Origin: a virus | Virus record (IMG/VR): IMGVR_UViG_3300025131_000013 | Location: 29,476 to 93,475 of that record | Length of the DNA stretch: 64,000 nucleotides | Reading direction: 5' to 3' (one strand) | Shown here: positions 1 through 64,000 of the stretch, in pieces | Layout: each line of letters starts with the position of its first letter | Position numbering within the stretch: position 1 is the stretch's first letter | Position numbers and translations under genes: made by a program | Notes under the pieces: model-generated | What the model was told of the DNA's origin: nothing | Database searches by the model: none | What the model saw: the letters and a program-made list of their open reading frames with translations, nothing else

Positions 1-931
1 TACGACTGCTGGTGTCGGTGGTGACTTTCTTCCGGTCCCGTTGGCGAATACCTTTATTGATCTCGTAAGAGATCAGAACTGGGTCCGCCAACTGGTCCAG
101 ACCGTGCCGATGGGCTCCAAGACCCTTGATTTCCCAAAGATTCTAACAGGTCCGTCAGTGTATTACGAGTCAGCTGAGAATGCGCAGGCAGTAGAAACAA
201 GCATGACGACTGGTTCGGTGCGTCTGACAGCCAAGAAGCTCTTTGCGCAGTTAAAGGCGTCTGAGGAACTCTTTGAGGATGCTGCGTTCGATATGGATAC
301 GATCATCCGACAGCATTTCGTGAATTCCCTGGCTGATGCCGAGGAAGAAGCGTTTGTTGACGGTGAAACTACCCATACCGCCTCAGCAGTAACCCCAGGA
401 GCTGCTACGGAGTCCAATTGGTATACGAAAGATCACCGTCTGATTTTCGACGGGTTGGCTACACTCTCGACTGCCTCAGGGGCTGCAACGGGTGTCAACG
501 GCGCAGGTGCGTCGATTACTTCCGCTATGATTAGGGAAGCAATCTACAACCTGGGCGTTTATGCGCGTTCAATGAAGGATGTGGTTGTCCTTCTTAACCC
601 TTGGTCGGCGAACGAGCTTTTGGATGACGCCAAGCTCGTAACTCTCGACAAGTATGGTTCCCAGGCGACGATTTTCACGGGAGAAATTGGCCGGCTGTAC
701 GGCCAGGCACGCGTTCTGACCTCGCCGTATCTGGCAGACGGTAAGGGTGTGTTCTTCCACCGGGGTAATCCTCTGATTGGTGACCGCAGACTTGTGCGTC
801 TGCGCGGTGAGGATGTTATTGAGTATGATCAGCGAAGGCTGGTGATCTCAGAGCGTCTTGACTTCGTGGTGCAGTATGCTAACGCCATCGGCGAGATGTT
901 TAACTTGGATCGTCCTGGATCTGGCTCCTAA
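1..931 (+). CDS. Major capsid protein, HK97 fold (5'-truncated)
   Basis: The frame is already open at base 2, so the N-terminus lies outside the window and 309 residues are visible. The visible part begins at GGDFLPVPLANTF, followed by a helix of the type KLFAQLKASEELFEDAAF, which matches the spine-helix/E-loop region of HK97-type major capsid proteins. The end (GEMFNLDRPG) also suits this family. The protein would form the icosahedral shell after assembly around scaffold. It is followed by a strong hairpin (955-992), expected after a highly expressed gene. The ATG/TTG-type starts inside the frame near base 41 are not real starts. Family assignment is by pattern recognition. Confidence 0.85.
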   Translation, partial: TTAGVGGDFLPVPLANTFIDLVRDQNWVRQLVQTVPMGSKTLDFPKILTGPSVYYESAENAQAVETSMTTGSVRLTAKKLFAQLKASEELFEDAAFDMDTIIRQHFVNSLADAEEEAFVDGETTHTASAVTPGAATESNWYTKDHRLIFDGLATLSTASGAATGVNGAGASITSAMIREAIYNLGVYARSMKDVVVLLNPWSANELLDDAKLVTLDKYGSQATIFTGEIGRLYGQARVLTSPYLADGKGVFFHRGNPLIGDRRLVRLRGEDVIEYDQRRLVISERLDFVVQYANAIGEMFNLDRPGSGS

Positions 932-954
932 CCATTAGGTTAAGACCAGACCTA

Positions 955-992
955 AATGAAGGGGGCGGGGCTTTGGCCTCGTCCCTTTCATT
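955..992 (+). terminator. Long hairpin after the capsid gene
   Basis: Two 17-base arms (955-971 and 976-992) pair along their full length with a few G-U wobbles around a TTTG loop. There is no uniform T-run after it, only a T/A-rich stretch (TTGTATATAG). It may work as an attenuating terminator or as a 3' stabiliser of abundant capsid mRNA. Confidence 0.6.
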
Positions 993-1019
993 GTATATAG
1001 TCTTAAAGGAGGTAGTTGG

Positions 1020-1154
1020 ATGAAAGAGGTATTTAAAAGTAAGACAGATGGAGAGCCGAAGCCGATCAAGAAAGAGATGATAGGCCAACGGACCCCTGAA
1101 GAGAAGAAGCGCAAGAAAGAGACAGAATTGAGGAAGGGATGTTTGATATATTAG
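1020..1154 (+). CDS. Small lysine-rich protein, unknown
   Basis: This 44-residue reading frame begins with an ATG placed six bases after AAAGGAGG (about 1006-1013), the strongest ribosome binding site in this part. It overlaps the start of the next gene by 16 bases. The product is very basic (many Lys and Arg, with a PEEKKRKKE core) and has no recognisable domain. The strong ribosome binding site, placed just after the capsid terminator, is the main argument that it is translated. It may also serve translational coupling to the downstream membrane protein. Confidence 0.5.
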   Translation: MKEVFKSKTDGEPKPIKKEMIGQRTPEEKKRKKETELRKGCLIY

Positions 1155-1729
1155 GTGCAGTAAGCTCTATAGCGACAGGAGGATTAACTGGACTCATCGG
1201 GTCCGGTATTTCGCAGTTTATGGAGCACAGGAAGCAAAAGACTGAATACGCCCATCAGCTTGCTTCTCGTAGACTTGATCTAGAGATAGTTGAGAAGAAG
1301 GCAGAGCTTCAGATCAAGGTAAAAGAGACCGATGCGAATATCGCGCTTGAGATTGAGGCTGGAAAAGATTTTAGGAACTCATTTGATAACGATAAGGCTA
1401 GATATGTTGATTCTAGTCGGACTGGTGCTGTTGTTAACTTTCTTCTAGGGTGTGTGGATGTAATTAGAGGGATGATCAGGCCAGTAGCTACTATTTTCTT
1501 CAGCTATTTGACCTATTCTATCTCAGACTCCCTTTTGACTCTATTAGGGGGAATTGATCAACTTCCCAGAGAACAATTAGTTGATCTCCTTAATAGAGTC
1601 ACCCAAACAATACTGTATATCGCTACGACTTGTATTTTATGGTGGTTCGGAACTAGGCCACCAAAGATGAACCAATATACCGGAGGTGTCTATGCCGCAC
1701 AACGTGGCGAAGCACAGCGTTCTGGTTGA
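1139..1729 (+). CDS. Holin-like membrane protein
   Basis: This 196-residue protein has a glycine-rich hydrophobic N-terminal segment (about 4-28), a charged helical region likely to form a coiled coil (29-80), and two further membrane segments (about 116-138 and 155-171). An RGMIRP motif (110-115) precedes the second segment. Arg-x-x-Arg-Pro before a membrane span is typical of phage membrane proteins resembling the three-span holins of gene-transfer agents. A role in membrane permeabilisation at lysis is therefore possible, but the position beside the capsid gene is unusual and no endolysin is adjacent. A virion-associated membrane role is an alternative. Confidence 0.45.
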   Translation: MFDILGAVSSIATGGLTGLIGSGISQFMEHRKQKTEYAHQLASRRLDLEIVEKKAELQIKVKETDANIALEIEAGKDFRNSFDNDKARYVDSSRTGAVVNFLLGCVDVIRGMIRPVATIFFSYLTYSISDSLLTLLGGIDQLPREQLVDLLNRVTQTILYIATTCILWWFGTRPPKMNQYTGGVYAAQRGEAQRSG

Positions 1730-1786
1730 CCCCGCATTTGTGTAGTTTTCGTCGTTAAGAGTAACGCCTAATCAGGAGTCAAGATT

Positions 1787-3910
1787 GTGAATAAGTTTGA
1801 AGGTAAGAATTTTGTGAATCCGGGCAATGTTAAGATTGATGATCCCAAGGCCGCGATTGCTATCGAAGCTCAGATCCTTTCGGATTTGATTATTGATCGA
1901 AAGCAAACCGGCCATGAATCATTGGGTGATAAGGATGCCCTGATCCAAGTAGCTCATGATGTTGATTGGGTTACTCTCCGAATAGCCAAGAGGCTTATTA
2001 AGGAGGCAGGACCACGAAAAGCTATCGCGCTTGCTCAACTAGCGTCAGGGAATCTCTTTACTCCGCATAACGAGATACGGACGATAGAGAGAAAGCCCGG
2101 GAAATCATGTGCATTCTTCTCTGACGGTCGTTCCTTCTATACGGGTGGTCGCTACAGCGTTTTTATGCACGCCGTCTTACTGGCCGAGGTGATGAATGTC
2201 ACTTGGCTGACTGATGAACCCCTTCCGTTTGAGTCAGACTTCCCAGATCATAAGGTCAAGGTCATTGAAGACGCTCGGATATTTGAGCGGAAGATGGAGG
2301 ATCTTGGTGTTGACTTTGTAGTTGGACTCCCCAATCTATCAGGACAAGCTGCAGCCGCTTATTCGGAGCAGTTCAAGATCCCCTATTATTTGGTGATGTT
2401 TGAATCGCCGAATTTCATCAAGGAGTTCAGGAGTGATGGGGAAGATGCGAAGGAAACCTACTGGACTGACTATAAGAAGTGTATGCGTGGTTGCGACGCT
2501 GTTATCGCTCATAGCAATGTTAGTGCGGACTTTACTCGTGATTGGCTCTCTGACGGAGAAGGTAGACTCCCTCCAGTCCGAGTAACTCACCCTACGTGGA
2601 ATAAGACAATACTTGACGCTGAACTGTTTAGCCAGCTCAAACCTAGAGAGGGTGTGGTAATTTGCTCCCGCTCTGCTCCGTTCAAAGATCCGTATGCTCT
2701 GCTAGTTGAGCTGGATAAGATAGGCTTTAAAGAGCGAGTGGTAATAATCGGAAAGACTTGGAAGACAGATCGTTACGAGAAGGATTGGTCTTTTGAGTTG
2801 ATCCTATACGGGACTATCTCAGATACTAGAAAGTTCTCGTATCTGAAGCAAGCCAAAGTTCTCGCTATGCCCTCCCAATTTGAAGGATTTGGGATGCCTC
2901 CAATGGAGGCACTGGCGTGCGGAACTCCGGTGATCGCTTATGATCTGCCCGTTCTTAAGTCGATTTATGAAGGGGAGATTGTCTACACCCCTATAGGTAA
3001 TGCTGGTTTGATGGCACGGCGTATAGTAGAGGCGTGTGATCCTGAGATCAGAGACATACCTTTCCAATCAAAGCCAATCCTCAAAAAGCTCTCCCCGCGT
3101 AGTGCGTTAACTTCCCTAAAGCGCGCCTTCCCAGGCCCATTAACACTTGGAGTAGGCATTATTGCCTACGATATAGGGGATTGGGTAGGAAAGGCAATTG
3201 AGAACGCCGCCCAGTATGCTGACGAGGTCTATATTGTCCACGGACGGTGCGCTGACTTCCCTGAAGCTCCTCACGGAGACCAGCATACGATTGAGGAGAT
3301 TGAGCACGCCATCTCTCAGATAGACGTTCCGGTGTTCTTCCATCGGCTGGGAGAGCATATCCCTCCGACTAAGGTTGCTCTCCAAAACTTCATCGCCGAA
3401 CGGGTTGAGACCGACATCTATATGAAGCAGGATGCGGATGAGTTCTGGCATCCAGAAGATGTTCAGAAGGCTCTGGAGATGTTCGTTGAGGATGAGGAAT
3501 TGGACATCATCCGAGTGTCCTGGCATCACTTCTGGAAGAATTTGAAGCAGGTTACTTGTGATGCCGGAGGTCAGTGGACGAATAAGCACCCTCGCTTCTG
3601 GAGATGGAACTCAGGGTTCTCCCATACCTTTACCCATAACAACTTTGTCGACGCAGATGGTATAGAAGTCAGACCACCGGACTATCCAGAGGTTGTAACA
3701 GACCTAACCTGCTATCACTGCGGGTATGCTCGGGGTGAAGAGTATGTCCAGCGCAAGATCGAGTTCTATCGGGATAGGGGAATTGAGAAGGATGTTAAAG
3801 ATACCTATACCGATTGGAAGCCTGGAGATCGGACTCAGCCTACCCAGCACGCTAATGTGAATAGCTGGGTCGAGCCGTTCAAGGGTAAGTTGCCGGAGAT
3901 CCTGAAATGA
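1787..3910 (+). CDS. Two-domain glycosyltransferase (GT4-like + GT2-like)
   Basis: This 707-residue protein starts with GTG after AGGAG (1774-1778). The N-terminal half is a GT-B glycosyltransferase of the GT4 group: residues about 364-385 read FEGFGMPPMEALACGTPVIA, the nucleotide-sugar-binding signature with its conserved Glu. The second half, from about residue 450, begins GVGIIAYDIGDW and contains QDADEFW near 547-553, a DxD-type metal motif of a GT-A (GT2-like) enzyme. One chain could therefore add two sugars. It opens the glycan cassette directly after the head genes and overlaps the next gene by four bases. The acceptor is unknown; capsid or tail protein, or host envelope glycan, are possibilities. 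Confidence 0.75.
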   Translation: MNKFEGKNFVNPGNVKIDDPKAAIAIEAQILSDLIIDRKQTGHESLGDKDALIQVAHDVDWVTLRIAKRLIKEAGPRKAIALAQLASGNLFTPHNEIRTIERKPGKSCAFFSDGRSFYTGGRYSVFMHAVLLAEVMNVTWLTDEPLPFESDFPDHKVKVIEDARIFERKMEDLGVDFVVGLPNLSGQAAAAYSEQFKIPYYLVMFESPNFIKEFRSDGEDAKETYWTDYKKCMRGCDAVIAHSNVSADFTRDWLSDGEGRLPPVRVTHPTWNKTILDAELFSQLKPREGVVICSRSAPFKDPYALLVELDKIGFKERVVIIGKTWKTDRYEKDWSFELILYGTISDTRKFSYLKQAKVLAMPSQFEGFGMPPMEALACGTPVIAYDLPVLKSIYEGEIVYTPIGNAGLMARRIVEACDPEIRDIPFQSKPILKKLSPRSALTSLKRAFPGPLTLGVGIIAYDIGDWVGKAIENAAQYADEVYIVHGRCADFPEAPHGDQHTIEEIEHAISQIDVPVFFHRLGEHIPPTKVALQNFIAERVETDIYMKQDADEFWHPEDVQKALEMFVEDEELDIIRVSWHHFWKNLKQVTCDAGGQWTNKHPRFWRWNSGFSHTFTHNNFVDADGIEVRPPDYPEVVTDLTCYHCGYARGEEYVQRKIEFYRDRGIEKDVKDTYTDWKPGDRTQPTQHANVNSWVEPFKGKLPEILK

Positions 3911-4785
3911 GGATTTGTATAATCAGGAACAATAATCCGGGGCACGTCCAGATAGCAGATATGCTCTGGAGGTCAGCCTTAAGACTAGGGCATACTCCTG
4001 TTCTTGCCGGGGCAAATGATATGTCCCCAAGACCAGCGGATATGACCATCCTAGTCAATATCGTCCCTAAAGCTATGGCGGCAGTCAATAAGGCTACTGG
4101 GACTCTCGGCAGGATACGTAATAAGGTGTATATCAATCTTGAGAACTTGCCTTTTGCCGAGGGCAGTGGTCAGTTCGAGAGATACAGGATCAAAGAGTTT
4201 AACGCCCAGATAGAGATTTTCAATCCTGGCTGCGTAACACTCTGCGACCCCGGAGTGTATGATCGGGTGTCCCTTAAGAAGCTAGGCGTGATGATGCCTC
4301 GCCAGTTCTACGATAAAGGGTTCTTGTATGATCCAGACTTCCATAGGGATCTAAGGATGCTTAAGGATTTGGGAGCTTGTTTTATAGGGAGCTTGAGCGA
4401 GGACAGGAAAGAGAAGTTGGCGTCTATTCGGAAGGTGAATGTCTTTCGATCCTGGGGGTATGAGAAGGTATCCTTGATGAACCGACACGCCATCTCCCTG
4501 AACTTCCAAAAGCGGGATGAGCACAACTTCAAGACGTATAGGGCAGTAGACGCGATAATGTGTGGGTGCCTGTTCTTAACAGAGCAGGATGACTTCCATA
4601 CTACTTTCCCTGATGATTGTTATGTCTCAGTCCCGATAGAGGATATGCCTGAGGCGGTGGAGTATTATCTTGAACACTCCAACGAGAGGGAAAAGATAGT
4701 AGGTTTGGCCCAGGAGTTCATCAAGAGTAATTTTGGAGTAGACCAGTATCTAAGTGGACTAGTAGAGGAATTTCAAGATGCCTGA
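3907..4785 (+). CDS. CgeB-like glycosyltransferase
   Basis: This 292-residue protein starts at an ATG that overlaps the previous stop by four bases (ATGA). The C-terminal part (about 210-285) has the pattern of the Glyco_trans_1_2/CgeB group: a YRAVDAIMCGCLFLTEQDD segment followed by a helix with YYLEHSNEREKI. In this group the region forms the nucleotide-sugar-binding half of a GT-B fold. The N-terminal half starts as a Rossmann-like strand (MRICIIRNN). Sugar donor and acceptor cannot be read from sequence. It is one of three related enzymes in the cassette, which suggests several sequential transfers. Confidence 0.65.
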   Translation: MRICIIRNNNPGHVQIADMLWRSALRLGHTPVLAGANDMSPRPADMTILVNIVPKAMAAVNKATGTLGRIRNKVYINLENLPFAEGSGQFERYRIKEFNAQIEIFNPGCVTLCDPGVYDRVSLKKLGVMMPRQFYDKGFLYDPDFHRDLRMLKDLGACFIGSLSEDRKEKLASIRKVNVFRSWGYEKVSLMNRHAISLNFQKRDEHNFKTYRAVDAIMCGCLFLTEQDDFHTTFPDDCYVSVPIEDMPEAVEYYLEHSNEREKIVGLAQEFIKSNFGVDQYLSGLVEEFQDA

Positions 4786-6070
4786 TAAAGTTGATGGCTT
4801 GCGGGATATAGTGAATAATCTGAAGAAGAAGGATCGAGACTCCACTATCTTGTTCACCGAAGAAGAGATCATGGAGATTCGTCACGGTCAATCTTCAGAA
4901 GAGGACAGGAAAGCCTTGTTTGATGCCGTCAGGGAGAGGCCAGGATTCCAAGCTCCTGGAGCAGCAGCTCACGCCAGCAGACCGGAGATGATCGCTAGAG
5001 AAGGGCAGGAGAATATGACTAGTGATCAACTAGCTGATCTCCTTATGCTCAAGCTACAGGTAACTCCTCAGCACAAGATACCTTTCACGGGGACTAAGGT
5101 CAATGTCAATAGTTGGTCTAACGCGACTAGGACATTCAGATGTTGGGGAGACTACTGGGCCTGGATGCAATTGGGTCGTGCGTTTACTGAATTGGGCTAC
5201 CATTTTAATGTTGATCCTGGGATCTCTGACGTCACAGTGTATCTGAGGGGCGGTCGATTCAAGACCGACGATCATTGGCAGGTCCCAAATCGGATCAACC
5301 CAAATACCCACAATATTGTCTGGATCTATTCTCATCCGGACGACATATCGAGTCTTGAGCTTCGGGACTACGATGAGGTATGGTGCCTCTCCCAGAAAAT
5401 GGTCGATCAAGTTCAGGCTTACGGGCACAAGGGATTAGTTGAGACTCCTATTACTTCGTGCACAAACATGGTGGAGCCTTCTACAGTCGATGACCGCTTC
5501 GACGTAGTATTTATCGGGAATGCCCGAGGTCAGACAATTAACGAGGATGGTAGGGACGTCATCCAGATGCTGAAGGATCGATCGGATCTAAACGTAGGCA
5601 TCTACGGGATGAAGTGGGATCTCCCTCATCTTAGCTGGGTAGTAGATCGAGGATGGTGGCAGGGTGACTACTACGCCTACTACAAGCTACCAAGACTCTA
5701 CAGCGGAGCAAAGGTAGTCCTGAATGATACTCACCCCGATATGGCTAGGTTCGGGTTCATCCCGATGAAGCTATTCGATATCATTAGATCAGGTGGATTC
5801 CCGATCACGGACGGCATCGCTGGTCTTGAGGAGAAGCTCCCAGAGATAGCTGTCTATGAAAGCAAGAAGAATCTCAACGATCTGATTGACTATTACCTGG
5901 AGGAATCAGACGAGCGGACTGAGAGACAGCGCGATATGTGGTATCGTATCAAGGATGATACCTTTACCGCAAGAGCAGCAGAAGCAGTCGAGAGTTCTCA
6001 TTACGAGGGATGGAAGTCAAGAGAGTCAGTATCGCAGGAGATGTTCGATGTCCACCGAGTTGAAGCTTGA
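4778..6070 (+). CDS. CgeB-like glycosyltransferase with N-terminal extension
   Basis: The protein has 430 residues, and its ATG lies eight bases inside the previous gene behind GAGGAA. Residues 1-100 are charged, helical and without recognised domain. The catalytic part starts near residue 105. Residues about 326-352 (FIPMKLFDIIRSGGFPITDG) and the following DYYLEESDERTERQRD helix repeat the C-terminal signature seen in the genes at 3907 and 6638. This places it in the same GT-B group. The extension could bind the acceptor or another cassette protein. It overlaps the methyltransferase start by 23 bases, implying translational coupling. Confidence 0.65.
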   Translation: MPDKVDGLRDIVNNLKKKDRDSTILFTEEEIMEIRHGQSSEEDRKALFDAVRERPGFQAPGAAAHASRPEMIAREGQENMTSDQLADLLMLKLQVTPQHKIPFTGTKVNVNSWSNATRTFRCWGDYWAWMQLGRAFTELGYHFNVDPGISDVTVYLRGGRFKTDDHWQVPNRINPNTHNIVWIYSHPDDISSLELRDYDEVWCLSQKMVDQVQAYGHKGLVETPITSCTNMVEPSTVDDRFDVVFIGNARGQTINEDGRDVIQMLKDRSDLNVGIYGMKWDLPHLSWVVDRGWWQGDYYAYYKLPRLYSGAKVVLNDTHPDMARFGFIPMKLFDIIRSGGFPITDGIAGLEEKLPEIAVYESKKNLNDLIDYYLEESDERTERQRDMWYRIKDDTFTARAAEAVESSHYEGWKSRESVSQEMFDVHRVEA

Positions 6071-6641
6071 GGTAGGGTGCGGCGGTAGATTGCCTGGAGG
6101 CTATATCGGAGTAGATATAGTCCAGACTAAGGCAGTCAAAGGGAAGCCGTTTATCTATGGTGAGGCTGCTAAGATACCGTTTCAAAGCGGGACGGTAGAT
6201 GAGGTATCCTGCTGTCATATGGTAGAGCATCTTGACCCTAGATACTTTGTGAGTTGTCTACTTGAATGGCGTAGAGTTCTGAAGGTAGGCGGGGCGTTGG
6301 TTATCCAATGCCCTAATGCTATTGTCTACCTAGAGGAACTTCTTGAGTTCTTTAGAGATGGTGGATTACCTCGCGCACCACGGCTAGAGCCGCAGAGGTA
6401 TCCAGATGAGATGAAGAACCGACCGTATGAGATGTGGCCTATAATCCAGGTCACCGGACTTGCTTCGATAGGAGACCATATGGTTAATCGGAATCACTTC
6501 TCTATAGAGCATCTGAGATTCTACGTCGAGATATACGGTGGCTTTGAGATAAAGGAAGCCAAAGTCAAAAGGACTAGGCAGAGTCACGGAATCGAACATC
6601 GACCTGACGGAGATTTAATTGTCCGAGGAACAAAAAGATGA
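6048..6641 (+). CDS. SAM-dependent methyltransferase (class I)
   Basis: This 197-residue protein is taken to start at the ATG at 6048, seven bases after AGGAG (6036-6040). The open frame extends further upstream but without a better start. Motif I is LEVGCGGRLPGGYIGVDI (about 7-24), typical of the SAM-binding loop followed by an acidic strand end. DEVSCCHMVEHLD and RRVLKVGGALVIQCPN are the usual later motifs. It resembles the methyltransferases that act on sugars or small molecules in polysaccharide clusters. Its position between glycosyltransferases suggests O- or N-methylation of the glycan. Confidence 0.7.
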   Translation: MSTELKLEVGCGGRLPGGYIGVDIVQTKAVKGKPFIYGEAAKIPFQSGTVDEVSCCHMVEHLDPRYFVSCLLEWRRVLKVGGALVIQCPNAIVYLEELLEFFRDGGLPRAPRLEPQRYPDEMKNRPYEMWPIIQVTGLASIGDHMVNRNHFSIEHLRFYVEIYGGFEIKEAKVKRTRQSHGIEHRPDGDLIVRGTKR

Positions 6642-7651
6642 TCAAGGTATTCTATGTAGACGCTTTTGCCCAAGAGAGGTATTCAGGCCCCTTTAGGCTC
6701 AAAGGATTCGAGTTGGCTAAGTTCGATGCGGTTGCGTTTGATTACCGACAGATCGGATATACTCACGGGGAGCTAGGGCTGAATCACTCTCTACTCAATT
6801 CTTTGAGGGTTTTCAGACCGGATGTTATATTCGTCAACAAGGGGCACTTCGGGATTAATCAGAAGGTGCTAAGGCAGTTCCTTGACGATAATCCTCATAC
6901 TATGCTCATCACTTGGACCGGAGATCAGCGCGGGACGGTAATGGATGAGGTAGTTCCCTGTGCTCAACTCTCTCATGTCCTTGCCCATAGTAATGACGAT
7001 CCTAAGTTGGCTAAAGGGTATAATGAGGTGGGCGTCCCTAACGTAATAGAGCATCATTGCGCTACGGACGTTGAGGTGTATAAGCCTCACGATGCCTGGC
7101 CGCAATCAATGGAAGGAGAGGTATCCTTCTTTGGCAGCCAATACGGGGCGTATCCTCTTAGCGGGTTCAGGGATGAAGTCCTGAAAGCTGTTGATAAGGA
7201 GTATGACCTAAAGCTGTATGGAGGAAACTGGGAGAGGGTGTTTCCGGGCAAGCTGACTAGCCAAGCCCATCGAGATAGATACGCTTTGGCTGCCTCCGGC
7301 TGTAATATCCAACTCTGTGTCAATGCCTTCAATAATATCCACCGCTATACGTCGAATCGGGTATGGAACGCTTTGGCGTGCGAGAGGCTTGTTTTACAGC
7401 ACCATTTCGCCGGGGCTGAGTCTTTATTGGGTCCAGGTTGTGAGAATGTAGTATACTTCCAAGATACTGATCAGTGCCTGGCGCTTATTGACTACTATCT
7501 GGCCCATAAGGATGAGGCCCAGGAGATAGCAGCCAGAGGCAGGAAGTTTGTTGAGGAGGCTCATACCTACTACCATCGGGCTATGGAGCTAAAGGATATA
7601 TACGACAAGTGGATGGAGGATGATGCCTGGTCCTTCAACAGGAGGGGATAA
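6638..7651 (+). CDS. CgeB-like glycosyltransferase
   Basis: The protein has 337 residues and starts at an ATG overlapping the previous stop by four bases. It begins with a Rossmann-type strand (MIKVFYVDAF). The middle contains VFRPDVIFVNKGHF and MLITWTGDQRG. The C-terminal half has NRVWNALACERLVLQHHFAG, then YYLAHKDEAQEIAARGRKFV, the Glyco_trans_1_2/CgeB signature. It is about as long as a complete two-lobed GT-B enzyme. It differs strongly from its two relatives in the cassette, so it is probably not a recent duplicate but an enzyme with another acceptor or donor. Confidence 0.68.
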   Translation: MIKVFYVDAFAQERYSGPFRLKGFELAKFDAVAFDYRQIGYTHGELGLNHSLLNSLRVFRPDVIFVNKGHFGINQKVLRQFLDDNPHTMLITWTGDQRGTVMDEVVPCAQLSHVLAHSNDDPKLAKGYNEVGVPNVIEHHCATDVEVYKPHDAWPQSMEGEVSFFGSQYGAYPLSGFRDEVLKAVDKEYDLKLYGGNWERVFPGKLTSQAHRDRYALAASGCNIQLCVNAFNNIHRYTSNRVWNALACERLVLQHHFAGAESLLGPGCENVVYFQDTDQCLALIDYYLAHKDEAQEIAARGRKFVEEAHTYYHRAMELKDIYDKWMEDDAWSFNRRG

Positions 7652-8481
7652 TGCCTGATGCTTTTTGGCAAACTCCGGAGTTTCTGGAATTCTTGACTAA
7701 AGGTAAGGTTGAGAAGACCAGATATAATCTGAATGTGGATGATCTATCTCCTGCTATACCAAGGAAAGAATCTACAGACATCCTATTCAAGCTATTCAAG
7801 CTATACCCCGGTTTAAAGGTGGATGCCTTTGTAATCCCTGACTGGAGAGGCGAGGCCTGTGTTAAGGACTACCCTGGTTGGATACAGGAAGTCAAGACCC
7901 TGGTCGATATGTTCGATCTGAGGCTCCACCACCACGGGCTTAACCATGATTTCAATCAAGGCTTTAGGACAGAGTTCTCGGATAAGTCAATAACTGAATG
8001 CGAGGACATTATAATAAAGGCCGTAGAGGTCTGGAGCAAGGTAGGGTTGGATGTAGGGATGGAAGTCTTCAGGTCACCTAGATGGGTTAGCAGCACGAAC
8101 CTTTTGGATGCTTGTAAGAATCTAGGGTTCAAGATAATTGGCCTAAATTGGAGGCAGCATCCGGCAGAAGTATGGAAGAGGGGGATGGATGTAGTATATA
8201 GCAATTTCTACTACGCCAATACCCCGACCTACCCAAGCGGCAAGGCTAAGGATAAGGATCTCCACCAGTTATGGTCTGATTTCTCTAACGAGAGGATCTG
8301 CCACGCTCACTTCGGGCATCTAGGATACGATGCCTTGAGGAAAAGAGTAGACAACACAAAGGTGGACATAAGAGATATGATCCTTTACGGGGCAGACTAC
8401 GTGTATCTGGAAGAAGCAACTTCTTTCCGAGAGGTGGTGAAAAATGCAAATCCCGCTGTTCAAGCCGCATGTCAACCCTAA
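7651..8481 (+). CDS. Polysaccharide-deacetylase-like (NodB-fold) protein
   Basis: The 276-residue protein shares one base with the preceding stop. It shows the layout of a NodB-type deacetylase: an Asp-Asp pair in NVDD (28-31), a histidine-rich metal motif LHHHGLNHD (about 92-100), an Arg-containing FRSPRW near 140, and a late His motif HAHFGH near 217-222. In this fold one Asp acts as base and the Asp/His/His group binds zinc. It may remove N- or O-acetyl groups from the cassette glycan or from host polysaccharide. A DUF2334-type relative is an alternative. No signal peptide is present, so it should act in the cytoplasm. Confidence 0.6.
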   Translation: MPDAFWQTPEFLEFLTKGKVEKTRYNLNVDDLSPAIPRKESTDILFKLFKLYPGLKVDAFVIPDWRGEACVKDYPGWIQEVKTLVDMFDLRLHHHGLNHDFNQGFRTEFSDKSITECEDIIIKAVEVWSKVGLDVGMEVFRSPRWVSSTNLLDACKNLGFKIIGLNWRQHPAEVWKRGMDVVYSNFYYANTPTYPSGKAKDKDLHQLWSDFSNERICHAHFGHLGYDALRKRVDNTKVDIRDMILYGADYVYLEEATSFREVVKNANPAVQAACQP

Positions 8482-9586
8482 AGCCCTAAAGGGATTAGCC
8501 GATATATTTGAGTCCGGTTGGACGGGTCTTGGCCCAAAGACTGAGGAGTTTGAAGAGGCTTTCTGCGAATATACCGGGGCTAAGTATGCGGTAGCTGTCA
8601 ACTCGTGTACAGCAGCCCTACACTTAGCCTTAATTTGCGCTGGATCAAGGGATGAAGAGACAGTCATATCAACTCCTATGACTTTTGTTTCGTCCAATGA
8701 GGCTATTAAGTATACCGGGGCATACGTTGATTTCGCAGACGTATGTTCTGAAACGCTTAGTATGGACCCCAAATCTTTACAAAAGATGTGCGAGGATCAA
8801 GGGCCACCGAAGGTTGTAGTTGTAGTCCACTATGGTGGCTCTCCGGCAGAAATTGATTCTTTTTCTAGTCTCCAAGATCAATACGGCTTCGAGATTGTAT
8901 GGGATTGCGCCCATGCTATGGGTGCTTCTCATAGGGATAGGAAGCTGGGATCTTTTGAGAAGTTTGCCTGCTTCTCTTTTCACGCGGTAAAGAATCTAGG
9001 GATTGGTGACGGAGGGATGATAGCGACGAATGATCAAGAGGTCTATGAGCGTCTCAAGCGTCTAAGATGGATGGGCGTTGATAGCTCGACTTACGAAAGA
9101 TCCTCAAACGGAAAGTATAAATGGTTGTATTCCGTAGATGAGTTGGGGTATAAGTATCACATGAACGATGTCATGGCTACGATTGCTTTGGCTCAGCTTA
9201 AGGATCTAGAGTGGCAAAACGAGAGGCGCAGGAATTTAGCCCTCCAATACCAGCATTTTCTCGTAGACCAATGGGCTTCTAATGGGGATCTGCAGATCGT
9301 TAATCCTTATAAGTCAGATAGGGAAAATGCCCAGCACCTGTTCGTTATACGGGTGAAGAAGGGGGCAAGGGACGGCTTACATAACTATTTGGCTAAAAGA
9401 GGGATCACTACCGGGGTCCATTATTACCCGAACCACCTATACAAGATGTTTTACGGGCAGTACCAGTGCCAGCAGGCTTGCTTGGCATTTGAGGAAATCC
9501 TTAGCCTACCGATGTATTGGCAGATGGAAACTGAGGAGCAGACTTATGTTTGCGAAGCAATTAAGTCCTATTTTAACGCTGTCTGA
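8444..9586 (+). CDS. DegT/DnrJ/EryC1-type sugar aminotransferase
   Basis: This 380-residue protein starts 38 bases inside the preceding gene, behind AGGTGG. It has the full pattern of PLP-dependent nucleotide-sugar aminotransferases: IPLFKPHVNPKA at the start, GWTGLGPKTEEFEEAF, the cofactor loop with NSCTAALHLAL, DCAHAMGA (Asp for the PLP ring nitrogen), and Lys183 in FSFHAVKNLGIGDGG as the Schiff-base lysine. Such enzymes transfer an amino group from glutamate to a keto-sugar bound to a nucleotide. Followed directly by an acetyltransferase, it suggests synthesis of an N-acetylated amino sugar. Confidence 0.85.
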   Translation: MQIPLFKPHVNPKALKGLADIFESGWTGLGPKTEEFEEAFCEYTGAKYAVAVNSCTAALHLALICAGSRDEETVISTPMTFVSSNEAIKYTGAYVDFADVCSETLSMDPKSLQKMCEDQGPPKVVVVVHYGGSPAEIDSFSSLQDQYGFEIVWDCAHAMGASHRDRKLGSFEKFACFSFHAVKNLGIGDGGMIATNDQEVYERLKRLRWMGVDSSTYERSSNGKYKWLYSVDELGYKYHMNDVMATIALAQLKDLEWQNERRRNLALQYQHFLVDQWASNGDLQIVNPYKSDRENAQHLFVIRVKKGARDGLHNYLAKRGITTGVHYYPNHLYKMFYGQYQCQQACLAFEEILSLPMYWQMETEEQTYVCEAIKSYFNAV

Positions 9587-10145
9587 TAAGATGGCGATTA
9601 AAAATCTTGTTCCAAAGGAGCAAGATAAGGTTCCTGTAACTCAACTTCGATGGATGATGGATCTGAGGAATAGGGATCAGGGCGTCCGGGATGCTCTAGG
9701 GATAGAGGGGCAACAGACTTGGGAAGAGCAATTGGCTTGGTACAAGGGTTTCATCTTCGACCATAAATCAGCTATTTATATGATTCACTACGGCAGTAAT
9801 TTTGCCGGATACTTGAACTTTACAGCTCTTGATCTAAAGGGAAGGCACACTGAGATAGGGATTAAGATGACTGAGGCCTACCGGGGACAGGGGATAGGGA
9901 GGCAAGCCTTCGAGTTCTGGTGTGATATGCTTACCAAATACTATAACCTGAATAAGCTCTACCTTTGGGTAAGGGAGCATAATTTACCCGCAATAGGCCT
10001 GTATGAGTCTATGGGTTTTGTTGAAACAGGGCGCCACAAGGCTCACTTTTATGATGATGAATCAGGTCATTGGAGCGATTATATCTTAATGTCTCTGTAC
10101 CATATTCTCTTTACGCCTTCAACTATAGAGAAGAAGGATGGTTGA
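9546..10145 (+). CDS. GNAT-family N-acetyltransferase
   Basis: The protein has 199 residues if it starts at the ATG at 9546, seven bases after GAGGAG. An alternative ATG at 9591 lies just after the aminotransferase stop but has a weak ribosome binding site. The acetyl-CoA loop is RGQGIG (113-118 from the first start), preceded by EIGIKMTEAY and followed by LYLWVREHNLPAIGLYESMGF, the classical GNAT motifs A and B. With the upstream aminotransferase it forms a pair like PseC/PseH or other sugar 4-amino/acetyl pairs. It is the last gene of the glycan cassette. Confidence 0.75.
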   Translation: MFAKQLSPILTLSDKMAIKNLVPKEQDKVPVTQLRWMMDLRNRDQGVRDALGIEGQQTWEEQLAWYKGFIFDHKSAIYMIHYGSNFAGYLNFTALDLKGRHTEIGIKMTEAYRGQGIGRQAFEFWCDMLTKYYNLNKLYLWVREHNLPAIGLYESMGFVETGRHKAHFYDDESGHWSDYILMSLYHILFTPSTIEKKDG

Positions 10146-10170
10146 TTCTATCCAAGGTTGTTGGTATAAG
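10142..10170 (+). promoter_or_regulatory. Candidate sigma70-type promoter before connector genes
   Basis: TTGATT (10142-10147) and TATAAG (10165-10170) are separated by exactly 17 bases in the gap between the glycan cassette and the first head-completion gene. Match to consensus is four of six and five of six. The position makes sense as a restart of structural gene transcription. No experimental support is visible. Confidence 0.4.
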
Positions 10171-10201
10171 TTAGCGACCGAACTATTTCAGGAGAAATGT
10201 G

Positions 10202-10834
10202 ATGCCCTACGCTGTAGCAAATGACGCCGCGTCTCTTGCTGGCCTACAGGCTGGTGATGTAACAGCGGCCCACGCAACCCTAGCAGACGATATCGTTGAC
10301 TCTCTGATGAATAGGGTGCCGGATGGTTTTAATCAAGTCACAGCTTCTGCGGAGTCACACACAGTGCGTATCGCTGGAACGCGTGAGCTTCTATTAAATC
10401 ATCATCCGGTGATTTCTATTACTACGGTGGTAGTGGACGCCAGGGCTTCTAATCCTACCACTCTAAATTCGGGTAACTATAGAGAGGAAAATGGAATCCT
10501 CAAGTTAGTTACCCCGGCTGCGGTGAACGCAGGGATAGAGTGGGTTTCTTCATGGCCAGTTGGAATCGAGCAAGTTGATGTCACCTACGAATACGGATAT
10601 TCGTCAACTCCTGCTCTGATAGTCCAACTGGCTAATATTATCGCCGGAGAGATTGGCAAGAAGGCTAATCAAGCAGCCAATCAGCCAGCCTCCGGAGCTT
10701 CAAAAGTCCGAATCGGAGACTTTGAGGAGCAGTATGCGTCCGGATCAATGGACGCTATTACTCAAATGCTTACTGAAACAGGCAAGGTAATCCTTGCTCA
10801 AGCGAACTTAATTTATCGGGAGTATCGCTACTGA
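10202..10834 (+). CDS. Head-tail connector (gp6-like adaptor) protein
   Basis: This 210-residue protein is taken from the ATG at 10202, seven bases after AGGAG; a GTG one codon earlier is also possible. It carries the N-terminal helical region (LADDIVDSLMNRV), a central beta hairpin with RELLLNHHPVISITTVVVDA, GNYREENGILKL and VDVTYEYGY, and C-terminal helices. This layout is typical of HK97 gp6-type and other head-completion proteins that bind below the portal. Gene order (connector, closure, gp10-like, terminator, tube) agrees. It is longer than the usual 100-120 residues of minimal gp6 proteins but similar to larger relatives. Confidence 0.65.
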   Translation: MPYAVANDAASLAGLQAGDVTAAHATLADDIVDSLMNRVPDGFNQVTASAESHTVRIAGTRELLLNHHPVISITTVVVDARASNPTTLNSGNYREENGILKLVTPAAVNAGIEWVSSWPVGIEQVDVTYEYGYSSTPALIVQLANIIAGEIGKKANQAANQPASGASKVRIGDFEEQYASGSMDAITQMLTETGKVILAQANLIYREYRY

Positions 10835-11199
10835 TGGCTATCCAGATCCCGACAATATATCTGAATCGGATAGCAACAATTACACGACCTGCCGATCCTT
10901 CAACTGCTGATGCTTCTGGTGTGATCGGAGCACACACTACTGTTTCATTAGTTGCTAAGATAAGGATCTACCAGAACGATGATTATGGAGGTCGGACTGG
11001 TAAGATTGAAGAACAGGGTGTTGTAGCCGCTTCCTCGCATAAGGCGGTAGTTGGTGCGAACGAGGATGTATTAGCTGGAGATACGCTGGTAGATAATGCT
11101 ACAAGTGAGTCCTTTTCAATTAACCTAGTAGATAGTCAGCCAGCAGGATACGTAGGCTCTCATAAAGAGATTTGGCTGACTTCGTCAGAGTATAAGTAA
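10834..11199 (+). CDS. Head closure / head-tail joining protein
   Basis: The protein has 121 residues, and its ATG overlaps the previous stop by one base. It is beta-rich, with short strands such as RIATITRP and EIWLTSSEYK. Position two in the connector order is normally the stopper (SPP1 gp16 or HK97 gp7-like), which seals the head before tail joining. Sequence alone gives only weak similarity, so the call rests mainly on size, predicted fold and gene order. Confidence 0.5.
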   Translation: MAIQIPTIYLNRIATITRPADPSTADASGVIGAHTTVSLVAKIRIYQNDDYGGRTGKIEEQGVVAASSHKAVVGANEDVLAGDTLVDNATSESFSINLVDSQPAGYVGSHKEIWLTSSEYK

Positions 11200-11642
11200 T
11201 GGCTTCTAACAGACACATCTTTAGTGTAAGGTGGATAGGCATACCTAGCGCAATTATTAGCTTCCAGAATGAATTTAACGCAATTATTCGTGAAGCTAGG
11301 ACAGTTGTGAAGAATACAGCTAACCGGACAGCTAGGAAGTCAGCTACTGCTCTTAGGCGAGGCAGGTATAAGGCGTATCAGTCAGGGAGACTTGCTAGTG
11401 CCCACTCGGTTGCTGAAATGATGAATACAAATACGATAAAGACATATAGGGTTGCTAACACCTCAGACTACGCTCTGTTTATTCATAACGGGACCAAAAG
11501 GATGGCTGGTAGGCCGTGGCTCCGAGGAACGCTGAACGGAGAAATACCTAAGTTTACTAAGGATATCAGGGCTGTGGTTGCTCGTAAGAAGACAGTTGAG
11601 GTTGGGTCAGCACCTTCGTTATCCTTTACGGCTGGAAGGTAA
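11199..11642 (+). CDS. HK97 gp10-like neck protein
   Basis: The 147-residue protein shares one base with the previous stop. It contains a basic helix (TVVKNTANRTARKSATALRR), then RGRYKAYQSGRLASAHS and a strand pair around YALFIHNGTKRMAGRPWL, followed by a C-terminal helix. The FIHNGTKRMAGRPWLR type motif is a hallmark of the HK97 gp10-like family found between stopper and tail terminator. The protein is thought to take part in the neck or tail completion. Confidence 0.7.
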   Translation: MASNRHIFSVRWIGIPSAIISFQNEFNAIIREARTVVKNTANRTARKSATALRRGRYKAYQSGRLASAHSVAEMMNTNTIKTYRVANTSDYALFIHNGTKRMAGRPWLRGTLNGEIPKFTKDIRAVVARKKTVEVGSAPSLSFTAGR

Positions 11643-11645
11643 GAG

Positions 11646-12080
11646 ATGCCAGCAATTGCCCAAGATGATTATTTAATACAAGCCGCAATAGCCTATCTTC
11701 TGGCTGATGCGGATGTTTCTGGTATAGTAGGAACGGATGTATACCAGAAAGATACGGAACTCGTTGGGGTAACACCACCTTACGTGACCGTGGGATTCGA
11801 TTTTGAATCCAAAGTTTTAGGAATCTCGTCAAATAGGGGAACTTTCACGGTGATATGCTGGTATGCGGATAGTCCGTCTACCAACATCACACTACTCCGT
11901 CAACTGGCAGCAGAGGTTCGTAGGTTGTTCGACGTAGAGCACGCAGTTTCCTCCATTTTATCATATAAGAGCGGCCTCAAACTGCGCTACTCATCTCTAC
12001 GTGACTCTCCAGTCTTAGTCGATACAACCGACAACCTGTATTGGTGTCCAGCTGAGTTTGACGCTATTCTAGACACCTAA
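11646..12080 (+). CDS. Tail terminator-like protein
   Basis: The protein has 144 residues. It follows the gp10-like gene by three bases and precedes the tail tube gene, the standard place of the tail terminator (lambda gpU-like). Features fit: an N-terminal helix (DDYLIQAAIAYLLADA), a strand with VTPPYVTVGFDF, TFTVICWYADSP, then a helix (NITLLRQLAAEVRRLF) and final strands. Terminators end tail polymerisation and form the joining surface to the head. The assignment is by position and predicted alpha/beta pattern. Confidence 0.55.
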   Translation: MPAIAQDDYLIQAAIAYLLADADVSGIVGTDVYQKDTELVGVTPPYVTVGFDFESKVLGISSNRGTFTVICWYADSPSTNITLLRQLAAEVRRLFDVEHAVSSILSYKSGLKLRYSSLRDSPVLVDTTDNLYWCPAEFDAILDT

Positions 12081-12100
12081 CTACGAAAGGAGGTGGAAAA

Positions 12101-12592
12101 TTGGCTGTTCAGTTCGGTATTGCTACGATGAAGATGACGCCGCAGACTGCGGGCGGATCTCCTGACTCTAATGTAGGTCCGATCACCATGGGAATTCTTC
12201 AGAATGTGTCGTTGGACTTCTCGTTCGACTTTGCACAGCTATACGGTGGTTCTGGAGTGTTCCCGGTAGATGTTCGCGTCCATACAGGTTCTATTAACGG
12301 TCAGGCTGAAGAAGCTGAGATGACCGGCATCTTCTTCGCTTTATTGACTGGCGGGACTCAATCGAACGCAACGGTGACATTCACGAATACTACTCAGCCA
12401 ACGGAGTGGCAGCTTGAGTTGGAATTGGCTACGGATAGTTCGGATATGAACTTTACGTTGAATGCTTGCCGTTCTTCGTCGTTCAATGTCCCGTTCGCCC
12501 GTGATAGTCATGTTATTACCGGATTTCAGTTCCAGGCTTTTGCCGATAATAGCGGTAATATCGGAACACTTGTGATAGATGATCCAAGCTAA
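12101..12592 (+). CDS. Major tail tube protein
   Basis: This 163-residue protein starts with TTG eight bases after a near-perfect AAAGGAGGT (12086 onward), which points to strong expression. It is almost entirely beta-rich: an early MKMTPQTAGG loop, VSLDFSFDFAQLYGG, FPVDVRVHTGSINGQAEEAEM and long strands to the end. This is the tube-protein pattern (gpV/TP901 Mtp type), and the place just before the tail chaperones is right. A hairpin (12620-12647) follows, as expected for an abundant transcript. The TTG start of such a gene is unusual. Confidence 0.65.
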   Translation: MAVQFGIATMKMTPQTAGGSPDSNVGPITMGILQNVSLDFSFDFAQLYGGSGVFPVDVRVHTGSINGQAEEAEMTGIFFALLTGGTQSNATVTFTNTTQPTEWQLELELATDSSDMNFTLNACRSSSFNVPFARDSHVITGFQFQAFADNSGNIGTLVIDDPS

Positions 12593-12619
12593 GTAGTTAA
12601 GAACACCCAACAGGCCTGT

Positions 12620-12647
12620 AGGGTGGCGGCGCTTGGGTCGTCACCCT
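12620..12647 (+). terminator. Hairpin after tail tube gene
   Basis: Arms at 12620-12628 and 12639-12647 (AGGGTGGCG with CGTCACCCT, one wobble) enclose a ten-base loop. An alternative pairing of ACCCAA (12605) with TTGGGT (12633) overlaps it. There is no T-run, so partial termination or mRNA end protection is more likely than full termination. Confidence 0.4.
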
Positions 12648-12669
12648 CCTTTACTACGGAGTAGTCAAG

Positions 12670-13182
12670 ATGAATGCACCAATAAAGAAGCATAAGAGTA
12701 AGAAGAAACGCCGTCCAGAGACACCTCTTGAACCTGAAGCCGTAAAGGAAGTGGAGGATGAAGAGGAAGCTGGTGTGTTTGAGGAAGAGGATGAACTCTC
12801 TGTTTTGGAAATAGCCTCTGATCTTGATGGCACTCCACGGCCAGATGAGAACTTTGTTCTTAAGATCAATGGTAAGGACTACAAACTCGTTCCTGCTACC
12901 TTACGAGACATCCCGAAGTTGGGTGGTCTCGTTCAGTCGATTACTGCCTCGGCTGAGGATGAAGATGAGATGTCTTTCTTCTCTGAAGAGAAAGTCAATC
13001 TCGTTGCTGAACTAATTCTACTTTCCCTCTCGAAAAAAGATCGCAAGAAGGTCACAATAGACGACATTCTTGATTCTTGTCAGTTTGCAGACTTTCCGTT
13101 GGCGCTTCAGGCTTGTCTAAGTCTGAATGATTTTTTAAGAAGGATGGGTCAAGTCAAGAGGACGATGGAGAGCCTGGTCTAG
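12670..13182 (+). CDS. Tail assembly chaperone (G-like, zero-frame product)
   Basis: This 170-residue protein has a strongly charged N-terminus (Lys-rich then Glu/Asp-rich, residues 1-45). It is followed by a compact alpha/beta domain with NFVLKINGKDYKLVPATLRD and a helical C-terminus. This is the usual layout of the shorter tail chaperone (lambda gpG-like) encoded between tube and tape measure. These proteins coat the tape measure during tail assembly and are absent from virions. Near its end (13131-13137) lies T_TTT_TTA, where a fraction of ribosomes can enter the -1 frame. Confidence 0.65.
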   Translation: MNAPIKKHKSKKKRRPETPLEPEAVKEVEDEEEAGVFEEEDELSVLEIASDLDGTPRPDENFVLKINGKDYKLVPATLRDIPKLGGLVQSITASAEDEDEMSFFSEEKVNLVAELILLSLSKKDRKKVTIDDILDSCQFADFPLALQACLSLNDFLRRMGQVKRTMESLV

Positions 13183-13670
13183 TCGATCCTTATCATATAG
13201 CTATGACAATGTATGTGTTCTGTAGCGAATGTGGCTGGAAGCCAAAAGACTTCTTTGACTTAACTCGCAGGCAAATGAATGCCCTTATGAAGGGGCGAGA
13301 GAAATGGTTCAGACAAAAAGCGAAGGCAGAGGAAGATGCTGAGAAGGGCATCAAGCCTAGAGAACCTGTAAAAGGCGGTAACTATCGAACCAGAGCGGAA
13401 AATATCCACTATAATAAGGAGGCAGGAAACGCTTCGATTGTCGGTGGTAGCGAGATTAGTAAAGCGATAGAGGTTGCCGGCGATAAGGGCAAGATATCAG
13501 TTAGCTCCACCGGGGGAATGTTTGAAGGTCTTTCTAAGGCAGGCGGGATGGATACGAAGGTCTGGAGAGGCGGGGTCAAGAGGAAGGATCGACCCAAGAG
13601 TCAGAAGGAAAAGATAGCAGCAATCAAACGGGAAATGGCTCATAACGAAAAGCACTACGGGATAGACTAA
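12670..13670 (+). CDS. Tail assembly chaperone fusion (GT-like, -1 frameshift product)
   Basis: After codon 156 (TTA, 13135-13137) a -1 slip continues in the overlapping frame (AAG at 13137 onward) to a stop at 13668-13670, giving 333 residues. That frame is open only from base 13131, immediately after an in-frame TGA at 13128-13130. It therefore has no independent upstream start before 13203. The added part contains YHIAMTMYVFCSECGWKPKDF and RRQMNALM, typical of the second chaperone domain, which begins with a helix and a W-x-P turn. The tape measure starts one base later. A separate product from the ATG at 13203 is possible but less likely. Confidence 0.7.
13131..13137 (+). promoter_or_regulatory. 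Programmed -1 frameshift slippery site
   Basis: The heptamer T_TTT_TTA is in the correct phase relative to the zero frame (GAT TTT TTA AGA). It is preceded in the -1 frame by a stop at 13128-13130. The zero-frame stop follows 45 bases later (13180-13182). The site lies at the conserved place between tube and tape measure genes. Confidence 0.8.
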
Positions 13671-13671
13671 G

Positions 13672-16600
13672 ATGCCATCTAAAGTAGCCTCAATATTTGC
13701 CGACATCGGCGTTGTTTTAGGGGGATTCAATAGAGGAATGCAGGCCATCAAGTCCTCATTCCTTACCCTTAATAATGTTGCTGGTGATTCAGAGGCAATT
13801 CTGCGTCAAGCGGGATTTGCTTTAACAGCTGTTAGTGTTGCCGCTGCTGCACTAGGCAGAGTAACTATAAAGACATTCGTTGAGTTCGAGCAGTCCATAG
13901 CGAACGTAGCGAGTGTCCTGGATGGCATGGATAGTGATTTTGAGGCGTTAGAAAGTGCCGCCAGAAAAGCAGCTATCCAGACTATTTTTACGGCTAACCA
14001 AGCCGCAGATGCTATGTATGTTCTTGGTTCTGCCGGTCTTGAGACGGGTGAGATCTTCTCAGCCCTTGAGCCTATTCTCGCTCTTGCTGCCGCTACTCAA
14101 GCTGAGATCGCTGATTCCGCTCGACTAGTGGTATCGGCGATGGTTGCTTTCCAGATCCCGTTCTCGGATACCGCTAGAGCAGCCAACGCATTTGCCGCGG
14201 CAATCGCGAATTCTCAGGCTACTATGGATAGGTTGACGAACTCAATGAAGTTTGTCGCCCCGGTAGCCAGAGCCGCAGGAATCTCGTTTGAGCAGACTAC
14301 GGCGGCACTCTCCCAGTTACTCGACGCAGGCATCTCTGCTTCGACTGCTGGCGTCTACCTCCGTGGTATTATGCTGAGTCTTCAGAATCCTACTATGAGG
14401 GCTAGAGGCGCAATTCGATCTCTTGGGCTCAGCATGGAGGATGTTTCACCTCAGGTGAATGATCTGGCTCAGATTATCCAGAACCTTGAAAGCGTCCAAG
14501 CGGGTGCCGTAGATAAGGGTGATGAGCTAGCGGACATCTTCGGTAGACGTTATACCACCGCAATGCAGGTCTTGATCCGGCTAGGATCTACTGCTCTTAG
14601 GGACTTTGAGGCCGGGATTACTGGGACCAATAAGGCTTTCGATCTTCAGATGGTCCAGATTACGACCGTCAAGGGTGGCTGGTTACTCCTTAAGTCAGTC
14701 CTTCAGGATTTAGCTATTGGGCTCGGCAAGGTTCTCCTGCCGGCTCTTGACTTTGTTACTAAGTCATTGAGAGGGATGTTCCTACTCATCAACGAAGCGT
14801 TCAATGCCTTGCCTCCGATCCTTCAGAAAGCAGTGGTAGGGTTCGGTGCTCTAGCTACGGTCCTGATAGCAGTCCTTGGCCCACTGGCTTTATTTGTAGG
14901 ATTCTTGCCTAAGATGGCGTTAGGTATAGGCCTGATTGCGGGCACTATAGCATCGAGTATTGCCCCGTTTATAGCTTGGGCGGGAGCTATAGGATTGGCG
15001 GTGACCGCTATCGCAGGGGCTACAGCTGCTTTCATGGCCTTCCGAAAAGGTTCTGAATCCGGAATCAAGCGTCCTGTTGAAGAGACTATGTCTGTCCTTC
15101 GGGCCTTTGAGCAGAGGGTAGACCGGACTAACTTCTTGCTGGACGAGTATGCGCAGGGTGGAGAAAAGGCAGCCCATGCCGCTGGTGAGCTAGGAAGAAT
15201 GTTTGTTGGCGTGGAGATGTCTACTACGGCAATGGGTAAAGCCCTTACTGTAAATACGGTTGCTATTCGCGAGCAGATCCAAGCAGAGAGAGAATTAATA
15301 GACATCAAACGCCAATCTCTAGCTACCGATCTACTGACTAATATAGATCAGGAGGTCAAGAAAAGAGATGAATTAATAGAGAGAGTAAGGATATCAGAGA
15401 GAGTCTACGAGGGCTCATTAAGAGTTGCTCGCGGCATGGTGGCGATCGGTAACCAGTCTGCGGCAGCCACCAAGAAACAAAATGATCGCCTTTCAGCAGC
15501 TACAAGGACTAGGGAAGCTGACGTAAATGCTCTTGAAGCTCAAGAGAAGGCTTTGTCTAATACTATAGCTCAATTTGTTAGGGCTGAGTTAGGTATTACT
15601 TCTGGTGAGATTTCTCTTGAAGAGTTTACGGCTGCGGTTGTCGCCGCACGACCTGCTCTTGCCGCTCTTGCCCCGGAATTGTATAAGATTTTCCAGCAGA
15701 ATCAGAAATTGAACAAATCAGGCGGGGGATCTACTCAGCGAGATAGGGCTGAACGCCTTAAGGCTGAGACGGATATCCAGAAAGCCCGGTTTGGAGCAGT
15801 TGCGGCAGCTAACGCCTTGATCCAGGATGAGCTTGAGAGGGCGTTGGCAGCTAATAACCTTGCTTTGGACAAAGCCCTTGCGGACGCTGAGAAGAGGGGC
15901 AAGGAAGTAGCAGTCTCTCTAGGAGAGACTATTGGATTAGCCCACGAAGGGCGTTTGGCTGAGAATGCCTTTAAGCGAAAGGATGCGGCCGACAAGAAAG
16001 CGCGTGACGCAGCAGAAAAGAGGGCGATAGCTTCAGCTGAACGCATAGCTAGGGTCAGAAATCAGTTCGAGCAGCAGTCAAATGCCGCTATCGCTGTATC
16101 CAGAGCCAATATGATTGCGGATATTGATCAGCGTGAGATGGCTCAGCTCAAGGCTAGATTTGCTAATCAGATAGTAGCTATTAAAAGATTTGTGGATGAG
16201 AATGCTGAACTGAGTGTTGAAGGTAAGAGGCTGGCCAACCTTAGAATCTTAACTCTTGAGCAAGAGCTCATCTTCAAAGAAGATGAGCTTAGGGTTAAAC
16301 AGGCTGAGCGTAGGGAGGATGAGAGGAAAGCAGAAGTCAAGAGATTGAAGAAAGAAAGAGATAAGGCTCTGTCTGAGGATAATCAGTTACAGGAAACGAT
16401 GGCCGTAATTGATGGGATCCTGGGAGATTTCAGTAGGGATATTCAGGATATAGTCTTGGACGGTCTGTTCGGTGGAAATAAGGAAGTAGACCGAAGAACC
16501 AGAGATAGACTGCAAGATCTGGATGAGTTCCATCGCCAGCAGAAGGCAAGATTAGCTGGAAATTCCTCGGCTCTCATGGCTCTTGAAAGAGATGTGGCAG

Positions 16601-17127
16601 AGCAGAGAAGAAGGATTCAGCAGGACGCAAACGAGCAGATAGGGTCGGCCTGGACTAAATTATGGGAAGGCCTCAAGAGATCCTTCATACGGAATATCCT
16701 ACAGTCGATGGAGCGTAGTCTACGTGAGTTCATCAAGAGAGCAATCTTAAGGCTGGCTGCTCTCAGGCTAGGAGAGGCTGCGGCGCGTAAGGAGGGTGGC
16801 GGGATGCTTACCTTCCTGAAGGTATTGGGGACGTTCGCTTCAATAGCGTCCGGCAATCCGTTGCCTGCTCTAGCTGCTGGATCTATCGATCAAGTAGTAG
16901 GAGGAGGTGGTGGTGGTGCCGGACCTGGGACGCATCGTAGTCCTGATTCAGTTCCATTTGCTGGCAAACCAGCTTTAGGCAGAGGTGAAGGCATTACGGT
17001 AGTGATCAATAATGATGGTCTTATGAGAGGTGCTCTTGTTATGGCAGACGATCCAGAGATTATGGATCGAGTTGTCAGGAATACGCTTGAGCCGGCCATC
17101 GCTAGAATTCAATCAGAGAACTTGTAA
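13672..17127 (+). CDS. Tail tape measure protein (TP901 family)
   Basis: The protein has 1151 residues. Residues about 75-240 match the TP901-type tape measure core: FEQSIANVASVLDGMDSDF, AADAMYVLGSAGLETGEIF, ARAAGISFEQTTAALSQLLD and STAGVYLRGIMLSLQ. A long hydrophobic region with several possible membrane segments lies at about 387-458. Long charged coiled-coil stretches (about 510-560 and 690-1000) and a glycine-rich end follow. Length of this protein sets tail length; 1151 residues would correspond to a tail in the 150-nm range by the usual rule of about 1.5 angstroms per residue. The membrane segments could insert in the host inner membrane at DNA entry. Confidence 0.9.
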   Translation: MPSKVASIFADIGVVLGGFNRGMQAIKSSFLTLNNVAGDSEAILRQAGFALTAVSVAAAALGRVTIKTFVEFEQSIANVASVLDGMDSDFEALESAARKAAIQTIFTANQAADAMYVLGSAGLETGEIFSALEPILALAAATQAEIADSARLVVSAMVAFQIPFSDTARAANAFAAAIANSQATMDRLTNSMKFVAPVARAAGISFEQTTAALSQLLDAGISASTAGVYLRGIMLSLQNPTMRARGAIRSLGLSMEDVSPQVNDLAQIIQNLESVQAGAVDKGDELADIFGRRYTTAMQVLIRLGSTALRDFEAGITGTNKAFDLQMVQITTVKGGWLLLKSVLQDLAIGLGKVLLPALDFVTKSLRGMFLLINEAFNALPPILQKAVVGFGALATVLIAVLGPLALFVGFLPKMALGIGLIAGTIASSIAPFIAWAGAIGLAVTAIAGATAAFMAFRKGSESGIKRPVEETMSVLRAFEQRVDRTNFLLDEYAQGGEKAAHAAGELGRMFVGVEMSTTAMGKALTVNTVAIREQIQAERELIDIKRQSLATDLLTNIDQEVKKRDELIERVRISERVYEGSLRVARGMVAIGNQSAAATKKQNDRLSAATRTREADVNALEAQEKALSNTIAQFVRAELGITSGEISLEEFTAAVVAARPALAALAPELYKIFQQNQKLNKSGGGSTQRDRAERLKAETDIQKARFGAVAAANALIQDELERALAANNLALDKALADAEKRGKEVAVSLGETIGLAHEGRLAENAFKRKDAADKKARDAAEKRAIASAERIARVRNQFEQQSNAAIAVSRANMIADIDQREMAQLKARFANQIVAIKRFVDENAELSVEGKRLANLRILTLEQELIFKEDELRVKQAERREDERKAEVKRLKKERDKALSEDNQLQETMAVIDGILGDFSRDIQDIVLDGLFGGNKEVDRRTRDRLQDLDEFHRQQKARLAGNSSALMALERDVAEQRRRIQQDANEQIGSAWTKLWEGLKRSFIRNILQSMERSLREFIKRAILRLAALRLGEAAARKEGGGMLTFLKVLGTFASIASGNPLPALAAGSIDQVVGGGGGGAGPGTHRSPDSVPFAGKPALGRGEGITVVINNDGLMRGALVMADDPEIMDRVVRNTLEPAIARIQSENL

Positions 17128-17885
17128 TGAAAACAGTAGATGTGACATTCCTAGCAGAGCAAAATAAGCTCTCTGGCTCTAAGGCAATCGAAGAGGCCAA
17201 GGTATACAAGAGGTATCCGTGGCCGATAACTGAGATTGTGGATGCCGGGAATTTCAAAGTAGAAGGGCACGCAGAAGATCATTTTTCCTTGAATGATTGG
17301 TTCATCATAACTACGAGGAAATTTAGCACCAAGTTTAGAGTGACTGGGACTCCATCGTTCGCATCAGGAGTGACTAATATACCTTCTGCTGCTCACTCTT
17401 TAGGGACGGCGCAAGATGTCGGAGGCTTCGTAGCCAAGCGTTATGACGTCTCAAGGCAGGTCTTGAAGATAGGGACAATAAGTCAGAGGTTTGAAGGACA
17501 AACTCTGAATAGCTTTAGGACTGGTGCCGCCACTATAGAGATGAACGACAGGGCATATCTAAATCTGTATGACGAGGCAAATCAAGATGGGGTATTCTTC
17601 CAGAGAAGCTGGTCGGATACCATAAGTGTCTCTACGCCTGGTGCCAGCACGACAGTATTTACCTTAGTTACCGGAGGTTTGACGACTAATAAGCTGAGGG
17701 GCTACACCCTACAGCTTTTATCAGGCCCCTACGAAGGCAAAGCCTACCCTATTATAGCAAATGCGGCAGGGACCGTTACGATTCAGGGAGTCGTTAGTAA
17801 TGCTATATCTGGAGATGAGGTTTTGCTTGCTCTTGAGAATCTATTCTATGGCGAAATCTTGGCCGGATTTAAGGGTGCTCTGTAA
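17127..17885 (+). CDS. Tail tip protein, distal-tail position, unknown family
   Basis: The 252-residue, beta-rich protein overlaps the tape measure stop by one base and the next start by one base. In siphoviruses the gene after the tape measure usually encodes the distal tail protein or an equivalent tip protein, and the size fits. No diagnostic motif was recognised. Features such as FYGEILAGFKGAL at the end and VTLQGVVSNAISGDEV-like hairpins suggest an oligomeric beta structure. Function is inferred from position. Confidence 0.5.
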   Translation: MKTVDVTFLAEQNKLSGSKAIEEAKVYKRYPWPITEIVDAGNFKVEGHAEDHFSLNDWFIITTRKFSTKFRVTGTPSFASGVTNIPSAAHSLGTAQDVGGFVAKRYDVSRQVLKIGTISQRFEGQTLNSFRTGAATIEMNDRAYLNLYDEANQDGVFFQRSWSDTISVSTPGASTTVFTLVTGGLTTNKLRGYTLQLLSGPYEGKAYPIIANAAGTVTIQGVVSNAISGDEVLLALENLFYGEILAGFKGAL

Positions 17886-20203
17886 TGGCTACATATAGCT
17901 TCTGGCAATCAAAGACGGTAGCTCAATTATCTTCGATTACGGATGGCGTGACTGATGCCGATAAGGCATATATGGAGGCTAATCCGTTTGACCAGATAGC
18001 TGCTATGTTCTCGGAACTAGGATCTGGCCCTAGTGGTAGTCTTATTGATCTGACGGTAAGACTGGCCGTATCGTTACAGGCTGATGGCGATTTAATACCT
18101 GGCTCTGTTACACTAGCCATAGACGGTCAAGATATATCTGTAAACGACCTGTTCGTATCAGGCATAACTAGCTTTAACGCTGTCCAGTATACATGGACTG
18201 GATCAGACGGTGGAGCCGGGGATGTTCTGACTACGGATGGTGGGGGTAGTCTTACTTGGACCACTCCTACTGTTTCCTCGCCTCTCTGGACTCAGTCAGG
18301 CAACGATATATACTACCCGTCTGGCGGAGTAGGAGTTGCCGGAAACGTAGGAATTGGATCTAGTTCATCCCCCAGCCACAGATTTACTGTTCAACAAACT
18401 GGATCTGCCTTCGTAGTCCTTAATAATGCTGGGACAGTATTCTTTGAGGTTGATACTAGCCTCAATACGATAACTGCTCCTACGGTTGGAGTGACTACTA
18501 CGATCTATACTCTTGAAGCCACTAATTCGTTTGATGTTGGCTCGGGTAGCTTTACGGTTAATAGTGTAGGCAATACCGATATAGCCGATGACCTTAAGGT
18601 AGATGGCCACACAGGGTTGGGTGCTGGTGCTACCCCTTCGTCAAATCTGACGTTTTGGATACATAATACGCTTGGCGCAGGAGGAACTGTCTATAACTTT
18701 GTGAATCAGCTAGTTGTTAGTGGGGCCAATACTGACGTATATGGGCAATGGAATACGGTAGGGACTTCTGCCGCCGTAGCACTTACCAATATCTATAATC
18801 TCCGTATAACTGAGGGATCAAAGACCCCAGGCACTACGATCACAAATCAGTATGGCGTCCTTATAGGGACGTTAAATGATGCTTCCAATAACTGGGGCAT
18901 ATGGTGCGAGACAGACTCGGTATTTACCGGGACTCTTAAGGTTGGGCCGGATAGTGCCTTCCTGAATGCCTCTCATGGATTCAGAGTAGAAGTAGATCAA
19001 GCGTTCAATGCTGGCCTTGAAGTAGTCAACATAAATAGTAATGGATTTGCTGCAGCCTCTATGGACTTGAGAAGGACTGCTACTGGAGTAAGCGGTCATC
19101 ATGTAGGCATCTTTAACGTCACTGGTAAGGATACAGCCGGCAACATCCATCAATATGCGAATGTTATTTTTTCATCAGAGATAGCGACCTCTGGTGGAGA
19201 GATGGGCCAGATATCTCTGTATGTAGCAGAGTCAGGAGTAGACACCCAAGAGTATTTGAGAATCTCTGCTAACAATACGGCTATTTCTCTGAAGGGGAAC
19301 ATCCTTCCTCTGTCAGGTGATGATACGGGTCAGATAGGTGATACATCTGATAGGTTTTCAAAAGGATATTTTGCTGATTCGGTATCATCCGGTGCTACTG
19401 TTGCCCCAGGAACAAGTGGAGCATATGTATACCGATTTGTTGCTCACAGCACTGCCGCTGAAGGAGTCTACTCACAATGGACTAACTCTGCTACCGGAAC
19501 TGGAGCAGACCAGGGCTTTGTAATTGGAATTGATTCAACAGGTCAAGGGATTCTTTATAATAACGAAGCTCAGAATATCTTGTTCTATACTGCTGGCGTT
19601 CAGGCAATGATTATAGAGACTGGAACTGAATTTCTTGGGATCGGGCCATCAACCACCACCCCCGCTTATCGAATTGATACCCAGGGTGTTGCCTCGAATG
19701 AGGCATACCGCATTTCTACTGATGTAGTTGACGGCGCAGTATGGTTTATTTGGAATAATGATGCCCGAACTTGGTGGGGTGGAGTCAGAACGGATGATTA
19801 CTGGGCCCTTTGGGATCAAACCGGAGCCAATTATCGCCTTGTAATAGCCACTAATGGAGATATCTCAGGAACTCACGGAACTTACCATATATCGTCTGAT
19901 GAGCGTCTTAAGACAAATGTTGTTCCGATAGAGAATGCTTTAGCTACTGTATGCCAGATGGAGGGTGTTCACTATAATTGGATAACCCCTCCTTACAAGC
20001 GAGAAGGAAAGCAGACTGGGATGATAGCTCAGCAGATTTATGGAATAGCCTCTGAGCTCACTCAGACAGCAGATGATGAAATGGCTACTATGTCAATTAA
20101 GGATGACATCAGTGTTGACGCATACTTAGTTGAGGCAATTAAGGAACTTAAATTAGAAAATGATGATTTGAGAGCAGAAATCGAGATTCTGAAGGCGATA
20201 TAG
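17885..20203 (+). CDS. Tail fibre with C-terminal S74 chaperone domain
   Basis: This 772-residue protein is Ser/Thr/Gly-rich and repetitive in its middle, as in trimeric fibres. The C-terminus from about residue 665 is a peptidase S74 intramolecular chaperone: SSDERLK (670-676) contains the catalytic Ser and nearby Lys, then GVHYNWI, TGMIAQQIYGI and SVDAYLVEAIKELK. In this family the domain guides trimer folding and cleaves itself off just before the Ser. The end is a short coiled coil. The mature fibre would therefore be about 670 residues. It probably binds a host surface receptor. Confidence 0.85.
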   Translation: MATYSFWQSKTVAQLSSITDGVTDADKAYMEANPFDQIAAMFSELGSGPSGSLIDLTVRLAVSLQADGDLIPGSVTLAIDGQDISVNDLFVSGITSFNAVQYTWTGSDGGAGDVLTTDGGGSLTWTTPTVSSPLWTQSGNDIYYPSGGVGVAGNVGIGSSSSPSHRFTVQQTGSAFVVLNNAGTVFFEVDTSLNTITAPTVGVTTTIYTLEATNSFDVGSGSFTVNSVGNTDIADDLKVDGHTGLGAGATPSSNLTFWIHNTLGAGGTVYNFVNQLVVSGANTDVYGQWNTVGTSAAVALTNIYNLRITEGSKTPGTTITNQYGVLIGTLNDASNNWGIWCETDSVFTGTLKVGPDSAFLNASHGFRVEVDQAFNAGLEVVNINSNGFAAASMDLRRTATGVSGHHVGIFNVTGKDTAGNIHQYANVIFSSEIATSGGEMGQISLYVAESGVDTQEYLRISANNTAISLKGNILPLSGDDTGQIGDTSDRFSKGYFADSVSSGATVAPGTSGAYVYRFVAHSTAAEGVYSQWTNSATGTGADQGFVIGIDSTGQGILYNNEAQNILFYTAGVQAMIIETGTEFLGIGPSTTTPAYRIDTQGVASNEAYRISTDVVDGAVWFIWNNDARTWWGGVRTDDYWALWDQTGANYRLVIATNGDISGTHGTYHISSDERLKTNVVPIENALATVCQMEGVHYNWITPPYKREGKQTGMIAQQIYGIASELTQTADDEMATMSIKDDISVDAYLVEAIKELKLENDDLRAEIEILKAI

Positions 20204-20231
20204 CTGGTATCTTAGAGGAAAGGGGAATCAG

Positions 20232-20546
20232 ATGGCCTTGACAGAAGCAGAAGTTAAATTCGTAGCAAGACTTCAGGCTCAGGTAGACGGGATGAATCAT
20301 TCCGTTAGAGCTGCAGCCCAGAGTCTGCTGGTAAGAAAGAAAGCCGTCACAGATTTGATGGCTGAAGAGGCAGCTTTATTTGGATCGTCCTTCGGTGATA
20401 CCGATTCCGTTGATACTGCTGCTGCTGCTCTTCAGGTAGATCTGGATCGAGTGGACGTAGCGGTTGACGAACTATTTAATACCGGATTGATTTCAGGAAG
20501 TAGAGTGGAAATGGAAGGAGGGCTTAACCCGTCAATACCCCAGTAG
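20232..20546 (+). CDS. Unknown small protein downstream of fibre
   Basis: The 104-residue protein is preceded by AGGGGAA. Its first two thirds are predicted helical (VKFVARLQAQVDGMNHSVRA) and heptad-like. It ends in a flexible tail. No family was recognised. The position between a fibre and the hub-like gene suggests a virion or assembly role, such as a fibre chaperone, but nothing in the sequence proves it. Confidence 0.55.
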   Translation: MALTEAEVKFVARLQAQVDGMNHSVRAAAQSLLVRKKAVTDLMAEEAALFGSSFGDTDSVDTAAAALQVDLDRVDVAVDELFNTGLISGSRVEMEGGLNPSIPQ

Positions 20547-20561
20547 GGAGTTATTAAGAGT

Positions 20562-21107
20562 ATGAGTAAGAAGAAGTATGGCCAGTTCATGCGCAGTGCG
20601 CGCAAGCAGAAGTTAAGAATGAGGAGAGAATTCGTGGAATCACTCGCTTTTAAGCTCAGATACTACCTAGAGGACAGCGGTGACGTTGCCCCTCAAGAAG
20701 ATGGAAGTAAGAAGCCAGTCCGGATGGAGATCCAGAACGATCCGAAGTATCTCCTGGGCATTATGAACGGGATCGACACAGCCAAAGACCCGTATAAGTC
20801 CAGACGCCGAACGATTATGCGTCTGTTCTCTTCGTGTACCAAGGTCGCTCGTGATTGGGCCAGGTCAATGAAGGATACGGATATTCCTGACGAAGAGCAA
20901 GATTTCGTCCTGGAGATTGATATCCCGATCAGCCCAGAGGGGATGGAGTTTCTTAAGGAGTTGGTCGAGAAGCCGCCAGAAGGAGCCAAGTATCAGTCGA
21001 TTCCGGTTCAGCATCTGCTGGTATCTATCGAAGATCAGTATAACGAGTGGAAATCGGAAAAGCCTGATGGCGCGGTTGCAGAGAGCGAACAAAAACCTCC
21101 CGCGTAA
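20562..21107 (+). CDS. Unknown charged protein
   Basis: The 181-residue protein begins with a very basic region (MSKKKYGQFMRSARKQKLRMRR) and has an acidic second half ending in a Glu/Pro-rich tail. Helices dominate. No catalytic motif was seen. It is the last gene before the intrinsic terminator at 21134-21172, so it closes a transcription unit that starts with the tail genes. Virion-assembly or regulatory functions are both possible. Confidence 0.5.
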   Translation: MSKKKYGQFMRSARKQKLRMRREFVESLAFKLRYYLEDSGDVAPQEDGSKKPVRMEIQNDPKYLLGIMNGIDTAKDPYKSRRRTIMRLFSSCTKVARDWARSMKDTDIPDEEQDFVLEIDIPISPEGMEFLKELVEKPPEGAKYQSIPVQHLLVSIEDQYNEWKSEKPDGAVAESEQKPPA

Positions 21108-21133
21108 CCTTTCGGATCGGACGGTGTTCGGAC

Positions 21134-21172
21134 TGCTCAGGGGCTGCAAAGCTCCTGAGCAATCCTTCTTTT
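21134..21172 (+). terminator. Intrinsic terminator with GCAA tetraloop
   Basis: A 12-base stem (21134-21145 with 21150-21161, one wobble) is closed by GCAA, a GNRA tetraloop. It is followed by a T-rich run (TCCTTCTTTT). This is a good factor-independent terminator placed between the gene ending at 21107 and the hub-like gene at 21193. Confidence 0.75.
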
Positions 21173-21192
21173 CCCTATCGGAAGGTTGTTAG

Positions 21193-24100
21193 ATGCCCAT
21201 CGTAAGGTTCAGCCCTAGCTCAGAATTCGGAACATTCAAATGGGGTCAACTAGACACAGGAGAGGCAGGAGAAGTGGCTAGATTACTCTATCATTCGGGA
21301 TTGATCCATCCAGGGTCAATAGATGCTCTGACAAAGCAGAAGATGATGAGGGTTCGATCATTAGGATTCCTCAGAGAACTTGACCTATACAAAGCCTGGC
21401 AATATACTGAGCTCAAAGGCAGGATGGTCACTATTCCCGGAATCCAACTCTGGTCATATGGTGAGGGACAATTATCAGCACCATCCTATGGCCCAAAGGA
21501 TTTAAAATTGTCTGTCAAGGACAGTCAGCTGGGACAGATATCCATAGAGGACATTAGTTCCGATTATCATGCCGGACTATACCCTCTGAAGTATCGCTAC
21601 CCATCTTTATTCTCGTGGGATAGGGGTGAGTGGGAAAGAATACTCGGAGTCACTGGCCTCGATGCCAATGGTGCTACCAAAGTAACAGGGATTGATGGAT
21701 CTGCTAATGATGGATACGCCAGAGTTAAGGTGGCTGATTCAGACGCAGATCGCCCATATGTCTTCCCTGAGAATGATATAGTCGAGTTCGTAGAGGTGAC
21801 TGGTAGGCTTGATGCTACAGAAAAAATCCTGAATGTAGGATCTCTTGCCCTGTCGTATGATTCCGGACCAGAGGTTGCTCTGAATCCTTGGTTCGAGGAT
21901 ATTATATCCTGGGATGGCGCGAATCTTAGCACTCGCGCCAATAATCTGACCGGCAAGCTATCTGAGAATTTCAATAAGTCTGGAGATATTATCCAGAATA
22001 CTGCCGGTGACTCCTTCTATATAGGGTCATCGCAACCATTCTACGGGTTTGAGTTATTCGCCTCTAGTTGGCTTGGAGTAGGCGAGACTATAGAGATAAT
22101 GTTCTCCAACAGGCCTCACGTATCTGAGAATGGAGCAGTTGATACCGGGTTTAGTGCTGATTTCTGGTCTTCAGTGACAGATGAGACATCGGCCCTGAAT
22201 GAGGACGGCAGTATATATTGGGACGATACTGCCGTAGTAGGATGGACAAAGGCTAATCTGATCTATGATGATGGGGCAGAAAAGCAGTTCCTCCAGTATT
22301 ACTGGATCAAAGTTAAGGTGACTAGTGCTACTCCAGGGACCTTGACGGCCCTTACCTTGAGGCGCCATCTTAGATTGCCTGGATCAAAAGGCGACTATAT
22401 AACAGTTAAGGTAGATCCTGAGGCCTTGAGGCTAAAGGAATCAGACGAATCCCTAGTCATAAGGCCTGATAGTAATGGCGTTGCGACTCCATCATCCTGG
22501 CACAGATTTGTATCAATGGATAAGGCTATAACGGAATTAGCAGACGTAGCAAGGTTCAGAGGTGAGATACTGGACCAGGATGACATAAAGATAAATCTGA
22601 ACTCAAGGTATATGAACGTATATTCCGATCTACCTGGTCCAGATTACTACCAGAGGATAACGGCTTCCTTTGTGGATTCAGATGATAATGATCGGGTATA
22701 TCTGGGAATAGGGAAAGAGCTATGGTCCTATGAGCAGCAAGGATCATTACAGTTCCTAGGCAAGATAGTGAATAAGACCGATCCTGCCGGAACTCTTGAC
22801 GATCTTACATTCACTTCTATTCAGAGAATAGTGAAAGACGGGAATGTAGTAAAGGGTGTAGCTTGGACAAGCCGTAGAGATGTAGGGACTGGCCGATCTG
22901 ATTCGGCTGCAGTCACCTTTACCTATACGGTGTCTACTGATACGTTTGCTTACTCCCAAGTCAATGATGGTATCTATGGCGTGATGCCGTCTAAGGAAGT
23001 ATCAAGGATAGGAACGGTTCATGCTGCTGGAGGCCCGACATACTTCAGGTATATAGGGCAGGGATGGGTTGGTGATACTTTCCATGGCGGAGAGAATATG
23101 ACCATCCCGTTTGAGCAAGATGTTTACACAGAAGCAGCAAGCGCATCGGCTGGCTTTCTTTCCGTTCAGGTTCACTCCAGGGATGGTAATACTTCCTCAA
23201 CTGGCTTAGACTATCCGATCTGGATATTTGAACCAACGATGGTAGGTGTCGCACACGAGCCTAACTATGAAGAGGGTCCATACTGGCACGCTAGGCCAGG
23301 TGTATACGCCGTCAATGATGGCGTAGGGACTGTTAATGAGAATGATAAAGACAGGATAGGGTTTAGATACTCTGTAGGCCAAAAGGGGATGGTCGAGTAT
23401 CACTTTAACGATGACAACTGGTATTGTTTCGAGCGTAGAGATCAGCTAAATACAGATACTATAAGGTTGAGGCCTGCTGGAGGTGGAGCGGGTAGTTTTG
23501 AGGATTGTATTTTCTTCTATCCATCGATCAATGATGGAGATCCTACAAATACCAACCCTAACGTATTAGCTGGCCAATTCCCTGATGCGGCAGCCGATAA
23601 GGTATACCTGTCCTATATCATATGGAATGAGGAGGATGTAGCAGGGACGCTTGCTGAGTCAGTATCCTACTTTAGTCTTTACCAACAAGATGGTAAGGCT
23701 AAGGATTGGCCGAAGGCATTCCATTACAATATAACGGGTGCTCTTTATACGGACAAGACAACCGTTTGGAATGCAGGGACTGGCGGAGCAGCCACCCTAG
23801 ACGCCCAATACGATGCTGTCTATGTCGGCGATACTACTACCTTCAATTCCGTATATTTTTCTGTTACCAATAGTGCGTTTAACGCCACAGTCCTGCTTCA
23901 ATACTGGAATGGGTCTGCTTGGACTACAATTGACGCAAGCTTGCAGAATGACAACACTTCTGAGCTTACTACAGACGGTCATTGGACTTGGTCACCTCCT
24001 GCTGATTGGGCAGAAACAGCGGTTAGTCCTGGGGCGATAACACAGTATTGGATCAGATTCCAGGTCGATCCCTATGTCTCTGGATCTACGGTGATAGACG

Positions 24101-25164
24101 GTGCACAGAATGCTTGGACTAATTACTGGGAATCAAGAGCAGCTATCGCAGGTGCTAATAGAGACTGTGAGATGATAACTGATTTCTGTCACAATCCCAA
24201 TGAAGGGACGATCCACGCCTGTGTATTTGATCGCGATATAACGGCAGGATCTAACCCCGGTGAGTATGCCTATCTGGTCATTGAGTTGTCTACCTTGGAC
24301 TATAATTACAGCCAGACAGGGGACAACTTCTTATTTGATCCTATTAGGCCAATCAAAGGATTCATCTACAATTCGACTGACTTTAACATCTATTCAATAG
24401 CCACTAGTCTAGCTGACTTTAATCAAGGCTCTTGGCTCCTGAAGTGTGACTTTACTGGCGGAAACACGATAGAGTTGGAGAACGTTGGAATCGCTCCAGG
24501 AGGTGCTTACGATTTAGAGGGGCATCTTTCCGTAGATTCAGACGGAGGCATGTATGGGGTCGTTGGCGGTAATGAGAACGTCCTGTGGCAATACTCCGAC
24601 GTAATATGGCCTAGAGTCCACATACTTAATATGGGCGATATGGATGTATCAGAGGCCATCGTGAAATTGTGCCAAGCGTCCAATTTTGTCGTCCAAGTTA
24701 CCTCAGAGAGGGTTTTGACTATTCAAGGAAGGCTCGGCAAGACCACTCCGGGGACATTCACTGCTGGCAGGAAGCAATTAATAGACGTGAGGCCGTCTAA
24801 GAAATACCAGCATATCTATCGGGCGGTCACAGTATCTTGGAGTAATGGAGTTGATTCAGGAGTAGAGAACTATGGCGATGTTAATAGTAAGGGCGCCATA
24901 CTATCCGTCAACAATGAATTTATACAGAGTCCGTATTACGCCAGGATTTTGGCCCGTATGCTATTCGACTATTTCAAGAACGTCAGATATGTCTTCCAGG
25001 CAGATATGACTTATCTACTGCAATTAGAGTTGGGAGATGAATTAACCTTTAGCGTTCCTTCAAGTGTAGCTGGTATAGATACTACGAAGGAATGGATTGT
25101 CTGGGGGCTTGATCTAGACACCACCAATAAAAAGTTACTTGGAACATTCTTGGAGAAAGTATAA
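21193..25164 (+). CDS. Large tail hub / tip protein with carbohydrate-binding-like domains
   Basis: The protein has 1323 residues. Two regions (about 273-388 and 866-971) share a pattern: an extended beta domain with FSVTNSAFNATVLLQYWN-like strands, a WSPPADW type loop and a final YWI(K/R)V-like strand, typical of beta-sandwich modules in phage tail proteins. The last 170 residues (from ILNMGDMDVSEAIVKLCQAS) look like the D-domain of a tail hub (gp27/Tal type): NFVVQVTSERVLTIQG, RPSKKYQHIY, then a long helix (YARILARMLFDYFK) and LELGDELTFSVP. It is thus probably the central tip protein, decorated with glycan-binding modules. Hub assignment is inference. Confidence 0.55.
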   Translation: MPIVRFSPSSEFGTFKWGQLDTGEAGEVARLLYHSGLIHPGSIDALTKQKMMRVRSLGFLRELDLYKAWQYTELKGRMVTIPGIQLWSYGEGQLSAPSYGPKDLKLSVKDSQLGQISIEDISSDYHAGLYPLKYRYPSLFSWDRGEWERILGVTGLDANGATKVTGIDGSANDGYARVKVADSDADRPYVFPENDIVEFVEVTGRLDATEKILNVGSLALSYDSGPEVALNPWFEDIISWDGANLSTRANNLTGKLSENFNKSGDIIQNTAGDSFYIGSSQPFYGFELFASSWLGVGETIEIMFSNRPHVSENGAVDTGFSADFWSSVTDETSALNEDGSIYWDDTAVVGWTKANLIYDDGAEKQFLQYYWIKVKVTSATPGTLTALTLRRHLRLPGSKGDYITVKVDPEALRLKESDESLVIRPDSNGVATPSSWHRFVSMDKAITELADVARFRGEILDQDDIKINLNSRYMNVYSDLPGPDYYQRITASFVDSDDNDRVYLGIGKELWSYEQQGSLQFLGKIVNKTDPAGTLDDLTFTSIQRIVKDGNVVKGVAWTSRRDVGTGRSDSAAVTFTYTVSTDTFAYSQVNDGIYGVMPSKEVSRIGTVHAAGGPTYFRYIGQGWVGDTFHGGENMTIPFEQDVYTEAASASAGFLSVQVHSRDGNTSSTGLDYPIWIFEPTMVGVAHEPNYEEGPYWHARPGVYAVNDGVGTVNENDKDRIGFRYSVGQKGMVEYHFNDDNWYCFERRDQLNTDTIRLRPAGGGAGSFEDCIFFYPSINDGDPTNTNPNVLAGQFPDAAADKVYLSYIIWNEEDVAGTLAESVSYFSLYQQDGKAKDWPKAFHYNITGALYTDKTTVWNAGTGGAATLDAQYDAVYVGDTTTFNSVYFSVTNSAFNATVLLQYWNGSAWTTIDASLQNDNTSELTTDGHWTWSPPADWAETAVSPGAITQYWIRFQVDPYVSGSTVIDGAQNAWTNYWESRAAIAGANRDCEMITDFCHNPNEGTIHACVFDRDITAGSNPGEYAYLVIELSTLDYNYSQTGDNFLFDPIRPIKGFIYNSTDFNIYSIATSLADFNQGSWLLKCDFTGGNTIELENVGIAPGGAYDLEGHLSVDSDGGMYGVVGGNENVLWQYSDVIWPRVHILNMGDMDVSEAIVKLCQASNFVVQVTSERVLTIQGRLGKTTPGTFTAGRKQLIDVRPSKKYQHIYRAVTVSWSNGVDSGVENYGDVNSKGAILSVNNEFIQSPYYARILARMLFDYFKNVRYVFQADMTYLLQLELGDELTFSVPSSVAGIDTTKEWIVWGLDLDTTNKKLLGTFLEKV

Positions 25165-26084
25165 TGTCGTTTTCAGGGAACGTATTAGGCGGTGTCGGAT
25201 ATCCAAGATTCTATCTTCTATCAGAAGATATGGTATCAAATGGCAGCATGGAGGATGATGATAACTCTGATAATCTGCCTGATGGGTGGACTGCTGGCGG
25301 TGCTGGCTCTATTAATAGGGTAGCGGACACATCCACTATCTTTGGCGATTACGTCATGAACCTTATAGACGCTAGTGTTGGCGCTAATGGTTGGGCTCAA
25401 TCATCTGTCATGGATCTTCCTTCAGGAGAAGATATAAACGGTCACGAGTTACTGGTTTCGATGTGGGTAAAGTTGATTACAGGAACCCCGAATCCTGGCG
25501 GTCTGATCGTCTATGTCTACAATTCTAGTAATATTCTGGTCGGCAACGAAGAAGTGGTAGCCATAATAGGGACTACGTGGCAGCAACTTTGGATCCCTGT
25601 TAGGCCGTTGGTATCACTCACAGGCGATACGGACCTGTACATAACTATTTTGCCAACCAGAGGCGGGGTATCAGAACTAGCCAATTACTACGTAGACAAC
25701 GTCCAGGTTTTTGAAGTGAACGATACGGTGGATATATCTGTCGAGCCGCAAGAGTATCAGGCTCAAGGCTGGGATAAGCAATTACAAACTGGCCGGCAGA
25801 CCCTGATTGATGGCTCCCTGAAAGAGTATGTCCACGGATGGAGATACCGATGCGAGATAGGGTATGATCTGCTAACTGCCGCAGACGAGGTATTGAGGCA
25901 GAGTATAGCGGATCACGATGGCCTTATAGGTTTTATGCCGCACATTGATACTGCCTGGGGCCAAATTTGCCTTTGGAATGGTGCTCTTGATAGAACATAC
26001 TGGCTCAATCGCTTCCTCGGTCATACGTCAGCTATTCCTTTGATTGGAGCAGAGTTGATGAATGAGAAGCCCACAGGAACCTGA
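25164..26084 (+). CDS. Tail protein with carbohydrate-binding-module-like jelly roll
   Basis: The 306-residue protein shares one base with the previous stop. Residues about 25-180 begin NGSMEDDDNSDNLPDGW and end YYVDNVQVFEV. This is the classic pattern of CBM4/CBM22-type jelly-roll modules (an N-G-x-F/M start, an LPDGW turn and a final D-D/N-V strand). The C-terminal 120 residues (QLQTGRQTLIDGSLKEYVHGW) resemble the small attachment domains found in tail tip proteins. It probably sits on the tip and binds polysaccharide. Confidence 0.55.
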   Translation: MSFSGNVLGGVGYPRFYLLSEDMVSNGSMEDDDNSDNLPDGWTAGGAGSINRVADTSTIFGDYVMNLIDASVGANGWAQSSVMDLPSGEDINGHELLVSMWVKLITGTPNPGGLIVYVYNSSNILVGNEEVVAIIGTTWQQLWIPVRPLVSLTGDTDLYITILPTRGGVSELANYYVDNVQVFEVNDTVDISVEPQEYQAQGWDKQLQTGRQTLIDGSLKEYVHGWRYRCEIGYDLLTAADEVLRQSIADHDGLIGFMPHIDTAWGQICLWNGALDRTYWLNRFLGHTSAIPLIGAELMNEKPTGT

Positions 26085-26248
26085 TGTCTCATAACCTCAT
26101 TATTTCCAACGGTGTATACCTATTCGCCTACGCTCTGAGTGCTTCTGGGGACTTGCTTCTCAACGTAGGGCCGGAGACTAGATGGAATAGGTCACCAACG
26201 GGGGTAAGGGGGGACTTCCTTTTCCAGCCAAAGACTAAAAGGAATTAG
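26084..26248 (+). CDS. Small tail-region protein (54 aa)
   Basis: This short gene begins at an ATG that shares its first base with the preceding TGA stop and ends six bases before the next start. It encodes 54 residues, starting MSHNLIISNGVYLFAYAL. The exact fit in the gap and the coupled start are the evidence for translation. Phage tip regions often have a similar short gene after the tip proteins. No domain is recognised. Confidence 0.5.
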   Translation: MSHNLIISNGVYLFAYALSASGDLLLNVGPETRWNRSPTGVRGDFLFQPKTKRN

Positions 26249-26254
26249 AATCTA

Positions 26255-27820
26255 ATGGCCCCCGTTAATATTGGTGATTACTCAGCCTCTATAAATCAGG
26301 AGTTTAGAGTATCGGATGTTAGATGCTCTGGAGTTAGTGCTCCTAGTCTCGGACAGAGAGTAAGCGGTGATAGCGTGACTGTCACCTTTACCCTCATGAC
26401 GTATGTCGATGCTGATCTCACCGGATCGGTGATTATCGAGTTTTCGACTGCGGGTGCCGGCGGACCATGGAGTGCCGCAACGATTACTGGTGCTACTACG
26501 GGTTTAACCGTGTCTCAGGACGGCAATACGTATAGCGTGACTTGGGATTCTCTAACTGACGTTGGCTCGAACGTAGATCAGAATAATATCCTGTTTCGCA
26601 TTACAGCTAATGATGGGACGAACAATGATGGTGATGCGGATACTCCTGTCAACTCGTCCTTCTTTACGGTAGACAACCTTCCATCTGCTCCTACAATTAC
26701 TGCCCCGACTTCAGGGTGGTTCCGTAAGGATGATGACTATCCTTCCTTCGCAGTAGAGTTCACTATTCCTACTGATCCCGGCGGCGACAAGCTATGGCCG
26801 GTATTTGAAGCGGATACTTCGCCGAACTTTGATTCTGTAGCCTTCTTCCAGGTGGACAGCAATGACGCAACGAACTATCTGTTCTTTGACGTTGAGGTTA
26901 CTAATCCTCTCAAGCCTATCTCCGGATATTATGTCCAGGATGTCGCAGCAAACGAGGATGGATCGGCAACCACGGTAGATTGGGATTCTTTGTCGGATGC
27001 CTATACTGGTGATGCCCTGCCCACTACGATATTGGATGCCAGAGTCCTTCTGATACAAAAGAAGGATCGGAGGGTATTGCTGACCTCGGTATCGAATACA
27101 CAGATCCAACTAACTGCTTCTGCTGCCGGAGTAGCAACGCCTGAAGTAGACCTCTACATATTCGATGACGTCCAAACAGACTTCTATATAGTATCCGGGT
27201 TGACTGTTCCGAATACTACTTTGACGGCGCAAACATTTGCTTCGATGGGTGAGGACTTCGCCCAGGCAATCCCTAATCCGTTTGGTAGTGCCCCTCGTAT
27301 CTTGATGTGTGATGAAGCAGAGCGACTCTGCTATATGGGGACGATTACTACTACGGATGTAGAACTTGCTAAGTCAGTTGCTGGTCCTACGGGCAACGGA
27401 ACGGTTACGCTATTCATCTTGAAGACAAACTCAGATATCTACCAAGATGATAACTATGCTGTCACGCCTTCAGATCTTACGATCACTCGGTATGACAGCT
27501 TAAGCGATGGGGGCGCACTTCCTACCTCTGTCGGTGGCGCCGTTCCTAGCGTGGTTCCTAACTCAGATCGGGCTGTATACGTAGACAGTCCCGGCTCAGA
27601 AGATTTCCAGATAGCTAAATCTGGTGCCGGGATTCCTACGGACGCGACAGTTGAGATGAATATCTTTACAGAAGAAGGTGCTTCAGGGATCTGGGTAGTT
27701 ATGCCTGCTACTGGAATTGATGATGCGACATTTGAAGGTGGTAACGCCCGTTACAGAGCGCAAGCGGGTGACTTCGACGACAATGTCTGGTATTTTAGAG
27801 CTGCGTTCGGTAACACTTAG
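26255..27820 (+). CDS. Ig-like / repeat-containing tail fibre protein
   Basis: This 521-residue, all-beta protein has a first Ig/FN3-like domain at about 30-145 (VTVTFTLMTYVDADLTGSV, ending NSSFFTVDN). A second begins PSAPTITAPTSGW (about 147-210). After that three diverged units of about 55-75 residues follow (near 250-305, 343-396 and 420-475). Each has a strand pair RVLL/RILM/SVVP, a bulge and a closing VDLYIF/VTLFIL/VEMNIF strand. It is probably a spacer or adhesin at the tail tip. The start follows the small gene by six bases. Confidence 0.55.
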   Translation: MAPVNIGDYSASINQEFRVSDVRCSGVSAPSLGQRVSGDSVTVTFTLMTYVDADLTGSVIIEFSTAGAGGPWSAATITGATTGLTVSQDGNTYSVTWDSLTDVGSNVDQNNILFRITANDGTNNDGDADTPVNSSFFTVDNLPSAPTITAPTSGWFRKDDDYPSFAVEFTIPTDPGGDKLWPVFEADTSPNFDSVAFFQVDSNDATNYLFFDVEVTNPLKPISGYYVQDVAANEDGSATTVDWDSLSDAYTGDALPTTILDARVLLIQKKDRRVLLTSVSNTQIQLTASAAGVATPEVDLYIFDDVQTDFYIVSGLTVPNTTLTAQTFASMGEDFAQAIPNPFGSAPRILMCDEAERLCYMGTITTTDVELAKSVAGPTGNGTVTLFILKTNSDIYQDDNYAVTPSDLTITRYDSLSDGGALPTSVGGAVPSVVPNSDRAVYVDSPGSEDFQIAKSGAGIPTDATVEMNIFTEEGASGIWVVMPATGIDDATFEGGNARYRAQAGDFDDNVWYFRAAFGNT

Positions 27821-27828
27821 AGGGAAAA

Positions 27829-29787
27829 ATGGCCGAGTATAAAGTTCCAGAACTCGCGTATGAGTTTCCTAGCGAGGACATTACCGCTGAGAGCGGATAT
27901 CGTGTCCTTTCTGTTGATCTCAACAACGGTCGGTTTATGTGGGACCTTGAAGTATTCCGGCAGCTTGAGCGGGCTACCTCTTGGTATCAGGAGTTAGGTG
28001 CGTTTCCGACTCACGCCTTGATATTTGTAGATACAACAAGAGGTATTGTTGAGATCTATGATAGAAAGGATAATACGACTTGGGCCACGTTTACAGCGGG
28101 AGCAAATAACTTCCTGCTGAATTCTACTGCTATAAACGACATCGACTTTGTTGATGGTGTGCTAGCGGTGGCGGATGATACGAACGGGCTACAGTTGGTT
28201 GATTTCGTTCGGGACGCAGGATACCGCTATGATACGAATGGCCTATACGTTAAGGTAGGGGACATAGCGGATCGTGACGGTGCCCTCGGTGAGCTTCTGG
28301 TTAATACGATCATCCAGCTTAACCACGATGACGTAACCTCGGTGAGTATGGCCCGAGACCACGACGACCAGTATGTGGAGATGGACATCGGTCGAACTGT
28401 TCCGGATATTTTGGTCACTACGGATGATGAGGTGACTCTCCTTAAAGCGAGAGATCACGCATCGAACGAGCAGGCAGCCTACGATCTGGGCACCGCCTCT
28501 ATAGTAGGATTGTATTGCGTCATCACCCCAGACGGGCACTGCTTTAGCGCATACTCTGATGTTACGAACGATAAGGTGCGGTGGGATAAGACTGCCGGCA
28601 TTATCGCTGATACGTGGCCTGCGGCAAACGATACGATTCATGGCGGTGGAACTACGGGAGGTGGTATTAATCCTGTATCATCTGGAGCCGTGATCTCAAT
28701 GATTGGCGCCATACCAGGTGTGTCAGCGGCTGATGGTGCTTCGCCAGTGTTGGCAATTGGAACAGACGAGGGGCTGACGCTAAAGCATCTGGATGATACG
28801 AACGAGTCTGATGGTATCACTTTCTTTTTCGACAATGTGGCGGCCCATCCCCCGTTGGCTGGGAAAGCAACACTCAAGGACTCGTGGTGGCTAGGATCGG
28901 TTGCCGGCCTACAAGGAAAGACCCTTACGAATGGCGGAACTGTAACCTTTGCTGCCGCCGTTACGGGTAACGGTGCGGTATTTACGGAGGGTGGAGCGAC
29001 CGTCCTGTCCAGGACTGGTGACGCCGATCTAGATACGGGCACCGATGACTTCGCTATAGGGTTCTACTTCAAATCGACGAATGCGGCAAATCCAGGATCT
29101 TCGGTCAACCTCCTTAACCTTGAGGATGCCGGCGGTCAGGATATGCTGGAGATTTTCGCCAATACGTCCGGTCAGATCGTTGCTCGTATTACGGATGACT
29201 CCGGTGCTACTTGGGATACGATAACGACAACGGCTGACTACTACAACGCTTTGTGGCATTCGCTGATGCTGGTCCGGGACAACAGCACTCTCTATCTTTA
29301 TATAGATGGAAAGCAGGCAGGGACCGTAGCGGTGACGAATGCTGCTACTGCTCTCGACTTCGCTGAGATCTACGTAGGGAATGATAAGGCGGCAGGCACC
29401 GGATTCGGCGGGACGATGGATGATCTGTTCTTCTGGCAGCTGACGGATGCTACGAACGCAGCGAGACACTTCTCAAGGTTCTGGCACCGGAGAATGCAGT
29501 CAGGACTCAATAACGCTTCTATCGGGACCGAGCTAGATTTGGCTCCGGTCACTTGGGTTTCCTCAGACCATGAAGGCGAGCACTTCATGTTCGGTGACGC
29601 GAATGACATGTATGTGATTGATCGTTTCGGGATCATCATCCAGAACACTGCTACTCCTGGAGGGACTATCCAAGACGGAGATATATGGACCCTGCCTGGA
29701 GCAGCAGGATTTGCCTACGCTCTTGGGACTACTACTACTGTTAATGTCCAGCAGGTGAATGTCGACCTCGCTGATATCCTGCTCTAA
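27829..29787 (+). CDS. LamG-domain tail adhesin (copy A)
   Basis: The protein has 652 residues. The first half has repeating Trp/Asp-rich beta units (VDLNNGRFMWDLEVF, VDGVLAVADDTNGLQLVDFV) that look propeller-like. Residues about 345-560 are a LamG/concanavalin-like domain (AVTGNGAVFTEGG, DDFAIGFYFKS, WHSLMLVRDNSTLYLYIDGK, FGGTMDDLFFW), a sugar-binding jelly roll. The same domain order and several local motifs recur in the gene at 32721, showing common descent. It likely contacts host glycans. No signal peptide is present here, in contrast to the second copy. Confidence 0.7.
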   Translation: MAEYKVPELAYEFPSEDITAESGYRVLSVDLNNGRFMWDLEVFRQLERATSWYQELGAFPTHALIFVDTTRGIVEIYDRKDNTTWATFTAGANNFLLNSTAINDIDFVDGVLAVADDTNGLQLVDFVRDAGYRYDTNGLYVKVGDIADRDGALGELLVNTIIQLNHDDVTSVSMARDHDDQYVEMDIGRTVPDILVTTDDEVTLLKARDHASNEQAAYDLGTASIVGLYCVITPDGHCFSAYSDVTNDKVRWDKTAGIIADTWPAANDTIHGGGTTGGGINPVSSGAVISMIGAIPGVSAADGASPVLAIGTDEGLTLKHLDDTNESDGITFFFDNVAAHPPLAGKATLKDSWWLGSVAGLQGKTLTNGGTVTFAAAVTGNGAVFTEGGATVLSRTGDADLDTGTDDFAIGFYFKSTNAANPGSSVNLLNLEDAGGQDMLEIFANTSGQIVARITDDSGATWDTITTTADYYNALWHSLMLVRDNSTLYLYIDGKQAGTVAVTNAATALDFAEIYVGNDKAAGTGFGGTMDDLFFWQLTDATNAARHFSRFWHRRMQSGLNNASIGTELDLAPVTWVSSDHEGEHFMFGDANDMYVIDRFGIIIQNTATPGGTIQDGDIWTLPGAAGFAYALGTTTTVNVQQVNVDLADILL

Positions 29788-29796
29788 GGAAACGTA

Positions 29797-31392
29797 ATGA
29801 GAACCCTTTCTAAATTTGGATTATCAGATGACTCCATAGCATCGGGCATCTTATCAGGCATTCCTGCTGGGGACTACACCGATCCTACTCTATATGGAAC
29901 GACTAGGATATGGTGGGATGCCACCAATACCTTGTTCCGATCTAAGATAGGGTCAGACCCTGCCTCCGAGACTGATGGCGCTCCAGAGTCTCATCTTACT
30001 CAGGTCTACGGTGATGAGTCCGATGGAGCCGTGGCTAATGCTACGGACGTAGATATTGAGGCTACTACGATTGCTCAATCTGGAGTCGTTACTCCAGCTT
30101 CTAATCGGATCTGGCGAGCTACAGGGAATGTTACCCTAACTCAGACGGTTGATGTAGTCCAACAGGACGGTCAAGCTCGTAGTCCTTTCCCGTTGAGACA
30201 AGGATCTCCAGGAATCGAGCTTGGCGCCATTATGGCGGCTATCGGATCGAAGGGGATGCCGGTTCCAATAAGGCCTGGTGGAGATGGAACAGGGCTTATT
30301 GGCGGTATTATCCAGATTATCTCTGGAGGCGATGTATCGGTTGGCGCAGCGATGTCTGCTTTAGGGACTAACGCTTCAGGAGATGGCGGTGGAGGCGGTG
30401 GAATAGTAATTATAGTTGCCGCTGGAACTATTTCTGGCGCTAGTGCTATTGACGTATCAGCGGGGGATGGACACGCTACTGCGGCTGCCCAAGGAGGCGG
30501 TGGAGGCTACTCAGGCGGATGGGGAGGTCACGGTGGTTGGGCGGGAGCGGGTGGAGGCGATGCGTATATAGGTAGGACGCCTGGAGCATCTGGAGCAGGG
30601 TATAAGGTTGCTCAAGCTGGCGGAGGTGGATACCAGGGTGGCGGTGGAGGCGGGTGTATAGATGCGGTTGGAGTTACTACTGGATCCACAGCTGGTGGCG
30701 CTGGAGGTGATGGAACGGCTTTCTTGAACTTTGATCAGCAGAAAGAAGATTTGACTGATCACTGGACTGACGCAGTAGAGGTTTGGAATGCTGCTGTGGC
30801 TGGTTCCAACTCGGGATGTTGTGCCGGTGGTGCAGCTGGAGTAAATGGAGGCGGTGGAGGTGGAGGCGGTGGTCGACCGGGATCTGCTGGAGCCGCAGGA
30901 GCAAATGGTGGAGCAGGAGGTGACGCGGGTTCGGGTGGTGGAGCAGGAGGCGCGTGTAATATCACTGGAACTGCTGGCAATGGAGGTGCTGGAGCCGCAG
31001 GATCTAACTACGCATACTCTTTGACTAATAAGGACGTGTTTACTGGGATGCCTGGTGGCCAGGGAGGCGGTGGAGGCGGTGGCTTAGGCAAACTTCAGAA
31101 CGGCTGTTCTGATGGTTCTGCTGGAGCAGGCGGTGCTGGAGGTGCGTCACCTGGACCATTCGTAGGTAGTATGGGTAATGGATCTGGCGGGGCAGGCGGG
31201 ACAGGAGAGACTCCTAGTGGTGGTGATGGTGATGGCGGTGACGGAGGCGATGGAGGAAATGGTGGCGGTGGCGCTGGCCTAGTTATCCTTGTTGCCCCTA
31301 CTATTACCTACAATGGAACTGTAACCGGAAAGCTCGTGAAGATAGCAGGCACAGACGCTGAGAACATCCTTAGAAGTGTATTCGGTAGCTAA
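29797..31392 (+). CDS. Glycine-rich tail adhesin
   Basis: The protein has 531 residues. The N-terminus (MRTLSKFGLSDDS, then DYTDPTLYGTTRIWWD) is shared with the short gene at 32489 and may be the virion-attachment part. Residues about 200-500 are extremely glycine-rich with runs such as GGGGYSGGWGGHGGW, separated by short variable stretches. This pattern is known from receptor-binding proteins such as T4-type gp38, where polyglycine II helices form a scaffold carrying variable loops. The DNA is correspondingly a degenerate GGTGGAGGC repeat, prone to recombination. A receptor-recognition role is inferred. Confidence 0.6.
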   Translation: MRTLSKFGLSDDSIASGILSGIPAGDYTDPTLYGTTRIWWDATNTLFRSKIGSDPASETDGAPESHLTQVYGDESDGAVANATDVDIEATTIAQSGVVTPASNRIWRATGNVTLTQTVDVVQQDGQARSPFPLRQGSPGIELGAIMAAIGSKGMPVPIRPGGDGTGLIGGIIQIISGGDVSVGAAMSALGTNASGDGGGGGGIVIIVAAGTISGASAIDVSAGDGHATAAAQGGGGGYSGGWGGHGGWAGAGGGDAYIGRTPGASGAGYKVAQAGGGGYQGGGGGGCIDAVGVTTGSTAGGAGGDGTAFLNFDQQKEDLTDHWTDAVEVWNAAVAGSNSGCCAGGAAGVNGGGGGGGGGRPGSAGAAGANGGAGGDAGSGGGAGGACNITGTAGNGGAGAAGSNYAYSLTNKDVFTGMPGGQGGGGGGGLGKLQNGCSDGSAGAGGAGGASPGPFVGSMGNGSGGAGGTGETPSGGDGDGGDGGDGGNGGGGAGLVILVAPTITYNGTVTGKLVKIAGTDAENILRSVFGS

Positions 31393-31404
31393 AGAGAGGA
31401 CGAT

Positions 31405-31857
31405 ATGCCAACGCCTGAAGAACTAGCTGATCAGATAGCCAAGCTTGACGCTGATAGAGCTATACTGGAAAAGAAGCTCGTTGAAGATCCTATCAACGAG
31501 ATTACTTTCAAATCAGCGGTCGATATAGTTGCTGCTGATCCCCTAATGTCGTCAATCGGAGTGGCGGTAGTTAAGTCAGAGATACACCCTCAATGGTGTA
31601 GTCTCGACTTTCCTGTTGGCGCTGCTTCAGGATTCCAAGCGTTGGCTATGAGGCAGATGATACAGCTTATGCTGTCTCTCGGTGCTGAGCCTGGATTCAA
31701 AGTGGTGGAGAACGGAGCCAAGAGTAGGCTGCCCTACAGGGTATACGTGGCTATTACGAATATCAACGAGTGTATTGAGGCTGTGAGGGTTATGGCTTTG
31801 ACTGACTCCCAGAGAGTGTTGGAGTATGCCGTTGAGGCAGACGAGGCAAGTATATGA
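31405..31857 (+). CDS. Small tail-region protein (copy A), unknown
   Basis: The 150-residue protein starts with a coiled-coil helix (MPTPEELADQIAKLDADRAILEKKL). It then has a compact domain with GVAVVKSEIHPQWCSLDFP and SGFQALAMRQMI, ending GAEPGF. The central motif (GV, then PQW, then D-x-P, then SGF/TGF, then GA-x-P) recurs in the gene at 35659, so the two are diverged paralogues. The function is unknown. It could be a fibre accessory or assembly factor that moves together with the LamG adhesin. Confidence 0.5.
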   Translation: MPTPEELADQIAKLDADRAILEKKLVEDPINEITFKSAVDIVAADPLMSSIGVAVVKSEIHPQWCSLDFPVGAASGFQALAMRQMIQLMLSLGAEPGFKVVENGAKSRLPYRVYVAITNINECIEAVRVMALTDSQRVLEYAVEADEASI

Positions 31858-32489
31858 TCTCAGGTGATATCAAATCCAACGGCTGCGCTCTGCTCCCAGG
31901 AGTAGTGACTGGACCGTCGACTAAGATTATGATCGAGACTCTCAACGGGATGCTAGAAACCCTGGAAGAGATGTCTAGGGTTAATGGCTTGATAGTCAGA
32001 GAGACATTCTCAGACTTCTTCAATCTCCCACAGATAACGGATGTAGTCAAGGACGTTCTTGGGACTGATAGTCCTATCCTTTTGGCTACGAGAGGGAATG
32101 CTAGTGTCTCTAGTGATCCCGGTGATCCGCCTCATTCTAACAATTATGAGTGGGGTAATATTGCCCCAGGAATCTCGATAGTCACGGCCTGTCTCTATCT
32201 GGATAAGATAGACGATACGTCAGGCACGTTTGCTTACTGTCCAGGATCCCATCTGAAGTATTACCCTCCTTATACGGAAGTCCCGACCCAAGCAGATATA
32301 GACGCGGGGACATATGAGGAAGTCTACGCAGAGGCGGGTGACGTTCTCTTTAGGATACCGGAAGTCTGGCATGCTGTAAGGCCGATAGGAAACCCAAGAA
32401 GATATATCACAGGCTTCTGGGTGAATCCTGATAACGCGGGCAAGTTCCTCTCAGAGCGGGTGGAGCGATTTTTGGAGGTTCGGGCCTAA
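31854..32489 (+). CDS. Phytanoyl-CoA-dioxygenase-like (Fe/2-oxoglutarate) protein
   Basis: The 211-residue protein overlaps the previous stop by four bases. The fold signature of PhyH-type oxygenases is present: PPHSNNYEWG (92-101), TACLYLDKIDDTSGTFAYCPGSH (111-133), and EAGDVLFRIPEVWHAVRPIGNPRR (160-183), with distal His173 and Arg182/183 for 2-oxoglutarate. The proximal iron motif, normally His-x-Asp, reads His94-Ser-Asn96. Activity is therefore uncertain. In a fibre gene block it might hydroxylate a tail protein or a glycan, or be a structural descendant. Family assignment is fairly firm, function open. Confidence 0.65.
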   Translation: MISGDIKSNGCALLPGVVTGPSTKIMIETLNGMLETLEEMSRVNGLIVRETFSDFFNLPQITDVVKDVLGTDSPILLATRGNASVSSDPGDPPHSNNYEWGNIAPGISIVTACLYLDKIDDTSGTFAYCPGSHLKYYPPYTEVPTQADIDAGTYEEVYAEAGDVLFRIPEVWHAVRPIGNPRRYITGFWVNPDNAGKFLSERVERFLEVRA

Positions 32490-32710
32490 TGAGAACTATA
32501 TCGAGATTCTCTGTCACCGCTCCATTACCGGGTTCAGTTCCTGACGGGACGTTCACTGATCCGTTTATCTACGGGACTACATACGTCTGGCATGACTCGG
32601 TGAACAATGTGATGAGGAAGCAACTTACTACCCCGGTTACTGAGACTGAGGGAGAGATTCTGATGGAGGCTGAGGATTCACCACCAACAGCAGGTGTTAG
32701 TGATTTCTAG
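32489..32710 (+). CDS. Short paralogue of glycine-rich adhesin N-terminus
   Basis: The 73-residue protein starts with MRTISRFSVTAPLPG and continues FTDPFIYGTTYVWHD, clearly related to residues 1-60 of the gene at 29797 (MRT-hydrophobic-S-basic-F; TDP-x-x-YGTT-x-x-W-x-D). It lacks the glycine-rich body. It could be a remnant after loss of the body, or a separate attachment protein. Its stop (TAG 32708-32710) runs into the AGGAGG used by the next gene. Confidence 0.5.
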   Translation: MRTISRFSVTAPLPGSVPDGTFTDPFIYGTTYVWHDSVNNVMRKQLTTPVTETEGEILMEAEDSPPTAGVSDF

Positions 32711-32720
32711 GAGGATGGGG

Positions 32721-35642
32721 ATGAGAAAGTATTTCAGTCAAGTAGCTTTAGCACTACTTTTATTAGTAGGGGTGACGTTTGCTCAGACTCACCACTCGAA
32801 CAAGAAGATATTGTTTCATAAGGCTATTGGTGTCTTGCCTGATAGCCTTATTATGGTGAATCCTGATACCACGATCACCGGATTCAGCGCAAACATCGTC
32901 AAGCGTTACAGCCTGAACGACCCTGCCGTGATGTGGGACCGTGATGCGTTTCAGGCGAAGGTCAGCGTGTCGAGCATCGGCACACGCGGCGATACGACTG
33001 ATGCGTGGCCGACGAACTTTGCTATTGTATCAGCACAAGAGTCTGCCACAGACTCGCTTGGTATCATTAACACGGACACAGGCGAACAGTGGATGTGGTT
33101 TGTCGCGGGGGCGTCGTATATGCTTGGCAATGGCGCATCTGCCGTTTTTGCCAACAGCGTGTTCTTGGATGGAGTCCTCTACGTTGCCGTCGATGGGACA
33201 GGATTATTTGTCATCGACTTTCTTAGAGAGACGAGTGATTACGTTCTGGACCAAAACTCCTACAGGTTCAAGGGGAACATTTCCGAGAGGAACACAGGCG
33301 CAGGAATCATTCAGTATGCGAAGTATCCGCCCATCACGAACGCGGATGTTAATGTCGTCGACGCGATCCGCGATCCAGAGGGCGGCATGGACGAGTTCGG
33401 GCGACCGTTGCACTATTGGGTGGTGGGAACTGATGGCGGTATCTCCGAATACAATCCCATCGACAACGCCATTTGGGACTCTGGGGGGACTGACGATGGC
33501 GATATTGTTAGGCTGATGGACCGGGGGGATGTGTGGTGGGCGTATGAAGATCCAACACGATACTGGGTGTATAGAACCGCTCCCATTCAGTCGCACTACA
33601 AAAATGGGTTTGGCCCACCGGGGGGTGGCGAGTATGCAGACGCGGGGGTTGGTGGAACAGATATTCCGTGGACAACATCAGCAGTTGTTACGAGCTTTAC
33701 CGTTCCAGTTGGTTCTGTGACGCACGATGGCGCACCTGTTGTAATTATTGGGTCGGACGAGGGCTTGATGATTTCGCAAAACAAGCCATTCGTATTGCCC
33801 TCTGGGTCCGCAAACAGTTCCCTCACCCACACCATCGATGCCACGCAGAACGCGCCACTGTGGTCAGGCGTGGTTGTGGACTCGTATCCACTTGAAGATG
33901 CAACGGGGATGTTTGGTGAGGATCTGACTGACGAGGGCGTGACCTTCTCGTCGGCTGTAATCGGTAATGGCGTAGTCCTTGATGGCACCAACATTATGTA
34001 TCGTAACAACGATGCGACCTACACGCCAACAGGGACGATGGGGACCGATCTGTATATGACTGTCGCGTTTTGGGTGAAATCAAGCTACGCAGACAGTTGG
34101 GATCCACTCCTTGCTTTGACAGAAGGCACGACCCCCGGTAACGATTGGTTCAGTATTTTCCCGTGGGCTGGTGTCGTCTACGTGCGAATAACTTCCAATG
34201 CCAACTCAACTGCCGAGACAGTAGATACACAGATTGATGTTCTCGATAATACGTGGCACCATATTGCCTTCACTATTGGTGCAACTGAGTTACGGTGTTA
34301 TTTGGACGGGATTCTTATAGATACGGATGCGTCACTTACCTCATTCTCAGGGGTTCCAGCGTGGGATACATTCACAGTTGGCGACCTACACGATGGGTTC
34401 ACTGGTGCTGGTTCGATGTTTATAGGCACACTCGACCAAATCCTCCTGACGTATCGGGAGCTTACAGCCAAAGAGGTCAGGCACCTACATCAGCGCGGTC
34501 GTGACGCGCTACAACATAACGCCATCGGTGACGATGCCCTCGTAGGCGCATCGGTGCAAGACGTGGAAGCGGCAGAGGACGGTTCGATTTGGGTTCTCGC
34601 AGGAGCATCGACTTCAGCCGACTCAACGTTGCACCGCTTAACGCCGACAGGCATCCCGACAGACACGCTCACAGCAAGCGGTCTGGTTGACATAGACGTG
34701 TGGAACGTGAACGGAGCCAAGCCAGACAGCTCCATCGAATCCTACGGCGTGGCGATGGCATTGGGCACTGGCGGTCTGCGGCTGATACAGCCCAATCCGG
34801 TGGTTGCTGACAGGTGGGCGGGATACAACAAGAGCGGCGTTCACGGCGCGTGGTATGGAGGCGGGATTGCGGCGTGGGCAAGGTATCAGTTGAACGGGAC
34901 CGCCAGAGTAGATTCTGCCGGAGCCTACGGTTCGTATTACAACGTCCAAGACGCGCTTGACGCGGGTGGCGCAAACGTTCGTGTCGATGTTGGGGTTGGG
35001 ACATACCCCCCGTTTGATTATTCAGCGGATGGCCAACAGGTATGGGGGGTTTCGTGGGGGGCTGTCATTGACGGTGCCAACACTGATGATGCCGTAGAGT
35101 TTGGTGGTGTCTATGACAATTGCGTTCTCGCCAACATCACAGCGAAGACCACTTCCAGTGGCCCTGGCTATGATGCGGTTGATCTGTCACAGTCGGGATC
35201 GGAATACTTCTTGGCGTGGCGGGTTCGCGTCCCTGACTCCGACAACTACGGATTCAATATTTCGGTTTCGTGTCCGTATATCAGGATCATAGACTGCCAT
35301 GTCGACGATGCCGATGTGTTTGGGATATACATTGCTGGCTCGGCGTATTTTATGATCAAGGGCAATCACATCGGAACCAGTGGTGGAGGTCCACCAAATG
35401 AAGGCATCTACATTGATCATACTGCCGCCAATGGGTTCGTGTCAGAGAACAATGTTGTGATGGCAGGGTCTCCAGAGATACATATCTTGGGTAACAAGAT
35501 CGGCGTTTCTGATAATTGGGTAGACGGCACGATCACCCTTCACACGAACAGCAATGACTGCCTGACCTCTGGAAATATTGTTAACACGTCGATCACGAAT
35601 AGTGGAACATCTAACACGGTTGGAGACGTTGAAGTCTTCTAA
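32721..35642 (+). CDS. Exported LamG + beta-helix adhesin (copy B)
   Basis: The protein has 973 residues from the ATG at 32721, six bases after AGGAGG; an in-frame ATG at 32715 has no spacing. The N-terminus is a signal peptide: MRKYF, a hydrophobic core ALALLLLVGV and a likely cut after TFA before QTH. Propeller-like units and a LamG domain (about 384-583) follow, as in the gene at 27829. The last 240 residues (from about 733) form a right-handed beta-helix (YFMIKGNHIG, ENNVVMAGSPEI, HTNSNDCLTSGNIV). A signal peptide on a fibre-like protein is odd for a phage. The local base composition also looks more G+C-rich than its neighbours, suggesting recent acquisition. Confidence 0.65.
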   Translation: MRKYFSQVALALLLLVGVTFAQTHHSNKKILFHKAIGVLPDSLIMVNPDTTITGFSANIVKRYSLNDPAVMWDRDAFQAKVSVSSIGTRGDTTDAWPTNFAIVSAQESATDSLGIINTDTGEQWMWFVAGASYMLGNGASAVFANSVFLDGVLYVAVDGTGLFVIDFLRETSDYVLDQNSYRFKGNISERNTGAGIIQYAKYPPITNADVNVVDAIRDPEGGMDEFGRPLHYWVVGTDGGISEYNPIDNAIWDSGGTDDGDIVRLMDRGDVWWAYEDPTRYWVYRTAPIQSHYKNGFGPPGGGEYADAGVGGTDIPWTTSAVVTSFTVPVGSVTHDGAPVVIIGSDEGLMISQNKPFVLPSGSANSSLTHTIDATQNAPLWSGVVVDSYPLEDATGMFGEDLTDEGVTFSSAVIGNGVVLDGTNIMYRNNDATYTPTGTMGTDLYMTVAFWVKSSYADSWDPLLALTEGTTPGNDWFSIFPWAGVVYVRITSNANSTAETVDTQIDVLDNTWHHIAFTIGATELRCYLDGILIDTDASLTSFSGVPAWDTFTVGDLHDGFTGAGSMFIGTLDQILLTYRELTAKEVRHLHQRGRDALQHNAIGDDALVGASVQDVEAAEDGSIWVLAGASTSADSTLHRLTPTGIPTDTLTASGLVDIDVWNVNGAKPDSSIESYGVAMALGTGGLRLIQPNPVVADRWAGYNKSGVHGAWYGGGIAAWARYQLNGTARVDSAGAYGSYYNVQDALDAGGANVRVDVGVGTYPPFDYSADGQQVWGVSWGAVIDGANTDDAVEFGGVYDNCVLANITAKTTSSGPGYDAVDLSQSGSEYFLAWRVRVPDSDNYGFNISVSCPYIRIIDCHVDDADVFGIYIAGSAYFMIKGNHIGTSGGGPPNEGIYIDHTAANGFVSENNVVMAGSPEIHILGNKIGVSDNWVDGTITLHTNSNDCLTSGNIVNTSITNSGTSNTVGDVEVF

Positions 35643-35658
35643 AAATGGAGGATACACG

Positions 35659-36081
35659 ATGCGATTTATTACCACAGCAATCGCGACACTGGTGCTTACG
35701 GGCGCGGTGTTCGCACAAGACTCAGTAGATCCAGAGATTTCGGTATTACAAGCTAAGATCGACAGCATCCGCGAAGTGCGTAATCTTGCCGAGCGCGAGG
35801 CGACATTGGCGTGGGCCGACTCCGTTGCAGTTGCCAATTCATTGCAAGTAACAGGCGTGTCGTTCAAGGTGGACAGTCGCGACCCGCAGTGGATTATGGT
35901 AGACGTTCCCCTGTCCACGTCCACGGGTTTTGAGTTCGCTTTCTGGCTTGCCAAGTTAGCCGAAGCGAAGAACGAATACGGAGCCAAGCCGTCAGGCACG
36001 ATGGGCTGCGTCAGGGTGCGGAAGGACAGGGCAATCAAGTTTCTTGAGAGCACCAAGAACGATCTGGAAATAGGGGGATAG
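35659..36081 (+). CDS. Exported small protein (copy B)
   Basis: The 140-residue protein starts at the ATG at 35659, eight bases after TGGAGGA. It has a signal peptide (MRFITTAIATLVLTGAVFA, cut before QDS). A coiled coil follows (ISVLQAKIDSIREVRN) and then a domain with GVSFKVDSRDPQWIMVDVP, STGFEFAFWLAKL and GAKPSG, which parallels the unexported protein at 31405. The pair of exported genes (32721 and 35659) thus mirrors the pair 27829 and 31405. Function unknown. It would act in the periplasm or outer envelope. Confidence 0.6.
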   Translation: MRFITTAIATLVLTGAVFAQDSVDPEISVLQAKIDSIREVRNLAEREATLAWADSVAVANSLQVTGVSFKVDSRDPQWIMVDVPLSTSTGFEFAFWLAKLAEAKNEYGAKPSGTMGCVRVRKDRAIKFLESTKNDLEIGG

Positions 36082-36084
36082 ACG

Positions 36085-36183
36085 ATGGGTGACAGGTTGC
36101 GAACCCCTTATAAGGAGACAGGGCGAGGCGTTTTTTTTGAAATGGGTTGGCGTAAATATGTTTTGATTTCAGTCAACGCTTGA
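36085..36183 (+). CDS. Possible small protein (32 aa)
   Basis: An ATG nine bases after GGGGG opens a 32-codon frame with an eight-T run (codons for Phe) in its middle and a C-terminal aromatic stretch. Only the spacing after the previous gene supports it. The region also holds a perfect ten-base palindrome (CCTTATAAGG, 36106-36115) and could instead be an untranslated regulatory leader. Confidence 0.2.
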   Translation: MGDRLRTPYKETGRGVFFEMGWRKYVLISVNA

Positions 36184-36194
36184 TTTTGTTTCTA

Positions 36195-36234
36195 GTGTTT
36201 TGGAAGTTTGGAAAACACCCAACAGTGTAACACT
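36195..36234 (+). promoter_or_regulatory. Paired inverted repeats before membrane protein gene
   Basis: GTGTTTT (36195-36201) is complementary to AAAACAC (36212-36218). Immediately after it AGTGTAACACT (36224-36234) is a palindrome around one base. They lie just upstream of the ribosome binding site of the gene at 36253. They may be operators or an mRNA hairpin affecting initiation. Confidence 0.3.
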
Positions 36235-36252
36235 CATCAAGGAGGCAGTTTA

Positions 36253-36639
36253 ATGGAACCATTCGCAGGTGGGGAACTCGCAACTTTGACTGCTGGTGCG
36301 ATTTTCACCAGACTTGGTATCATCTTCGCTTTGGCGTTTGCCTTGGCGTTTGTTGTAGAGAGTGCTCTGGATGGCATCTTCACATATCGTCGGTTCAAGT
36401 CCTTTTTTGATGCTGGATACGGAGTCAAATACCCGATAGCTGTGCTCTGCTCCTACCTTGTATGTAGTGGGGTGGGAGTAGATTTAATTGTGATGCTGAC
36501 GACCGGGAATTTGATTCCTTCTTTGACGGTCCACTTTACTCCTGGCCTACTTTTGATGGCCTTTTTTGTCGCCAGAGGCAGTAAGTATGTTGCGACACGT
36601 TTCGGCGAACTGAAGCAGCAGGTAGAAAAATTCTCGTAA
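36253..36639 (+). CDS. Small membrane protein, possible holin
   Basis: The 128-residue protein is taken from the ATG at 36253 after AAGGAGG. Three hydrophobic segments (about 15-38, 58-78 and 90-107) and a charged C-terminal helix (RFGELKQQVEKFS) resemble class I holins. Alternatively it is a membrane anchor for virion or superinfection functions. It is the last gene before the strong terminator at 36703-36745, so it ends the structural transcription unit, a frequent place for lysis genes. Confidence 0.45.
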   Translation: MEPFAGGELATLTAGAIFTRLGIIFALAFALAFVVESALDGIFTYRRFKSFFDAGYGVKYPIAVLCSYLVCSGVGVDLIVMLTTGNLIPSLTVHFTPGLLLMAFFVARGSKYVATRFGELKQQVEKFS

Positions 36640-36667
36640 GTCCAATTACGCAGAATGTATAGGTAGG

Positions 36668-36688
36668 CGTCCGATTCGTCGTCGGACG
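36668..36688 (+). terminator. First hairpin of tandem terminator region
   Basis: CGTCCGA (36668-36674) pairs perfectly with TCGGACG (36682-36688) around a seven-base loop. No T-run follows directly. It precedes the stronger hairpin at 36703. Confidence 0.4.
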
Positions 36689-36702
36689 TTGTAGTCATCG
36701 TC

Positions 36703-36745
36703 AAGCGGGGCAGGTTTCGTCACCTGTCCCGCTTTCTTTTTCTTT
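36703..36745 (+). terminator. Strong intrinsic terminator at module border
   Basis: A 13-base stem (36703-36715 with 36722-36734, one wobble) with loop TTCGTC is followed by TCTTTTTCTTT. This separates the structural half from the replication half and is the clearest factor-independent terminator in the window. Confidence 0.85.
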
Positions 36746-36767
36746 AGCGACACGCCTGTGAACATCG

Positions 36768-36778
36768 TATACTATACT
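36768..36778 (+). promoter_or_regulatory. Candidate promoter -10 element for replication module
   Basis: TATACT occurs twice in overlapping tandem (36768-36773 and 36773-36778) in the gap between the strong terminator and the first replication gene. A clear -35 box is missing; TAGCGA at 36745-36750 is only a weak match at 17 bases. Some restart of transcription is needed here, which favours a promoter. Confidence 0.35.
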
Positions 36779-36850
36779 AGTCCGGTAGGCTATCGGGCAA
36801 CGCCTCTTTGTAGGCCATTCTAACCAGTATTGAATGAAAGGAAGGATAGC

Positions 36851-38689
36851 TTGATAACCGTAGGCACTCATCACAAGGATGACTCCCTCCTAGTGATTGA
36901 TATTAAGGATGCTGCGGATTTTGATACAGCGGTATATATAATGCGGAACAGGGTTCCCGGTGCTCAATTTGAGAAGGGAATCAAACGCTGGACAATCCCT
37001 GTAGCAACCCTTGAAGATATTCCCCCGTATTACGACACTACCTATGGCAAAGAGATAGTGGCGCTTGAGGCAAGCGCGCTCAAGAGATTTGAGCGGCAAT
37101 TTGCTGGTAAGAACATAGCTATAGAGGTAAAATCCGGTCATGAGTTTGATCTTGGTCTTAACGGTCGCCTCAAAACAGAAGATGAATATGGCAGCGATAT
37201 CACAATGAGGCCGTATCAAACCGTAGGTGCGAAGTTCTTCGATGTTACAGGCAAAGCCTTGAATGGGGATACGGTTGGTCTGGGTAAGTCAATCCAAGCA
37301 GTTGCTGCCTCTCAGATGAGGTTTGAGAAAGGTGAGGCAGATTGCTTTCTCCTTATTATACCGCCATCTTTAACTGAGAAGTGGGTCCAGGAGATTGAGA
37401 AGTTCACCCATTCTGCAGTTCATCGCCTTACTCGGAATGAGTTGCTAAAGAAGAACCCCCTCAGCAGATATCGCAAGAAGTATAAGGCAGGATACTACCT
37501 GATATTGTCCTATTCTATGACTTTCAGGTATGTAGATCGTATACTTAAGGATATAGAGGGTGATGGTGATTTTTCGGCTGGAGCCATAGTTGATGAAGTT
37601 CAGTATATAAAAAATTATGGAGCCAAGAGAACTAAAGCAACTAAGCAAATCACCAATGCCTGTAAATACGTATACGGGTTATCCGCTACATATCTTGAAA
37701 CCTCGGTGACTAACATTCATTCAATTTTTGATGGGTTGAATCCTGGGGTCTTTCGGATGAGTGAGTTTAAGTTCAAGGAGCGGTATGCGGAGACCTCGTA
37801 TTGGGGCCAGACTACCGGATATAAACACGGGGATGAAATTAAAAAGCGATTGGAACCTTGGGTGATTAGAAGGCATTCCGAGGATGTCTCAGATCAGATG
37901 CCTTCTAGGCAAGAGACTACTTACTGGATGGATCTTAACGCAAGGCAAGCCGCCTTCTATCGGGATGTATTAGAGCAGGTTACAGACAAGATTAATGACG
38001 CAAAGAGAGAGGGCCAGCTTCAAGTAGCCACTGCTCTTTCCCTCACTATGTATTTGCGCCAGGCGTGCCTCAATACGGTGATAATGGGGCATAAAGAACC
38101 AGTAGACAGTAAGTTTGATACCCTGCTTGAGCTGATTAATGATACAGAGAAGAAGGATAAGCTGGTAGTGTTTTGTTGGTTTGCTCAAGGTGTTAGGGCT
38201 TTGGGTAAATCTCTTGATGCGGCAGGTATAAGTAATACTGCTATTTGGGCAGGCAACGCTAAGATTAAAGATAGAGTTCAGATCATCAAAGAGTTTGGGG
38301 AGTCTGATAAGAAAGTTCTTGTATCGTCAGATATCCTTAGAGAAGGGCATGATGTTGTTGTGGCTCAGCACGTAATTAACTACGACATAATGTGGAACCC
38401 GTCGAATATGGAGCAGAGGGCTGGTCGAGTCCACAGGCTGTCCCAGAAAGCATCTACGGTATTTGTTAATACAATCCTCTCAAGGAATACGGTCGAGCAG
38501 TATATGTTTGATCGGATGTCTCAGTATAAGGCTATGGGCCACGACATTATGGATGATAAGCGGACGTTTAGGAAGATAAGTGTCAAGGAGATTGTTAAGG
38601 CACTTCAATTTAAACCTGAAGGAGGGAGTAGTGGCGGCTCAAGCGGATTCAAAGTCGACTTCAGCAAAAAAGGCAAAAGCAAAAAGTAA
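36851..38689 (+). CDS. SNF2-type superfamily 2 helicase
   Basis: The protein has 612 residues from TTG at 36851, five bases after AAAGGAAGG; a TTG at 36830 is possible but lacks a ribosome binding site. Walker A is VGLGKS with Lys146, Walker B DEVQ (248-251), motif III GLSAT, and motif VI RAGRVHR (523-529) inside a VINYDIMWNPSNMEQRAGRVHRLSQ stretch, all typical of SNF2/Rad54-like ATPases. The usual DEMGLGKT is changed to DTVGLGKS and DEAH to DEVQ. A Gly/Ser/Lys-rich tail ends the chain. As first gene of the replication module it may remodel protein-DNA complexes or assist fork restart. Confidence 0.85.
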   Translation: MITVGTHHKDDSLLVIDIKDAADFDTAVYIMRNRVPGAQFEKGIKRWTIPVATLEDIPPYYDTTYGKEIVALEASALKRFERQFAGKNIAIEVKSGHEFDLGLNGRLKTEDEYGSDITMRPYQTVGAKFFDVTGKALNGDTVGLGKSIQAVAASQMRFEKGEADCFLLIIPPSLTEKWVQEIEKFTHSAVHRLTRNELLKKNPLSRYRKKYKAGYYLILSYSMTFRYVDRILKDIEGDGDFSAGAIVDEVQYIKNYGAKRTKATKQITNACKYVYGLSATYLETSVTNIHSIFDGLNPGVFRMSEFKFKERYAETSYWGQTTGYKHGDEIKKRLEPWVIRRHSEDVSDQMPSRQETTYWMDLNARQAAFYRDVLEQVTDKINDAKREGQLQVATALSLTMYLRQACLNTVIMGHKEPVDSKFDTLLELINDTEKKDKLVVFCWFAQGVRALGKSLDAAGISNTAIWAGNAKIKDRVQIIKEFGESDKKVLVSSDILREGHDVVVAQHVINYDIMWNPSNMEQRAGRVHRLSQKASTVFVNTILSRNTVEQYMFDRMSQYKAMGHDIMDDKRTFRKISVKEIVKALQFKPEGGSSGGSSGFKVDFSKKGKSKK

Positions 38690-39113
38690 AAAGGCTAAGC
38701 ATAATAAGGTTAAGCCTGATGGCTTTTTGCTTTTTGTTCCTTTGGTGACTCACGGCAATATTGAGCTACCTGTTCTCAATACGTTCACGAATTGTGTTTG
38801 TTTCACCACTCGTTATAGACTTAATAAGTGGCGGGATCATTATCAAATGGATGTTGTTCGGGTGAAACGGTATGATTCAGTGAGTAAGATCCCTGCAATG
38901 ATTAAGACTCTGATGTCGGGCCGTAGGCCGAAGGGTCTTGCTCTTGATCCAAACCCAGTGACCGCAAACCAGTATGATATGTCTTTTGTCTCAAAGGCGA
39001 ATGACTTTTCTCTAACGGACGATATTGAGAAGATAGCTACATTTGTTAAGGTTACGGCTGTTGAGACGAAGGGAATGGACTTGGAGGTAAAGGATGTCAA
39101 TTCTGGTGAATAG
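38631..39113 (+). CDS. Unknown protein with lysine-rich N-terminus
   Basis: The 160-residue protein is taken from GTG at 38631, four to six bases after AAGGAGGG; longer frames overlap the helicase without a better site. Residues 1-30 are Lys/Ala-rich (SAKKAKAKSKKAKHNK), suggesting nucleic-acid contact. The rest has mixed strands and helices (MDVVRVKRYDSVSKIPAMIK). No family recognised. It overlaps the helicase end by 59 bases and is probably cotranslated. Confidence 0.55.
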   Translation: MAAQADSKSTSAKKAKAKSKKAKHNKVKPDGFLLFVPLVTHGNIELPVLNTFTNCVCFTTRYRLNKWRDHYQMDVVRVKRYDSVSKIPAMIKTLMSGRRPKGLALDPNPVTANQYDMSFVSKANDFSLTDDIEKIATFVKVTAVETKGMDLEVKDVNSGE

Positions 39114-39639
39114 CACGTCACCGGATCGGATTACGGTGATTATAACACGACGAGATTTCAAGAAGTTTAGGAACGGTACATCCCTCGATACTGTCCAAGA
39201 GATATCAGGCAGTATTAAGACTCAGGTTGAATTGCTTGATCTAGCTAAGAAGGACGGTAAGCGTGCGAAGGTCATAGGCTATAGGAATAAGCCTGTAGAG
39301 AGTTGGGGTCCTGCTCAATACGTTCGCTTCGTTAAAGACAAGCATAAGAAAGCATTCGGGGCTACAGTCGTATATATAAATAATGACCGGGGTAGCACTT
39401 TGGCTGCAGTAGCAGGGTTGATGGGAAGATTCAAGTCGAAGGGCTACAGCAAAGCTGAGCTAGTTGCTTATATTGAGTGGTGCTTTGATGAGTCAGAGTC
39501 TACCGAGATGTCCTTCTCCCATATCTGTACCAGTCGCTTTCTGAAAGAATGGGAAATGTTGGTCGGTAAGTCGAAGAACAAAAAGCCAGTTAAGACTAAG
39601 GCATCAAATGCTTTCAAGAGAAAGATGTTACCGGTATGA
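39094..39639 (+). CDS. Unknown protein upstream of helicase loader
   Basis: The 181-residue protein starts at ATG after GGAGG, overlapping the previous gene. It has an N-terminal alpha/beta part (RITVIITRRDFKKF) and a C-terminal helical part (GYSKAELVAYIEWCFDES) with a Lys-rich end. Its place directly before the loader and DnaB helicase genes suggests a role at initiation, for example origin binding or replisome organisation. The sequence gives no direct proof. Confidence 0.5.
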   Translation: MSILVNSTSPDRITVIITRRDFKKFRNGTSLDTVQEISGSIKTQVELLDLAKKDGKRAKVIGYRNKPVESWGPAQYVRFVKDKHKKAFGATVVYINNDRGSTLAAVAGLMGRFKSKGYSKAELVAYIEWCFDESESTEMSFSHICTSRFLKEWEMLVGKSKNKKPVKTKASNAFKRKMLPV

Positions 39640-40202
39640 TTGGAAGGGAGCAACGCTATCAGAAGGCTGGACTCCCGAATAGGTATTGGAAGGTAAGACC
39701 TCTCATCTATGTTCGCGAGGAAGGTTTAGAGACGAAGTTTGGAGGGATTGTAGAGGCCTGTAGGGGCTATGACCAGGATGTAACATACGGAGTCGTTATA
39801 GAATCCCGTAAGGAAGGGATCAGGCCTGCATTCGGCGCGGCAGTCCTTAAGTATCTAATGGCTCTGAATAACGTCCAGGGATGGTGGCGGTCCTTTACGC
39901 GCCTATCTGGGTTCATACGGTCTACGAAGTTTGATCAACCTGCTTGGGATACTTTTGTTGATTGGCTTTGTCGGCCTACTGGACAGATTCTTTTGATCGA
40001 GAATATGTCCGCAAAGACGATGGCTAATCTTGACGATGAAGAACGGATACGGCTGCTTGATTTCTTCCAACAGTTATTCCAGAACGGATGCCTTGTTATC
40101 ATAACCACGACTGATAATCAAGACCGATTTGAGAAGATGCTTGGTGAAGACCTAGCAGCCCTCTTGAGTGATAACCTCGGAACGTGGGGCAAATTGGGAT
40201 GA
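39636..40202 (+). CDS. DnaC-like helicase loader with degenerate ATPase motifs
   Basis: The 188-residue protein overlaps its upstream neighbour by four bases. QKAGLPNRYWKV (9-20) is the hallmark start of DnaC/DnaI/IstB-type AAA+ domains. The end shows CLVIITTTDNQDRF (152-165), a sensor-1 strand, and an ALLSDN (175-180) ending like the SRL region. The expected P-loop position reads YGVVIESRKEGIRPAF (51-66) without GxxGxGKT, and Walker B reads QILLIEN (117-123) instead of two acidic residues. It probably loads the DnaB helicase encoded next, but in an ATP-independent or accessory way. Confidence 0.6.
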   Translation: MIGREQRYQKAGLPNRYWKVRPLIYVREEGLETKFGGIVEACRGYDQDVTYGVVIESRKEGIRPAFGAAVLKYLMALNNVQGWWRSFTRLSGFIRSTKFDQPAWDTFVDWLCRPTGQILLIENMSAKTMANLDDEERIRLLDFFQQLFQNGCLVIITTTDNQDRFEKMLGEDLAALLSDNLGTWGKLG

Positions 40203-41635
40203 AGTTCTATGATCTTGGCCTTGAAAGATCGGTGCTACAAGCTATTCTCTATGATTTCCCTACACTTGTTAGGTTTTCTACCCGTCACCTCCTTACGCCT
40301 GAACACTTTTCCGATCTCTCATATCGGCGTATCTTTCGCGCGATCAAGTCTGTGTATAAAGATGGTGCGGGCAAGCCTAACTCGAAGTTGGTCCGTCGAA
40401 GATTACAAAAAACGAAAACTCCAAAGGCACGCGATAAGGTGCTTTCGGTCTTTGAACGCCTTAAGAAGCCAGACGAGGATGGACTCCATAATGCTGATGC
40501 TTACTTGGATGAACTTTCATCCTTGTTTGAAGGGCGACGACTCCAATTCCTTGTTAAAGATATGGCAGGATCGTTGGCAGATGGAGACATCGCAGACGCA
40601 CTAGCCGCAGTCCAAAAGATGACTTCTACTACGGACGCAGGCGTCCAGGTAGATGAGGCTGACTTCCTTGATATATTTGAGGATACGATTGAGCTGGATA
40701 AGCAGAAGAAGCAATACCCTGAGTTATTCAAGAGATACCCGACAGGGATAAAGGGAGTTCATCCGACTACCGGAGAGAATATTGACGCCGACAAGCATAT
40801 CTTGAACGGCGGCTTGATGAGAGGGACTCTCACTATAATAGGCGGGGATACGGGACTCGGCAAGAGTAAAACACTTAGCCACATATTTAGATACGCAGTT
40901 CGTCGGCACTCCAAAGGGGTGTTTATGACGAATGAGAACGCTTTGTCTCAAGTCCAGACAGATTTCATCTCAGGGATTGTCGGTATTGACTTCAATAGGA
41001 TTGACCGAGGTTTGCTGGATGAGCAAGACTATGTCAAGATTAGGGCGAAGCTCAAGTATTATAAGAAGCTAGGGGCTGAGGCTAAGATTGTCAGCTTTCC
41101 AGAGGTTTCGACTGTCGGGGCATACAGAGCGAAGCTATTGGAGTGGAAGCAACAAGGGTTTGTTGCAGACTTTAGCGTCATAGATTACTTGAACGAGATG
41201 AATCAAGAAACCGGCGCGGATTCAAAAGGAGATTGGTCGGGGATAGGTGAGATAACTGCAGATCTCTGTGGTGTATCAAAGAGTTGGGATACTACTGTTG
41301 AGCTAGATAATGGGTATAAGATAATGGGTATGCCTATTGTTACAGCGTCCCAAAAAAAGACAGGCTCAGCAGGTAAGTCCTTTGCTAAAACTGAAGACTT
41401 GGCTTACTCCCCCGTTCCTGGACAGCTAGCAGCTTGTGTAGGCCAATTAACTCAAGACCCAGATATGGAGGAACTCGGAGTTATTGACCTAGCCTTTACA
41501 AAGTGTAGATTCGGAAAGCCGGGGAAGTTAAGGCTGTATCCTGACTTTGCTAAATCTCGTCTACACTCCAAGAAGAAGCACAGCGAATCAGTGATGGACA
41601 ACTCTTATGACTTAGGAGATGGTGAAGATGAGTGA
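40199..41635 (+). CDS. dnaB: Replicative DnaB-type helicase
   Basis: The protein has 478 residues from the ATG at 40199 that overlaps the loader stop (ATGA); a GTG five codons earlier is possible. The N-terminal helical domain (LERSVLQAILYDFPTLVRF, then HFSDLSYRRIFRAI) is the DnaB N-domain. The RecA-like motor has GGDTGLGKSKT with Lys222 in Walker A, ADFSVIDYLNEM as Walker B region, and a late PIVTASQKKTG (glutamine sensor). It should form a hexamer that unwinds the fork and contacts the primase encoded at 61507. Together with the loader and DnaE it makes a bacterial-type replisome. Confidence 0.85.
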   Translation: MKFYDLGLERSVLQAILYDFPTLVRFSTRHLLTPEHFSDLSYRRIFRAIKSVYKDGAGKPNSKLVRRRLQKTKTPKARDKVLSVFERLKKPDEDGLHNADAYLDELSSLFEGRRLQFLVKDMAGSLADGDIADALAAVQKMTSTTDAGVQVDEADFLDIFEDTIELDKQKKQYPELFKRYPTGIKGVHPTTGENIDADKHILNGGLMRGTLTIIGGDTGLGKSKTLSHIFRYAVRRHSKGVFMTNENALSQVQTDFISGIVGIDFNRIDRGLLDEQDYVKIRAKLKYYKKLGAEAKIVSFPEVSTVGAYRAKLLEWKQQGFVADFSVIDYLNEMNQETGADSKGDWSGIGEITADLCGVSKSWDTTVELDNGYKIMGMPIVTASQKKTGSAGKSFAKTEDLAYSPVPGQLAACVGQLTQDPDMEELGVIDLAFTKCRFGKPGKLRLYPDFAKSRLHSKKKHSESVMDNSYDLGDGEDE

Positions 41636-41981
41636 GGATAAGGATGTGACAATGAATCCTTTTTGGGGAGACCCAGAGAAGGTTTGGGTTCCGTTTAATG
41701 GATGTAAGTTGCTTAAGTCTGACTATATAAAACAGGACGATACCGCTTTTCACGTAGGTGAATTGTTTTTTGTATCCGGCGATACTATGTCGGACATCCA
41801 GACAGCATTTAGAACCGGGTCTCAACAGAGAGTCAAGAATATCCTGAGTCGTATTATCGTAGTTGAGTGCGGGCTGTTGGTTAGTCTTTTTGACAAGAAG
41901 GAGTGGATTCATGCTGTTGACGAAATCAAGACAGAAAAAGCTCGGTCTAAGTCAGAGGTGGAAGCAGAAGCGGAGTCTTGA
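41628..41981 (+). CDS. Unknown protein after DnaB
   Basis: The 117-residue protein is taken from the ATG at 41628, nine bases after AGGAG and inside the helicase stop; an ATG at 41619 is also possible. The central part (FHVGELFFVSGDTMSDIQTAF, then SRIIVVECGLLVSLFDKKEW) is compact alpha/beta. The end is charged (KSEVEAEAES). No family recognised. The next gene starts inside it. Confidence 0.5.
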   Translation: MSEDKDVTMNPFWGDPEKVWVPFNGCKLLKSDYIKQDDTAFHVGELFFVSGDTMSDIQTAFRTGSQQRVKNILSRIIVVECGLLVSLFDKKEWIHAVDEIKTEKARSKSEVEAEAES

Positions 41982-43032
41982 TCTCCCGGCAAGTCTTTGG
42001 GAGCAAGAACTCGCCCATATTAAGCAGTATGGGCCGGGAGGAATGAAGAGATTGGGAGGCCAAAAGGCTTACCCAGATATTGCTTTGATTCGGAAGGATA
42101 TCAAGAGGAACTATACTGAGGTATTCACTCGGGATGATAGTCGAAAGCAGATCCGGTGGCCCCTTAACTTGGAGTATACCTGCTCCGGATTCTTCTTGAA
42201 CAATGGACCTTCTCATTGTGGGGTAGTTATACCAACAGAGGGTAGGCCCGAATTGTTGGAGCGGTGCCTCAGGACGATACAAGAGAAGGCAATGCTGCGC
42301 CTTCCGGTCCTTATAGTAGACGATGGCGCTAAAAAGCCAGTCAAGAAACTGGACTTTATCAAGCACAAGAAGGAACTCTTTGATTTCCCGATTGTTGTGA
42401 AGCGACCGGCAAAGTTGTCGGGAGTCAAGGATGGGGAGCGTTTGGGTGCCGGATTCGGCAGAGCCTTTGGGCAGCAATACTGGCACGCCAGAGAGAGGCA
42501 TTGGGTAATCCAGATGGATGATGATGCCTTCATCCATAACCATTGCTTCGAGAATCTCTACGCCAACGCAATGATCAATGACAACTACGGGATCATCGGG
42601 GCGATGGGATCCTTCCGGCAATTCTATCAGGGGAACTGGAGAGATGAGCACTCTATCAATGCGATCGGCGTCTGCTATATTGTTAATAAATGGGCTATTG
42701 ATCTATGCGGGAATTTCGACCGCAGGATGCGCGCAAGGCAGGATGTCGATTTGGCTATTAGGATGTGGCTTAATGGCTTTCGTGTTTGTGTGCTCCCTAA
42801 AGCTGATGTTGACCACGTTCGGTTCAGGACCAAGAAGGAAGAAGATCCAGAACGGGTAGAGATGTTCGAGCAATGGAAGGTTGATGCCGGGAACCTTCTT
42901 AAAAAGAAGTATAGCAAATTCGGGCTGAAAGCCAGCGCGAGTGGTGTCCTCCGCTATATGGAAGCCTTCGAGAAGCAGGGCTTTGTCCGTATGGCCTGGA
43001 GGAAAACGAAGGCAGGACTAAAGGCCAAGTAA
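41911..43032 (+). CDS. GT-A glycosyltransferase (GT2/TAGT-like)
   Basis: The 373-residue protein is taken from the ATG at 41911, eight bases after AAGGAG. After a basic N-terminus the fold starts at about 104 with CGVVIPTEGRPELLERCLRTI. PVLIVDDGAKKP follows, then WVIQMDDDAFIHNHCF (about 197-212, DxD-type metal motif), and QDVDLAIRMWLNGF (about 277-290), the typical ED-x-D-motif helix. It lies between DnaB and a methyltransferase, far from the virion glycan cassette. DNA glycosylation, as by the TET-associated glycosyltransferases of some phages, is therefore one possibility. The acceptor is not visible. Confidence 0.65.
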   Translation: MLLTKSRQKKLGLSQRWKQKRSLDLPASLWEQELAHIKQYGPGGMKRLGGQKAYPDIALIRKDIKRNYTEVFTRDDSRKQIRWPLNLEYTCSGFFLNNGPSHCGVVIPTEGRPELLERCLRTIQEKAMLRLPVLIVDDGAKKPVKKLDFIKHKKELFDFPIVVKRPAKLSGVKDGERLGAGFGRAFGQQYWHARERHWVIQMDDDAFIHNHCFENLYANAMINDNYGIIGAMGSFRQFYQGNWRDEHSINAIGVCYIVNKWAIDLCGNFDRRMRARQDVDLAIRMWLNGFRVCVLPKADVDHVRFRTKKEEDPERVEMFEQWKVDAGNLLKKKYSKFGLKASASGVLRYMEAFEKQGFVRMAWRKTKAGLKAK

Positions 43033-43493
43033 TGTTTGTCCATGTAATCAGATACGCTTCGTTCAAAGATGACTCGCTAGGGTTTGCTATGATAGACGGA
43101 AGGTTTATTTGTCATACTTTGGAGGATGAGGATCGGACAAAGAAGGTGTCTGGTGAGACTAGGATACCTGACGGTCTGTATCAATTGGGCGTTCGCCATG
43201 ATAGCCCTAAGTTTAAGCATTTTGATGATAGGTGGGGTTGGCATAACGGGATGATTTGGATTAAGCACGTTCCAAATTTTACCTATGTCTATGTCCATCC
43301 CGGTAACGATGATGATGACTCAGATGCTTGTCTACTTACTGGTGATCACGTCTACCGGAAGTCAGGTAAGGACGCCCATAAGCTCGGTAAATCCAGGGAA
43401 GCCTACAAGAGGTTTTACTGTAACATCAGGCCGTGGTTAGATCTGCCTGGTCCACTCGATCCAGTCATAATAAGGGTAAGTTCGTATGCTTAA
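43032..43493 (+). CDS. DUF5675-like protein
   Basis: The 153-residue protein shares one base with the previous stop. SLGFAMIDGRFICHTLEDEDR, GETRIPDGLYQL and YVYVHPGNDDDDSDACLL match the compact beta fold of DUF5675 proteins known from phages and bacteria, which has a conserved LEDxxR and G-E-T-x-I-P-x-G. A relation to peptidoglycan or lysis enzymes has been proposed for such folds but no catalytic mechanism is established. Here it is embedded among modification-type genes. Confidence 0.6.
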   Translation: MFVHVIRYASFKDDSLGFAMIDGRFICHTLEDEDRTKKVSGETRIPDGLYQLGVRHDSPKFKHFDDRWGWHNGMIWIKHVPNFTYVYVHPGNDDDDSDACLLTGDHVYRKSGKDAHKLGKSREAYKRFYCNIRPWLDLPGPLDPVIIRVSSYA

Positions 43494-44130
43494 CAAGAAC
43501 GTCAGTCCATACAGGTATTGGGATGCTAGATATAAGTCTTTTGGTGGCCCGGAATCGGTATTCAATAAATCGGGTGCTCATCGGGCTATGTATCTGGAGG
43601 CAGTATCTGCTTGTCTTCCGGTAGTGAATCGCAAGAGGAATGTTCGTATTCTTGATTTAGGTGCCGGCCCAGGATTAATGGGGTATATACTACATTCCAG
43701 AGGTCATATTGGGGAGAGGGATACCTACAGAGCGGTTGATTTCTCTAGAGAGGCAGAGAAAGGGTTTGGTGAATACTTTGTAGGTAGGAACGGGTATGAT
43801 TTCACTCGGGCTGATCTATCTTATACCTTGCTTCCTGAAGTGAGGGAGGAAAAATGGGATCTGATTATTTGTACAAAGTGTCTTGAGCATCTTACAGATG
43901 ACGTTAAGATAGTGAGGATGATGATTCGCCTACTAGATACGGACGGGCGTATTGTCATTGCTGTCCCCAGATATACAGACCTTTCGTATTTATTTTCCAC
44001 AAGGAAATATGTGACTCCTAGTCCTATAACAGATCTTTTGAAGAAGTCCAGCCTGCATGCTGACTCTAAGCAAGTTGATGGATGGTGGGTTATCTCAGGG
44101 GATACAAGGAAGAACTCATGGTTATTGTAG
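43486..44130 (+). CDS. SAM-dependent methyltransferase
   Basis: The 214-residue protein overlaps the previous gene by eight bases. VRILDLGAGPGLMGYIL is motif I, YRAVDFSREA motif II, WDLIICTKCLEHLTDD motif IV and DGRIVIAVP motif V of class I methyltransferases. The N-terminal YRYWDARYKSFGG segment resembles small-molecule or nucleic-acid methyltransferases. No target recognition domain is visible, so a sequence-specific DNA methylase is unlikely. It could methylate the product of the adjacent glycosyltransferase. Confidence 0.7.
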   Translation: MLNKNVSPYRYWDARYKSFGGPESVFNKSGAHRAMYLEAVSACLPVVNRKRNVRILDLGAGPGLMGYILHSRGHIGERDTYRAVDFSREAEKGFGEYFVGRNGYDFTRADLSYTLLPEVREEKWDLIICTKCLEHLTDDVKIVRMMIRLLDTDGRIVIAVPRYTDLSYLFSTRKYVTPSPITDLLKKSSLHADSKQVDGWWVISGDTRKNSWLL

Positions 44131-44243
44131 CTGGCATTCTTAATCAATTGGGTCAGGGCAAGAAGAATCCGTATGGGCCAATCTTCAGGGATGTAGATAT
44201 AGATAGGGAGGAAGCGAAAGATGGTCTTTCTGAAGAAGGCTGA
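44118..44243 (+). CDS. Possible small protein (41 aa)
   Basis: An ATG behind AAGGAAG (44107-44112), inside the end of the methyltransferase gene, opens a 41-codon frame. It runs 23 bases into the next gene. The product (MVIVAGILNQLGQGKKNPYG and an acidic end) has no recognised domain. The ribosome binding site and tight packing are the only support. Confidence 0.35.
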   Translation: MVIVAGILNQLGQGKKNPYGPIFRDVDIDREEAKDGLSEEG

Positions 44244-44733
44244 CATGAATAAGGCCATCGACGTTTGTGGTCATAATACTCTGCCTCGTAGATTTATGCT
44301 GGATATGGAGGAAGAATATGGCTTCGCTTACTGGGTAAGCGGAGTCTTGTTCTGGTTAATGAGGCCAGTAATGGCGGACTCCAATCGATATGATTTGATG
44401 AGGTTCTTTAGGGTTCATCGGAAGATCAGAGAAGTAGGATACGCAATCCATGAAGATATACCGACTCAGTTTAATCTGGTAGACGGCCAGGTAGATGGGA
44501 CTTACAATGCCCAATATGAAGTCTTTACAGACCTGCGCCATGCCCGGTATGTTGATGATGATTTGACGGACTGGACAAAGAAGGAGGTGAAGATCTGTAA
44601 GAAAGCAGCCAGTAACTTCCTCTCGGACCAAGCATATGGCGATTTAACCAAGTGGTGTCGTGCTGCTGCTCAGAAGCGTCTAGGTTTGAGAGAGCGGCAA
44701 TTACTCGTAGCTCATTTTGTAGACGGAGGTTGA
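44221..44733 (+). CDS. Unknown helical protein
   Basis: The 170-residue, mostly helical protein starts behind AGGGAGGAAG. Aromatic and charged residues alternate (YGFAYWVSGVLFWLMRP, then RFFRVHRKIREVGYAI), and a Cys-containing helix lies near the end (KKEVKICKKAASNFL). One hydrophobic segment (about 36-52) could be a membrane anchor or a protein core. No family recognised. Confidence 0.5.
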   Translation: MVFLKKADMNKAIDVCGHNTLPRRFMLDMEEEYGFAYWVSGVLFWLMRPVMADSNRYDLMRFFRVHRKIREVGYAIHEDIPTQFNLVDGQVDGTYNAQYEVFTDLRHARYVDDDLTDWTKKEVKICKKAASNFLSDQAYGDLTKWCRAAAQKRLGLRERQLLVAHFVDGG

Positions 44734-44734
44734 G

Positions 44735-45052
44735 ATGAAAGGCATTCCTGTAGTCAAGAATATTGGAAGAAAGGAAGCCCAGGAAGTGGCCAAGGCAGCT
44801 AGGTCGAAGGCCGAAGGGCTGAGGCAACTCGTAGAGTATCCAGACAAGCTAGCAGATATTATTGGTCGAGAGGCTCTGCTTCAAGTCGAGGTGTTTCAGC
44901 TTACTGACCAGGCTACTTCTGATCTTCCGAATGAGAAGTTGATTGAAGTGAACGAGTTGCTTGATCGGAAAGCAACTAAGCTCGCAGATCTTCTGAAGGA
45001 GAAGAAGAAGATCCAGGCTCTGATGGCTGGTAAGTCCAAGAAGAAACATTAG
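44735..45052 (+). CDS. Coiled-coil protein, unknown
   Basis: The 105-residue protein follows the previous gene by one base. It is helical throughout, rich in Lys, Glu and Ala, with heptad-like leucines in its second half (LIEVNELLDRKATKLADLL) and a basic tail. Function unknown. A DNA- or protein-binding accessory of the replication module is plausible. Confidence 0.5.
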   Translation: MKGIPVVKNIGRKEAQEVAKAARSKAEGLRQLVEYPDKLADIIGREALLQVEVFQLTDQATSDLPNEKLIEVNELLDRKATKLADLLKEKKKIQALMAGKSKKKH

Positions 45053-45292
45053 ATGATAACAATCCCTTACTATGAGATGTTTACTCCGGATGAGCAGGAG
45101 TTGGACACCCTCAATAAGGCTGGCGTTGAAGCCAACAAGGCAGGGTTTCGTTTTCACGCACAGAAGTGGTATCGTAAGATAGGGATGATTGGAGTTTCCC
45201 TTCCAGTCTTCCAGGAATCAAGAGAACAGCCGCTAACACTGGAGGATATTAAGGAATGGGAGCGAGTAAAAACGCAAGACGAACCCTTATAG
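45053..45292 (+). CDS. Unknown small protein
   Basis: The 79-residue protein's ATG abuts the previous TAG. It contains FHAQKWYRKIGMIGVSLPVF, a single compact hydrophobic stretch, and an acidic C-terminal helix. The end carries the ribosome binding site and start of the next gene (overlap 37 bases). No domain recognised. Confidence 0.45.
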   Translation: MITIPYYEMFTPDEQELDTLNKAGVEANKAGFRFHAQKWYRKIGMIGVSLPVFQESREQPLTLEDIKEWERVKTQDEPL

Positions 45293-46170
45293 AACTTGCT
45301 AAGGCGGCATTGATTGTCGTCGAGCGAGACGCTATGTATGGGAAGGAGTCTGTCACTCGACTTGGATTGAGAGGCAGATTCATGGATTTAGACCGGAAGT
45401 ATGCTCGGCTGAAGGAGCAACTCTGGGATCATCCGGTTGATCCAAAAGAAGATGAGAACTTTGAGTCTATTTTGGATGACCTTCGGGATCTTTGTAATTA
45501 TAGCGGCCTAGCGATTCCGGTATTGAGGGATGAGGCCGGCAAGAAGTATAAGAAATCGGAGTATAAGGACGCTGCTGCGCTCTTTTTGAAGTTCGCTCTC
45601 ACACTCGACCCAGAGATGAGAAAGCCCGCCCCGTATATCGAACCGAAACTAGAGATGGAAGCTGAGGAAACGGCTTCTACAGAGCCGGAGAAAAAGTCCA
45701 AGCCAGTTGTTAAGAACAAGAGGACGAGGCGTTCTGAGGTAGAGAGGAAGCTGAAGCTGCTCGACGGAGATGATATTGCCGAGACTGCTTTTGATGCTTC
45801 GACCAAGATCGACGGTATGACGGCTGAGGCCGCATCTCTGATGATGTATTCTTGGGCTAAGCTGGATAATCTTGGTAAGGGTGGTGAGACCAACCCTCTT
45901 TCATCGGCCCAACTTAAGCCGAAGGCAATTGCCAAGAAGGTTGTTAACGATGATGATGTCGTTGATAGTGTGATGAAACATTGCGGTCTTTCGGACAAGA
46001 AGGAGATGATAGTTCTGGCTGAGAAGTTCTTTGAGTTCGCTCTTGTGGAACTTGATATTATAGAAGGCGATAAAGCAGCTGATCCGAAGCAAATGACTAA
46101 GACAGCTAAGGCAGACCCTGAGGTAATTGGTCGAAGCGGTGACGATACAGTCCTCGAAGTGAACGACTGA
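45256..46170 (+). CDS. DUF1599 (Nmad1)-like domain protein
   Basis: The 304-residue protein starts behind GGAGG. Residues about 10-95 (ALIVVERDAMYGKESVTRLG, RGRFMDLDRKYARLKEQLW, ILDDLRDLCNYSGLAI) follow the DUF1599 pattern, also named nucleotide-modification-associated domain 1. It has a Y-G motif, an F-x-D-x-x-x-K-x-x-R-L helix and a D-L-x-x-Y-x helix. In phages this domain occurs next to enzymes of modified nucleotides. The middle is a charged linker (about 130-165) and the end a second helical domain (NDDDVVDSVMKHCGLSDKKE). Its neighbours include a glycosyltransferase and a methyltransferase. Confidence 0.55.
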   Translation: MGASKNARRTLIELAKAALIVVERDAMYGKESVTRLGLRGRFMDLDRKYARLKEQLWDHPVDPKEDENFESILDDLRDLCNYSGLAIPVLRDEAGKKYKKSEYKDAAALFLKFALTLDPEMRKPAPYIEPKLEMEAEETASTEPEKKSKPVVKNKRTRRSEVERKLKLLDGDDIAETAFDASTKIDGMTAEAASLMMYSWAKLDNLGKGGETNPLSSAQLKPKAIAKKVVNDDDVVDSVMKHCGLSDKKEMIVLAEKFFEFALVELDIIEGDKAADPKQMTKTAKADPEVIGRSGDDTVLEVND

Positions 46171-46180
46171 AAGGGTGAGA

Positions 46181-46226
46181 CGCCTCCTCAGACAAAGGGG
46201 AGGCGGTCACGCCCCAGTTTGGGGCG
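46181..46226 (+). promoter_or_regulatory. Tandem hairpins before DNA polymerase gene
   Basis: CGCCTCC (46181-46187) pairs with GGAGGCG (46199-46205). Right after it CGCCCCA (46210-46216) pairs with TGGGGCG (46220-46226) around GTT. Both stems are perfect. They lie in the 107-base leader of the polymerase gene and have no T-run, so mRNA processing or translational control is as likely as termination. Confidence 0.5.
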
Positions 46227-46277
46227 ATCAAGCGGTTGGGTGATGGCTTACTGGTGGTTTTACGATAGGTGGTTAAA

Positions 46278-49200
46278 GTGCCTGACAATTTTGTTCATCT
46301 TCACGCTCATACTGAGTATAGCTCACTCGACGGGATGGCTAAACTTGCCGCTTCTGTCGGTCGAGCCAAAGACTACGGACAAACTGCCTTAGCCATAACG
46401 GATCACGGCGTAACTAATGGCTGGGTAAAGTTCTGGAAGGAGTGTAGATCGGCAGAGATTAAGCCAATCCTTGGAGTGGAGTTCTACATAGTAGATGATA
46501 TGGAGCGTCGAGGATTGACTGACGCAGAGAAACTGAAGTATTGTAAGGATTTGACCGGAAAGGCCCTGCGGTCTAAGATGGCCGAGGTTCAGAAAGCTCT
46601 CGGTTTGAGGAAGCGATACCATTGTATCGCTTTGGCTAAGAATTATCAAGGATACAGAAATATCCTTCGGCTTGTTAGTGAGTCCAATAAGCGAGGGTTC
46701 TATTATAAGCCAAGAATAGACTACAAGACTCTTTTTGAACTCAAACAGGGTCTTATCGTCACATCGGGCTGTATGGCGGGAAAGATCCCACAGTTCATAT
46801 TAGCCTCGGAAGGCAAGTCCTTCTACTCCGATGTATCCTATGATATTGATGCGACCGATGATGCCTCGTCTGAAGAGATAGATGAGATGTGGAGTCGTAT
46901 GAAGGAGGAATTTGGTGGCGATTTCTACGCCGAAATCCAGTCCATTGATATGGAAGAGCAGTCTATTGTTAACGCAGGAGTAGCCTCATATGCCTCAGAA
47001 TATGAGGTCCCGCTCATTGCTACAAACGACATCCACTACGTCGGACAAAACGATTGTGTCGCTCATGATGTCCTGCTTGCGATCCAAACCTCCTTCGGAT
47101 ATAACGTCAAGCGAATTGACGATCCGACACGTTGGCGTTTTACTACAGAAGAACTTTGGCTTAAGGACCGCCATCAAATGGTTGAGGATCTCAAGGATTT
47201 TAATGCTCTTGAGGATTTGCCGGCAAGTATTATTGAGACGGCTTGTGATAATACCATGGAGGTCGCAGATAAGATTACTTTTGCGCCATGGGATCAATTC
47301 TCTGATCCAAAAGTCACCCCTTCGGTATATCTTCCAAGAGATTACTACCCACATTCATATAAGTCTGCGATGCGGAAGACAGAGAAGTATTGGGTAGGAT
47401 GCGAGAAGATGCTCTGGGACTGGTGTAAGGACGGATGGAAACGGAAGATTCGCGGAAGAGTGGATCCTGGATTACACAAGCAGTATAAGGAACGGCTGAA
47501 GTATGAATTCAATATGGTGAAGGAGCTAGGATTCCTTGAATATTTTATTATCATTGCCGACCTTATTAAGTGGGCTAAAGGCCAAGATATTGTGGTCGGA
47601 CCAGCACGCGGTAGCGCAGCTTCCAGTTTGGTATGTTACTTGGCCGATATCACGGAGATTGATCCGATCCCTTGGCGGCTTCTGTTCGAGCGTTTTATCA
47701 GTCCTAACCGCACCGACAATCCAGATGTCGACATTGATTTCGCTCCAGATAGACGGGATGAGATCAAGACCTACCTCTCAGAGAAATATGGTAGTGAACG
47801 TGTCGCCCTTGTCGGCTCCAATATTCTGTTTAAAGGAAAGCTGGTTCTTCAAGATGTTGCTCGTGTTTACGGGCTTACACCCAAGGATATTGAAGAGGTT
47901 AAGAAGCTCATTATCGTCCGATCAGGTGCTGATCGTCGAGCAAGTTTCACCCTTATGGATTCTATGGATGAATTTGAGATTTGCCGGAAATTTGCGAAAG
48001 AGAATCCAGAGGTGGTCACTGCTGCGGCAGAACTTGAAGGTCAGGTCAAGGCTAATGGCGTGCATGCTGGAGGTGTTCTTGTTGCGGATAAGCCGCTATG
48101 GAATTATTGTAGTGTGCGACTCGATGCTAAGACAGGTAACTTCGTAGCCAACGCAGATAAGCACGATATTGAGGATCTCGGACTTCTGAAGATTGACGTA
48201 TTAGGAGTAGATGAGTTGACGATGATCTCTAGGGCAGTTAAGTTAATTGAGAGGCGCCACGGTGTTACTATTAAGCCGTGGGAGATCCCAGTAGATGATG
48301 GAGACACTTTTGAAGAGATGTCGTTCGGAAATACCGTTGGAGTATTTCAATTCCACTCTAAAGGAATTACTCGACTCTCCCAGAATGTGCAACCTGATTG
48401 CTTTGAGGATGTTGCTGCTATCACGGCGTTGCACCGTCCTGGACCGCTACACTCTGGCGCAGCTTATTCTTACGGACCACTTAAGCGAGAGGAAAAGCCC
48501 AGACGAAACTGGCATCCAATCGTCCAAGAGATTTGTAACGATACCTATGGAGAGATCCTCTACCAAGAGCAGCTCATGGGCATCGTCAGGGAGTGTGCTG
48601 GTTTCTCTTGGAAGCAGACTGGTGACTTACGGAAAACGATCTCCAAGAATGTAGGCGTTGAATACTTCCACGATGAATATCTGCCCCCTTGGCTAAAGGG
48701 ATGCTATGAGAACCCGAAGTGGATAGAGGGTCTGGCGATTACAGATCCGAAAGCGTATATGGAGGTAAAGGATAAGCCAAAGAAGCTGAAGAAGCTCTCA
48801 GATAATAGAGCTGAAGCTACTTTCACCTCCTTTATGAATTTCGGTTCGTGGAGTATGAATAAGTGCCACGCCGTTGCGTATGGTATGATAACCTATGTGT
48901 CGATGTGGCTCAAGACCCACTACCCGCTAGAGTTTATGTGCGCATGCATCGAAACGGAAAACAATGAGAGCGAACGAAGAAAGCTCATCACTGAACTTAA
49001 GCGCATCGGGATACCGATCCATGGACCGAATATTAATAAGTCGGACATTAAGTTCGGAATTGAGGAGGACGGCATTCGTTGTGGACTTCAAGACGTTAAG
49101 GGTGTTGGTGAAAAGGCTTGCACCTCTATCGTCGAATCAGGGCCGTATAAAGGCATATTTGATTTTGAGCGAAAGGTCAATCGACGTGTCGTCCACAAGG

Positions 49201-50306
49201 GTGTTATTAGAAGCCTCATCTGTGCGGGTGCTTTTGAGGACTTTTATGCTAATACAAAAGTCCTTCTTGATCGCTATGAAGAGATGCTCGCTGACGCCAA
49301 AAGATACGATGGTAAGTTGCCAAAGGAAGTCAGAAAGCGATGGAGAAAGGATCTCTCTAGTGATAGAGATGCCTTCACTGAGGAAGAGGAAACTCGGCTC
49401 AAGGAGCGATTTACCACTATGGTTCAGGGCGATGCGCTCATTACTTACTATAATGGGTTCCTCGACTCCCTCAAAGTTCCTTGGCAATCTGTTGAGGATG
49501 TTGGCGAATTGGCTGAAAGCGGAGAGCAGATTAAGAAGCCAGTCTACGTAAGGGCAATAATACGATCTATTGATCTCAAGCGTTACTCACAGGAAGTGAA
49601 CTACGTAGTGGGTGACGAGCAAGATTTCCGGTATTGTCTTCTCGATCTTGAGGACGAGACAGACTTTATTATGGGATCCTGCGAGGCCGAAGTATATGCC
49701 CGACATGAAAAGCTCTTGTGGGAATGGGGGACTGGAACTCCGGTCCTTGTCAAAGGAAATCTGGCTAGTGGTAGGAGGAAGCTATACGTTACAGAGATGG
49801 CTTCGCTTGACGATTTACGATTCCGCTTTGAAGGTGGTAAGGGGTTTGGATCATTGGAGCGTAATGAGGCCGCAGTTTTGCGTACAAATCCAGGCAACCC
49901 GAGAGGGATTGGAAGCGTTCGTAAGAGGGCAAGTAAAATCCTCAATGGCCTTGCTTGCTGTGAACAAGCATGGAATAAAGGGAATTTTACAGCCGCCGGA
50001 TATATCTCTAGAGCAAAGGTAGTCCAGACCAAGAAAGATAAGAGGGATATGATGTTTGCTTCGCTTGAGGACGAGACAGGGATGATTCCGGTCATGGTCT
50101 GGCCGAATGATACTGCGGCTGATGGAGGATGGATTAGGAAGGTATTTGAGAACGCTGAAGCTAAGGGTTTGGCTGTAAAGGTGAGACTAAGGCGGATGCC
50201 TGGGAATGAGAAATTCCCTGAGACTAAATTCGTAGTGGACTATAGAGGTAGACCATCTGTGATGCCTTTAACTGCAAAGAATATCAAGGCGCTCAGTAAT
50301 GTATAG
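46278..50306 (+). CDS. dnaE: DNA polymerase III alpha subunit (C family)
   Basis: The protein has 1342 residues from GTG at 46278, five bases after AGGTGG; a GTG three codons earlier overlaps that site. The PHP domain begins HLHAHTEYSSLDG (7-19) and has ITDHG (40-44) and GVEFY (66-70), keeping the metal-binding His and Asp residues. The polymerase core has PDVDIDF with Asp485 and Asp487, and KIDVLG with Asp640, matching the three catalytic aspartates of C-family enzymes. A C-terminal OB fold (FTAAGYISRAKVVQTKKDKR, then FASLEDETGMIPV) follows. No separate epsilon proofreading gene was seen, so the PHP domain may proofread. Confidence 0.93.
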   Translation: MPDNFVHLHAHTEYSSLDGMAKLAASVGRAKDYGQTALAITDHGVTNGWVKFWKECRSAEIKPILGVEFYIVDDMERRGLTDAEKLKYCKDLTGKALRSKMAEVQKALGLRKRYHCIALAKNYQGYRNILRLVSESNKRGFYYKPRIDYKTLFELKQGLIVTSGCMAGKIPQFILASEGKSFYSDVSYDIDATDDASSEEIDEMWSRMKEEFGGDFYAEIQSIDMEEQSIVNAGVASYASEYEVPLIATNDIHYVGQNDCVAHDVLLAIQTSFGYNVKRIDDPTRWRFTTEELWLKDRHQMVEDLKDFNALEDLPASIIETACDNTMEVADKITFAPWDQFSDPKVTPSVYLPRDYYPHSYKSAMRKTEKYWVGCEKMLWDWCKDGWKRKIRGRVDPGLHKQYKERLKYEFNMVKELGFLEYFIIIADLIKWAKGQDIVVGPARGSAASSLVCYLADITEIDPIPWRLLFERFISPNRTDNPDVDIDFAPDRRDEIKTYLSEKYGSERVALVGSNILFKGKLVLQDVARVYGLTPKDIEEVKKLIIVRSGADRRASFTLMDSMDEFEICRKFAKENPEVVTAAAELEGQVKANGVHAGGVLVADKPLWNYCSVRLDAKTGNFVANADKHDIEDLGLLKIDVLGVDELTMISRAVKLIERRHGVTIKPWEIPVDDGDTFEEMSFGNTVGVFQFHSKGITRLSQNVQPDCFEDVAAITALHRPGPLHSGAAYSYGPLKREEKPRRNWHPIVQEICNDTYGEILYQEQLMGIVRECAGFSWKQTGDLRKTISKNVGVEYFHDEYLPPWLKGCYENPKWIEGLAITDPKAYMEVKDKPKKLKKLSDNRAEATFTSFMNFGSWSMNKCHAVAYGMITYVSMWLKTHYPLEFMCACIETENNESERRKLITELKRIGIPIHGPNINKSDIKFGIEEDGIRCGLQDVKGVGEKACTSIVESGPYKGIFDFERKVNRRVVHKGVIRSLICAGAFEDFYANTKVLLDRYEEMLADAKRYDGKLPKEVRKRWRKDLSSDRDAFTEEEETRLKERFTTMVQGDALITYYNGFLDSLKVPWQSVEDVGELAESGEQIKKPVYVRAIIRSIDLKRYSQEVNYVVGDEQDFRYCLLDLEDETDFIMGSCEAEVYARHEKLLWEWGTGTPVLVKGNLASGRRKLYVTEMASLDDLRFRFEGGKGFGSLERNEAAVLRTNPGNPRGIGSVRKRASKILNGLACCEQAWNKGNFTAAGYISRAKVVQTKKDKRDMMFASLEDETGMIPVMVWPNDTAADGGWIRKVFENAEAKGLAVKVRLRRMPGNEKFPETKFVVDYRGRPSVMPLTAKNIKALSNV

Positions 50307-50308
50307 TA

Positions 50309-50389
50309 GATTAAGAGGGTATAGCGTCCCATGGCGTTAAACCTCTCCTTGGTTGGGGCATCGGACAGGCATGTTCGGTGCCCTTAATC
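50309..50389 (+). promoter_or_regulatory. Three-way-junction RNA element after polymerase gene
   Basis: GATTAAG (50309-50315) is complementary to CTTAATC (50383-50389) and would close a junction. Inside it, AGAGG with CCTCT plus TAGCG with CGTTA make one arm (about 50314-50346). GGGCATCG with CGGTGCCC (one wobble, about 50356-50384) makes another. The element ends 19 bases before the start at 50409. It may be a leader structure or a processing site. Confidence 0.4.
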
Positions 50390-50408
50390 TGTCTAGGAGG
50401 TCAAGAGT

Positions 50409-50654
50409 ATGAGGGCAACAGTTGAAGTTGAGGAGATAGTAGCATTGGCGCAGTATAAGAATATCAAGATCAGAGTCTGCCTTGATGGTGAGTGCGAATC
50501 AGATGAGGAGATTGATGAGCTAGCAGTAAAGGCAGCAGGAGCAGTCAAGAGGCAGGTCAAAAGGACGATCAAGTCTCTGGATGGAGGATGCCTCGCAGGA
50601 GGGCTTAGTAAGCAGTGGGCCTATAAGAACGGGAGGAAGAAGCGTGAAAACTGA
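50409..50654 (+). CDS. Unknown small protein
   Basis: The 81-residue protein starts eight bases after AGGAGG. It has an N-terminal alpha/beta part (VEVEEIVALAQYKNIKIRV), an acidic turn (ECESDEEIDEL) and a basic helical end with GGCLAGGLSKQW. Its last codons contain the ribosome binding site of the next gene. No family recognised. Confidence 0.5.
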   Translation: MRATVEVEEIVALAQYKNIKIRVCLDGECESDEEIDELAVKAAGAVKRQVKRTIKSLDGGCLAGGLSKQWAYKNGRKKREN

Positions 50655-50868
50655 TTTCGCAAGGGACATACCTGTTGGTGCTACGGTTGACTTGGGTGTT
50701 AGGGGCAGGCAGATCGTTAGGCAAAAGACGAGTGACGGGATTATATTTGCTAGTGTGGGGGAGTTTACTCCTGCTACTAGAGTCCCTGCTGATATAGGGG
50801 TAGCATGGGATGACTATGCCTACGGATTTCTCCGTGCGCAGGATAGGGTAGGCGCGTCCTATGGCTAA
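50644..50868 (+). CDS. Unknown small beta-rich protein
   Basis: The 74-residue protein is taken from GTG at 50644, about eight bases after GGGAGG; longer frames have no good site. The sequence (IPVGATVDLGVRGRQIV, then DGIIFASVGEFTPATRV) suggests a small beta barrel, possibly nucleic-acid binding. It overlaps both neighbours. Function unknown. Confidence 0.45.
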   Translation: MKTDFARDIPVGATVDLGVRGRQIVRQKTSDGIIFASVGEFTPATRVPADIGVAWDDYAYGFLRAQDRVGASYG

Positions 50869-51589
50869 GAATGCAGACGCTGGAGAGAAGTGGGGAAGTG
50901 CGTTCGTGCGCGCTAACGTAAAGAAACCCCGACCGAGGGCAAAGACCTTCCTCAGCGTTAAGAGGCGTGCTGAGAGGAACCTCGAAATTGGGACCGAAGA
51001 ACTCTCTGAAGCCATTGAAGGACTTGCCTCCTTGGCCAATGTGGGTGACCTCCCCGCAGGCATCGGCTCGGACGATATTGATCATGTCCAGACTCATCTT
51101 ATGATCCCAGAGGATGATCTGGATAATCCGATCATAGTCACTAAGCATATGAATCGCCTACCTTCTATCTCAACTCGGTGGGGGATGATTGGCGTTCGGG
51201 TTGAGCGTGCTCTGGATGAGATAACCCGAGAGCATGATCGCTGGGTAGCAGAAGCAAAGATAGGAATCAGGGACGTTCTGTTCCAGAAGTCTAGGGATGA
51301 GGGCGCAACTGCTAACAACTCTGTTCCGACCAAATCCGACATCGAAGCACAGTTTCTTGTCCTGTATAATGAAGATGAGGGCTACATCCAGCGACGACAG
51401 ATGATGAAGGATATGGAACATGTTAAGGATTATATTAGTATTATCGTGAAGTCAATCGATAAAGCGTGTGATATGATTCAGAATATCGGCCACATGAACC
51501 GGATGATGGTTGAACAAGGGGCCATCATTGTAAGGAATAGAAAGGGAGAAAATGAATCGCGCCGACAAACTCGCAAAAGCAAAGGCTGA
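50861..51589 (+). CDS. UvsY-like recombination mediator candidate
   Basis: The 242-residue protein has a basic N-terminus (KKPRPRAKTFLSVKRRAER). From about residue 105 a long helical region follows: STRWGMIGVRVERALDEI, then REHDRWVAEAKIGIRDVLF, PTKSDIEAQF, and a last helix pair YIQRRQMMKDMEHVKDYI. The alternation of helices, an acidic linker and a late helix with HMNRMM-type end parallels T4 UvsY, the mediator that loads the recombinase on ssDNA. The neighbours (ssDNA-binding protein, RecA, gp46/47-like) fit. Direct sequence identity is low, so this is a hypothesis. Confidence 0.35.
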   Translation: MAKNADAGEKWGSAFVRANVKKPRPRAKTFLSVKRRAERNLEIGTEELSEAIEGLASLANVGDLPAGIGSDDIDHVQTHLMIPEDDLDNPIIVTKHMNRLPSISTRWGMIGVRVERALDEITREHDRWVAEAKIGIRDVLFQKSRDEGATANNSVPTKSDIEAQFLVLYNEDEGYIQRRQMMKDMEHVKDYISIIVKSIDKACDMIQNIGHMNRMMVEQGAIIVRNRKGENESRRQTRKSKG

Positions 51590-51767
51590 TCTGGCTAATC
51601 TTGAGTCTGTAAAGAATTACAACCAGCAAAGGTTGTATCGCGGTCCTATTAGAAAGTTGAGGGAGGAAATTGTAAAGTTGCAGAAGCAGTCTTATTCCAG
51701 GCGAGCAACAAGGATTGCTGAAGAATCGATCGATAAGACGGGGAGCAACGAAAGCAGCGATGTATAA
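51552..51767 (+). CDS. Small coiled-coil protein
   Basis: The 71-residue, highly charged helix protein (ADKLAKAKADLANLESVKN, then RKLREEIVKLQKQSYSRR) starts behind AAAGGGAG within the end of the preceding gene (38-base overlap). It could dimerise as a coiled coil and bind nucleic acid or a recombination partner. No family recognised. Confidence 0.45.
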   Translation: MNRADKLAKAKADLANLESVKNYNQQRLYRGPIRKLREEIVKLQKQSYSRRATRIAEESIDKTGSNESSDV

Positions 51768-51820
51768 GTAGACGGTTAAAGATTCCGCGTGTGCGAATCC
51801 TAGACCCAGGCACCCTCAAA

Positions 51821-51853
51821 GCTCTCGTTAGCACGCCCACTGCTAACGAGAGC
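51821..51853 (+). promoter_or_regulatory. Perfect 13-bp hairpin before ssDNA-binding protein gene
   Basis: GCTCTCGTTAGCA (51821-51833) and TGCTAACGAGAGC (51841-51853) pair without mismatch around CGCCCAC. No T-run follows. It lies in a 146-base gene-free leader. It could stabilise or regulate the ssDNA-binding protein mRNA, as autoregulation of such proteins is known in T4. Confidence 0.5.
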
Positions 51854-51913
51854 CTAGTATCAAACTGACCTTAGCCCAATGTGGCCACGGTCCAAAACGA
51901 AAGGAGTAGTGGG

Positions 51914-52765
51914 ATGGCAAAAACGAAGAAGTCAGAGTCTAAGCGTCTTGATCCTAAGAGTAAATGGGCGGGAGGGACTCAACGCGCATCTCGGGGCAAT
52001 TTCGATTACCCTAAGATGAAGACGGATAAAAAGCGGAATTACTTTGTCCTGTTTGAGGACGATTTCGGTGAGTGTTACCAGCACTGGGCGAAGAAACCAA
52101 AGGAAGGCGGCGAAGATATTCGGTCCTTCAACTGTGCTGGTGGAATTGAAGGAGTCGGTGATGCTCCGGATCAGTGCGCGTGTTGTGCGCTTGAGAGTGG
52201 AGACCTGGATGTCACAACGAACGCCTACGTTGATAATACTCGTCATCGTTATTTCCTCAAAGTCGTTCCGGTCAAATTCATCAAGAAGGGCGGTAAGAGT
52301 CTGGCCCGAGCCGCAGAGAAAGAGGTTCAGATTCTTGAGATCGGGCCTCAGATCTTTAAAGGCTTGTCAGGTATCCGTTCTGAGATTGATGATGATGAAG
52401 CCGGTGAATACGCAGACCTCGGCATATCCTCGGTGACTGGGGTAGTTATCCAAGTCACAAAGGTCGGTGAGGGTCGGAACACCGAGTATTCAGTGAAGGC
52501 ACTCCAGAGTAAGGTTGATACGGTCAAGATTCTTAAAGGCTGTGAAGATGAATGTCCTCCACTTGAAGAATTATCCAAGGCTGACTCTAACTCTCGTATG
52601 CGTGTCTTCTTGTTGGGCGCTGATTCCATGGATGAAGATGACGATGATGAGGTCGATCTTGACGCCGGGGATGAAGACGAGGATGAGGATGATGACGACG
52701 AGGTGGATCTGGATGATGACGAGGATGATGACGAGGATGATGACGAGGATGATGATGATGAGTAG
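51914..52765 (+). CDS. Single-stranded DNA-binding protein (gp32-like)
   Basis: The protein has 283 residues from the ATG at 51914, eight bases after AAAGGAG. A basic N-terminus is followed by a region with Cys54, His57, Cys74, Cys88, Cys90 and Cys91 (HWAKK and DQCACCAL motifs) that could bind zinc, then strands (YFLKVVPVKFI, VTGVVIQVTKVGEG) of an OB-type fold. The last 50 residues are almost only Asp and Glu. This layout (basic arm, zinc-containing OB core, acidic tail for partner proteins) is that of phage gp32-type proteins. It would protect ssDNA at forks. Confidence 0.65.
   Translation: MAKTKKSESKRLDPKSKWAGGTQRASRGNFDYPKMKTDKKRNYFVLFEDDFGECYQHWAKKPKEGGEDIRSFNCAGGIEGVGDAPDQCACCALESGDLDVTTNAYVDNTRHRYFLKVVPVKFIKKGGKSLARAAEKEVQILEIGPQIFKGLSGIRSEIDDDEAGEYADLGISSVTGVVIQVTKVGEGRNTEYSVKALQSKVDTVKILKGCEDECPPLEELSKADSNSRMRVFLLGADSMDEDDDDEVDLDAGDEDEDEDDDDEVDLDDDEDDDEDDDEDDDDE
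52620..52763 (+). repeat. GATGAC/GATGAG triplet-rich acidic repeat
   Basis: This stretch consists largely of GAT, GAC, GAG and GAA codons in approximate hexamer repeats and encodes the acidic tail of the ssDNA-binding protein. Similar repeats end the window at 63948-64000. Confidence 0.7.
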
Positions 52766-52838
52766 CCCTGAAAAGGTCCGGTAGCTTATAACTCTGCCGG
52801 TAGGATGGTTGGAGTCCAACTCCTAGAGGGGTATTGTG

Positions 52839-52877
52839 GGGGAGGTCAAGAAGGTATGCTTTTGCCTTGGCCTCCCC
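52839..52877 (+). promoter_or_regulatory. 12-bp hairpin in gap after ssDNA-binding protein gene
   Basis: Arms 52839-52850 and 52866-52877 pair with one wobble around a 15-base loop. An upstream stem (CCGGTAG with CTGCCGG, around 52772-52795) lies in the same gap. It may act as terminator or processing site. The T-run after it is short. Confidence 0.45.
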
Positions 52878-52901
52878 TGCGCTTTATAAGGAGTCAAGAG
52901 T

Positions 52902-53129
52902 ATGCAAGTCCAATATAGTTCTGGAATGGTTCTCGTCCTTGAGGGTGAGAAGAATTGTATCAGAGTGGATGAAGATCTTACAAACGCAAAGCTGACGCTC
53001 GTTATATTCAAGGGGAAATTTCAAGATCCTGGCGCAAGGATGATCGGAGAGGTGGAGCTTACTGACTATGGCTTGGACTCTCTATTTAATAAGCTAGAGC
53101 GGATGAGACGGGAGAGAGGCAAGTCGTGA
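52902..53129 (+). CDS. Unknown small protein before UDG
   Basis: The 75-residue protein starts after AAGGAG. It is beta-rich in the first part (MVLVLEGEKNCIRV, LTLVIFKGKF) with a C-terminal helix (YGLDSLFNKLERMRRER). It overlaps the next gene by four bases. No family recognised. The context suggests DNA repair or replication. Confidence 0.45.
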   Translation: MQVQYSSGMVLVLEGEKNCIRVDEDLTNAKLTLVIFKGKFQDPGARMIGEVELTDYGLDSLFNKLERMRRERGKS

Positions 53130-53704
53130 AACTCTCAAACTGTCGCGAGTGTAGCCTCTGCAAGAAACAAGACTCTGGGTTCAGAAGAACTCAGGTCGTT
53201 CTAGGCAGAGGCTCACCAGAATATCGGATTATGTTTGTTGGTGAAGCACCGGGGGATTATGATGATCGAAACGGGAAGCTATTCTGGCCTGAAGATCCGG
53301 CAGGTGAGATGTATGATAAGATACTGAAGAACTTGAGTTTAAGGCGCGAGATGGTATATACTACTACCGCTGTCAAATGTCGGCCAACTCAGGTCGGACC
53401 TGCTGGCCCGAAGAACCGACCACCCTCTGGCGTAGAGATTGAGACGTGCCGTAGATGGTTGCGTCGAGAGATCATTAAGCAGAATCCAAAGTTAATCGTA
53501 ACTCTGGGTGCTGCCTCTCTTAAGTCAGTAGTAGGCGTGGACGGCGTGATGAGGCATGCAGGAAGATTGGTAGATTGTAGTGAGTTCAAGTGCTATGCCT
53601 TTCCTTTGCTTCATCCTGCCTCAATCATAAATGATCACAGTCGCAAGCAACAGATGAAGAAGGATATTGTAACTCTGCGAGCGGTAATTAAGGAGGTCTA
53701 CTAG
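53126..53704 (+). CDS. Uracil-DNA glycosylase, family 4 type
   Basis: The 192-residue protein starts with GTG that overlaps the previous stop (GTGA). Cys6, Cys9, Cys85 and Cys108 are candidates for the iron-sulfur cluster. Motif A is GEAPGDYDD (39-47), then TTTAVKCRP (79-87) and PKLIVTLGAAS. Motif B is HPAS with His163. All match family 4 uracil-DNA glycosylases, which remove uracil from DNA. Phages use such enzymes for repair after cytosine deamination. A variant acceptor specificity is possible. It abuts RecA. Confidence 0.75.
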   Translation: MKLSNCRECSLCKKQDSGFRRTQVVLGRGSPEYRIMFVGEAPGDYDDRNGKLFWPEDPAGEMYDKILKNLSLRREMVYTTTAVKCRPTQVGPAGPKNRPPSGVEIETCRRWLRREIIKQNPKLIVTLGAASLKSVVGVDGVMRHAGRLVDCSEFKCYAFPLLHPASIINDHSRKQQMKKDIVTLRAVIKEVY

Positions 53705-54699
53705 TGGCAGCAAAGTCAGAAGCAATGGAGGCAGATGAAGCAGCGGTAGCGTTGAATAAGCGATTTGGACCAGGATCTGCTTACTTTCTGGGATCATACC
53801 AAGGTGAGAGATTGCCTACGATCCCTTTTGGTTTGCCTTCTCTTGATGCTGCTTTAGGAGGTGGTGCCCCTAAAGGCAGGATCGTAGAGATATATGGTCC
53901 TGAGGCGAGTGGGAAAACTACCCTGCTCCTTCACCTTATACGAGAAGCTATGAGGATTGGGGGTAAGTGTGCATTCGTAGACGCAGAGCACGCCCTGAGC
54001 GTAGATCTAGTAGAGAATATGGGTATTGATCTCAATAAGCTGATGTTCTCTCAACCGGATTCAGGGGAGCAGGGACTAGACGTAGCTATTGCTCTTGCTA
54101 AGTCTGGAGCCTTTGATGTGATCGGTGTAGACTCTGTTGCGGCTTTGGTTCCTCAGGCAGAGTTGGATGGAGAGATGGATGATCAGCAAATGGGACTTCA
54201 GGCTAGGATGCTAGGGAAGGGGATCAGAAAGATAGCAGGAGCAGCCTCTAAGACTGATACCTGTGTAGTCTTTATTAATCAACTTCGGATGAAAATCGGG
54301 GTGATGTTTGGTAATCCTGAGACTACTCCTGGTGGTAAGGCACTAGGTTTTTGGGCCAGTCAACGTATAGATGTGCGAGCCTACAAACAGATGAAAGAGG
54401 GTAAGCGAGTGATTGGCAGAGAAGGGTGGATTACCGTAGCCAAGAACAAGATTGCTGCCCCTTATCGCAAGATCGAAACCCGACTGCTATATGGACAGGG
54501 TTTTGATGCTGGATTTGATCGTTTTAATTTCGGAGTTGAGACCGGAGCAATCCGTAAGAAAGGAAACACCTATTCAGTAGTTACTAGTAAGGGTGCTTTC
54601 AAGTTAGGTGTGGGTAAAGATGCTGCCCAACAGAAGCTGAGAGAATCTAAGTTGGGTCGGAAAAAGTTACGGTTGGCGCTTAAGAAGTCGGTTGGTTAA
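53704..54699 (+). CDS. recA: RecA recombinase
   Basis: The 331-residue protein starts with GTG at the previous TAG. Walker A is GPEASGKT with Lys71, Walker B is DVIGVDSVAAL near 138-148, and the L1/L2 loop regions (MGLQARMLGKGIRKI, FINQLRMKIGVMFGNPETTPGG) are nearly those of bacterial RecA. The C-terminus is Lys-rich and shorter than in cellular RecA. It is a true RecA, not a UvsX-type protein. It would drive recombination-dependent replication with the gp46/47-like nuclease encoded downstream. Confidence 0.95.
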   Translation: MAAKSEAMEADEAAVALNKRFGPGSAYFLGSYQGERLPTIPFGLPSLDAALGGGAPKGRIVEIYGPEASGKTTLLLHLIREAMRIGGKCAFVDAEHALSVDLVENMGIDLNKLMFSQPDSGEQGLDVAIALAKSGAFDVIGVDSVAALVPQAELDGEMDDQQMGLQARMLGKGIRKIAGAASKTDTCVVFINQLRMKIGVMFGNPETTPGGKALGFWASQRIDVRAYKQMKEGKRVIGREGWITVAKNKIAAPYRKIETRLLYGQGFDAGFDRFNFGVETGAIRKKGNTYSVVTSKGAFKLGVGKDAAQQKLRESKLGRKKLRLALKKSVG

Positions 54700-54964
54700 T
54701 TTCGCAGAAATGTATATATCTAAGGACGTAGGAGGTGAGCCAAGGGGAACTTTGAGGTATAATGGACACTACACTTCAATGGCTATCCATCTTCGGCCAG
54801 ACCTTTCGTGTCCAGGGGCGAGCAAGGGGGACTCTTGGGCTTTGGTTGCCGTTAGGATAAGTCCAGTTTTGTGGGGAAAGAGTAGTGTTCTACTCAAAGG
54901 GCTGATCAAATACGTCTATTCAAGGGCAGTTGACTACCTCTCTGGTTGGCTGCCCTTGAATTAA
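54692..54964 (+). CDS. Doubtful reading frame after recA
   Basis: A 90-codon frame starts with TTG in the recA end and includes the hairpin at 54918-54961. Its composition has no clear domain, and the start has no ribosome binding site. A second short frame in the same gap is no better. The stretch 54700-54980 may instead be an untranslated region with a promoter-like TATAAT at 54758 and a terminator-like hairpin. Confidence 0.25.
   Translation: MVNFAEMYISKDVGGEPRGTLRYNGHYTSMAIHLRPDLSCPGASKGDSWALVAVRISPVLWGKSSVLLKGLIKYVYSRAVDYLSGWLPLN
54758..54763 (+). promoter_or_regulatory. Perfect -10 box after recA
   Basis: TATAAT at 54758-54763 is a consensus -10 element. The best -35 (GTGAGC, 17 bases upstream) is poor, three of six. 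If active, transcription would start near 54770 and could give a transcript of about 190 bases ending at the hairpin 54918-54961. Confidence 0.35.
54918..54961 (+). terminator. 12-bp hairpin before the gene at 54981
   Basis: ATTCAAGGGCAG (54918-54929) pairs perfectly with CTGCCCTTGAAT (54950-54961) around 20 bases. TAATTAAGGGGG follows, without a long T-run. It may be a terminator or a leader structure. Confidence 0.45.
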
Positions 54965-54980
54965 TTAAGGGGGTGCTGTA

Positions 54981-55481
54981 ATGCCGACCAGTATAATCTA
55001 TAAACATCCTTCACCGGACTGTCCTTTGTGTAGGAGGAAAAAAGGCCATAAGGGCTCATCTAGAAGTAATACTGAAGAGACCCACACACATCAATGCCAC
55101 TCGGTATTCGTTGCGGGATCTAATCTTCATAATGCGATGTGGGTACTGAGGTGTGAAGAAGTGTTTAAGCGTTGCCCCGGTTATCGCTATCACAAGAGAC
55201 TTCTGACTCGGTTTAAGAAGGCTTTAGTTGGGACTTCTCGGAAGGTTACGATGGGTCGAGTGGTTGCTCTGCCTAGACTTGTTGGCGCAATGGTCTTGCC
55301 GAAGATGAAGTCGAGCGGGATGAATCGTCAGGAACCTGAACCGCTGAGGAATCTGACGAGTGAGTCAGCAGTCAGTGCTTGCCTCGACCATTATGGGTTT
55401 ACTCAGATAGAGAAGACAAAAAAGAATCGCAAGAAGAAGATGTGGAAAATAGCGGAGGATTGGTTTGTCCGGAAATCTTAG
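54981..55481 (+). CDS. Unknown Cys/His-containing protein
   Basis: The 166-residue protein is behind AAGGGGGTG. The first 60 residues have SPDCPLCRRKKGHK, HTHQCHSVF and later RCEEVFKRCPGY, so a small zinc-binding fold is likely. The rest is basic and helical, with a final KKNRKKKMWK. It overlaps the SbcD-like gene by 17 bases and may take part in recombination. No family recognised. Confidence 0.5.
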   Translation: MPTSIIYKHPSPDCPLCRRKKGHKGSSRSNTEETHTHQCHSVFVAGSNLHNAMWVLRCEEVFKRCPGYRYHKRLLTRFKKALVGTSRKVTMGRVVALPRLVGAMVLPKMKSSGMNRQEPEPLRNLTSESAVSACLDHYGFTQIEKTKKNRKKKMWKIAEDWFVRKS

Positions 55482-56613
55482 GTTTATCCATATGGCGGAT
55501 GTCCATCTGAAGACATCCCCTACGACTCCTGAGTGGAAGATAAAAGAGCAGGATGATTGCCTCCGCTGTGTGAATGTGTACGCAGTTGAGCAAGGTATCA
55601 AGGATATTATAGTGGCGGGGGATGTCTTTGATCACCATAATCCTGACTCTGATTCTCTCCAGTTTTTTTTAGATTGGATAAAGCTAGGGGTGGAGTCAGG
55701 ACTTCGGTATTGGATCATCCCAGGCAATCACGATGCCTCGGATAAGATGTGCTCTAAGCACTCTATGTCCTCTATCCGACAAACTCTGGATATTGTAGAT
55801 GCTGGCTATAAGAAAGGATTCAATATAATTGATAAGACTCATGTCTTATCGGGTGATTTCTTTCGTGGCTTCAGGATCTACTTCATACCGTGGATGGAAG
55901 ATGAAGCCTATGTCAAAGCAGTCAAGCGCGTAGGTAAGTCAGCTGCCAGTGCCAGCGAAATTCCAATACTGGCTACTCATTGCTTTATCAAAGGATCCCA
56001 GGTCGGCGATGGAGGATACAAGCATCAGGAAGGGATTGATGTTAAGGTGTTTGATCCCTTTCATTACGTAGCCCTGGGAGATATCCACTTGAGGCAGGAA
56101 TTTAAGACCAAGAAAGGGATGGCGTATTACCCAGGCTCTTTGATCTGCCAGAACTTTGGGGAGCGCAAGGAGAAGAAAGGATTCTTGGATGTTACTATTA
56201 CTCCTGATTCTGCTGAAGTTAAATTTGTTGCCGTGCCGCACGTTACCTGGACCCAGAGAAGGATTAAATCATCTGTTCTAATGAAGATGGTAGTGTCGGG
56301 TGACCTATTTAACAGGAAGTTCCCCCGATCAAAGTTTGCAGGGAAGAACCTAAAGCTCATCATTGATTGTGAGGGAGGCAAGTCCTCAAGTCAGCCGATA
56401 GATGCTTTAGTTGAGAGATCTAAGAAGATGGGTCTAGTCAACTTTGAGTGGAGGATGGCCAATACCGGGTATGCTCGTGTCGATAGATTCAAATCTAAGA
56501 AAACAGGATCTATGATGGATGAGATGGTAGACTCGGACAAGGCAGTAAAGAAGAAGCAGAAGAAAAAGGCAAAACAAGTTGGGAAGCAACTCTTAGAGAG
56601 AACTTCCAGATGA
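55465..56613 (+). CDS. SbcD/Mre11/gp47-type nuclease subunit
   Basis: The 382-residue protein starts with TTG six bases after GGAGG. Metallophosphoesterase motifs are in order: MADVHLK (10-16), VAGDVFDHH (51-59), IPGNHD (88-93), ATHCFIKG and LGDIHLR. In the Mre11/SbcD family these bind two manganese ions for exonuclease and endonuclease activity. A capping domain follows, and the last 60 residues are basic. With the ATPase at 57151 it makes a gp46/gp47-like complex that resects DNA ends for recombination. Confidence 0.88.
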   Translation: MSGNLRFIHMADVHLKTSPTTPEWKIKEQDDCLRCVNVYAVEQGIKDIIVAGDVFDHHNPDSDSLQFFLDWIKLGVESGLRYWIIPGNHDASDKMCSKHSMSSIRQTLDIVDAGYKKGFNIIDKTHVLSGDFFRGFRIYFIPWMEDEAYVKAVKRVGKSAASASEIPILATHCFIKGSQVGDGGYKHQEGIDVKVFDPFHYVALGDIHLRQEFKTKKGMAYYPGSLICQNFGERKEKKGFLDVTITPDSAEVKFVAVPHVTWTQRRIKSSVLMKMVVSGDLFNRKFPRSKFAGKNLKLIIDCEGGKSSSQPIDALVERSKKMGLVNFEWRMANTGYARVDRFKSKKTGSMMDEMVDSDKAVKKKQKKKAKQVGKQLLERTSR

Positions 56614-56873
56614 AGACGCACGTATTCAGGTCCGCGAGATATAGGATCGTTGAGTCTGATCGTATCAAGCGAGACGGATATTGTGATTGGAGGCGCAAGA
56701 AGGGCAAGAAACTTTGGATTAAGAAGTCCCTGTCGGACGAGAAAAGGCTGGACGTTCTCATTCATGAAGGACTTCATGCCTGTCTTCCTGATGCTGACGA
56801 GCACACAGTTCAGGAAACGGCCCAAGACTTAGCTCTATTCTTGCTCCGAGATGGGTGGAGAAGATCTCAGTAG
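56610..56873 (+). CDS. Mini-protein with HExxH metalloprotease-like motif
   Basis: The 87-residue protein overlaps the previous stop. The core is LDVLIHEGLHACLPDADEH, with His-Glu-x-x-His as in zinc metallopeptidases and a third possible ligand further on, and a helical end (TVQETAQDLALFLLRDGW). The N-terminal part has basic patches. Such small proteins are seen in several phage genomes without known substrate. It is inserted between the gp47-like and gp46-like genes. Activity is inferred only from the motif. Confidence 0.5.
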   Translation: MKTHVFRSARYRIVESDRIKRDGYCDWRRKKGKKLWIKKSLSDEKRLDVLIHEGLHACLPDADEHTVQETAQDLALFLLRDGWRRSQ

Positions 56874-56926
56874 TTTCTCTTGATGATTCCATACAGGATG
56901 GTGTTTTTTTTTGAAAGAGCAGGATA

Positions 56927-57151
56927 ATGTCTGAGGGAAGGTTTACGCAAGAATATATGTTATTGAATGAACGCATACCACTTAATTCTAGGATGTCTAG
57001 ATTTGATGGGACAGAGGAGGAACTTAAGGCTAGGCTTGTTCAGCTTCAGGAATCTTTGAGGCCATCTACAATAATTGTAGCTAAGGTGGCTGTTTGGGAG
57101 GATGCTTGGCGGATATCTCCGAAGGGGGACATACAGGATATGAGGGGTTGA
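56927..57151 (+). CDS. Unknown small protein between nuclease genes
   Basis: The 74-residue protein has a start seven bases after AGCAGGA. It has a helical middle (TEEELKARLVQLQESLRPS) and a last strand (TIIVAKVAVWED). It ends one base into the next gene. No family recognised. A T-run of nine just upstream (56903 on) lies in a short gap. Confidence 0.4.
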   Translation: MSEGRFTQEYMLLNERIPLNSRMSRFDGTEEELKARLVQLQESLRPSTIIVAKVAVWEDAWRISPKGDIQDMRG

Positions 57152-59202
57152 TGAGACTATCAAGGATAAGCCTTACAAACTTTTCCTCGCATAAGTCTAC
57201 TGAGATAGACTTCAGCAAGGATGATCACATTGTCCTCATAAGAGGACTGAACGGATCGGGCAAATCCTATCTGATGGACTCTGTCCCCTTCGCCTTGTAT
57301 GGTAAGGTTGATCGCGGACTGATCATGAGGCCGCGCCAATTGGTTAGGGGTGGTGCTGAGACAGCCTCGGTTATAGTTGATCTTGAAGGAAAGAGTCATA
57401 TTCAGGTGATGAGACGGATTGGGAAGAAGTCTTCAAGTGTCCGTCTTATAATAGATGGTGGTGAGAAATCAGGAAGGGTGACTAGGCAGACCCAAGAGCG
57501 GATTGAGAATGCCCTTGGGTTTTCATACGAGTCCTTTATGTCCGCTTCTTATCTGAGTCAGGGTAAGGTGGGGGCATTTACGGATGGTAAGAGCGGTGAT
57601 CGTGTTAAGATTCTGACGAATGTACTGAACTTGGCATCAATTGATGCGGCGGCTCAATCCTCAAAAGATATGGGGAAGCAACTAGTGGATGAGGCCCAGT
57701 TGCTAGGGTCTAAGATTGCTTTCCTTGAGGATGAGGCAGATAAGCTCAGAACGCCTGATGAGATAGCCGAGGATATTCAATTTTCCCAAGATCAAAAAAG
57801 AGAGCAAGAGCGTGAGTTAAGTAAGGCCCGAAAGTTACGAGATCGGCTCAATAAAAGGGCCGAATTGCAGCGTGAATACAGGACGAACAGGGTAGGGGTA
57901 AGGTTTAGCCTAGAGGAAGGGAATCGGGCTGTAGATCGGCTGCAAAGGGAGATTGATAGGGATGTTGAAGAGCGCAAGGGATTAGCCAAGCGACTCAAAA
58001 AGTTGGAGAAGGGGAAAGAAAAGATTGCTCGCCTGAAGGAGTTGCTTGAAAAGAATTCCTATCCTTACAATGAGGTTGAGGAACAGGTCGAGGAACAGGC
58101 CAAGAACGAGGCTGACTTGGTGGTAGTAGGAGAGCAGATATCTAAACTCCGAGGTGTGAGGGATAAAGGTGGGAAGTGTCCTACATGTTTACGTGATGTG
58201 GGGGCGGGTCATGAAGAAATTGGGACCGCTATCCAAGTCTTTGTATCCGAGCGCAAAAAACTTGTTAAAGAAAAGATTGTGCTAGATAATCAGAATGAAG
58301 AGCTACAGGGGCAAATCGAAAGACATCAAGAGGTAGCTGGTGCCCTCGAATCAGCAGAGCGTCGAGTTAGTGAGGCTGAGTTCGTCAAAGGTGAACACGA
58401 GACCTATAGCAAGAGAATTTCCAAAAAGACTAAGCAACACAAAAGGCATCAATCTGAGAGAGATAGACTGACGGACGTCCTCATAGCAATGAGGGTTAGG
58501 CACTTAAAGGACATGGCCAAATTTGAAGATCTGGATGATGAAGCACACAATGCTTTAGAGGATGTCCAGGAAGAAATTGATGATCTTAACGGCAGTATAG
58601 GAAAGTTGACTGTTACTATTGGCCACTTGGTGGCGCAACTCAAGAGGTCGAAAGAAATCAAGGCTGAGATTAAGGAGCAGAAGGCAGAGATCAAAGTCTC
58701 CACAGACGAGACATTCTATTACGAGTATTGGGCTGATCGTTTCCCAAAGGTTAAGCTCGGCCTAATTGATTCTTTCGTCCCGCAGATGGAGGAAGTGGCT
58801 AACTCTATACTTGATACCTTTTCGCCAATCAGGATTGAATTATCCACTATGATGGAAAAGAATGACGGTGGAATGATGGATCGTTTTAGGATAGTTGTAT
58901 ACGAAGGGAAGGATGAACGGGAATGGGAAAACTGGAGCGGTGGCGAGAAGAAGCAAGTTGCCATAGCTATTTGTCTGGCCATGAATACAACCCTCTGGAA
59001 TATGGGGTTTGGTTTAGATTTCATCTTGATGGATGAAGTCTTTGCCGATCTTGATATTGAGAAGCGTCCTAAAGTCCTCAAGTATCTAGGTGATTCAGGA
59101 CGAAATGTGATGGTGATCTCCCATACTGACATCAATCCGGCATTTTTTGATCGAGTTCTTACCGTTACTAAGACAGAGAAGGTATCAAGGATAGATGGCT
59201 AA
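57151..59202 (+). CDS. SbcC/Rad50/gp46-type ATPase
   Basis: The protein has 683 residues from the ATG at 57151. Walker A GLNGSGKS (32-39), long coiled coils (about 200-330 and 360-540) and a zinc hook CPTC (343-346) are present. The signature WSGGEKKQ (595-602) and Walker B ILMDE with Asp628/Glu629 follow, the complete set of Rad50/SbcC proteins. It pairs with the nuclease at 55465. The coiled coils are shorter than in cellular SbcC and about as long as in T4 gp46. Confidence 0.9.
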   Translation: MRLSRISLTNFSSHKSTEIDFSKDDHIVLIRGLNGSGKSYLMDSVPFALYGKVDRGLIMRPRQLVRGGAETASVIVDLEGKSHIQVMRRIGKKSSSVRLIIDGGEKSGRVTRQTQERIENALGFSYESFMSASYLSQGKVGAFTDGKSGDRVKILTNVLNLASIDAAAQSSKDMGKQLVDEAQLLGSKIAFLEDEADKLRTPDEIAEDIQFSQDQKREQERELSKARKLRDRLNKRAELQREYRTNRVGVRFSLEEGNRAVDRLQREIDRDVEERKGLAKRLKKLEKGKEKIARLKELLEKNSYPYNEVEEQVEEQAKNEADLVVVGEQISKLRGVRDKGGKCPTCLRDVGAGHEEIGTAIQVFVSERKKLVKEKIVLDNQNEELQGQIERHQEVAGALESAERRVSEAEFVKGEHETYSKRISKKTKQHKRHQSERDRLTDVLIAMRVRHLKDMAKFEDLDDEAHNALEDVQEEIDDLNGSIGKLTVTIGHLVAQLKRSKEIKAEIKEQKAEIKVSTDETFYYEYWADRFPKVKLGLIDSFVPQMEEVANSILDTFSPIRIELSTMMEKNDGGMMDRFRIVVYEGKDEREWENWSGGEKKQVAIAICLAMNTTLWNMGFGLDFILMDEVFADLDIEKRPKVLKYLGDSGRNVMVISHTDINPAFFDRVLTVTKTEKVSRIDG

Positions 59203-59590
59203 ACGCCTACACAAAGCGGACAGGAAGCACTTTGAGCCTGATGATGGATGGTTTAAGCGAGCAGGCAAGAAGATAAGGTGGCTTCTGTCTGAGCCGTTGA
59301 ATAGCGAGTATCTACTTTTTCTTAGAAAGTATGGGACTGAGGAGATTAGCAGGGAGCAGGTAGGCAGGAGGATAGGACGCCACCCTGCTCAAGTGGGGCG
59401 TTATGAGGGAATGGGTTACGATAGACAGATACCTGAGCTTAAGGTGCTGAGGAAGATCATTGTCGTCCTTCAAGCTAATCCCCTTACCCTTCTGAATCTC
59501 CAACTTAGCTTCAAGACTAAGAAAGAGGCAATTGATTGGCTCAAGAGTTGCTCTGATGAAGAAACCAAGAGGATGTTAGATGGCTCGTAA
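59195..59590 (+). CDS. Helix-turn-helix-like small protein
   Basis: The 131-residue protein overlaps the ATPase by eight bases. The middle (EEISREQVGRRIGRHPAQVGRYEGMG) has the helix-turn-helix spacing of XRE-type DNA-binding proteins, flanked by helices (IPELKVLRKIIVVLQ). The N-terminus is basic. It may regulate the phage or bind replication origins. No homology with a known repressor is evident. Confidence 0.45.
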   Translation: MAKRLHKADRKHFEPDDGWFKRAGKKIRWLLSEPLNSEYLLFLRKYGTEEISREQVGRRIGRHPAQVGRYEGMGYDRQIPELKVLRKIIVVLQANPLTLLNLQLSFKTKKEAIDWLKSCSDEETKRMLDGS

Positions 59591-60161
59591 AAAGGCGTCA
59601 AGCGGATATGAATTTGAAGTTGAGCTTTGTAAGCTCGCAGAGCGATACCTTGGGAGGTATCTTGCGCAGAACTACCGGGTATTTGGATCTGGTCGCAATA
59701 AGAATGCGCGGTTTAGTGGAGGTGATGAGCGTAAGCTCGGAGATCACTTCATGGAGATTGTTGCTCGTGGATTACCTCTACCTTGGAAAGTCAGGTTTAC
59801 AACCGAGGCAAAGTGGTATAGTCCTAAAGGGAAGGGAGTAAAGTCTGTAGCGATCCAGAAGGGTTGGCTTGACCAGATACGTCACGAAGCCAATGAGCAG
59901 GGATCGTTCCCGATCTTCGCTATCAAATTTAAGGGCCAGAATAAGAGGTCTAAAGAACTAAAGCAGTATAACTGGTATGGTAGGGATGCGAATGCTGTAT
60001 GGTTTGCTATGCCTGTGAAACATTTTTTCCTTCTTATATTATTCCTTCTGGGTGCCAGAATGGGGGTGGATTTACGTGGCCAAGTTAAAGATGAAGAGAC
60101 AAGAGAGGCGATCTCTGGAAAGAAGGGGCGCAAAGGTAGAACAAGCAATCCTAAGTCATGA
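59580..60161 (+). CDS. PD-(D/E)XK nuclease, Holliday-junction-resolvase-like
   Basis: The 193-residue protein starts inside the preceding gene. Glu14 in GYEFEVELC, Asp55 in KLGDHF, Glu76-Ala-Lys78 in TTEAKWY and a later Gln93 give the PD-(D/E)XK catalytic layout of Hjc-type or RecB-like endonucleases. A basic C-terminus follows. Phages commonly use it to resolve recombination intermediates before packaging. The C-terminal hydrophobic stretch (KHFFLLILFLLGA) is odd for a soluble nuclease. Confidence 0.6.
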   Translation: MARKKASSGYEFEVELCKLAERYLGRYLAQNYRVFGSGRNKNARFSGGDERKLGDHFMEIVARGLPLPWKVRFTTEAKWYSPKGKGVKSVAIQKGWLDQIRHEANEQGSFPIFAIKFKGQNKRSKELKQYNWYGRDANAVWFAMPVKHFFLLILFLLGARMGVDLRGQVKDEETREAISGKKGRKGRTSNPKS

Positions 60162-60387
60162 AGATCAGGCTCACATTGTTCGTCAAAAGTTTCCGGCGAT
60201 GGATGAGGACAGTACAATCGGGACGTATCAAAAAGTTCGGCTGGCTACGTTTATCAATGACGATACGATCAGGGTGAATGAATTCGGAACCCTGGAAGCC
60301 TACATCGGTGAAGATGGGGCACTTGTAGTCACACTTGACCCTAAATCGAAAGCGAAGGCAAGATCATTTGCATTTGGAAGGAAGTAA
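60076..60387 (+). CDS. Unknown protein
   Basis: The 103-residue protein is taken from GTG at 60076, five bases after GGGGGTGGA, which lies in the end of the nuclease gene. A basic helical N-terminus (KMKRQERRSLERRGAK) is followed by a beta-rich part (YQKVRLATFINDDTIRV, ALVVTLDPKSK). No family recognised. Confidence 0.45.
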   Translation: MAKLKMKRQERRSLERRGAKVEQAILSHEDQAHIVRQKFPAMDEDSTIGTYQKVRLATFINDDTIRVNEFGTLEAYIGEDGALVVTLDPKSKAKARSFAFGRK

Positions 60388-60388
60388 G

Positions 60389-60490
60389 ATGGAGAAGCTC
60401 ACACTCACCACGCTGAGGATTGCTCTGATTATGACCTTTATGTTCACAACCATCATCTCCCTAGTAATGAGGATCGTATGGCCTATGTAG
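60389..60490 (+). CDS. Single-span membrane mini-protein (33 aa)
   Basis: An ATG behind GGAAGGAAG opens a 33-codon frame in the gap between two genes. The product has one hydrophobic segment (RIALIMTFMFTTIISLVM), flanked by Glu/Lys at the start and Arg at the end. It overlaps the next start by 13 bases. The ribosome binding site and exact fit support it. It could alter the membrane, but function is unknown. Confidence 0.45.
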   Translation: MEKLTLTTLRIALIMTFMFTTIISLVMRIVWPM

Positions 60491-60786
60491 GGTGTCCGAA
60501 TTGTAGGAAGGGTGTCCACTTGGGCGACCGAGCACAAGGGTGTATCTGTCTTGGGTGTCAGACCTACTTCTCTAAGGACAAAGCCGTAGAGCCTGAGTAT
60601 GACGCAACCTCAAAAGGGGTTGCGGTTCATGGGGAAGGTGCGGCTGATCGCGAGGCTCTAAGGAGTTCAATAGGACAGATGGCTGACGATTCAAAGACCG
60701 GGAAAGCAAGGGAGCAAGGTGGATCTCACTACAGAAACAAATACCGATACCGGGCAGGACTCGGAGGAAACTCCAGGAAAGGCTGA
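60478..60786 (+). CDS. Zinc-ribbon-like small protein
   Basis: The 102-residue protein starts inside the membrane mini-protein. CPNCRKG (6-12) and ICLGCQTYF (23-31) make two Cys-x-x-Cys pairs of a zinc ribbon. The rest is charged and probably flexible, ending in a SHYRNKYRYRAG stretch. Nucleic-acid or protein binding is expected from the fold. Confidence 0.5.
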   Translation: MAYVGCPNCRKGVHLGDRAQGCICLGCQTYFSKDKAVEPEYDATSKGVAVHGEGAADREALRSSIGQMADDSKTGKAREQGGSHYRNKYRYRAGLGGNSRKG

Positions 60787-61192
60787 TACACTCATCTTGA
60801 CTGAGGAACTGAAAGTAATAGAAGGTCACTCTGAGCAGTTGTTGGGTGACCTTCTTTCAGTCAGGGGTAGCTATGACAGATTTAGAGCAGCAGTACAGAT
60901 CACCTTTAAGTATACTATTGTTATTCTCCAGACTCAACTGCCTGGTCGGGCCAGTAATGCTCGCTTCCATTGGGATGAATGGAGTCAGAACGCAACTATA
61001 TATGTGAGTATGTTTTATAATCATAACCCTGAGTGGGTGATGAGTAGGGTGATCCATGAACTAGCAGAGTTTAACTTGGTGAAGACCTTGAAGGCAGTAG
61101 AGGCATTTACCAGTAAGGCCGAGGCAAAGAAGATCATAAGGGATGTGATGAAGGATTACTACCCCGACATGACCCCGCTCAAAAACTTCTAA
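60719..61192 (+). CDS. Protein with HELAE metal-binding-like motif
   Basis: The 157-residue protein starts with GTG after GGGAG. After an acidic N-terminus a fold of about 100 residues contains WVMSRVIHELAEFNLVK, with His-Glu-Leu-Ala-Glu where a zinc peptidase would have HExxH. The second His is therefore replaced by Glu. It resembles small phage proteins of unknown function. The gene overlaps its neighbour by 68 bases in another frame. Confidence 0.4.
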   Translation: MDLTTETNTDTGQDSEETPGKADTLILTEELKVIEGHSEQLLGDLLSVRGSYDRFRAAVQITFKYTIVILQTQLPGRASNARFHWDEWSQNATIYVSMFYNHNPEWVMSRVIHELAEFNLVKTLKAVEAFTSKAEAKKIIRDVMKDYYPDMTPLKNF

Positions 61193-61277
61193 TCCTCTGA
61201 TATAACACAAATCGAATCGGCAATCACGCTGTTTTTCCCCCGGCAATTTTTGTTGTTTTTACAGAAAGGCTGGTCCA

Positions 61278-61520
61278 GTGGCTACCTTAATACTCATCCC
61301 GAAGAATGGGTATGATCCTTCTCAGGACGCTAAGACGTTTGCCAGGATCCCAGATATGGCGGCTAAAGCGGCCCAAAGCAAGCAACACTTCCTCCTTACC
61401 ATAGATCCGAACGAGTATGAAGTGTTCTCATCTATGGGTGATCTCGACCGAGTGGAAGTTGATGAATCAGGAAGCATCCGTCTTAACATGACAATGTTCG
61501 ACTTTGATGGCCAAGCATAG
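61278..61520 (+). CDS. Unknown small protein before primase
   Basis: The 80-residue protein starts with GTG after AAAGG. A first strand (MATLILIPKNGYDP) and helix (DMAAKAAQSK) suggest a small alpha/beta fold. It overlaps the primase by 14 bases, probably for translational coupling. No family recognised. Confidence 0.45.
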   Translation: MATLILIPKNGYDPSQDAKTFARIPDMAAKAAQSKQHFLLTIDPNEYEVFSSMGDLDRVEVDESGSIRLNMTMFDFDGQA

Positions 61521-62409
61521 TAAGTCTGACCTGCTGAGGATATTAACCCCTCATCTACAAGGACTAATAGATAAAGGACGGTGGATTATGTTCCGCTGTC
61601 CGTATCACGATGATCACGATCCTTCGTTTGGTGTAGATACCAAGAAGGGTGCGTTTAATTGCTTTGCTTGCCGAGTAACAGGAACGATAGCAGGTTTATT
61701 TGCGCACCTCGGTATAGAGTCGGATCTTGAAGAAGTTGACGCAATGTCTGAAGGTGAATGGAGTGATGTTCTCGAATCGTTAGAAGATCGAGCCACTAAG
61801 AAGATGGAATGGCCTGGAGTAGACCTTACCATTCGTTCGCCGTTTCGTGAGAAGGCTCCAGAGAAATACGCAAACTATTTGAAAGGACGAGACATTAGTG
61901 TCCCTACCACACTCCGATTTGGGATCGGATGGTCTTCATCCGAACCTACTAGAATCCTCATTCCAGTCAATAATCTTATGGGTGATCAAGTCAATTGGGT
62001 CGAGCGCAGAGAGCTTGGAAAGAGAAAGCCGAAATACTGGCGCCCAAAAGGAGTCAAAAAGGAACTTGCACTTTTTGGGTTGGATAAAATTGGTGACGGA
62101 CACAACTGGGTTATTGTTACTGAGGGAATTTTTGATGCTATCGCCCTCGCAAACTACAGTCTACCAGCAGTATGTTGTTTTGGTGGCTTCAGCACGTTCC
62201 AAAGGAACGCACTGGTTAAGAGGTTTGATCTGATCTATATTTGCTTTGATGGAGATAAAGCAGGTCGTATTAAAAGCAGAGAAGCACGAAATATGTTGAG
62301 GGACTGCGGTGTGATGGTGAAGAATGTAAAACTCCCCAAGGGCAAAGATCCCGGCAACTATGCCTCTGAAATAGCAAGGAAAATGGGGTCGGATTGGTCC
62401 GAAAAATAA
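61507..62409 (+). CDS. dnaG: DNA primase (CHC2 zinc domain + TOPRIM)
   Basis: The protein has 300 residues from the ATG at 61507. Cys31, His34, Cys52 and Cys55 (FRCPYHDDHDPSF and NCFAC) form the CHC2-type zinc ribbon. After a linker the TOPRIM fold shows VTEG with Glu206 and CFDGDKAG with Asp248 and Asp250, the metal-binding catalytic residues. It is about half the size of DnaG and lacks the C-terminal helicase-binding domain seen in bacteria. It should make RNA primers for the DnaB/DnaE replisome. Confidence 0.85.
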   Translation: MAKHSKSDLLRILTPHLQGLIDKGRWIMFRCPYHDDHDPSFGVDTKKGAFNCFACRVTGTIAGLFAHLGIESDLEEVDAMSEGEWSDVLESLEDRATKKMEWPGVDLTIRSPFREKAPEKYANYLKGRDISVPTTLRFGIGWSSSEPTRILIPVNNLMGDQVNWVERRELGKRKPKYWRPKGVKKELALFGLDKIGDGHNWVIVTEGIFDAIALANYSLPAVCCFGGFSTFQRNALVKRFDLIYICFDGDKAGRIKSREARNMLRDCGVMVKNVKLPKGKDPGNYASEIARKMGSDWSEK

Positions 62410-62463
62410 TCCCCTTCTTCAGCTGCGAATACTTTATATTAAGGTAGTCGAAAAGATACTCTG

Positions 62464-62469
62464 TATAAT
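62464..62469 (+). promoter_or_regulatory. Perfect -10 box before sigma-like gene
   Basis: TATAAT at 62464-62469 lies in the 125-base gap after primase, in an A/T-rich stretch. No good -35 element is at 16-18 bases; TTAAGG lies at 19. It is a plausible promoter for the last genes of the window. Confidence 0.4.
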
Positions 62470-62534
62470 TATCTGCCGCTTGTGGGGCACACTAAGTGGC
62501 TGCGTAGTCCAGAGTAAACCTGAGGGGGTCAAAG

Positions 62535-63248
62535 ATGGCGAAGCGTAGTAAATCTGTGAAGAAGCAGAAGATACGTTGGTCTGATCTACAGGGCGTCCTT
62601 GACGGATGCCCTCGTGCATTTAAGACAACACTGAACTACCTCTCTTACGATGAGAAGGGTAGGAATGTCCTTGAAGGCTATCTTAGGAGAACAGAGCGCC
62701 AGCTCAAGCGATTGCCTGATTCGGAATACGGTGACTTAGTATCCGAGGCCCATAAGCAAGTATGGAGATGTGCAGGGCGGTATCTGGCTCGTAAGGCCAC
62801 CGGAGAGAAGTCAACGATTGCCTTCAGAGTCTATTATTATCAGAGATTGAAGCAGTGTTTCACTGATAGAGTCCGAGCGACCCAAAAGAAATCTGACGTT
62901 CATAATACCCATGCTCTATCGGCAGACGCCTTGATGGAAGATTCAGGATTTGATCTGCCCGGATCGTCAGTCGGAGGTGATGTTCCAGCTAGGATAGATA
63001 TTAATCTTCGGATTCAAACGTTAGGAAAGCACGAACGGACTATCGTCAAGAAGTTAGATGATGGATGGACGCCTACTCAAATCAAGAGGGAGTTGATTGA
63101 TCGCCTTGTGAGTAAGAAACCGGGGCGCAATTACGATGATGTAGCAAAGCTAGTCAGAACTAGAGTAGATCAGTCTCTGGCGGTGATACGATCAGTTCTC
63201 GAAGATGTCTGGGGTGCCTACGATGAAGATCATAGATTTCACAGCTAA
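62535..63248 (+). CDS. Sigma-factor-like protein
   Basis: The 237-residue protein starts ten bases after GAGGGGG. After a basic N-terminus, residues 65-118 (YGDLVSEAHKQVWRCAGRYL, then FRVYYYQRLKQCFTDRVR) resemble sigma70 region 2: an acidic-hydrophobic helix, and an aromatic and basic helix for -10 melting. Residues about 160-190 (RIQTLGKHERTIVKKLDDG then WTPTQIKREL) resemble region 4 with a helix-turn-helix. An ECF-like factor that directs host polymerase to late phage promoters is a reasonable hypothesis. It could also be another DNA-binding protein. Confidence 0.45.
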   Translation: MAKRSKSVKKQKIRWSDLQGVLDGCPRAFKTTLNYLSYDEKGRNVLEGYLRRTERQLKRLPDSEYGDLVSEAHKQVWRCAGRYLARKATGEKSTIAFRVYYYQRLKQCFTDRVRATQKKSDVHNTHALSADALMEDSGFDLPGSSVGGDVPARIDINLRIQTLGKHERTIVKKLDDGWTPTQIKRELIDRLVSKKPGRNYDDVAKLVRTRVDQSLAVIRSVLEDVWGAYDEDHRFHS

Positions 63249-63846
63249 TTGCGAGGACTGTGAAGATAGAGTCATATTGGAGACTTTCGTCCCTTGTATG
63301 GCTTTGAACGGCAATCCTATAAAGGAGGAAACAATAATCAGGTTGCTGTGCCAGTATTATACAGGCATCTTTCAGGGTTCAGGCGTAATAATGAAGCGAC
63401 CTAGAGTATTTGACTATGCTCTGGACTCTTACAAAGGCTTTCGGTTCTACTGGGAGTTACAGAAGGAGAAAGGTTGGTTTGCGGAAAAAGACCGCAAGAA
63501 TCTTATTGATACAGCAAGGCGTGTATTTTTAGTCGACCACGCTGTAGTCAGTGTATACCTTAACGACCTTAATACCGATGGTGGTAAGTGTCCAAGCTGT
63601 GTCTTTAATAAAGACCTTACACAGGAGGGACAAAATGCGTTAAGACCGCAAGACGGCAGCATAGGAAGTGCTTGTCCGGTTAGACCAGGAGCAGTTGAGC
63701 GAGTAGTAGAATGTCGAGAGTATCGGTTGGATATCGAAGAATTTTTGTCGTTTGAGACTACGACATCAACCCCCATAGCAGGAGTATTAGGACATGGCGA
63801 CAAAGAAAGAGAAATTGTTGGCCGCAGCCAAGAAAGCGAAGGTTAA
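63223..63846 (+). CDS. Unknown protein with Cys pairs
   Basis: The 207-residue protein is taken from the ATG at 63223, eight bases after GGGGTG; it overlaps the sigma-like gene by 26 bases. Cys pairs (CEDCED near the start, CPSC in the middle, single Cys further on) suggest a zinc site. The middle is helical with aromatic residues (GFRFYWELQKEKGWF). No family recognised. Its end overlaps the next start. Confidence 0.45.
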   Translation: MKIIDFTANCEDCEDRVILETFVPCMALNGNPIKEETIIRLLCQYYTGIFQGSGVIMKRPRVFDYALDSYKGFRFYWELQKEKGWFAEKDRKNLIDTARRVFLVDHAVVSVYLNDLNTDGGKCPSCVFNKDLTQEGQNALRPQDGSIGSACPVRPGAVERVVECREYRLDIEEFLSFETTTSTPIAGVLGHGDKEREIVGRSQESEG

Positions 63847-64000
63847 GGGATACGCCAAGATGAGCGTGAAGGAACTGGAAGCCGCTCTGGCCCCTGAAGA
63901 GGAAGAGGAGGAACTGGAAGACGAGTTGGACGAAGAACTCGACGACCTGGAGGATGAGGATGAGGATGAGGATGAGGATGAGGATGATGATGATGACGAC
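63794..64000 (+). CDS. Acidic protein, 3'-truncated
   Basis: The frame starts at ATG 63794 after TAGGA and runs off the window, 69 codons visible. The first 40 residues (KKEKLLAAAKKAKVKGYAKM, then SVKELEAALAP) have the SAP or Rho-N-like helix pattern G-Y-x-K-M-x-x-x-E-L. They are followed by an almost pure Asp/Glu tail. Nucleic-acid binding with an acidic tail is plausible. Confidence 0.55.
   Translation, partial: MATKKEKLLAAAKKAKVKGYAKMSVKELEAALAPEEEEEELEDELDEELDDLEDEDEDEDEDEDDDDDD
63948..64000 (+). repeat. GATGAG hexamer repeat at window end
   Basis: About five GATGAG units followed by GAT/GAC codons encode the acidic tail of the truncated gene. The same repeat type occurs at 52620-52763. 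The repeat may continue beyond the window. Confidence 0.7.

Follow-up and report, generated by a model that had tools for sequence, protein, structure and literature searches.

What would a tailed phage do with a run of sugar-modifying enzymes placed between its capsid gene and its head-tail adaptor gene, and to which molecule would the resulting glycan be attached? The question is raised by an IMG/VR virus contig of 93,475 bases, of which bases 29476–93475 (64,000 nucleotides) are referred to as the window. The virus is an uncultured tailed phage. In a sister phage, the equivalent of the right end of the window (63205–63846) is followed by genes that correspond to those at the left end of the present contig (L022:7518–10596), so that the latter probably represents a near-complete genome in circularly permuted form. 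Upstream of the cassette, L003 carries genes for a portal (PF04860), an S78-type prohead protease and a probable scaffold alongside the capsid gene. Elsewhere, the contig has genes for RecA, ThyX, an SbcCD-like protein, a helicase of the DnaB type and DNA polymerase III alpha. A host search by RecA scan returned matches of 45–53% spread over many phyla.

Layout of the cassette and its enzymes

The sequence-only reading had described eight consecutive, overlapping genes between the capsid and connector genes, and all eight ORFs are indeed present on the plus strand at 1787–10145, between an HK97-type capsid gene and a head-tail adaptor gene (Table 1). Their overlap holds for six junctions (4, 8, 23, 4, 1 and 38 bases, in order) and not for the last, where a 4-base gap precedes the ATG at 9591. 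These eight soluble-enzyme genes are translationally coupled, and in GC content and codon use they resemble the remainder of the phage.

The cassette does not lie directly beside the capsid gene (in full L003:14915–15907, with the protein C-terminus ...NLDRPGSGS), as a strong hairpin and a small membrane-type gene intervene. The latter occupies the place of the 3TM holin of the sister phage (L010:11210–11635; PF11351 GTA_holin_3TM and phrog_3427 holin). The hairpin also folds in the sister contig L010; it was not among the calls of a simple terminator scan, and a promoter and terminator scan yielded no excess over shuffled sequence. The hairpin splits the capsid gene from the cassette, so that the two may be transcribed separately, a point against a virion target.

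Table 1. Features of the cassette and its surroundings (window positions unless a contig label is given).
Feature	Position	Strand	Basis or remark
Probable large terminase	L003:8306-10123		size and place, without Pfam match
Major capsid protein, HK97-type	41..931	+	PF05065 E 1.3e-22; most of gene, start upstream of window
Strong hairpin with T-rich tail 3' of capsid gene, terminator-like	956..992	+	folding
Small membrane-type protein	1139..1729	+	phrog_6637
Glycosyltransferase fusion: N-terminal GT4, C-terminal GT2-like	1787..3910	+	PF00534 E 2e-14; PF13692
Glycosyltransferase	3907..4785	+	PF13524 E 3.5e-11
Glycosyltransferase, ~100 extra N-terminal residues	4778..6070	+	PF13524 E 1.3e-12
SAM-dependent methyltransferase	6048..6641	+	PF08241 E 1.4e-8
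Glycosyltransferase	6638..7651	+	PF13524 E 8.9e-22
CE4-like polysaccharide/sugar deacetylase, weakly supported	7651..8481	+	PF01522 E 0.09 and motifs
PLP-dependent nucleotide-sugar aminotransferase, PseC/ArnB-like	8444..9586	+	PF01041 E 4e-93, 312.9 bits
GNAT N-acetyltransferase, RimI/PseH-like	9591..10145	+	PF00583 E 2.7e-14
Head-tail adaptor, right boundary	10199..10834	+	phrog_442 E 2.6e-13

The enzyme identities proposed earlier found Pfam support for most genes, whereas two calls, the deacetylase and the GT2 portion of the first protein, were backed by motifs and sub-threshold profiles. Four of the genes encode glycosyltransferases (GTs), including the fusion, whose GT4 half contains the motif EGFGMPPME, while its GT2 half aligned below threshold with PF00535 (E 0.028, residues 440–707) and carries a DADE motif at residue 549. 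The GT starting at 6638 is paralogous to a GT at L002:2035–2943 (27% over 320 aa, E 2e-26). The methyltransferase start is 6048, not the TTG at 5886. The deacetylase-like protein scored below the PF01522 gathering score (13.2 vs. 23.1 bits) in an alignment spanning profile positions 3–123 of 124, and it possesses CE4 motifs, i.e., DD (NVDD, 28–31), HxxxH (HGLNH, 95–99) and RxPxW (RSPRW, 141–145). Single-sequence structure predictions were of low confidence for this protein (pLDDT 47) and for the GT at 4778 (pLDDT 37). A Foldseek search with the deacetylase model returned weak matches to TIM-barrel sugar isomerases, which were set aside.

The best profile of the aminotransferase was PseC (TIGR03588, 299.9 bits, under the equivalog cut-off of 423.5), with ArnB next. 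It also aligned with the ArnB structure 1mdo (E 1e-61), its FSFHAVKN facing FSFHAIKN of ArnB, and K183 is the probable PLP lysine. The PF01041 match and this predicted lysine place the enzyme in the DegT/DnrJ/EryC1/StrS nucleotide-sugar family, and because PseC and then ArnB gave the top scores, its substrate for amination is most likely a nucleotide-linked 4-keto-hexose. The GNAT protein resembled RimI and PseH to a similar degree. It scored best with RimI (50 bits) and polyamine acetyltransferases, PseH reaching 45.9 bits vs. a cut-off of 93.1, and all of these scores lay below the cut-offs. The adjacent aminotransferase and GNAT thus match the PseC and PseH profiles of pseudaminic acid synthesis best or near-best, but both remain under the equivalog cut-offs, and the PF01370 search revealed no PseB-type dehydratase in the contig.

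The cassette had been called complete, and this did not hold up: both the nucleotide-sugar epimerase/dehydratase family PF01370 and the sugar nucleotidyltransferase family PF00483 were absent from the 93.5-kb contig, with controls positive in 14/14 genomes for each. The host must therefore supply the activated sugars, among them the keto-sugar on which the aminotransferase acts, so that the phage depends on host nucleotide sugars, which the cassette modifies, assembles and edits without starting from central metabolism.

Distribution and position among phages

Glycosyltransferase load was compared with a background set of 50 IMG/VR contigs (1.26 Mb), picked solely for a common holin family. 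PF13524 occurred in 0/50 of these contigs and PF00535 in 3/50, whereas our 93-kb contig has four genes with PF13524, so that the load exceeds the phage background. Sugar genes of the same virus are also situated outside the head module, at L002:672–2943 and at 41863–43032 of the window, another point against a virion target. Among 50,697 phage records, no relatives were found for the GT fusion, the deacetylase and the two GTs that start at 3907 and 6638, and the GT at 4778 yielded one weak partial match. Deacetylase relatives were likewise absent from 18 chosen genomes and from ~400 genomes in each of two phyla (a scan without positive control), and a genome scan with the aminotransferase found no relatives.

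IMG/VR scans with the deacetylase, the aminotransferase, the GT at 6638 and the adaptor retrieved only two more contigs, both from the same virus (datasets 3300037634 and 3300002518), with 8 and 10 base differences over 14.8 and 18.5 kb, the longest stretch compared among the same-virus contigs being 20.6 kb. No difference breaks a cassette gene, and all eight ORFs are intact in the three contigs, which stem from different IMG/VR datasets. Together with the phage-like GC content and codon use, this shows the cassette to be resident and maintained.

The sister phage (source dataset 3300024259; capsid 84–86% to ours) has contigs that flank the interval, L010 ending 754 bases past the capsid stop and L021 beginning 674 bases before a tail tube-like gene. 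After its capsid and 3TM-holin genes, the next 118 bases up to the contig end are unlike the GT fusion, so that the capsid-to-adaptor interval may vary in content. An IMG/VR scan with its holin found no further copy of the sister interval. At a second sugar locus, the FAD-oxidoreductase gene of the sister is 71% identical to ours and the neighbouring GT is missing, which shows a turnover of sugar genes within the lineage.

The location of the cassette within the structural module had been regarded as unusual for host-directed enzymes, and sugar cassettes in head modules are uncommon but not unique. The closest positional parallel is ctKR88 (MW202524), a podovirus with an unrelated SU10-type capsid (PF17236), in which a cassette sits between the capsid gene and the head-completion/stabilisation genes in the order GT fusion, GT, GT4, a long repeat-rich, fibre-like gene, methyltransferase, GT-like gene and methyltransferase. 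Both cassettes thus occupy the same interval, start with a two-domain GT fusion followed by more GTs and methyltransferases, and show no predicted transmembrane helix in the genes checked. However, the ctKR88 fusion has the order GT2-TPR-GT4, and no aminotransferase, GNAT or deacetylase is annotated there. BLAST similarity between the cassettes is limited to the methyltransferases and was not found between the first GT of ctKR88 and our fusion, which confines the parallel to position and type of enzyme. Other instances are ct7QV12, with a TibC-annotated GT, a methyltransferase and a DegT gene just upstream of the terminase; ctf1B273, with GTs between terminase and portal, one of them homologous to a ctKR88 GT (27% over 560 aa); and one of the 50 background contigs (L131), whose late structural region has a GT2 gene flanked by a collagen-like fibre gene on one side and by probable head-completion genes on the other.

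In contrast, most phage DegT cassettes inspected sit outside head modules, as do those of ACG-2014f, AG-345-F15 and the Immutovirus (Flavobacterium phage immuto). The latter resembles ours in combining, in one run, five GTs, two WecE-type DegT genes, a methyltransferase and a 'pilin glycosylation' gene, but it adjoins non-structural genes, includes a nucleotide-sugar epimerase and has no annotated deacetylase. Such cassettes are rare, yet not unprecedented, and position offers a moderate argument for a virion target, not proof, the examples having been found by similarity and not by census.

Probable acceptor of the predicted glycan

No convincing transmembrane helix was found in any cassette protein by a 19-residue Kyte-Doolittle scan, the highest mean (1.66) belonging to the aminotransferase, and the solved structure of its homologue ArnB is that of a globular enzyme. 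Flippases, lipid-carrier transferases and membrane GTs of the Gtr type are hence missing from the cassette, so that direct transfer to an acceptor in the cytoplasm is favoured over a lipid-linked route completed by the phage. Gtr serotype-conversion systems of temperate phages use a membrane flippase (GtrA) and membrane-bound GTs; phage-borne glycosyltransferases are common to both, but our cassette has no transmembrane protein. The missing membrane GTs and flippase argue against serotype conversion, without identifying the acceptor.

Alteration of the surface glycan of the infected host (capsule, LPS or S-layer glycan), e.g., to prevent other phages from adsorbing or progeny from binding to debris, would be in keeping with the resemblance of O-antigen and capsule loci to clusters of DegT, GT and methyltransferase genes, and the cyanophages AG-345-F15 and ACG-2014f have clusters of the surface-sugar type that include epimerases and lie apart from the head genes. 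Nevertheless, we deem this explanation unlikely, since the cassette is devoid of a membrane-spanning GT, flippase, polymerase or lipid-carrier transferase, lacks the Gtr serotype-conversion architecture, and is located among late virion genes that would leave a short time until lysis. A moron-like metabolic or surface-sugar insert, unlinked to the head proteins and tolerated at a site that follows a terminator and precedes another operon, would fit the terminator-like hairpin upstream of the cassette and the divergence of the sister sequence past its 3TM holin. Its phage-like composition, its retention in three contigs and the similar enzymes in the equivalent interval of ctKR88 make such an insert quite improbable.

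DNA is the best-known target of phage GTs according to PMC12619734, and the genome encodes ThyX (L002:3034) and a PhyH-type dioxygenase, so that GTs might act on a hydroxylated base, with the aminotransferase, acetyltransferase and methyltransferase decorating it further against restriction. However, PF00303 (thymidylate synthase/hydroxymethylase; dUMP/dCMP) was absent from the contig (controls positive in 9/14), because of which DNA modification was rejected as the main explanation. Moreover, UDG and ThyX are of the ordinary kind, the genes lie among late head genes and not beside replication genes, and four GTs plus a deacetylase are more than would be needed, rendering DNA hypermodification very unlikely. 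A search for Tet/JBP dioxygenase (PF12851) gave no match in the contig, nor in the controls. Finally, the GNAT and deacetylase-like enzymes could act on proteins or small molecules, leaving a mixed bag instead of a single pathway; the sub-threshold top scores of the GNAT with RimI and polyamine acetyltransferases and the low-confidence fold of the deacetylase are compatible with this. The nearly gapless operon coupling, and the succession of a PseC-like aminotransferase and a GNAT in the PseC-PseH reaction order, leave it a highly improbable option.

With the membrane route and DNA disfavoured, phage structural proteins are the simplest acceptor. We give about an even chance to the proposal that this late-gene cassette makes a modified amino-sugar oligosaccharide and attaches it to the phage's own particle, with the acceptor inferred. 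The DegT enzyme would turn a nucleotide keto-sugar from the host into an amino sugar for N-acetylation by the GNAT, after which the glycosyltransferases would add sugars sequentially, the first on a Ser/Thr or other residue of a phage structural protein. This acceptor would be a capsid or tail/fibre protein on which the glycan is built stepwise in the cytoplasm, and the deacetylase-like enzyme and the methyltransferase would edit or cap the chain, resulting in a glycan coat that might alter virion adsorption, stability or recognition. The capsid C-terminal tails RPGSGS and RPGTGS are suggestive candidate acceptors.

Virion glycosylation is documented for the mycobacteriophages Che8, Rita and relatives (Freeman et al. 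2023, as cited in PMC12619734 and PMC11256854), in which, according to these two papers, glycans are found on the C-termini of capsid and tail-tube proteins. This system likewise relies on phage-encoded GTs, and the outcome proposed here is similarly a glycan on structural proteins of a tailed phage. In contrast, no DegT, GNAT or deacetylase is mentioned for them, and the glycan itself is reported there, whereas ours is predicted from genes. In the related mycobacteriophage Maravista, the GT genes are located towards the 3' end (as described in PMC11256854), indicating that virion glycosylation needs no capsid adjacency, which counts against the argument from position.

The earlier reading had allowed for either the phage's own capsid or tail, or the host surface. 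Decoration of the own particle is the best supported of these, although the choice between virion and host surface is undecided by sequence alone. The cassette is genuine and well formed, with enzymes for assembling and editing a glycan, and probably serves the virion. A tentative extension, which we hold to be rather doubtful, is that head-coating glycan cassettes have repeatedly and independently docked in the capsid-to-head-completion interval, in this case yielding an N-acetylated, O-methylated amino-sugar chain on the capsid as a self-made shield.

Few systems of virion glycosylation have been documented in phages, and these involve few enzymes. If the virion reading is true, it would become testable whether environmental phages routinely wear self-made head glycans, and cytoplasmic sugar enzymes inside a head module would provide a genomic signature for glycosylated phages in metagenomes.

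Sugar-related genes beyond the main cassette

A second sugar locus was located beyond the window, at the left end of the contig, and its PF13524 glycosyltransferase (GT) was paralogous to the one at window 6638 in the main cassette. At this locus the sister phage retained the FAD gene (71%), while the GT was absent. Among the replication genes, a DUF5675 gene sits between the GT2-like and methyltransferase genes; a search of phage records with the GT2-like glycosyltransferase found no relatives. The PhyH-type dioxygenase gene is surrounded by tail fibre-type genes, and in Pelagibacter phage HTVC027P, too, 2OG oxygenases are encoded close to tail genes.

Features in this virus (window; contig stretch L002), its sister phage (contig L010) and another phage (background contig L131)
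Feature	Location	Setting
FAD amine-oxidase/UGM-like gene and PF13524 GT	contig 672-2943 (L002:672-2943)	overlapping each other
GT2-like glycosyltransferase	window 41863-43032	replication genes
Methyltransferase	window 43486-44130	replication genes
PhyH-type dioxygenase	window 31854-32489	tail fibre-type genes
GT2 gene, other phage	L131:8656-9729	collagen-like fibre gene on one side, probable head-completion genes on the other
Hairpin with T-rich tail	window 956-992; L010:11020-11060	3′ of capsid gene
Capsid C-terminal ends RPGSGS; RPGTGS	window 902-931; L010:10970-10999	

The capsid gene end and its downstream hairpin

Each of the two capsid proteins has a short Ser/Thr tail at its C-terminus; the S/T change between the two preserves the hydroxyl. 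In both phages the hairpin is followed by a common TTGTATATAG, and these elements possibly constitute a terminator plus promoter.

Contig ends and genome form

Both contig ends (L002:1-408 and window 63846 to end) fall within an acidic, repeat-rich gene region. Since they are joined in the sister phage, the genome is probably circularly permuted.

What the first reader, a model, noticed from the sequence alone, without database searches (positions are those of the whole stretch)
41911..46170. Possible DNA or nucleotide modification group within the replication module
A GT-A glycosyltransferase, a DUF5675 protein, a methyltransferase and a DUF1599/Nmad1-like protein sit together between DnaB and the polymerase. 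DUF1599 and TET-associated glycosyltransferases are linked to modified bases in phages by published comparative genomics. No target-recognition domain or thymidylate-synthase-like enzyme is visible here, so the pathway would be incomplete.
Basis: inference. Interest (0 to 1): 0.6.

Follow-up and report, generated by a model that had tools for sequence, protein, structure and literature searches.

The report
Phage ThyX-linked nucleotide-modification gene set
A phage carries glycosyltransferase, methyltransferase and nucleotide genes beside its DNA polymerase, and just past the edge of the window it also carries an odd thymidylate-synthase-like enzyme paired with a flavin enzyme, a pairing that recurs in dozens of phages and could be a new route to chemically modified phage DNA, though no modification has been shown.

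Summary
In detail: a GT2-type glycosyltransferase, DUF5675, a class I methyltransferase and a protein with a DUF1599-like N-terminus lie between DnaB and a DnaE polymerase. TAGT is not supported (no profile match). DUF1599 fails the Pfam profile but is supported transitively. DUF5675 looks cell-wall-related, not DNA-related.

The window is part of a 93.5-kb record, and synteny with a ~70%-identical relative places an oxidoreductase–GT-B–ThyX block 0.7–4 kb past the window's right end. In 45 loci of phages and viral contigs, ThyX lies downstream of a homologous UDP-galactopyranose-mutase-like flavoenzyme. DnaE is within 6 kb in 35, a methyltransferase in 14, DUF1599-like ORFs in 13 and a glycosyltransferase-like ORF in 3. 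All 45 ThyX lack the tyrosine reported as strictly conserved and catalytic; 33 of 34 unlinked phage ThyX keep it. In SP-15, whose DNA is known to be hypermodified, the ThyX proposed to make hydroxymethyl-dUMP also lacks it, and its paralogue keeps it.

Best reading: an altered ThyX makes a C5-modified pyrimidine nucleotide that DnaE incorporates; glycosylation may follow. A modified base is plausible (~0.4), this GT acting on DNA less so (~0.3). Nucleoside mass spectrometry would decide.

The parts
40184..41635 (+). DnaB-like replicative helicase
   Evidence: Pfam DnaB_C 3.4e-11; phrog_19 7.8e-39
42043..43032 (+). GT2-type (GT-A) glycosyltransferase with a DDD motif at 42517-42525; an alternative in-frame ATG is at 41911
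   Evidence: Pfam Glycos_transf_2 1.3e-7; no TAGT match; weak phage relatives in Klebsiella jumbo phage MJ359 and Mycobacterium phage Farewell; AF2 model unusable
43032..43493 (+). DUF5675 protein, probably cell-wall-related rather than DNA-related
   Evidence: PF18925 9.6e-24; relatives annotated peptidoglycan hydrolase or L,D-transpeptidase, or lying beside portal genes
43486..44130 (+). class I SAM-dependent methyltransferase, substrate unknown
   Evidence: Methyltransf_23 4e-10; no DNA-methyltransferase family among its Pfam matches; not a close relative of the ThyX-linked MTase family
44221..44733 (+). protein of unknown function, 170 aa
   Evidence: no Pfam or PHROG match
45256..46170 (+). 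304-aa protein with DUF1599/DUF6378-like N-terminal domain, directly upstream of DnaE
   Evidence: phrog_1485 6.5e-5; matches DnaE-linked Rooney gp53 and Hager gp55 and the MTase-DUF1599 fusion in L024
46269..50306 (+). DnaE-type DNA polymerase III alpha
   Evidence: Pfam DNA_pol3_alpha 3e-75; phrog_405 1.2e-290
53126..53704 (+). uracil-DNA glycosylase superfamily protein
   Evidence: PF03167 7.4e-26

Best explanation
The finding is the replication-side half of a split nucleotide-modification gene set. Shown by sequence: (i) a GT2 glycosyltransferase, DUF5675, a SAM methyltransferase and a DUF1599-like protein between DnaB and DnaE; (ii) elsewhere in the same record, contiguous by synteny with the window's right end, a UGM-like flavoenzyme, a GT-B glycosyltransferase and a ThyX whose conserved catalytic Tyr is Ile and whose RHR motif is RQR; (iii) ThyX of this altered kind travels with a homologous flavoenzyme and DnaE in many phages. 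Inferred: losing the tyrosine, described as a solvent lid and acid catalyst, turns the C5-methylene intermediate towards a product other than dTMP, most simply 5-hydroxymethyl-dUMP. The flavoenzyme acts on that product or on its donor, the DUF1599-like protein handles the nucleotide pool or hands nucleotides to DnaE, and DnaE incorporates the altered nucleotide. More speculative: the GT-B and GT-A enzymes then glycosylate the base in DNA. DUF5675 is probably not part of this.
For: ThyX at record 3034-3948 (Thy1 4.9e-26), no ThyA in the record, synteny across the record's ends with L021. Oxidoreductase upstream of ThyX in 42 of the 80 viral-contig loci fetched plus 3 phage records, mostly touching it; DnaE within 6 kb in 35, MTase in 14, DUF1599-like in 13, GT-like in 3. 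Tyr lost in 45/45 linked ThyX, including the window phage's, against 1/34 unlinked; Ser kept in 15/45, His in 21/45, the Arg residues in 45/45. Tyr91 and Ser88 are called strictly conserved and critical (PMC8316439, PMC11940539), and Tyr a lid over C5 and N5 (PMC6514825); the numbering fits the M. tuberculosis alignment. SP-15, whose DNA is hypermodified (PMC5977210): gp9 keeps SRRY, gp130 has SNRT. The oxidoreductase has a UGM-like fold (Foldseek 1.2e-18; phmmer 3e-19). MTase-DUF1599 fusions sit directly after ThyX in L023 and L024, with a GT-like ORF downstream.
Against: No modified base has been measured. In the window phage the two gene groups are about 14 kb apart. Its ThyX is on a very long branch with unsure placement and its oxidoreductase matches the linked family only weakly (3.7e-4). 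The linked ThyX may reflect one ancestral change, and the Tyr association falls to p=0.014 at 50% identity and is not significant at 40%. Most linked phages have no GT or MTase nearby. GT-B is absent from the 70% relative. Pbunavirus has the same pair, and I found no report that its DNA is modified (one search, no hits). SP-15 gp130 is very divergent, has no RHR motif, and its role is the authors' hypothesis. The window MTase is not close to the ThyX-linked MTase family.
Confidence: 0.4

Rival explanations
1. Ordinary thymidylate supply plus unrelated cargo. ThyX makes dTMP despite its altered motif, the DUF1599-like protein is a housekeeping nucleotide companion of DnaE, and GT, MTase and DUF5675 are accessory genes. 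No base is modified.
For: ThyX linked to DnaE and small DUF1599/DUF6378-like proteins is widespread without GTs; the Arg residues of the motif are kept in 45/45; no ThyA or second Thy1 in the record, so dTMP supply would be a natural role.
Against: Loss of a tyrosine reported as strictly conserved, with a more than 100-fold defect in Y91A, and a conserved flavoenzyme partner that a canonical ThyX does not need.
Confidence: 0.3
2. Glycan modification of the host surface or of virion proteins. The UGM-like flavoenzyme supplies a furanose-type sugar nucleotide, and GT-B and GT-A, with the MTase capping the sugar, decorate the envelope or virion.
For: UGM-like fold; the nearest homologue outside the phage family lies in a bacterial polysaccharide gene cluster (L009); GT's profile relatives in PDB include chondroitin synthase; GT's weak phage relatives occur in tandem GT pairs; DUF5675 next to GT points to the cell wall.
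Against: The flavoenzyme is conserved next to ThyX in many phages that show no GT nearby. It fails the UGM profile and has Arg where UGM's His-loop histidine aligns. GT and MTase sit inside the replication operon.
Confidence: 0.25
3. One reading: a TAGT/Nmad1-type pathway acting on DNA, encoded within 41911-46170 alone.
For: GT has weak PHROG similarity to the T-even beta-glucosyl-HMC-alpha-glucosyltransferase family (0.0014), and DUF1599-like homology is supported transitively.
Against: No TAGT profile match in the record; DUF5675 is not a DNA-modification family; no oxygenase or hydroxymethylase inside these coordinates.
Confidence: 0.05

Closest known systems
Bacillus phage SP-15 (Thy1 pair gp9/gp130; dihydroxypentyl-uracil DNA)
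   Same: Thy1-family protein lacking the catalytic Tyr, glycosyltransferases, a UDG-superfamily protein in the same phage
   Different: SP-15 also keeps a canonical ThyX (gp9); no phrog_4828-like oxidoreductase near either Thy1 gene; the window phage has only one Thy1
Canonical ThyX (flavin-dependent thymidylate synthase, PF02511)
   Same: Thy1 domain, Arg residues of the RHR and SxR motifs, Ser of SxR in the window phage
   Different: Tyr91 equivalent is Ile, RHR is RQR, linked to a UGM-like flavoenzyme
UDP-galactopyranose mutase (eukaryotic type, 4dsg, 3ukh)
   Same: overall fold and dinucleotide-binding motif
   Different: no GLF (PF03275) match; the His-loop His is Arg; conserved beside ThyX in phages
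Krampusvirus phage Hager, Streptomyces phage Rooney, Pbunavirus USP_3, Vibrio phage PVA7 DnaE regions
   Same: oxidoreductase and DnaE in all four, ThyX in all but the Rooney stretch read, phrog_1485-like gene in Hager and Rooney
   Different: no GT, DUF5675 or MTase annotated in the stretches read
TET-associated glycosyltransferase (TAGT, PF20691)
   Same: both GT-A-type by family assignment
   Different: no profile match; closest profiles are generic GT2 families

Membership tests
TAGT glycosyltransferase (PF20691) | match to the curated TAGT profile | tested here: not met
   no match at E<=1 in Pfam scan nor at E<=10 in the whole record
TAGT glycosyltransferase (PF20691) | GT-A fold closest to TAGT/BGAGT enzymes | tested here: inconclusive
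   weak phrog_842 hit 0.0014; AF2 model pLDDT 33, unusable
Nmad1 / DUF1599 (PF07659) | match to the Pfam profile | tested here: not met
   no match
Nmad1 / DUF1599 superfamily | homology through intermediate sequences | tested here: met
   (links are individually weak)
Canonical ThyX thymidylate synthase | Thy1 domain | tested here: met
   4.9e-26, 9.6e-28
Canonical ThyX thymidylate synthase | conserved catalytic Tyr after SxR, and His of RHR | tested here: not met
   Tyr is Ile, RHR is RQR in the window phage
UDP-galactopyranose mutase | GLF profile PF03275 | tested here: not met
UDP-galactopyranose mutase | UGM fold | tested here: met
   Foldseek 3ukh 1.2e-18 on a pLDDT 70 model, TM about 0.6
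UDP-galactopyranose mutase | His-loop histidine | tested here: not met
   Arg aligned to the His of GGHVIF; which His is catalytic is from my own knowledge
DUF5675 | PF18925 profile | tested here: met
   9.6e-24
Phage hypermodified-pyrimidine DNA pathway | pyrimidine C5-hydroxymethylase | tested here: inconclusive
   Tyr-less ThyX is a candidate only
Phage hypermodified-pyrimidine DNA pathway | modified nucleoside in virion DNA | not testable with these tools
   needs mass spectrometry
Phage hypermodified-pyrimidine DNA pathway | hydroxymethyl-pyrimidine DNA kinase or pyrophosphorylase genes | not tested
   no profile search made for these in the record

The most novel reading that the evidence does not exclude
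A widespread family of phage ThyX enzymes that lost the catalytic tyrosine makes C5-substituted pyrimidine nucleotides (for example 5-hydroxymethyl-dUMP) instead of dTMP, together with a UGM-like flavoenzyme: a flavin-based route to modified phage DNA, here followed by glycosylation.
Probability: 0.3. Interest if true: 0.85.

Novelty: new variant of a known kind. Interest (0 to 1): 0.55.

Why it matters
Phage base modification defeats restriction and other DNA-targeting defences. The known hydroxymethylases that I am aware of are ThyA relatives; a ThyX-derived enzyme has been proposed for SP-15 (PMC5977210). A defined sequence signature (ThyX without its tyrosine lid next to a UGM-like flavoenzyme) in cultured phages such as Hager and Pbunavirus makes the question directly testable and would flag modified DNA across many phages.

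Tried and rejected
GT homologues: tblastn in phages (E 1e-3) and plasmids and single-sequence scans of viral and genome contigs gave nothing; E 10 gave weak GT2 relatives only. Single-sequence DnaE scan: no pattern matched; DnaE alignment scan returned only ~30%-identical polymerases, no close relative of the DnaB-DnaE region. GT AF2 model failed. GT versus the GT-like family of L023/L024/L053 by profile comparison: no support; that family has no PHROG or PDB match and its L024 member no Pfam match. TAGT in ThyX-linked phages: none above cut-off.

Full report
Observation. The window is G000:C1:29476-93475 of a 93,475-base viral record. The GT, DUF5675 and methyltransferase genes overlap end to start. 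Two of the named identities are weaker than stated. The GT has no TAGT match. The 304-aa protein has no direct DUF1599 match.

DUF1599-like protein. Its N-terminal ~110 residues match phrog_1485 (6.5e-5), Streptomyces phage Rooney gp53 and Microbacterium phage Hager gp55, both just upstream of DnaE, and the C-terminal part of a methyltransferase fusion in L024, where Pfam weakly sees DUF1599. An iterated local profile joins these with DUF6378-like proteins found beside many phage ThyX genes and with small proteins downstream of many phage DnaE genes. So the domain is a common companion of phage DnaE and ThyX, not a marker of modified DNA on its own.

DUF5675. Relatives in phages are annotated as peptidoglycan hydrolase or L,D-carboxypeptidase/transpeptidase, or sit beside the portal gene. 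No solved structure matched by sequence. I treat it as probably cell-wall-related; this rests on others' annotation.

The missing synthase. Outside the window, at record 672-2042, 2035-2943 and 3034-3948, lie an amine-oxidase-type flavoprotein, a GT-B glycosyltransferase and a Thy1/ThyX protein. No ThyA is in the record. L021, a viral contig with ~70% identical ThyX and oxidoreductase, runs without break from the homologues of the window's end into those of the record's start, so these genes follow the window's right end; the record probably broke at an acidic low-complexity repeat. L021 lacks the GT-B.

A recurrent pair. A ThyX alignment scan of viral contigs returned 80 loci. In 42 of them, and in three phage records, a phrog_4828-like oxidoreductase lies upstream of ThyX, in most cases touching it. 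The loci were chosen with an alignment that included linked phages, so the fraction is not a census. Of the 45 linked loci, DnaE is within 6 kb in 35, a methyltransferase in 14, a DUF1599-like ORF in 13, and a GT-like ORF in 3. L023 has oxidoreductase, ligase, methyltransferase, ThyX, methyltransferase-DUF1599 fusion, HAD, GT-like ORF and DnaE in order; L024 and L053 are similar. The window phage's own oxidoreductase is a distant member (3.7e-4 to the four-seed profile), 456 aa with a UGM-like fold but no GLF profile match and Arg at the His-loop position.

Active-site change. Linked ThyX lack the tyrosine after SxR in 45 of 45 loci, keep Ser in 15 and the His of RHR in 21, and keep all three Arg positions; unlinked phage ThyX keep Tyr in 33 of 34. 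The position equals Tyr108 of the M. tuberculosis enzyme (with PMC6514825) and Tyr91 of T. maritima, described as strictly conserved and critical (PMC8316439, PMC11940539). The association is not independent of ancestry: Fisher p is 0.0006 at 60% identity, 0.014 at 50% and 0.25 at 40%. A tree places the unlinked loci in one clade, apart from two contigs that begin inside ThyX (L042, L052) and the degenerate L159, and puts the window phage on a long branch.

Control from a phage with known modified DNA. SP-15 has two Thy1 proteins; its authors proposed gp9 as thymidylate synthase and gp130 as hydroxymethyluridylate synthase (PMC5977210). gp9 keeps SRRY; gp130 shows SNRT at the aligned place. 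gp130 is very divergent, so this is one weak supporting case.

Mechanism. Shown: gene content, linkage, residue changes. Inferred: without the tyrosine lid, the C5 intermediate meets water or another nucleophile and a C5-substituted nucleotide results; the flavoenzyme acts upstream or downstream of it; DnaE uses the product. Least certain: GT-B and GT-A glycosylate it in DNA. The GT could as well act on surface or virion glycans: its profile relatives in the PDB include chondroitin synthase, and its fold could not be predicted.

Verdict. The most interesting result is the Tyr-less ThyX and UGM-like flavoenzyme pair, which I did not find described in the papers searched; that library lacks most subscription journals.

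Noticed in passing
L023:12190-15903: DnaE polymerase whose C-terminus looks like a fused uracil-DNA-glycosylase-type domain (by eye).
   Followed up: no
L023:11065-12033, L024:13588-14490, L053:9762-10634: A family with a GT-A-like DD motif, no match in PHROGs or PDB (and none in Pfam for the L024 member), between the ThyX genes and DnaE in L023 and L053 (downstream of ThyX in L024).
   Followed up: partly
L007:1704-2705: Pbunavirus 'hypothetical protein' is the ThyX-linked oxidoreductase.
   Followed up: yes
L024:4675-5442: Adenylosuccinate-synthetase-like ORF (by eye) about 2.5 kb upstream of ThyX.
   Followed up: no
L002:1-584, 5974-6564, 18533-18928; L021:5277-6281: Paralogous proteins sharing a C-terminal domain, most with long acidic low-complexity stretches; the record seems to break in one of them.
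   Followed up: partly
L009 (MT835622.1): A record labelled Bacteriophage sp. that looks like a bacterial polysaccharide gene cluster.
   Followed up: no
L159:8639-9466: Degenerate ThyX-like protein (RCR, no Tyr) upstream of DnaE, without the oxidoreductase, with a nucleoside 2-deoxyribosyltransferase nearby.
   Followed up: no
L002:11400-11954: Response-regulator receiver domain protein encoded by the phage (Pfam 4.9e-10).
   Followed up: no
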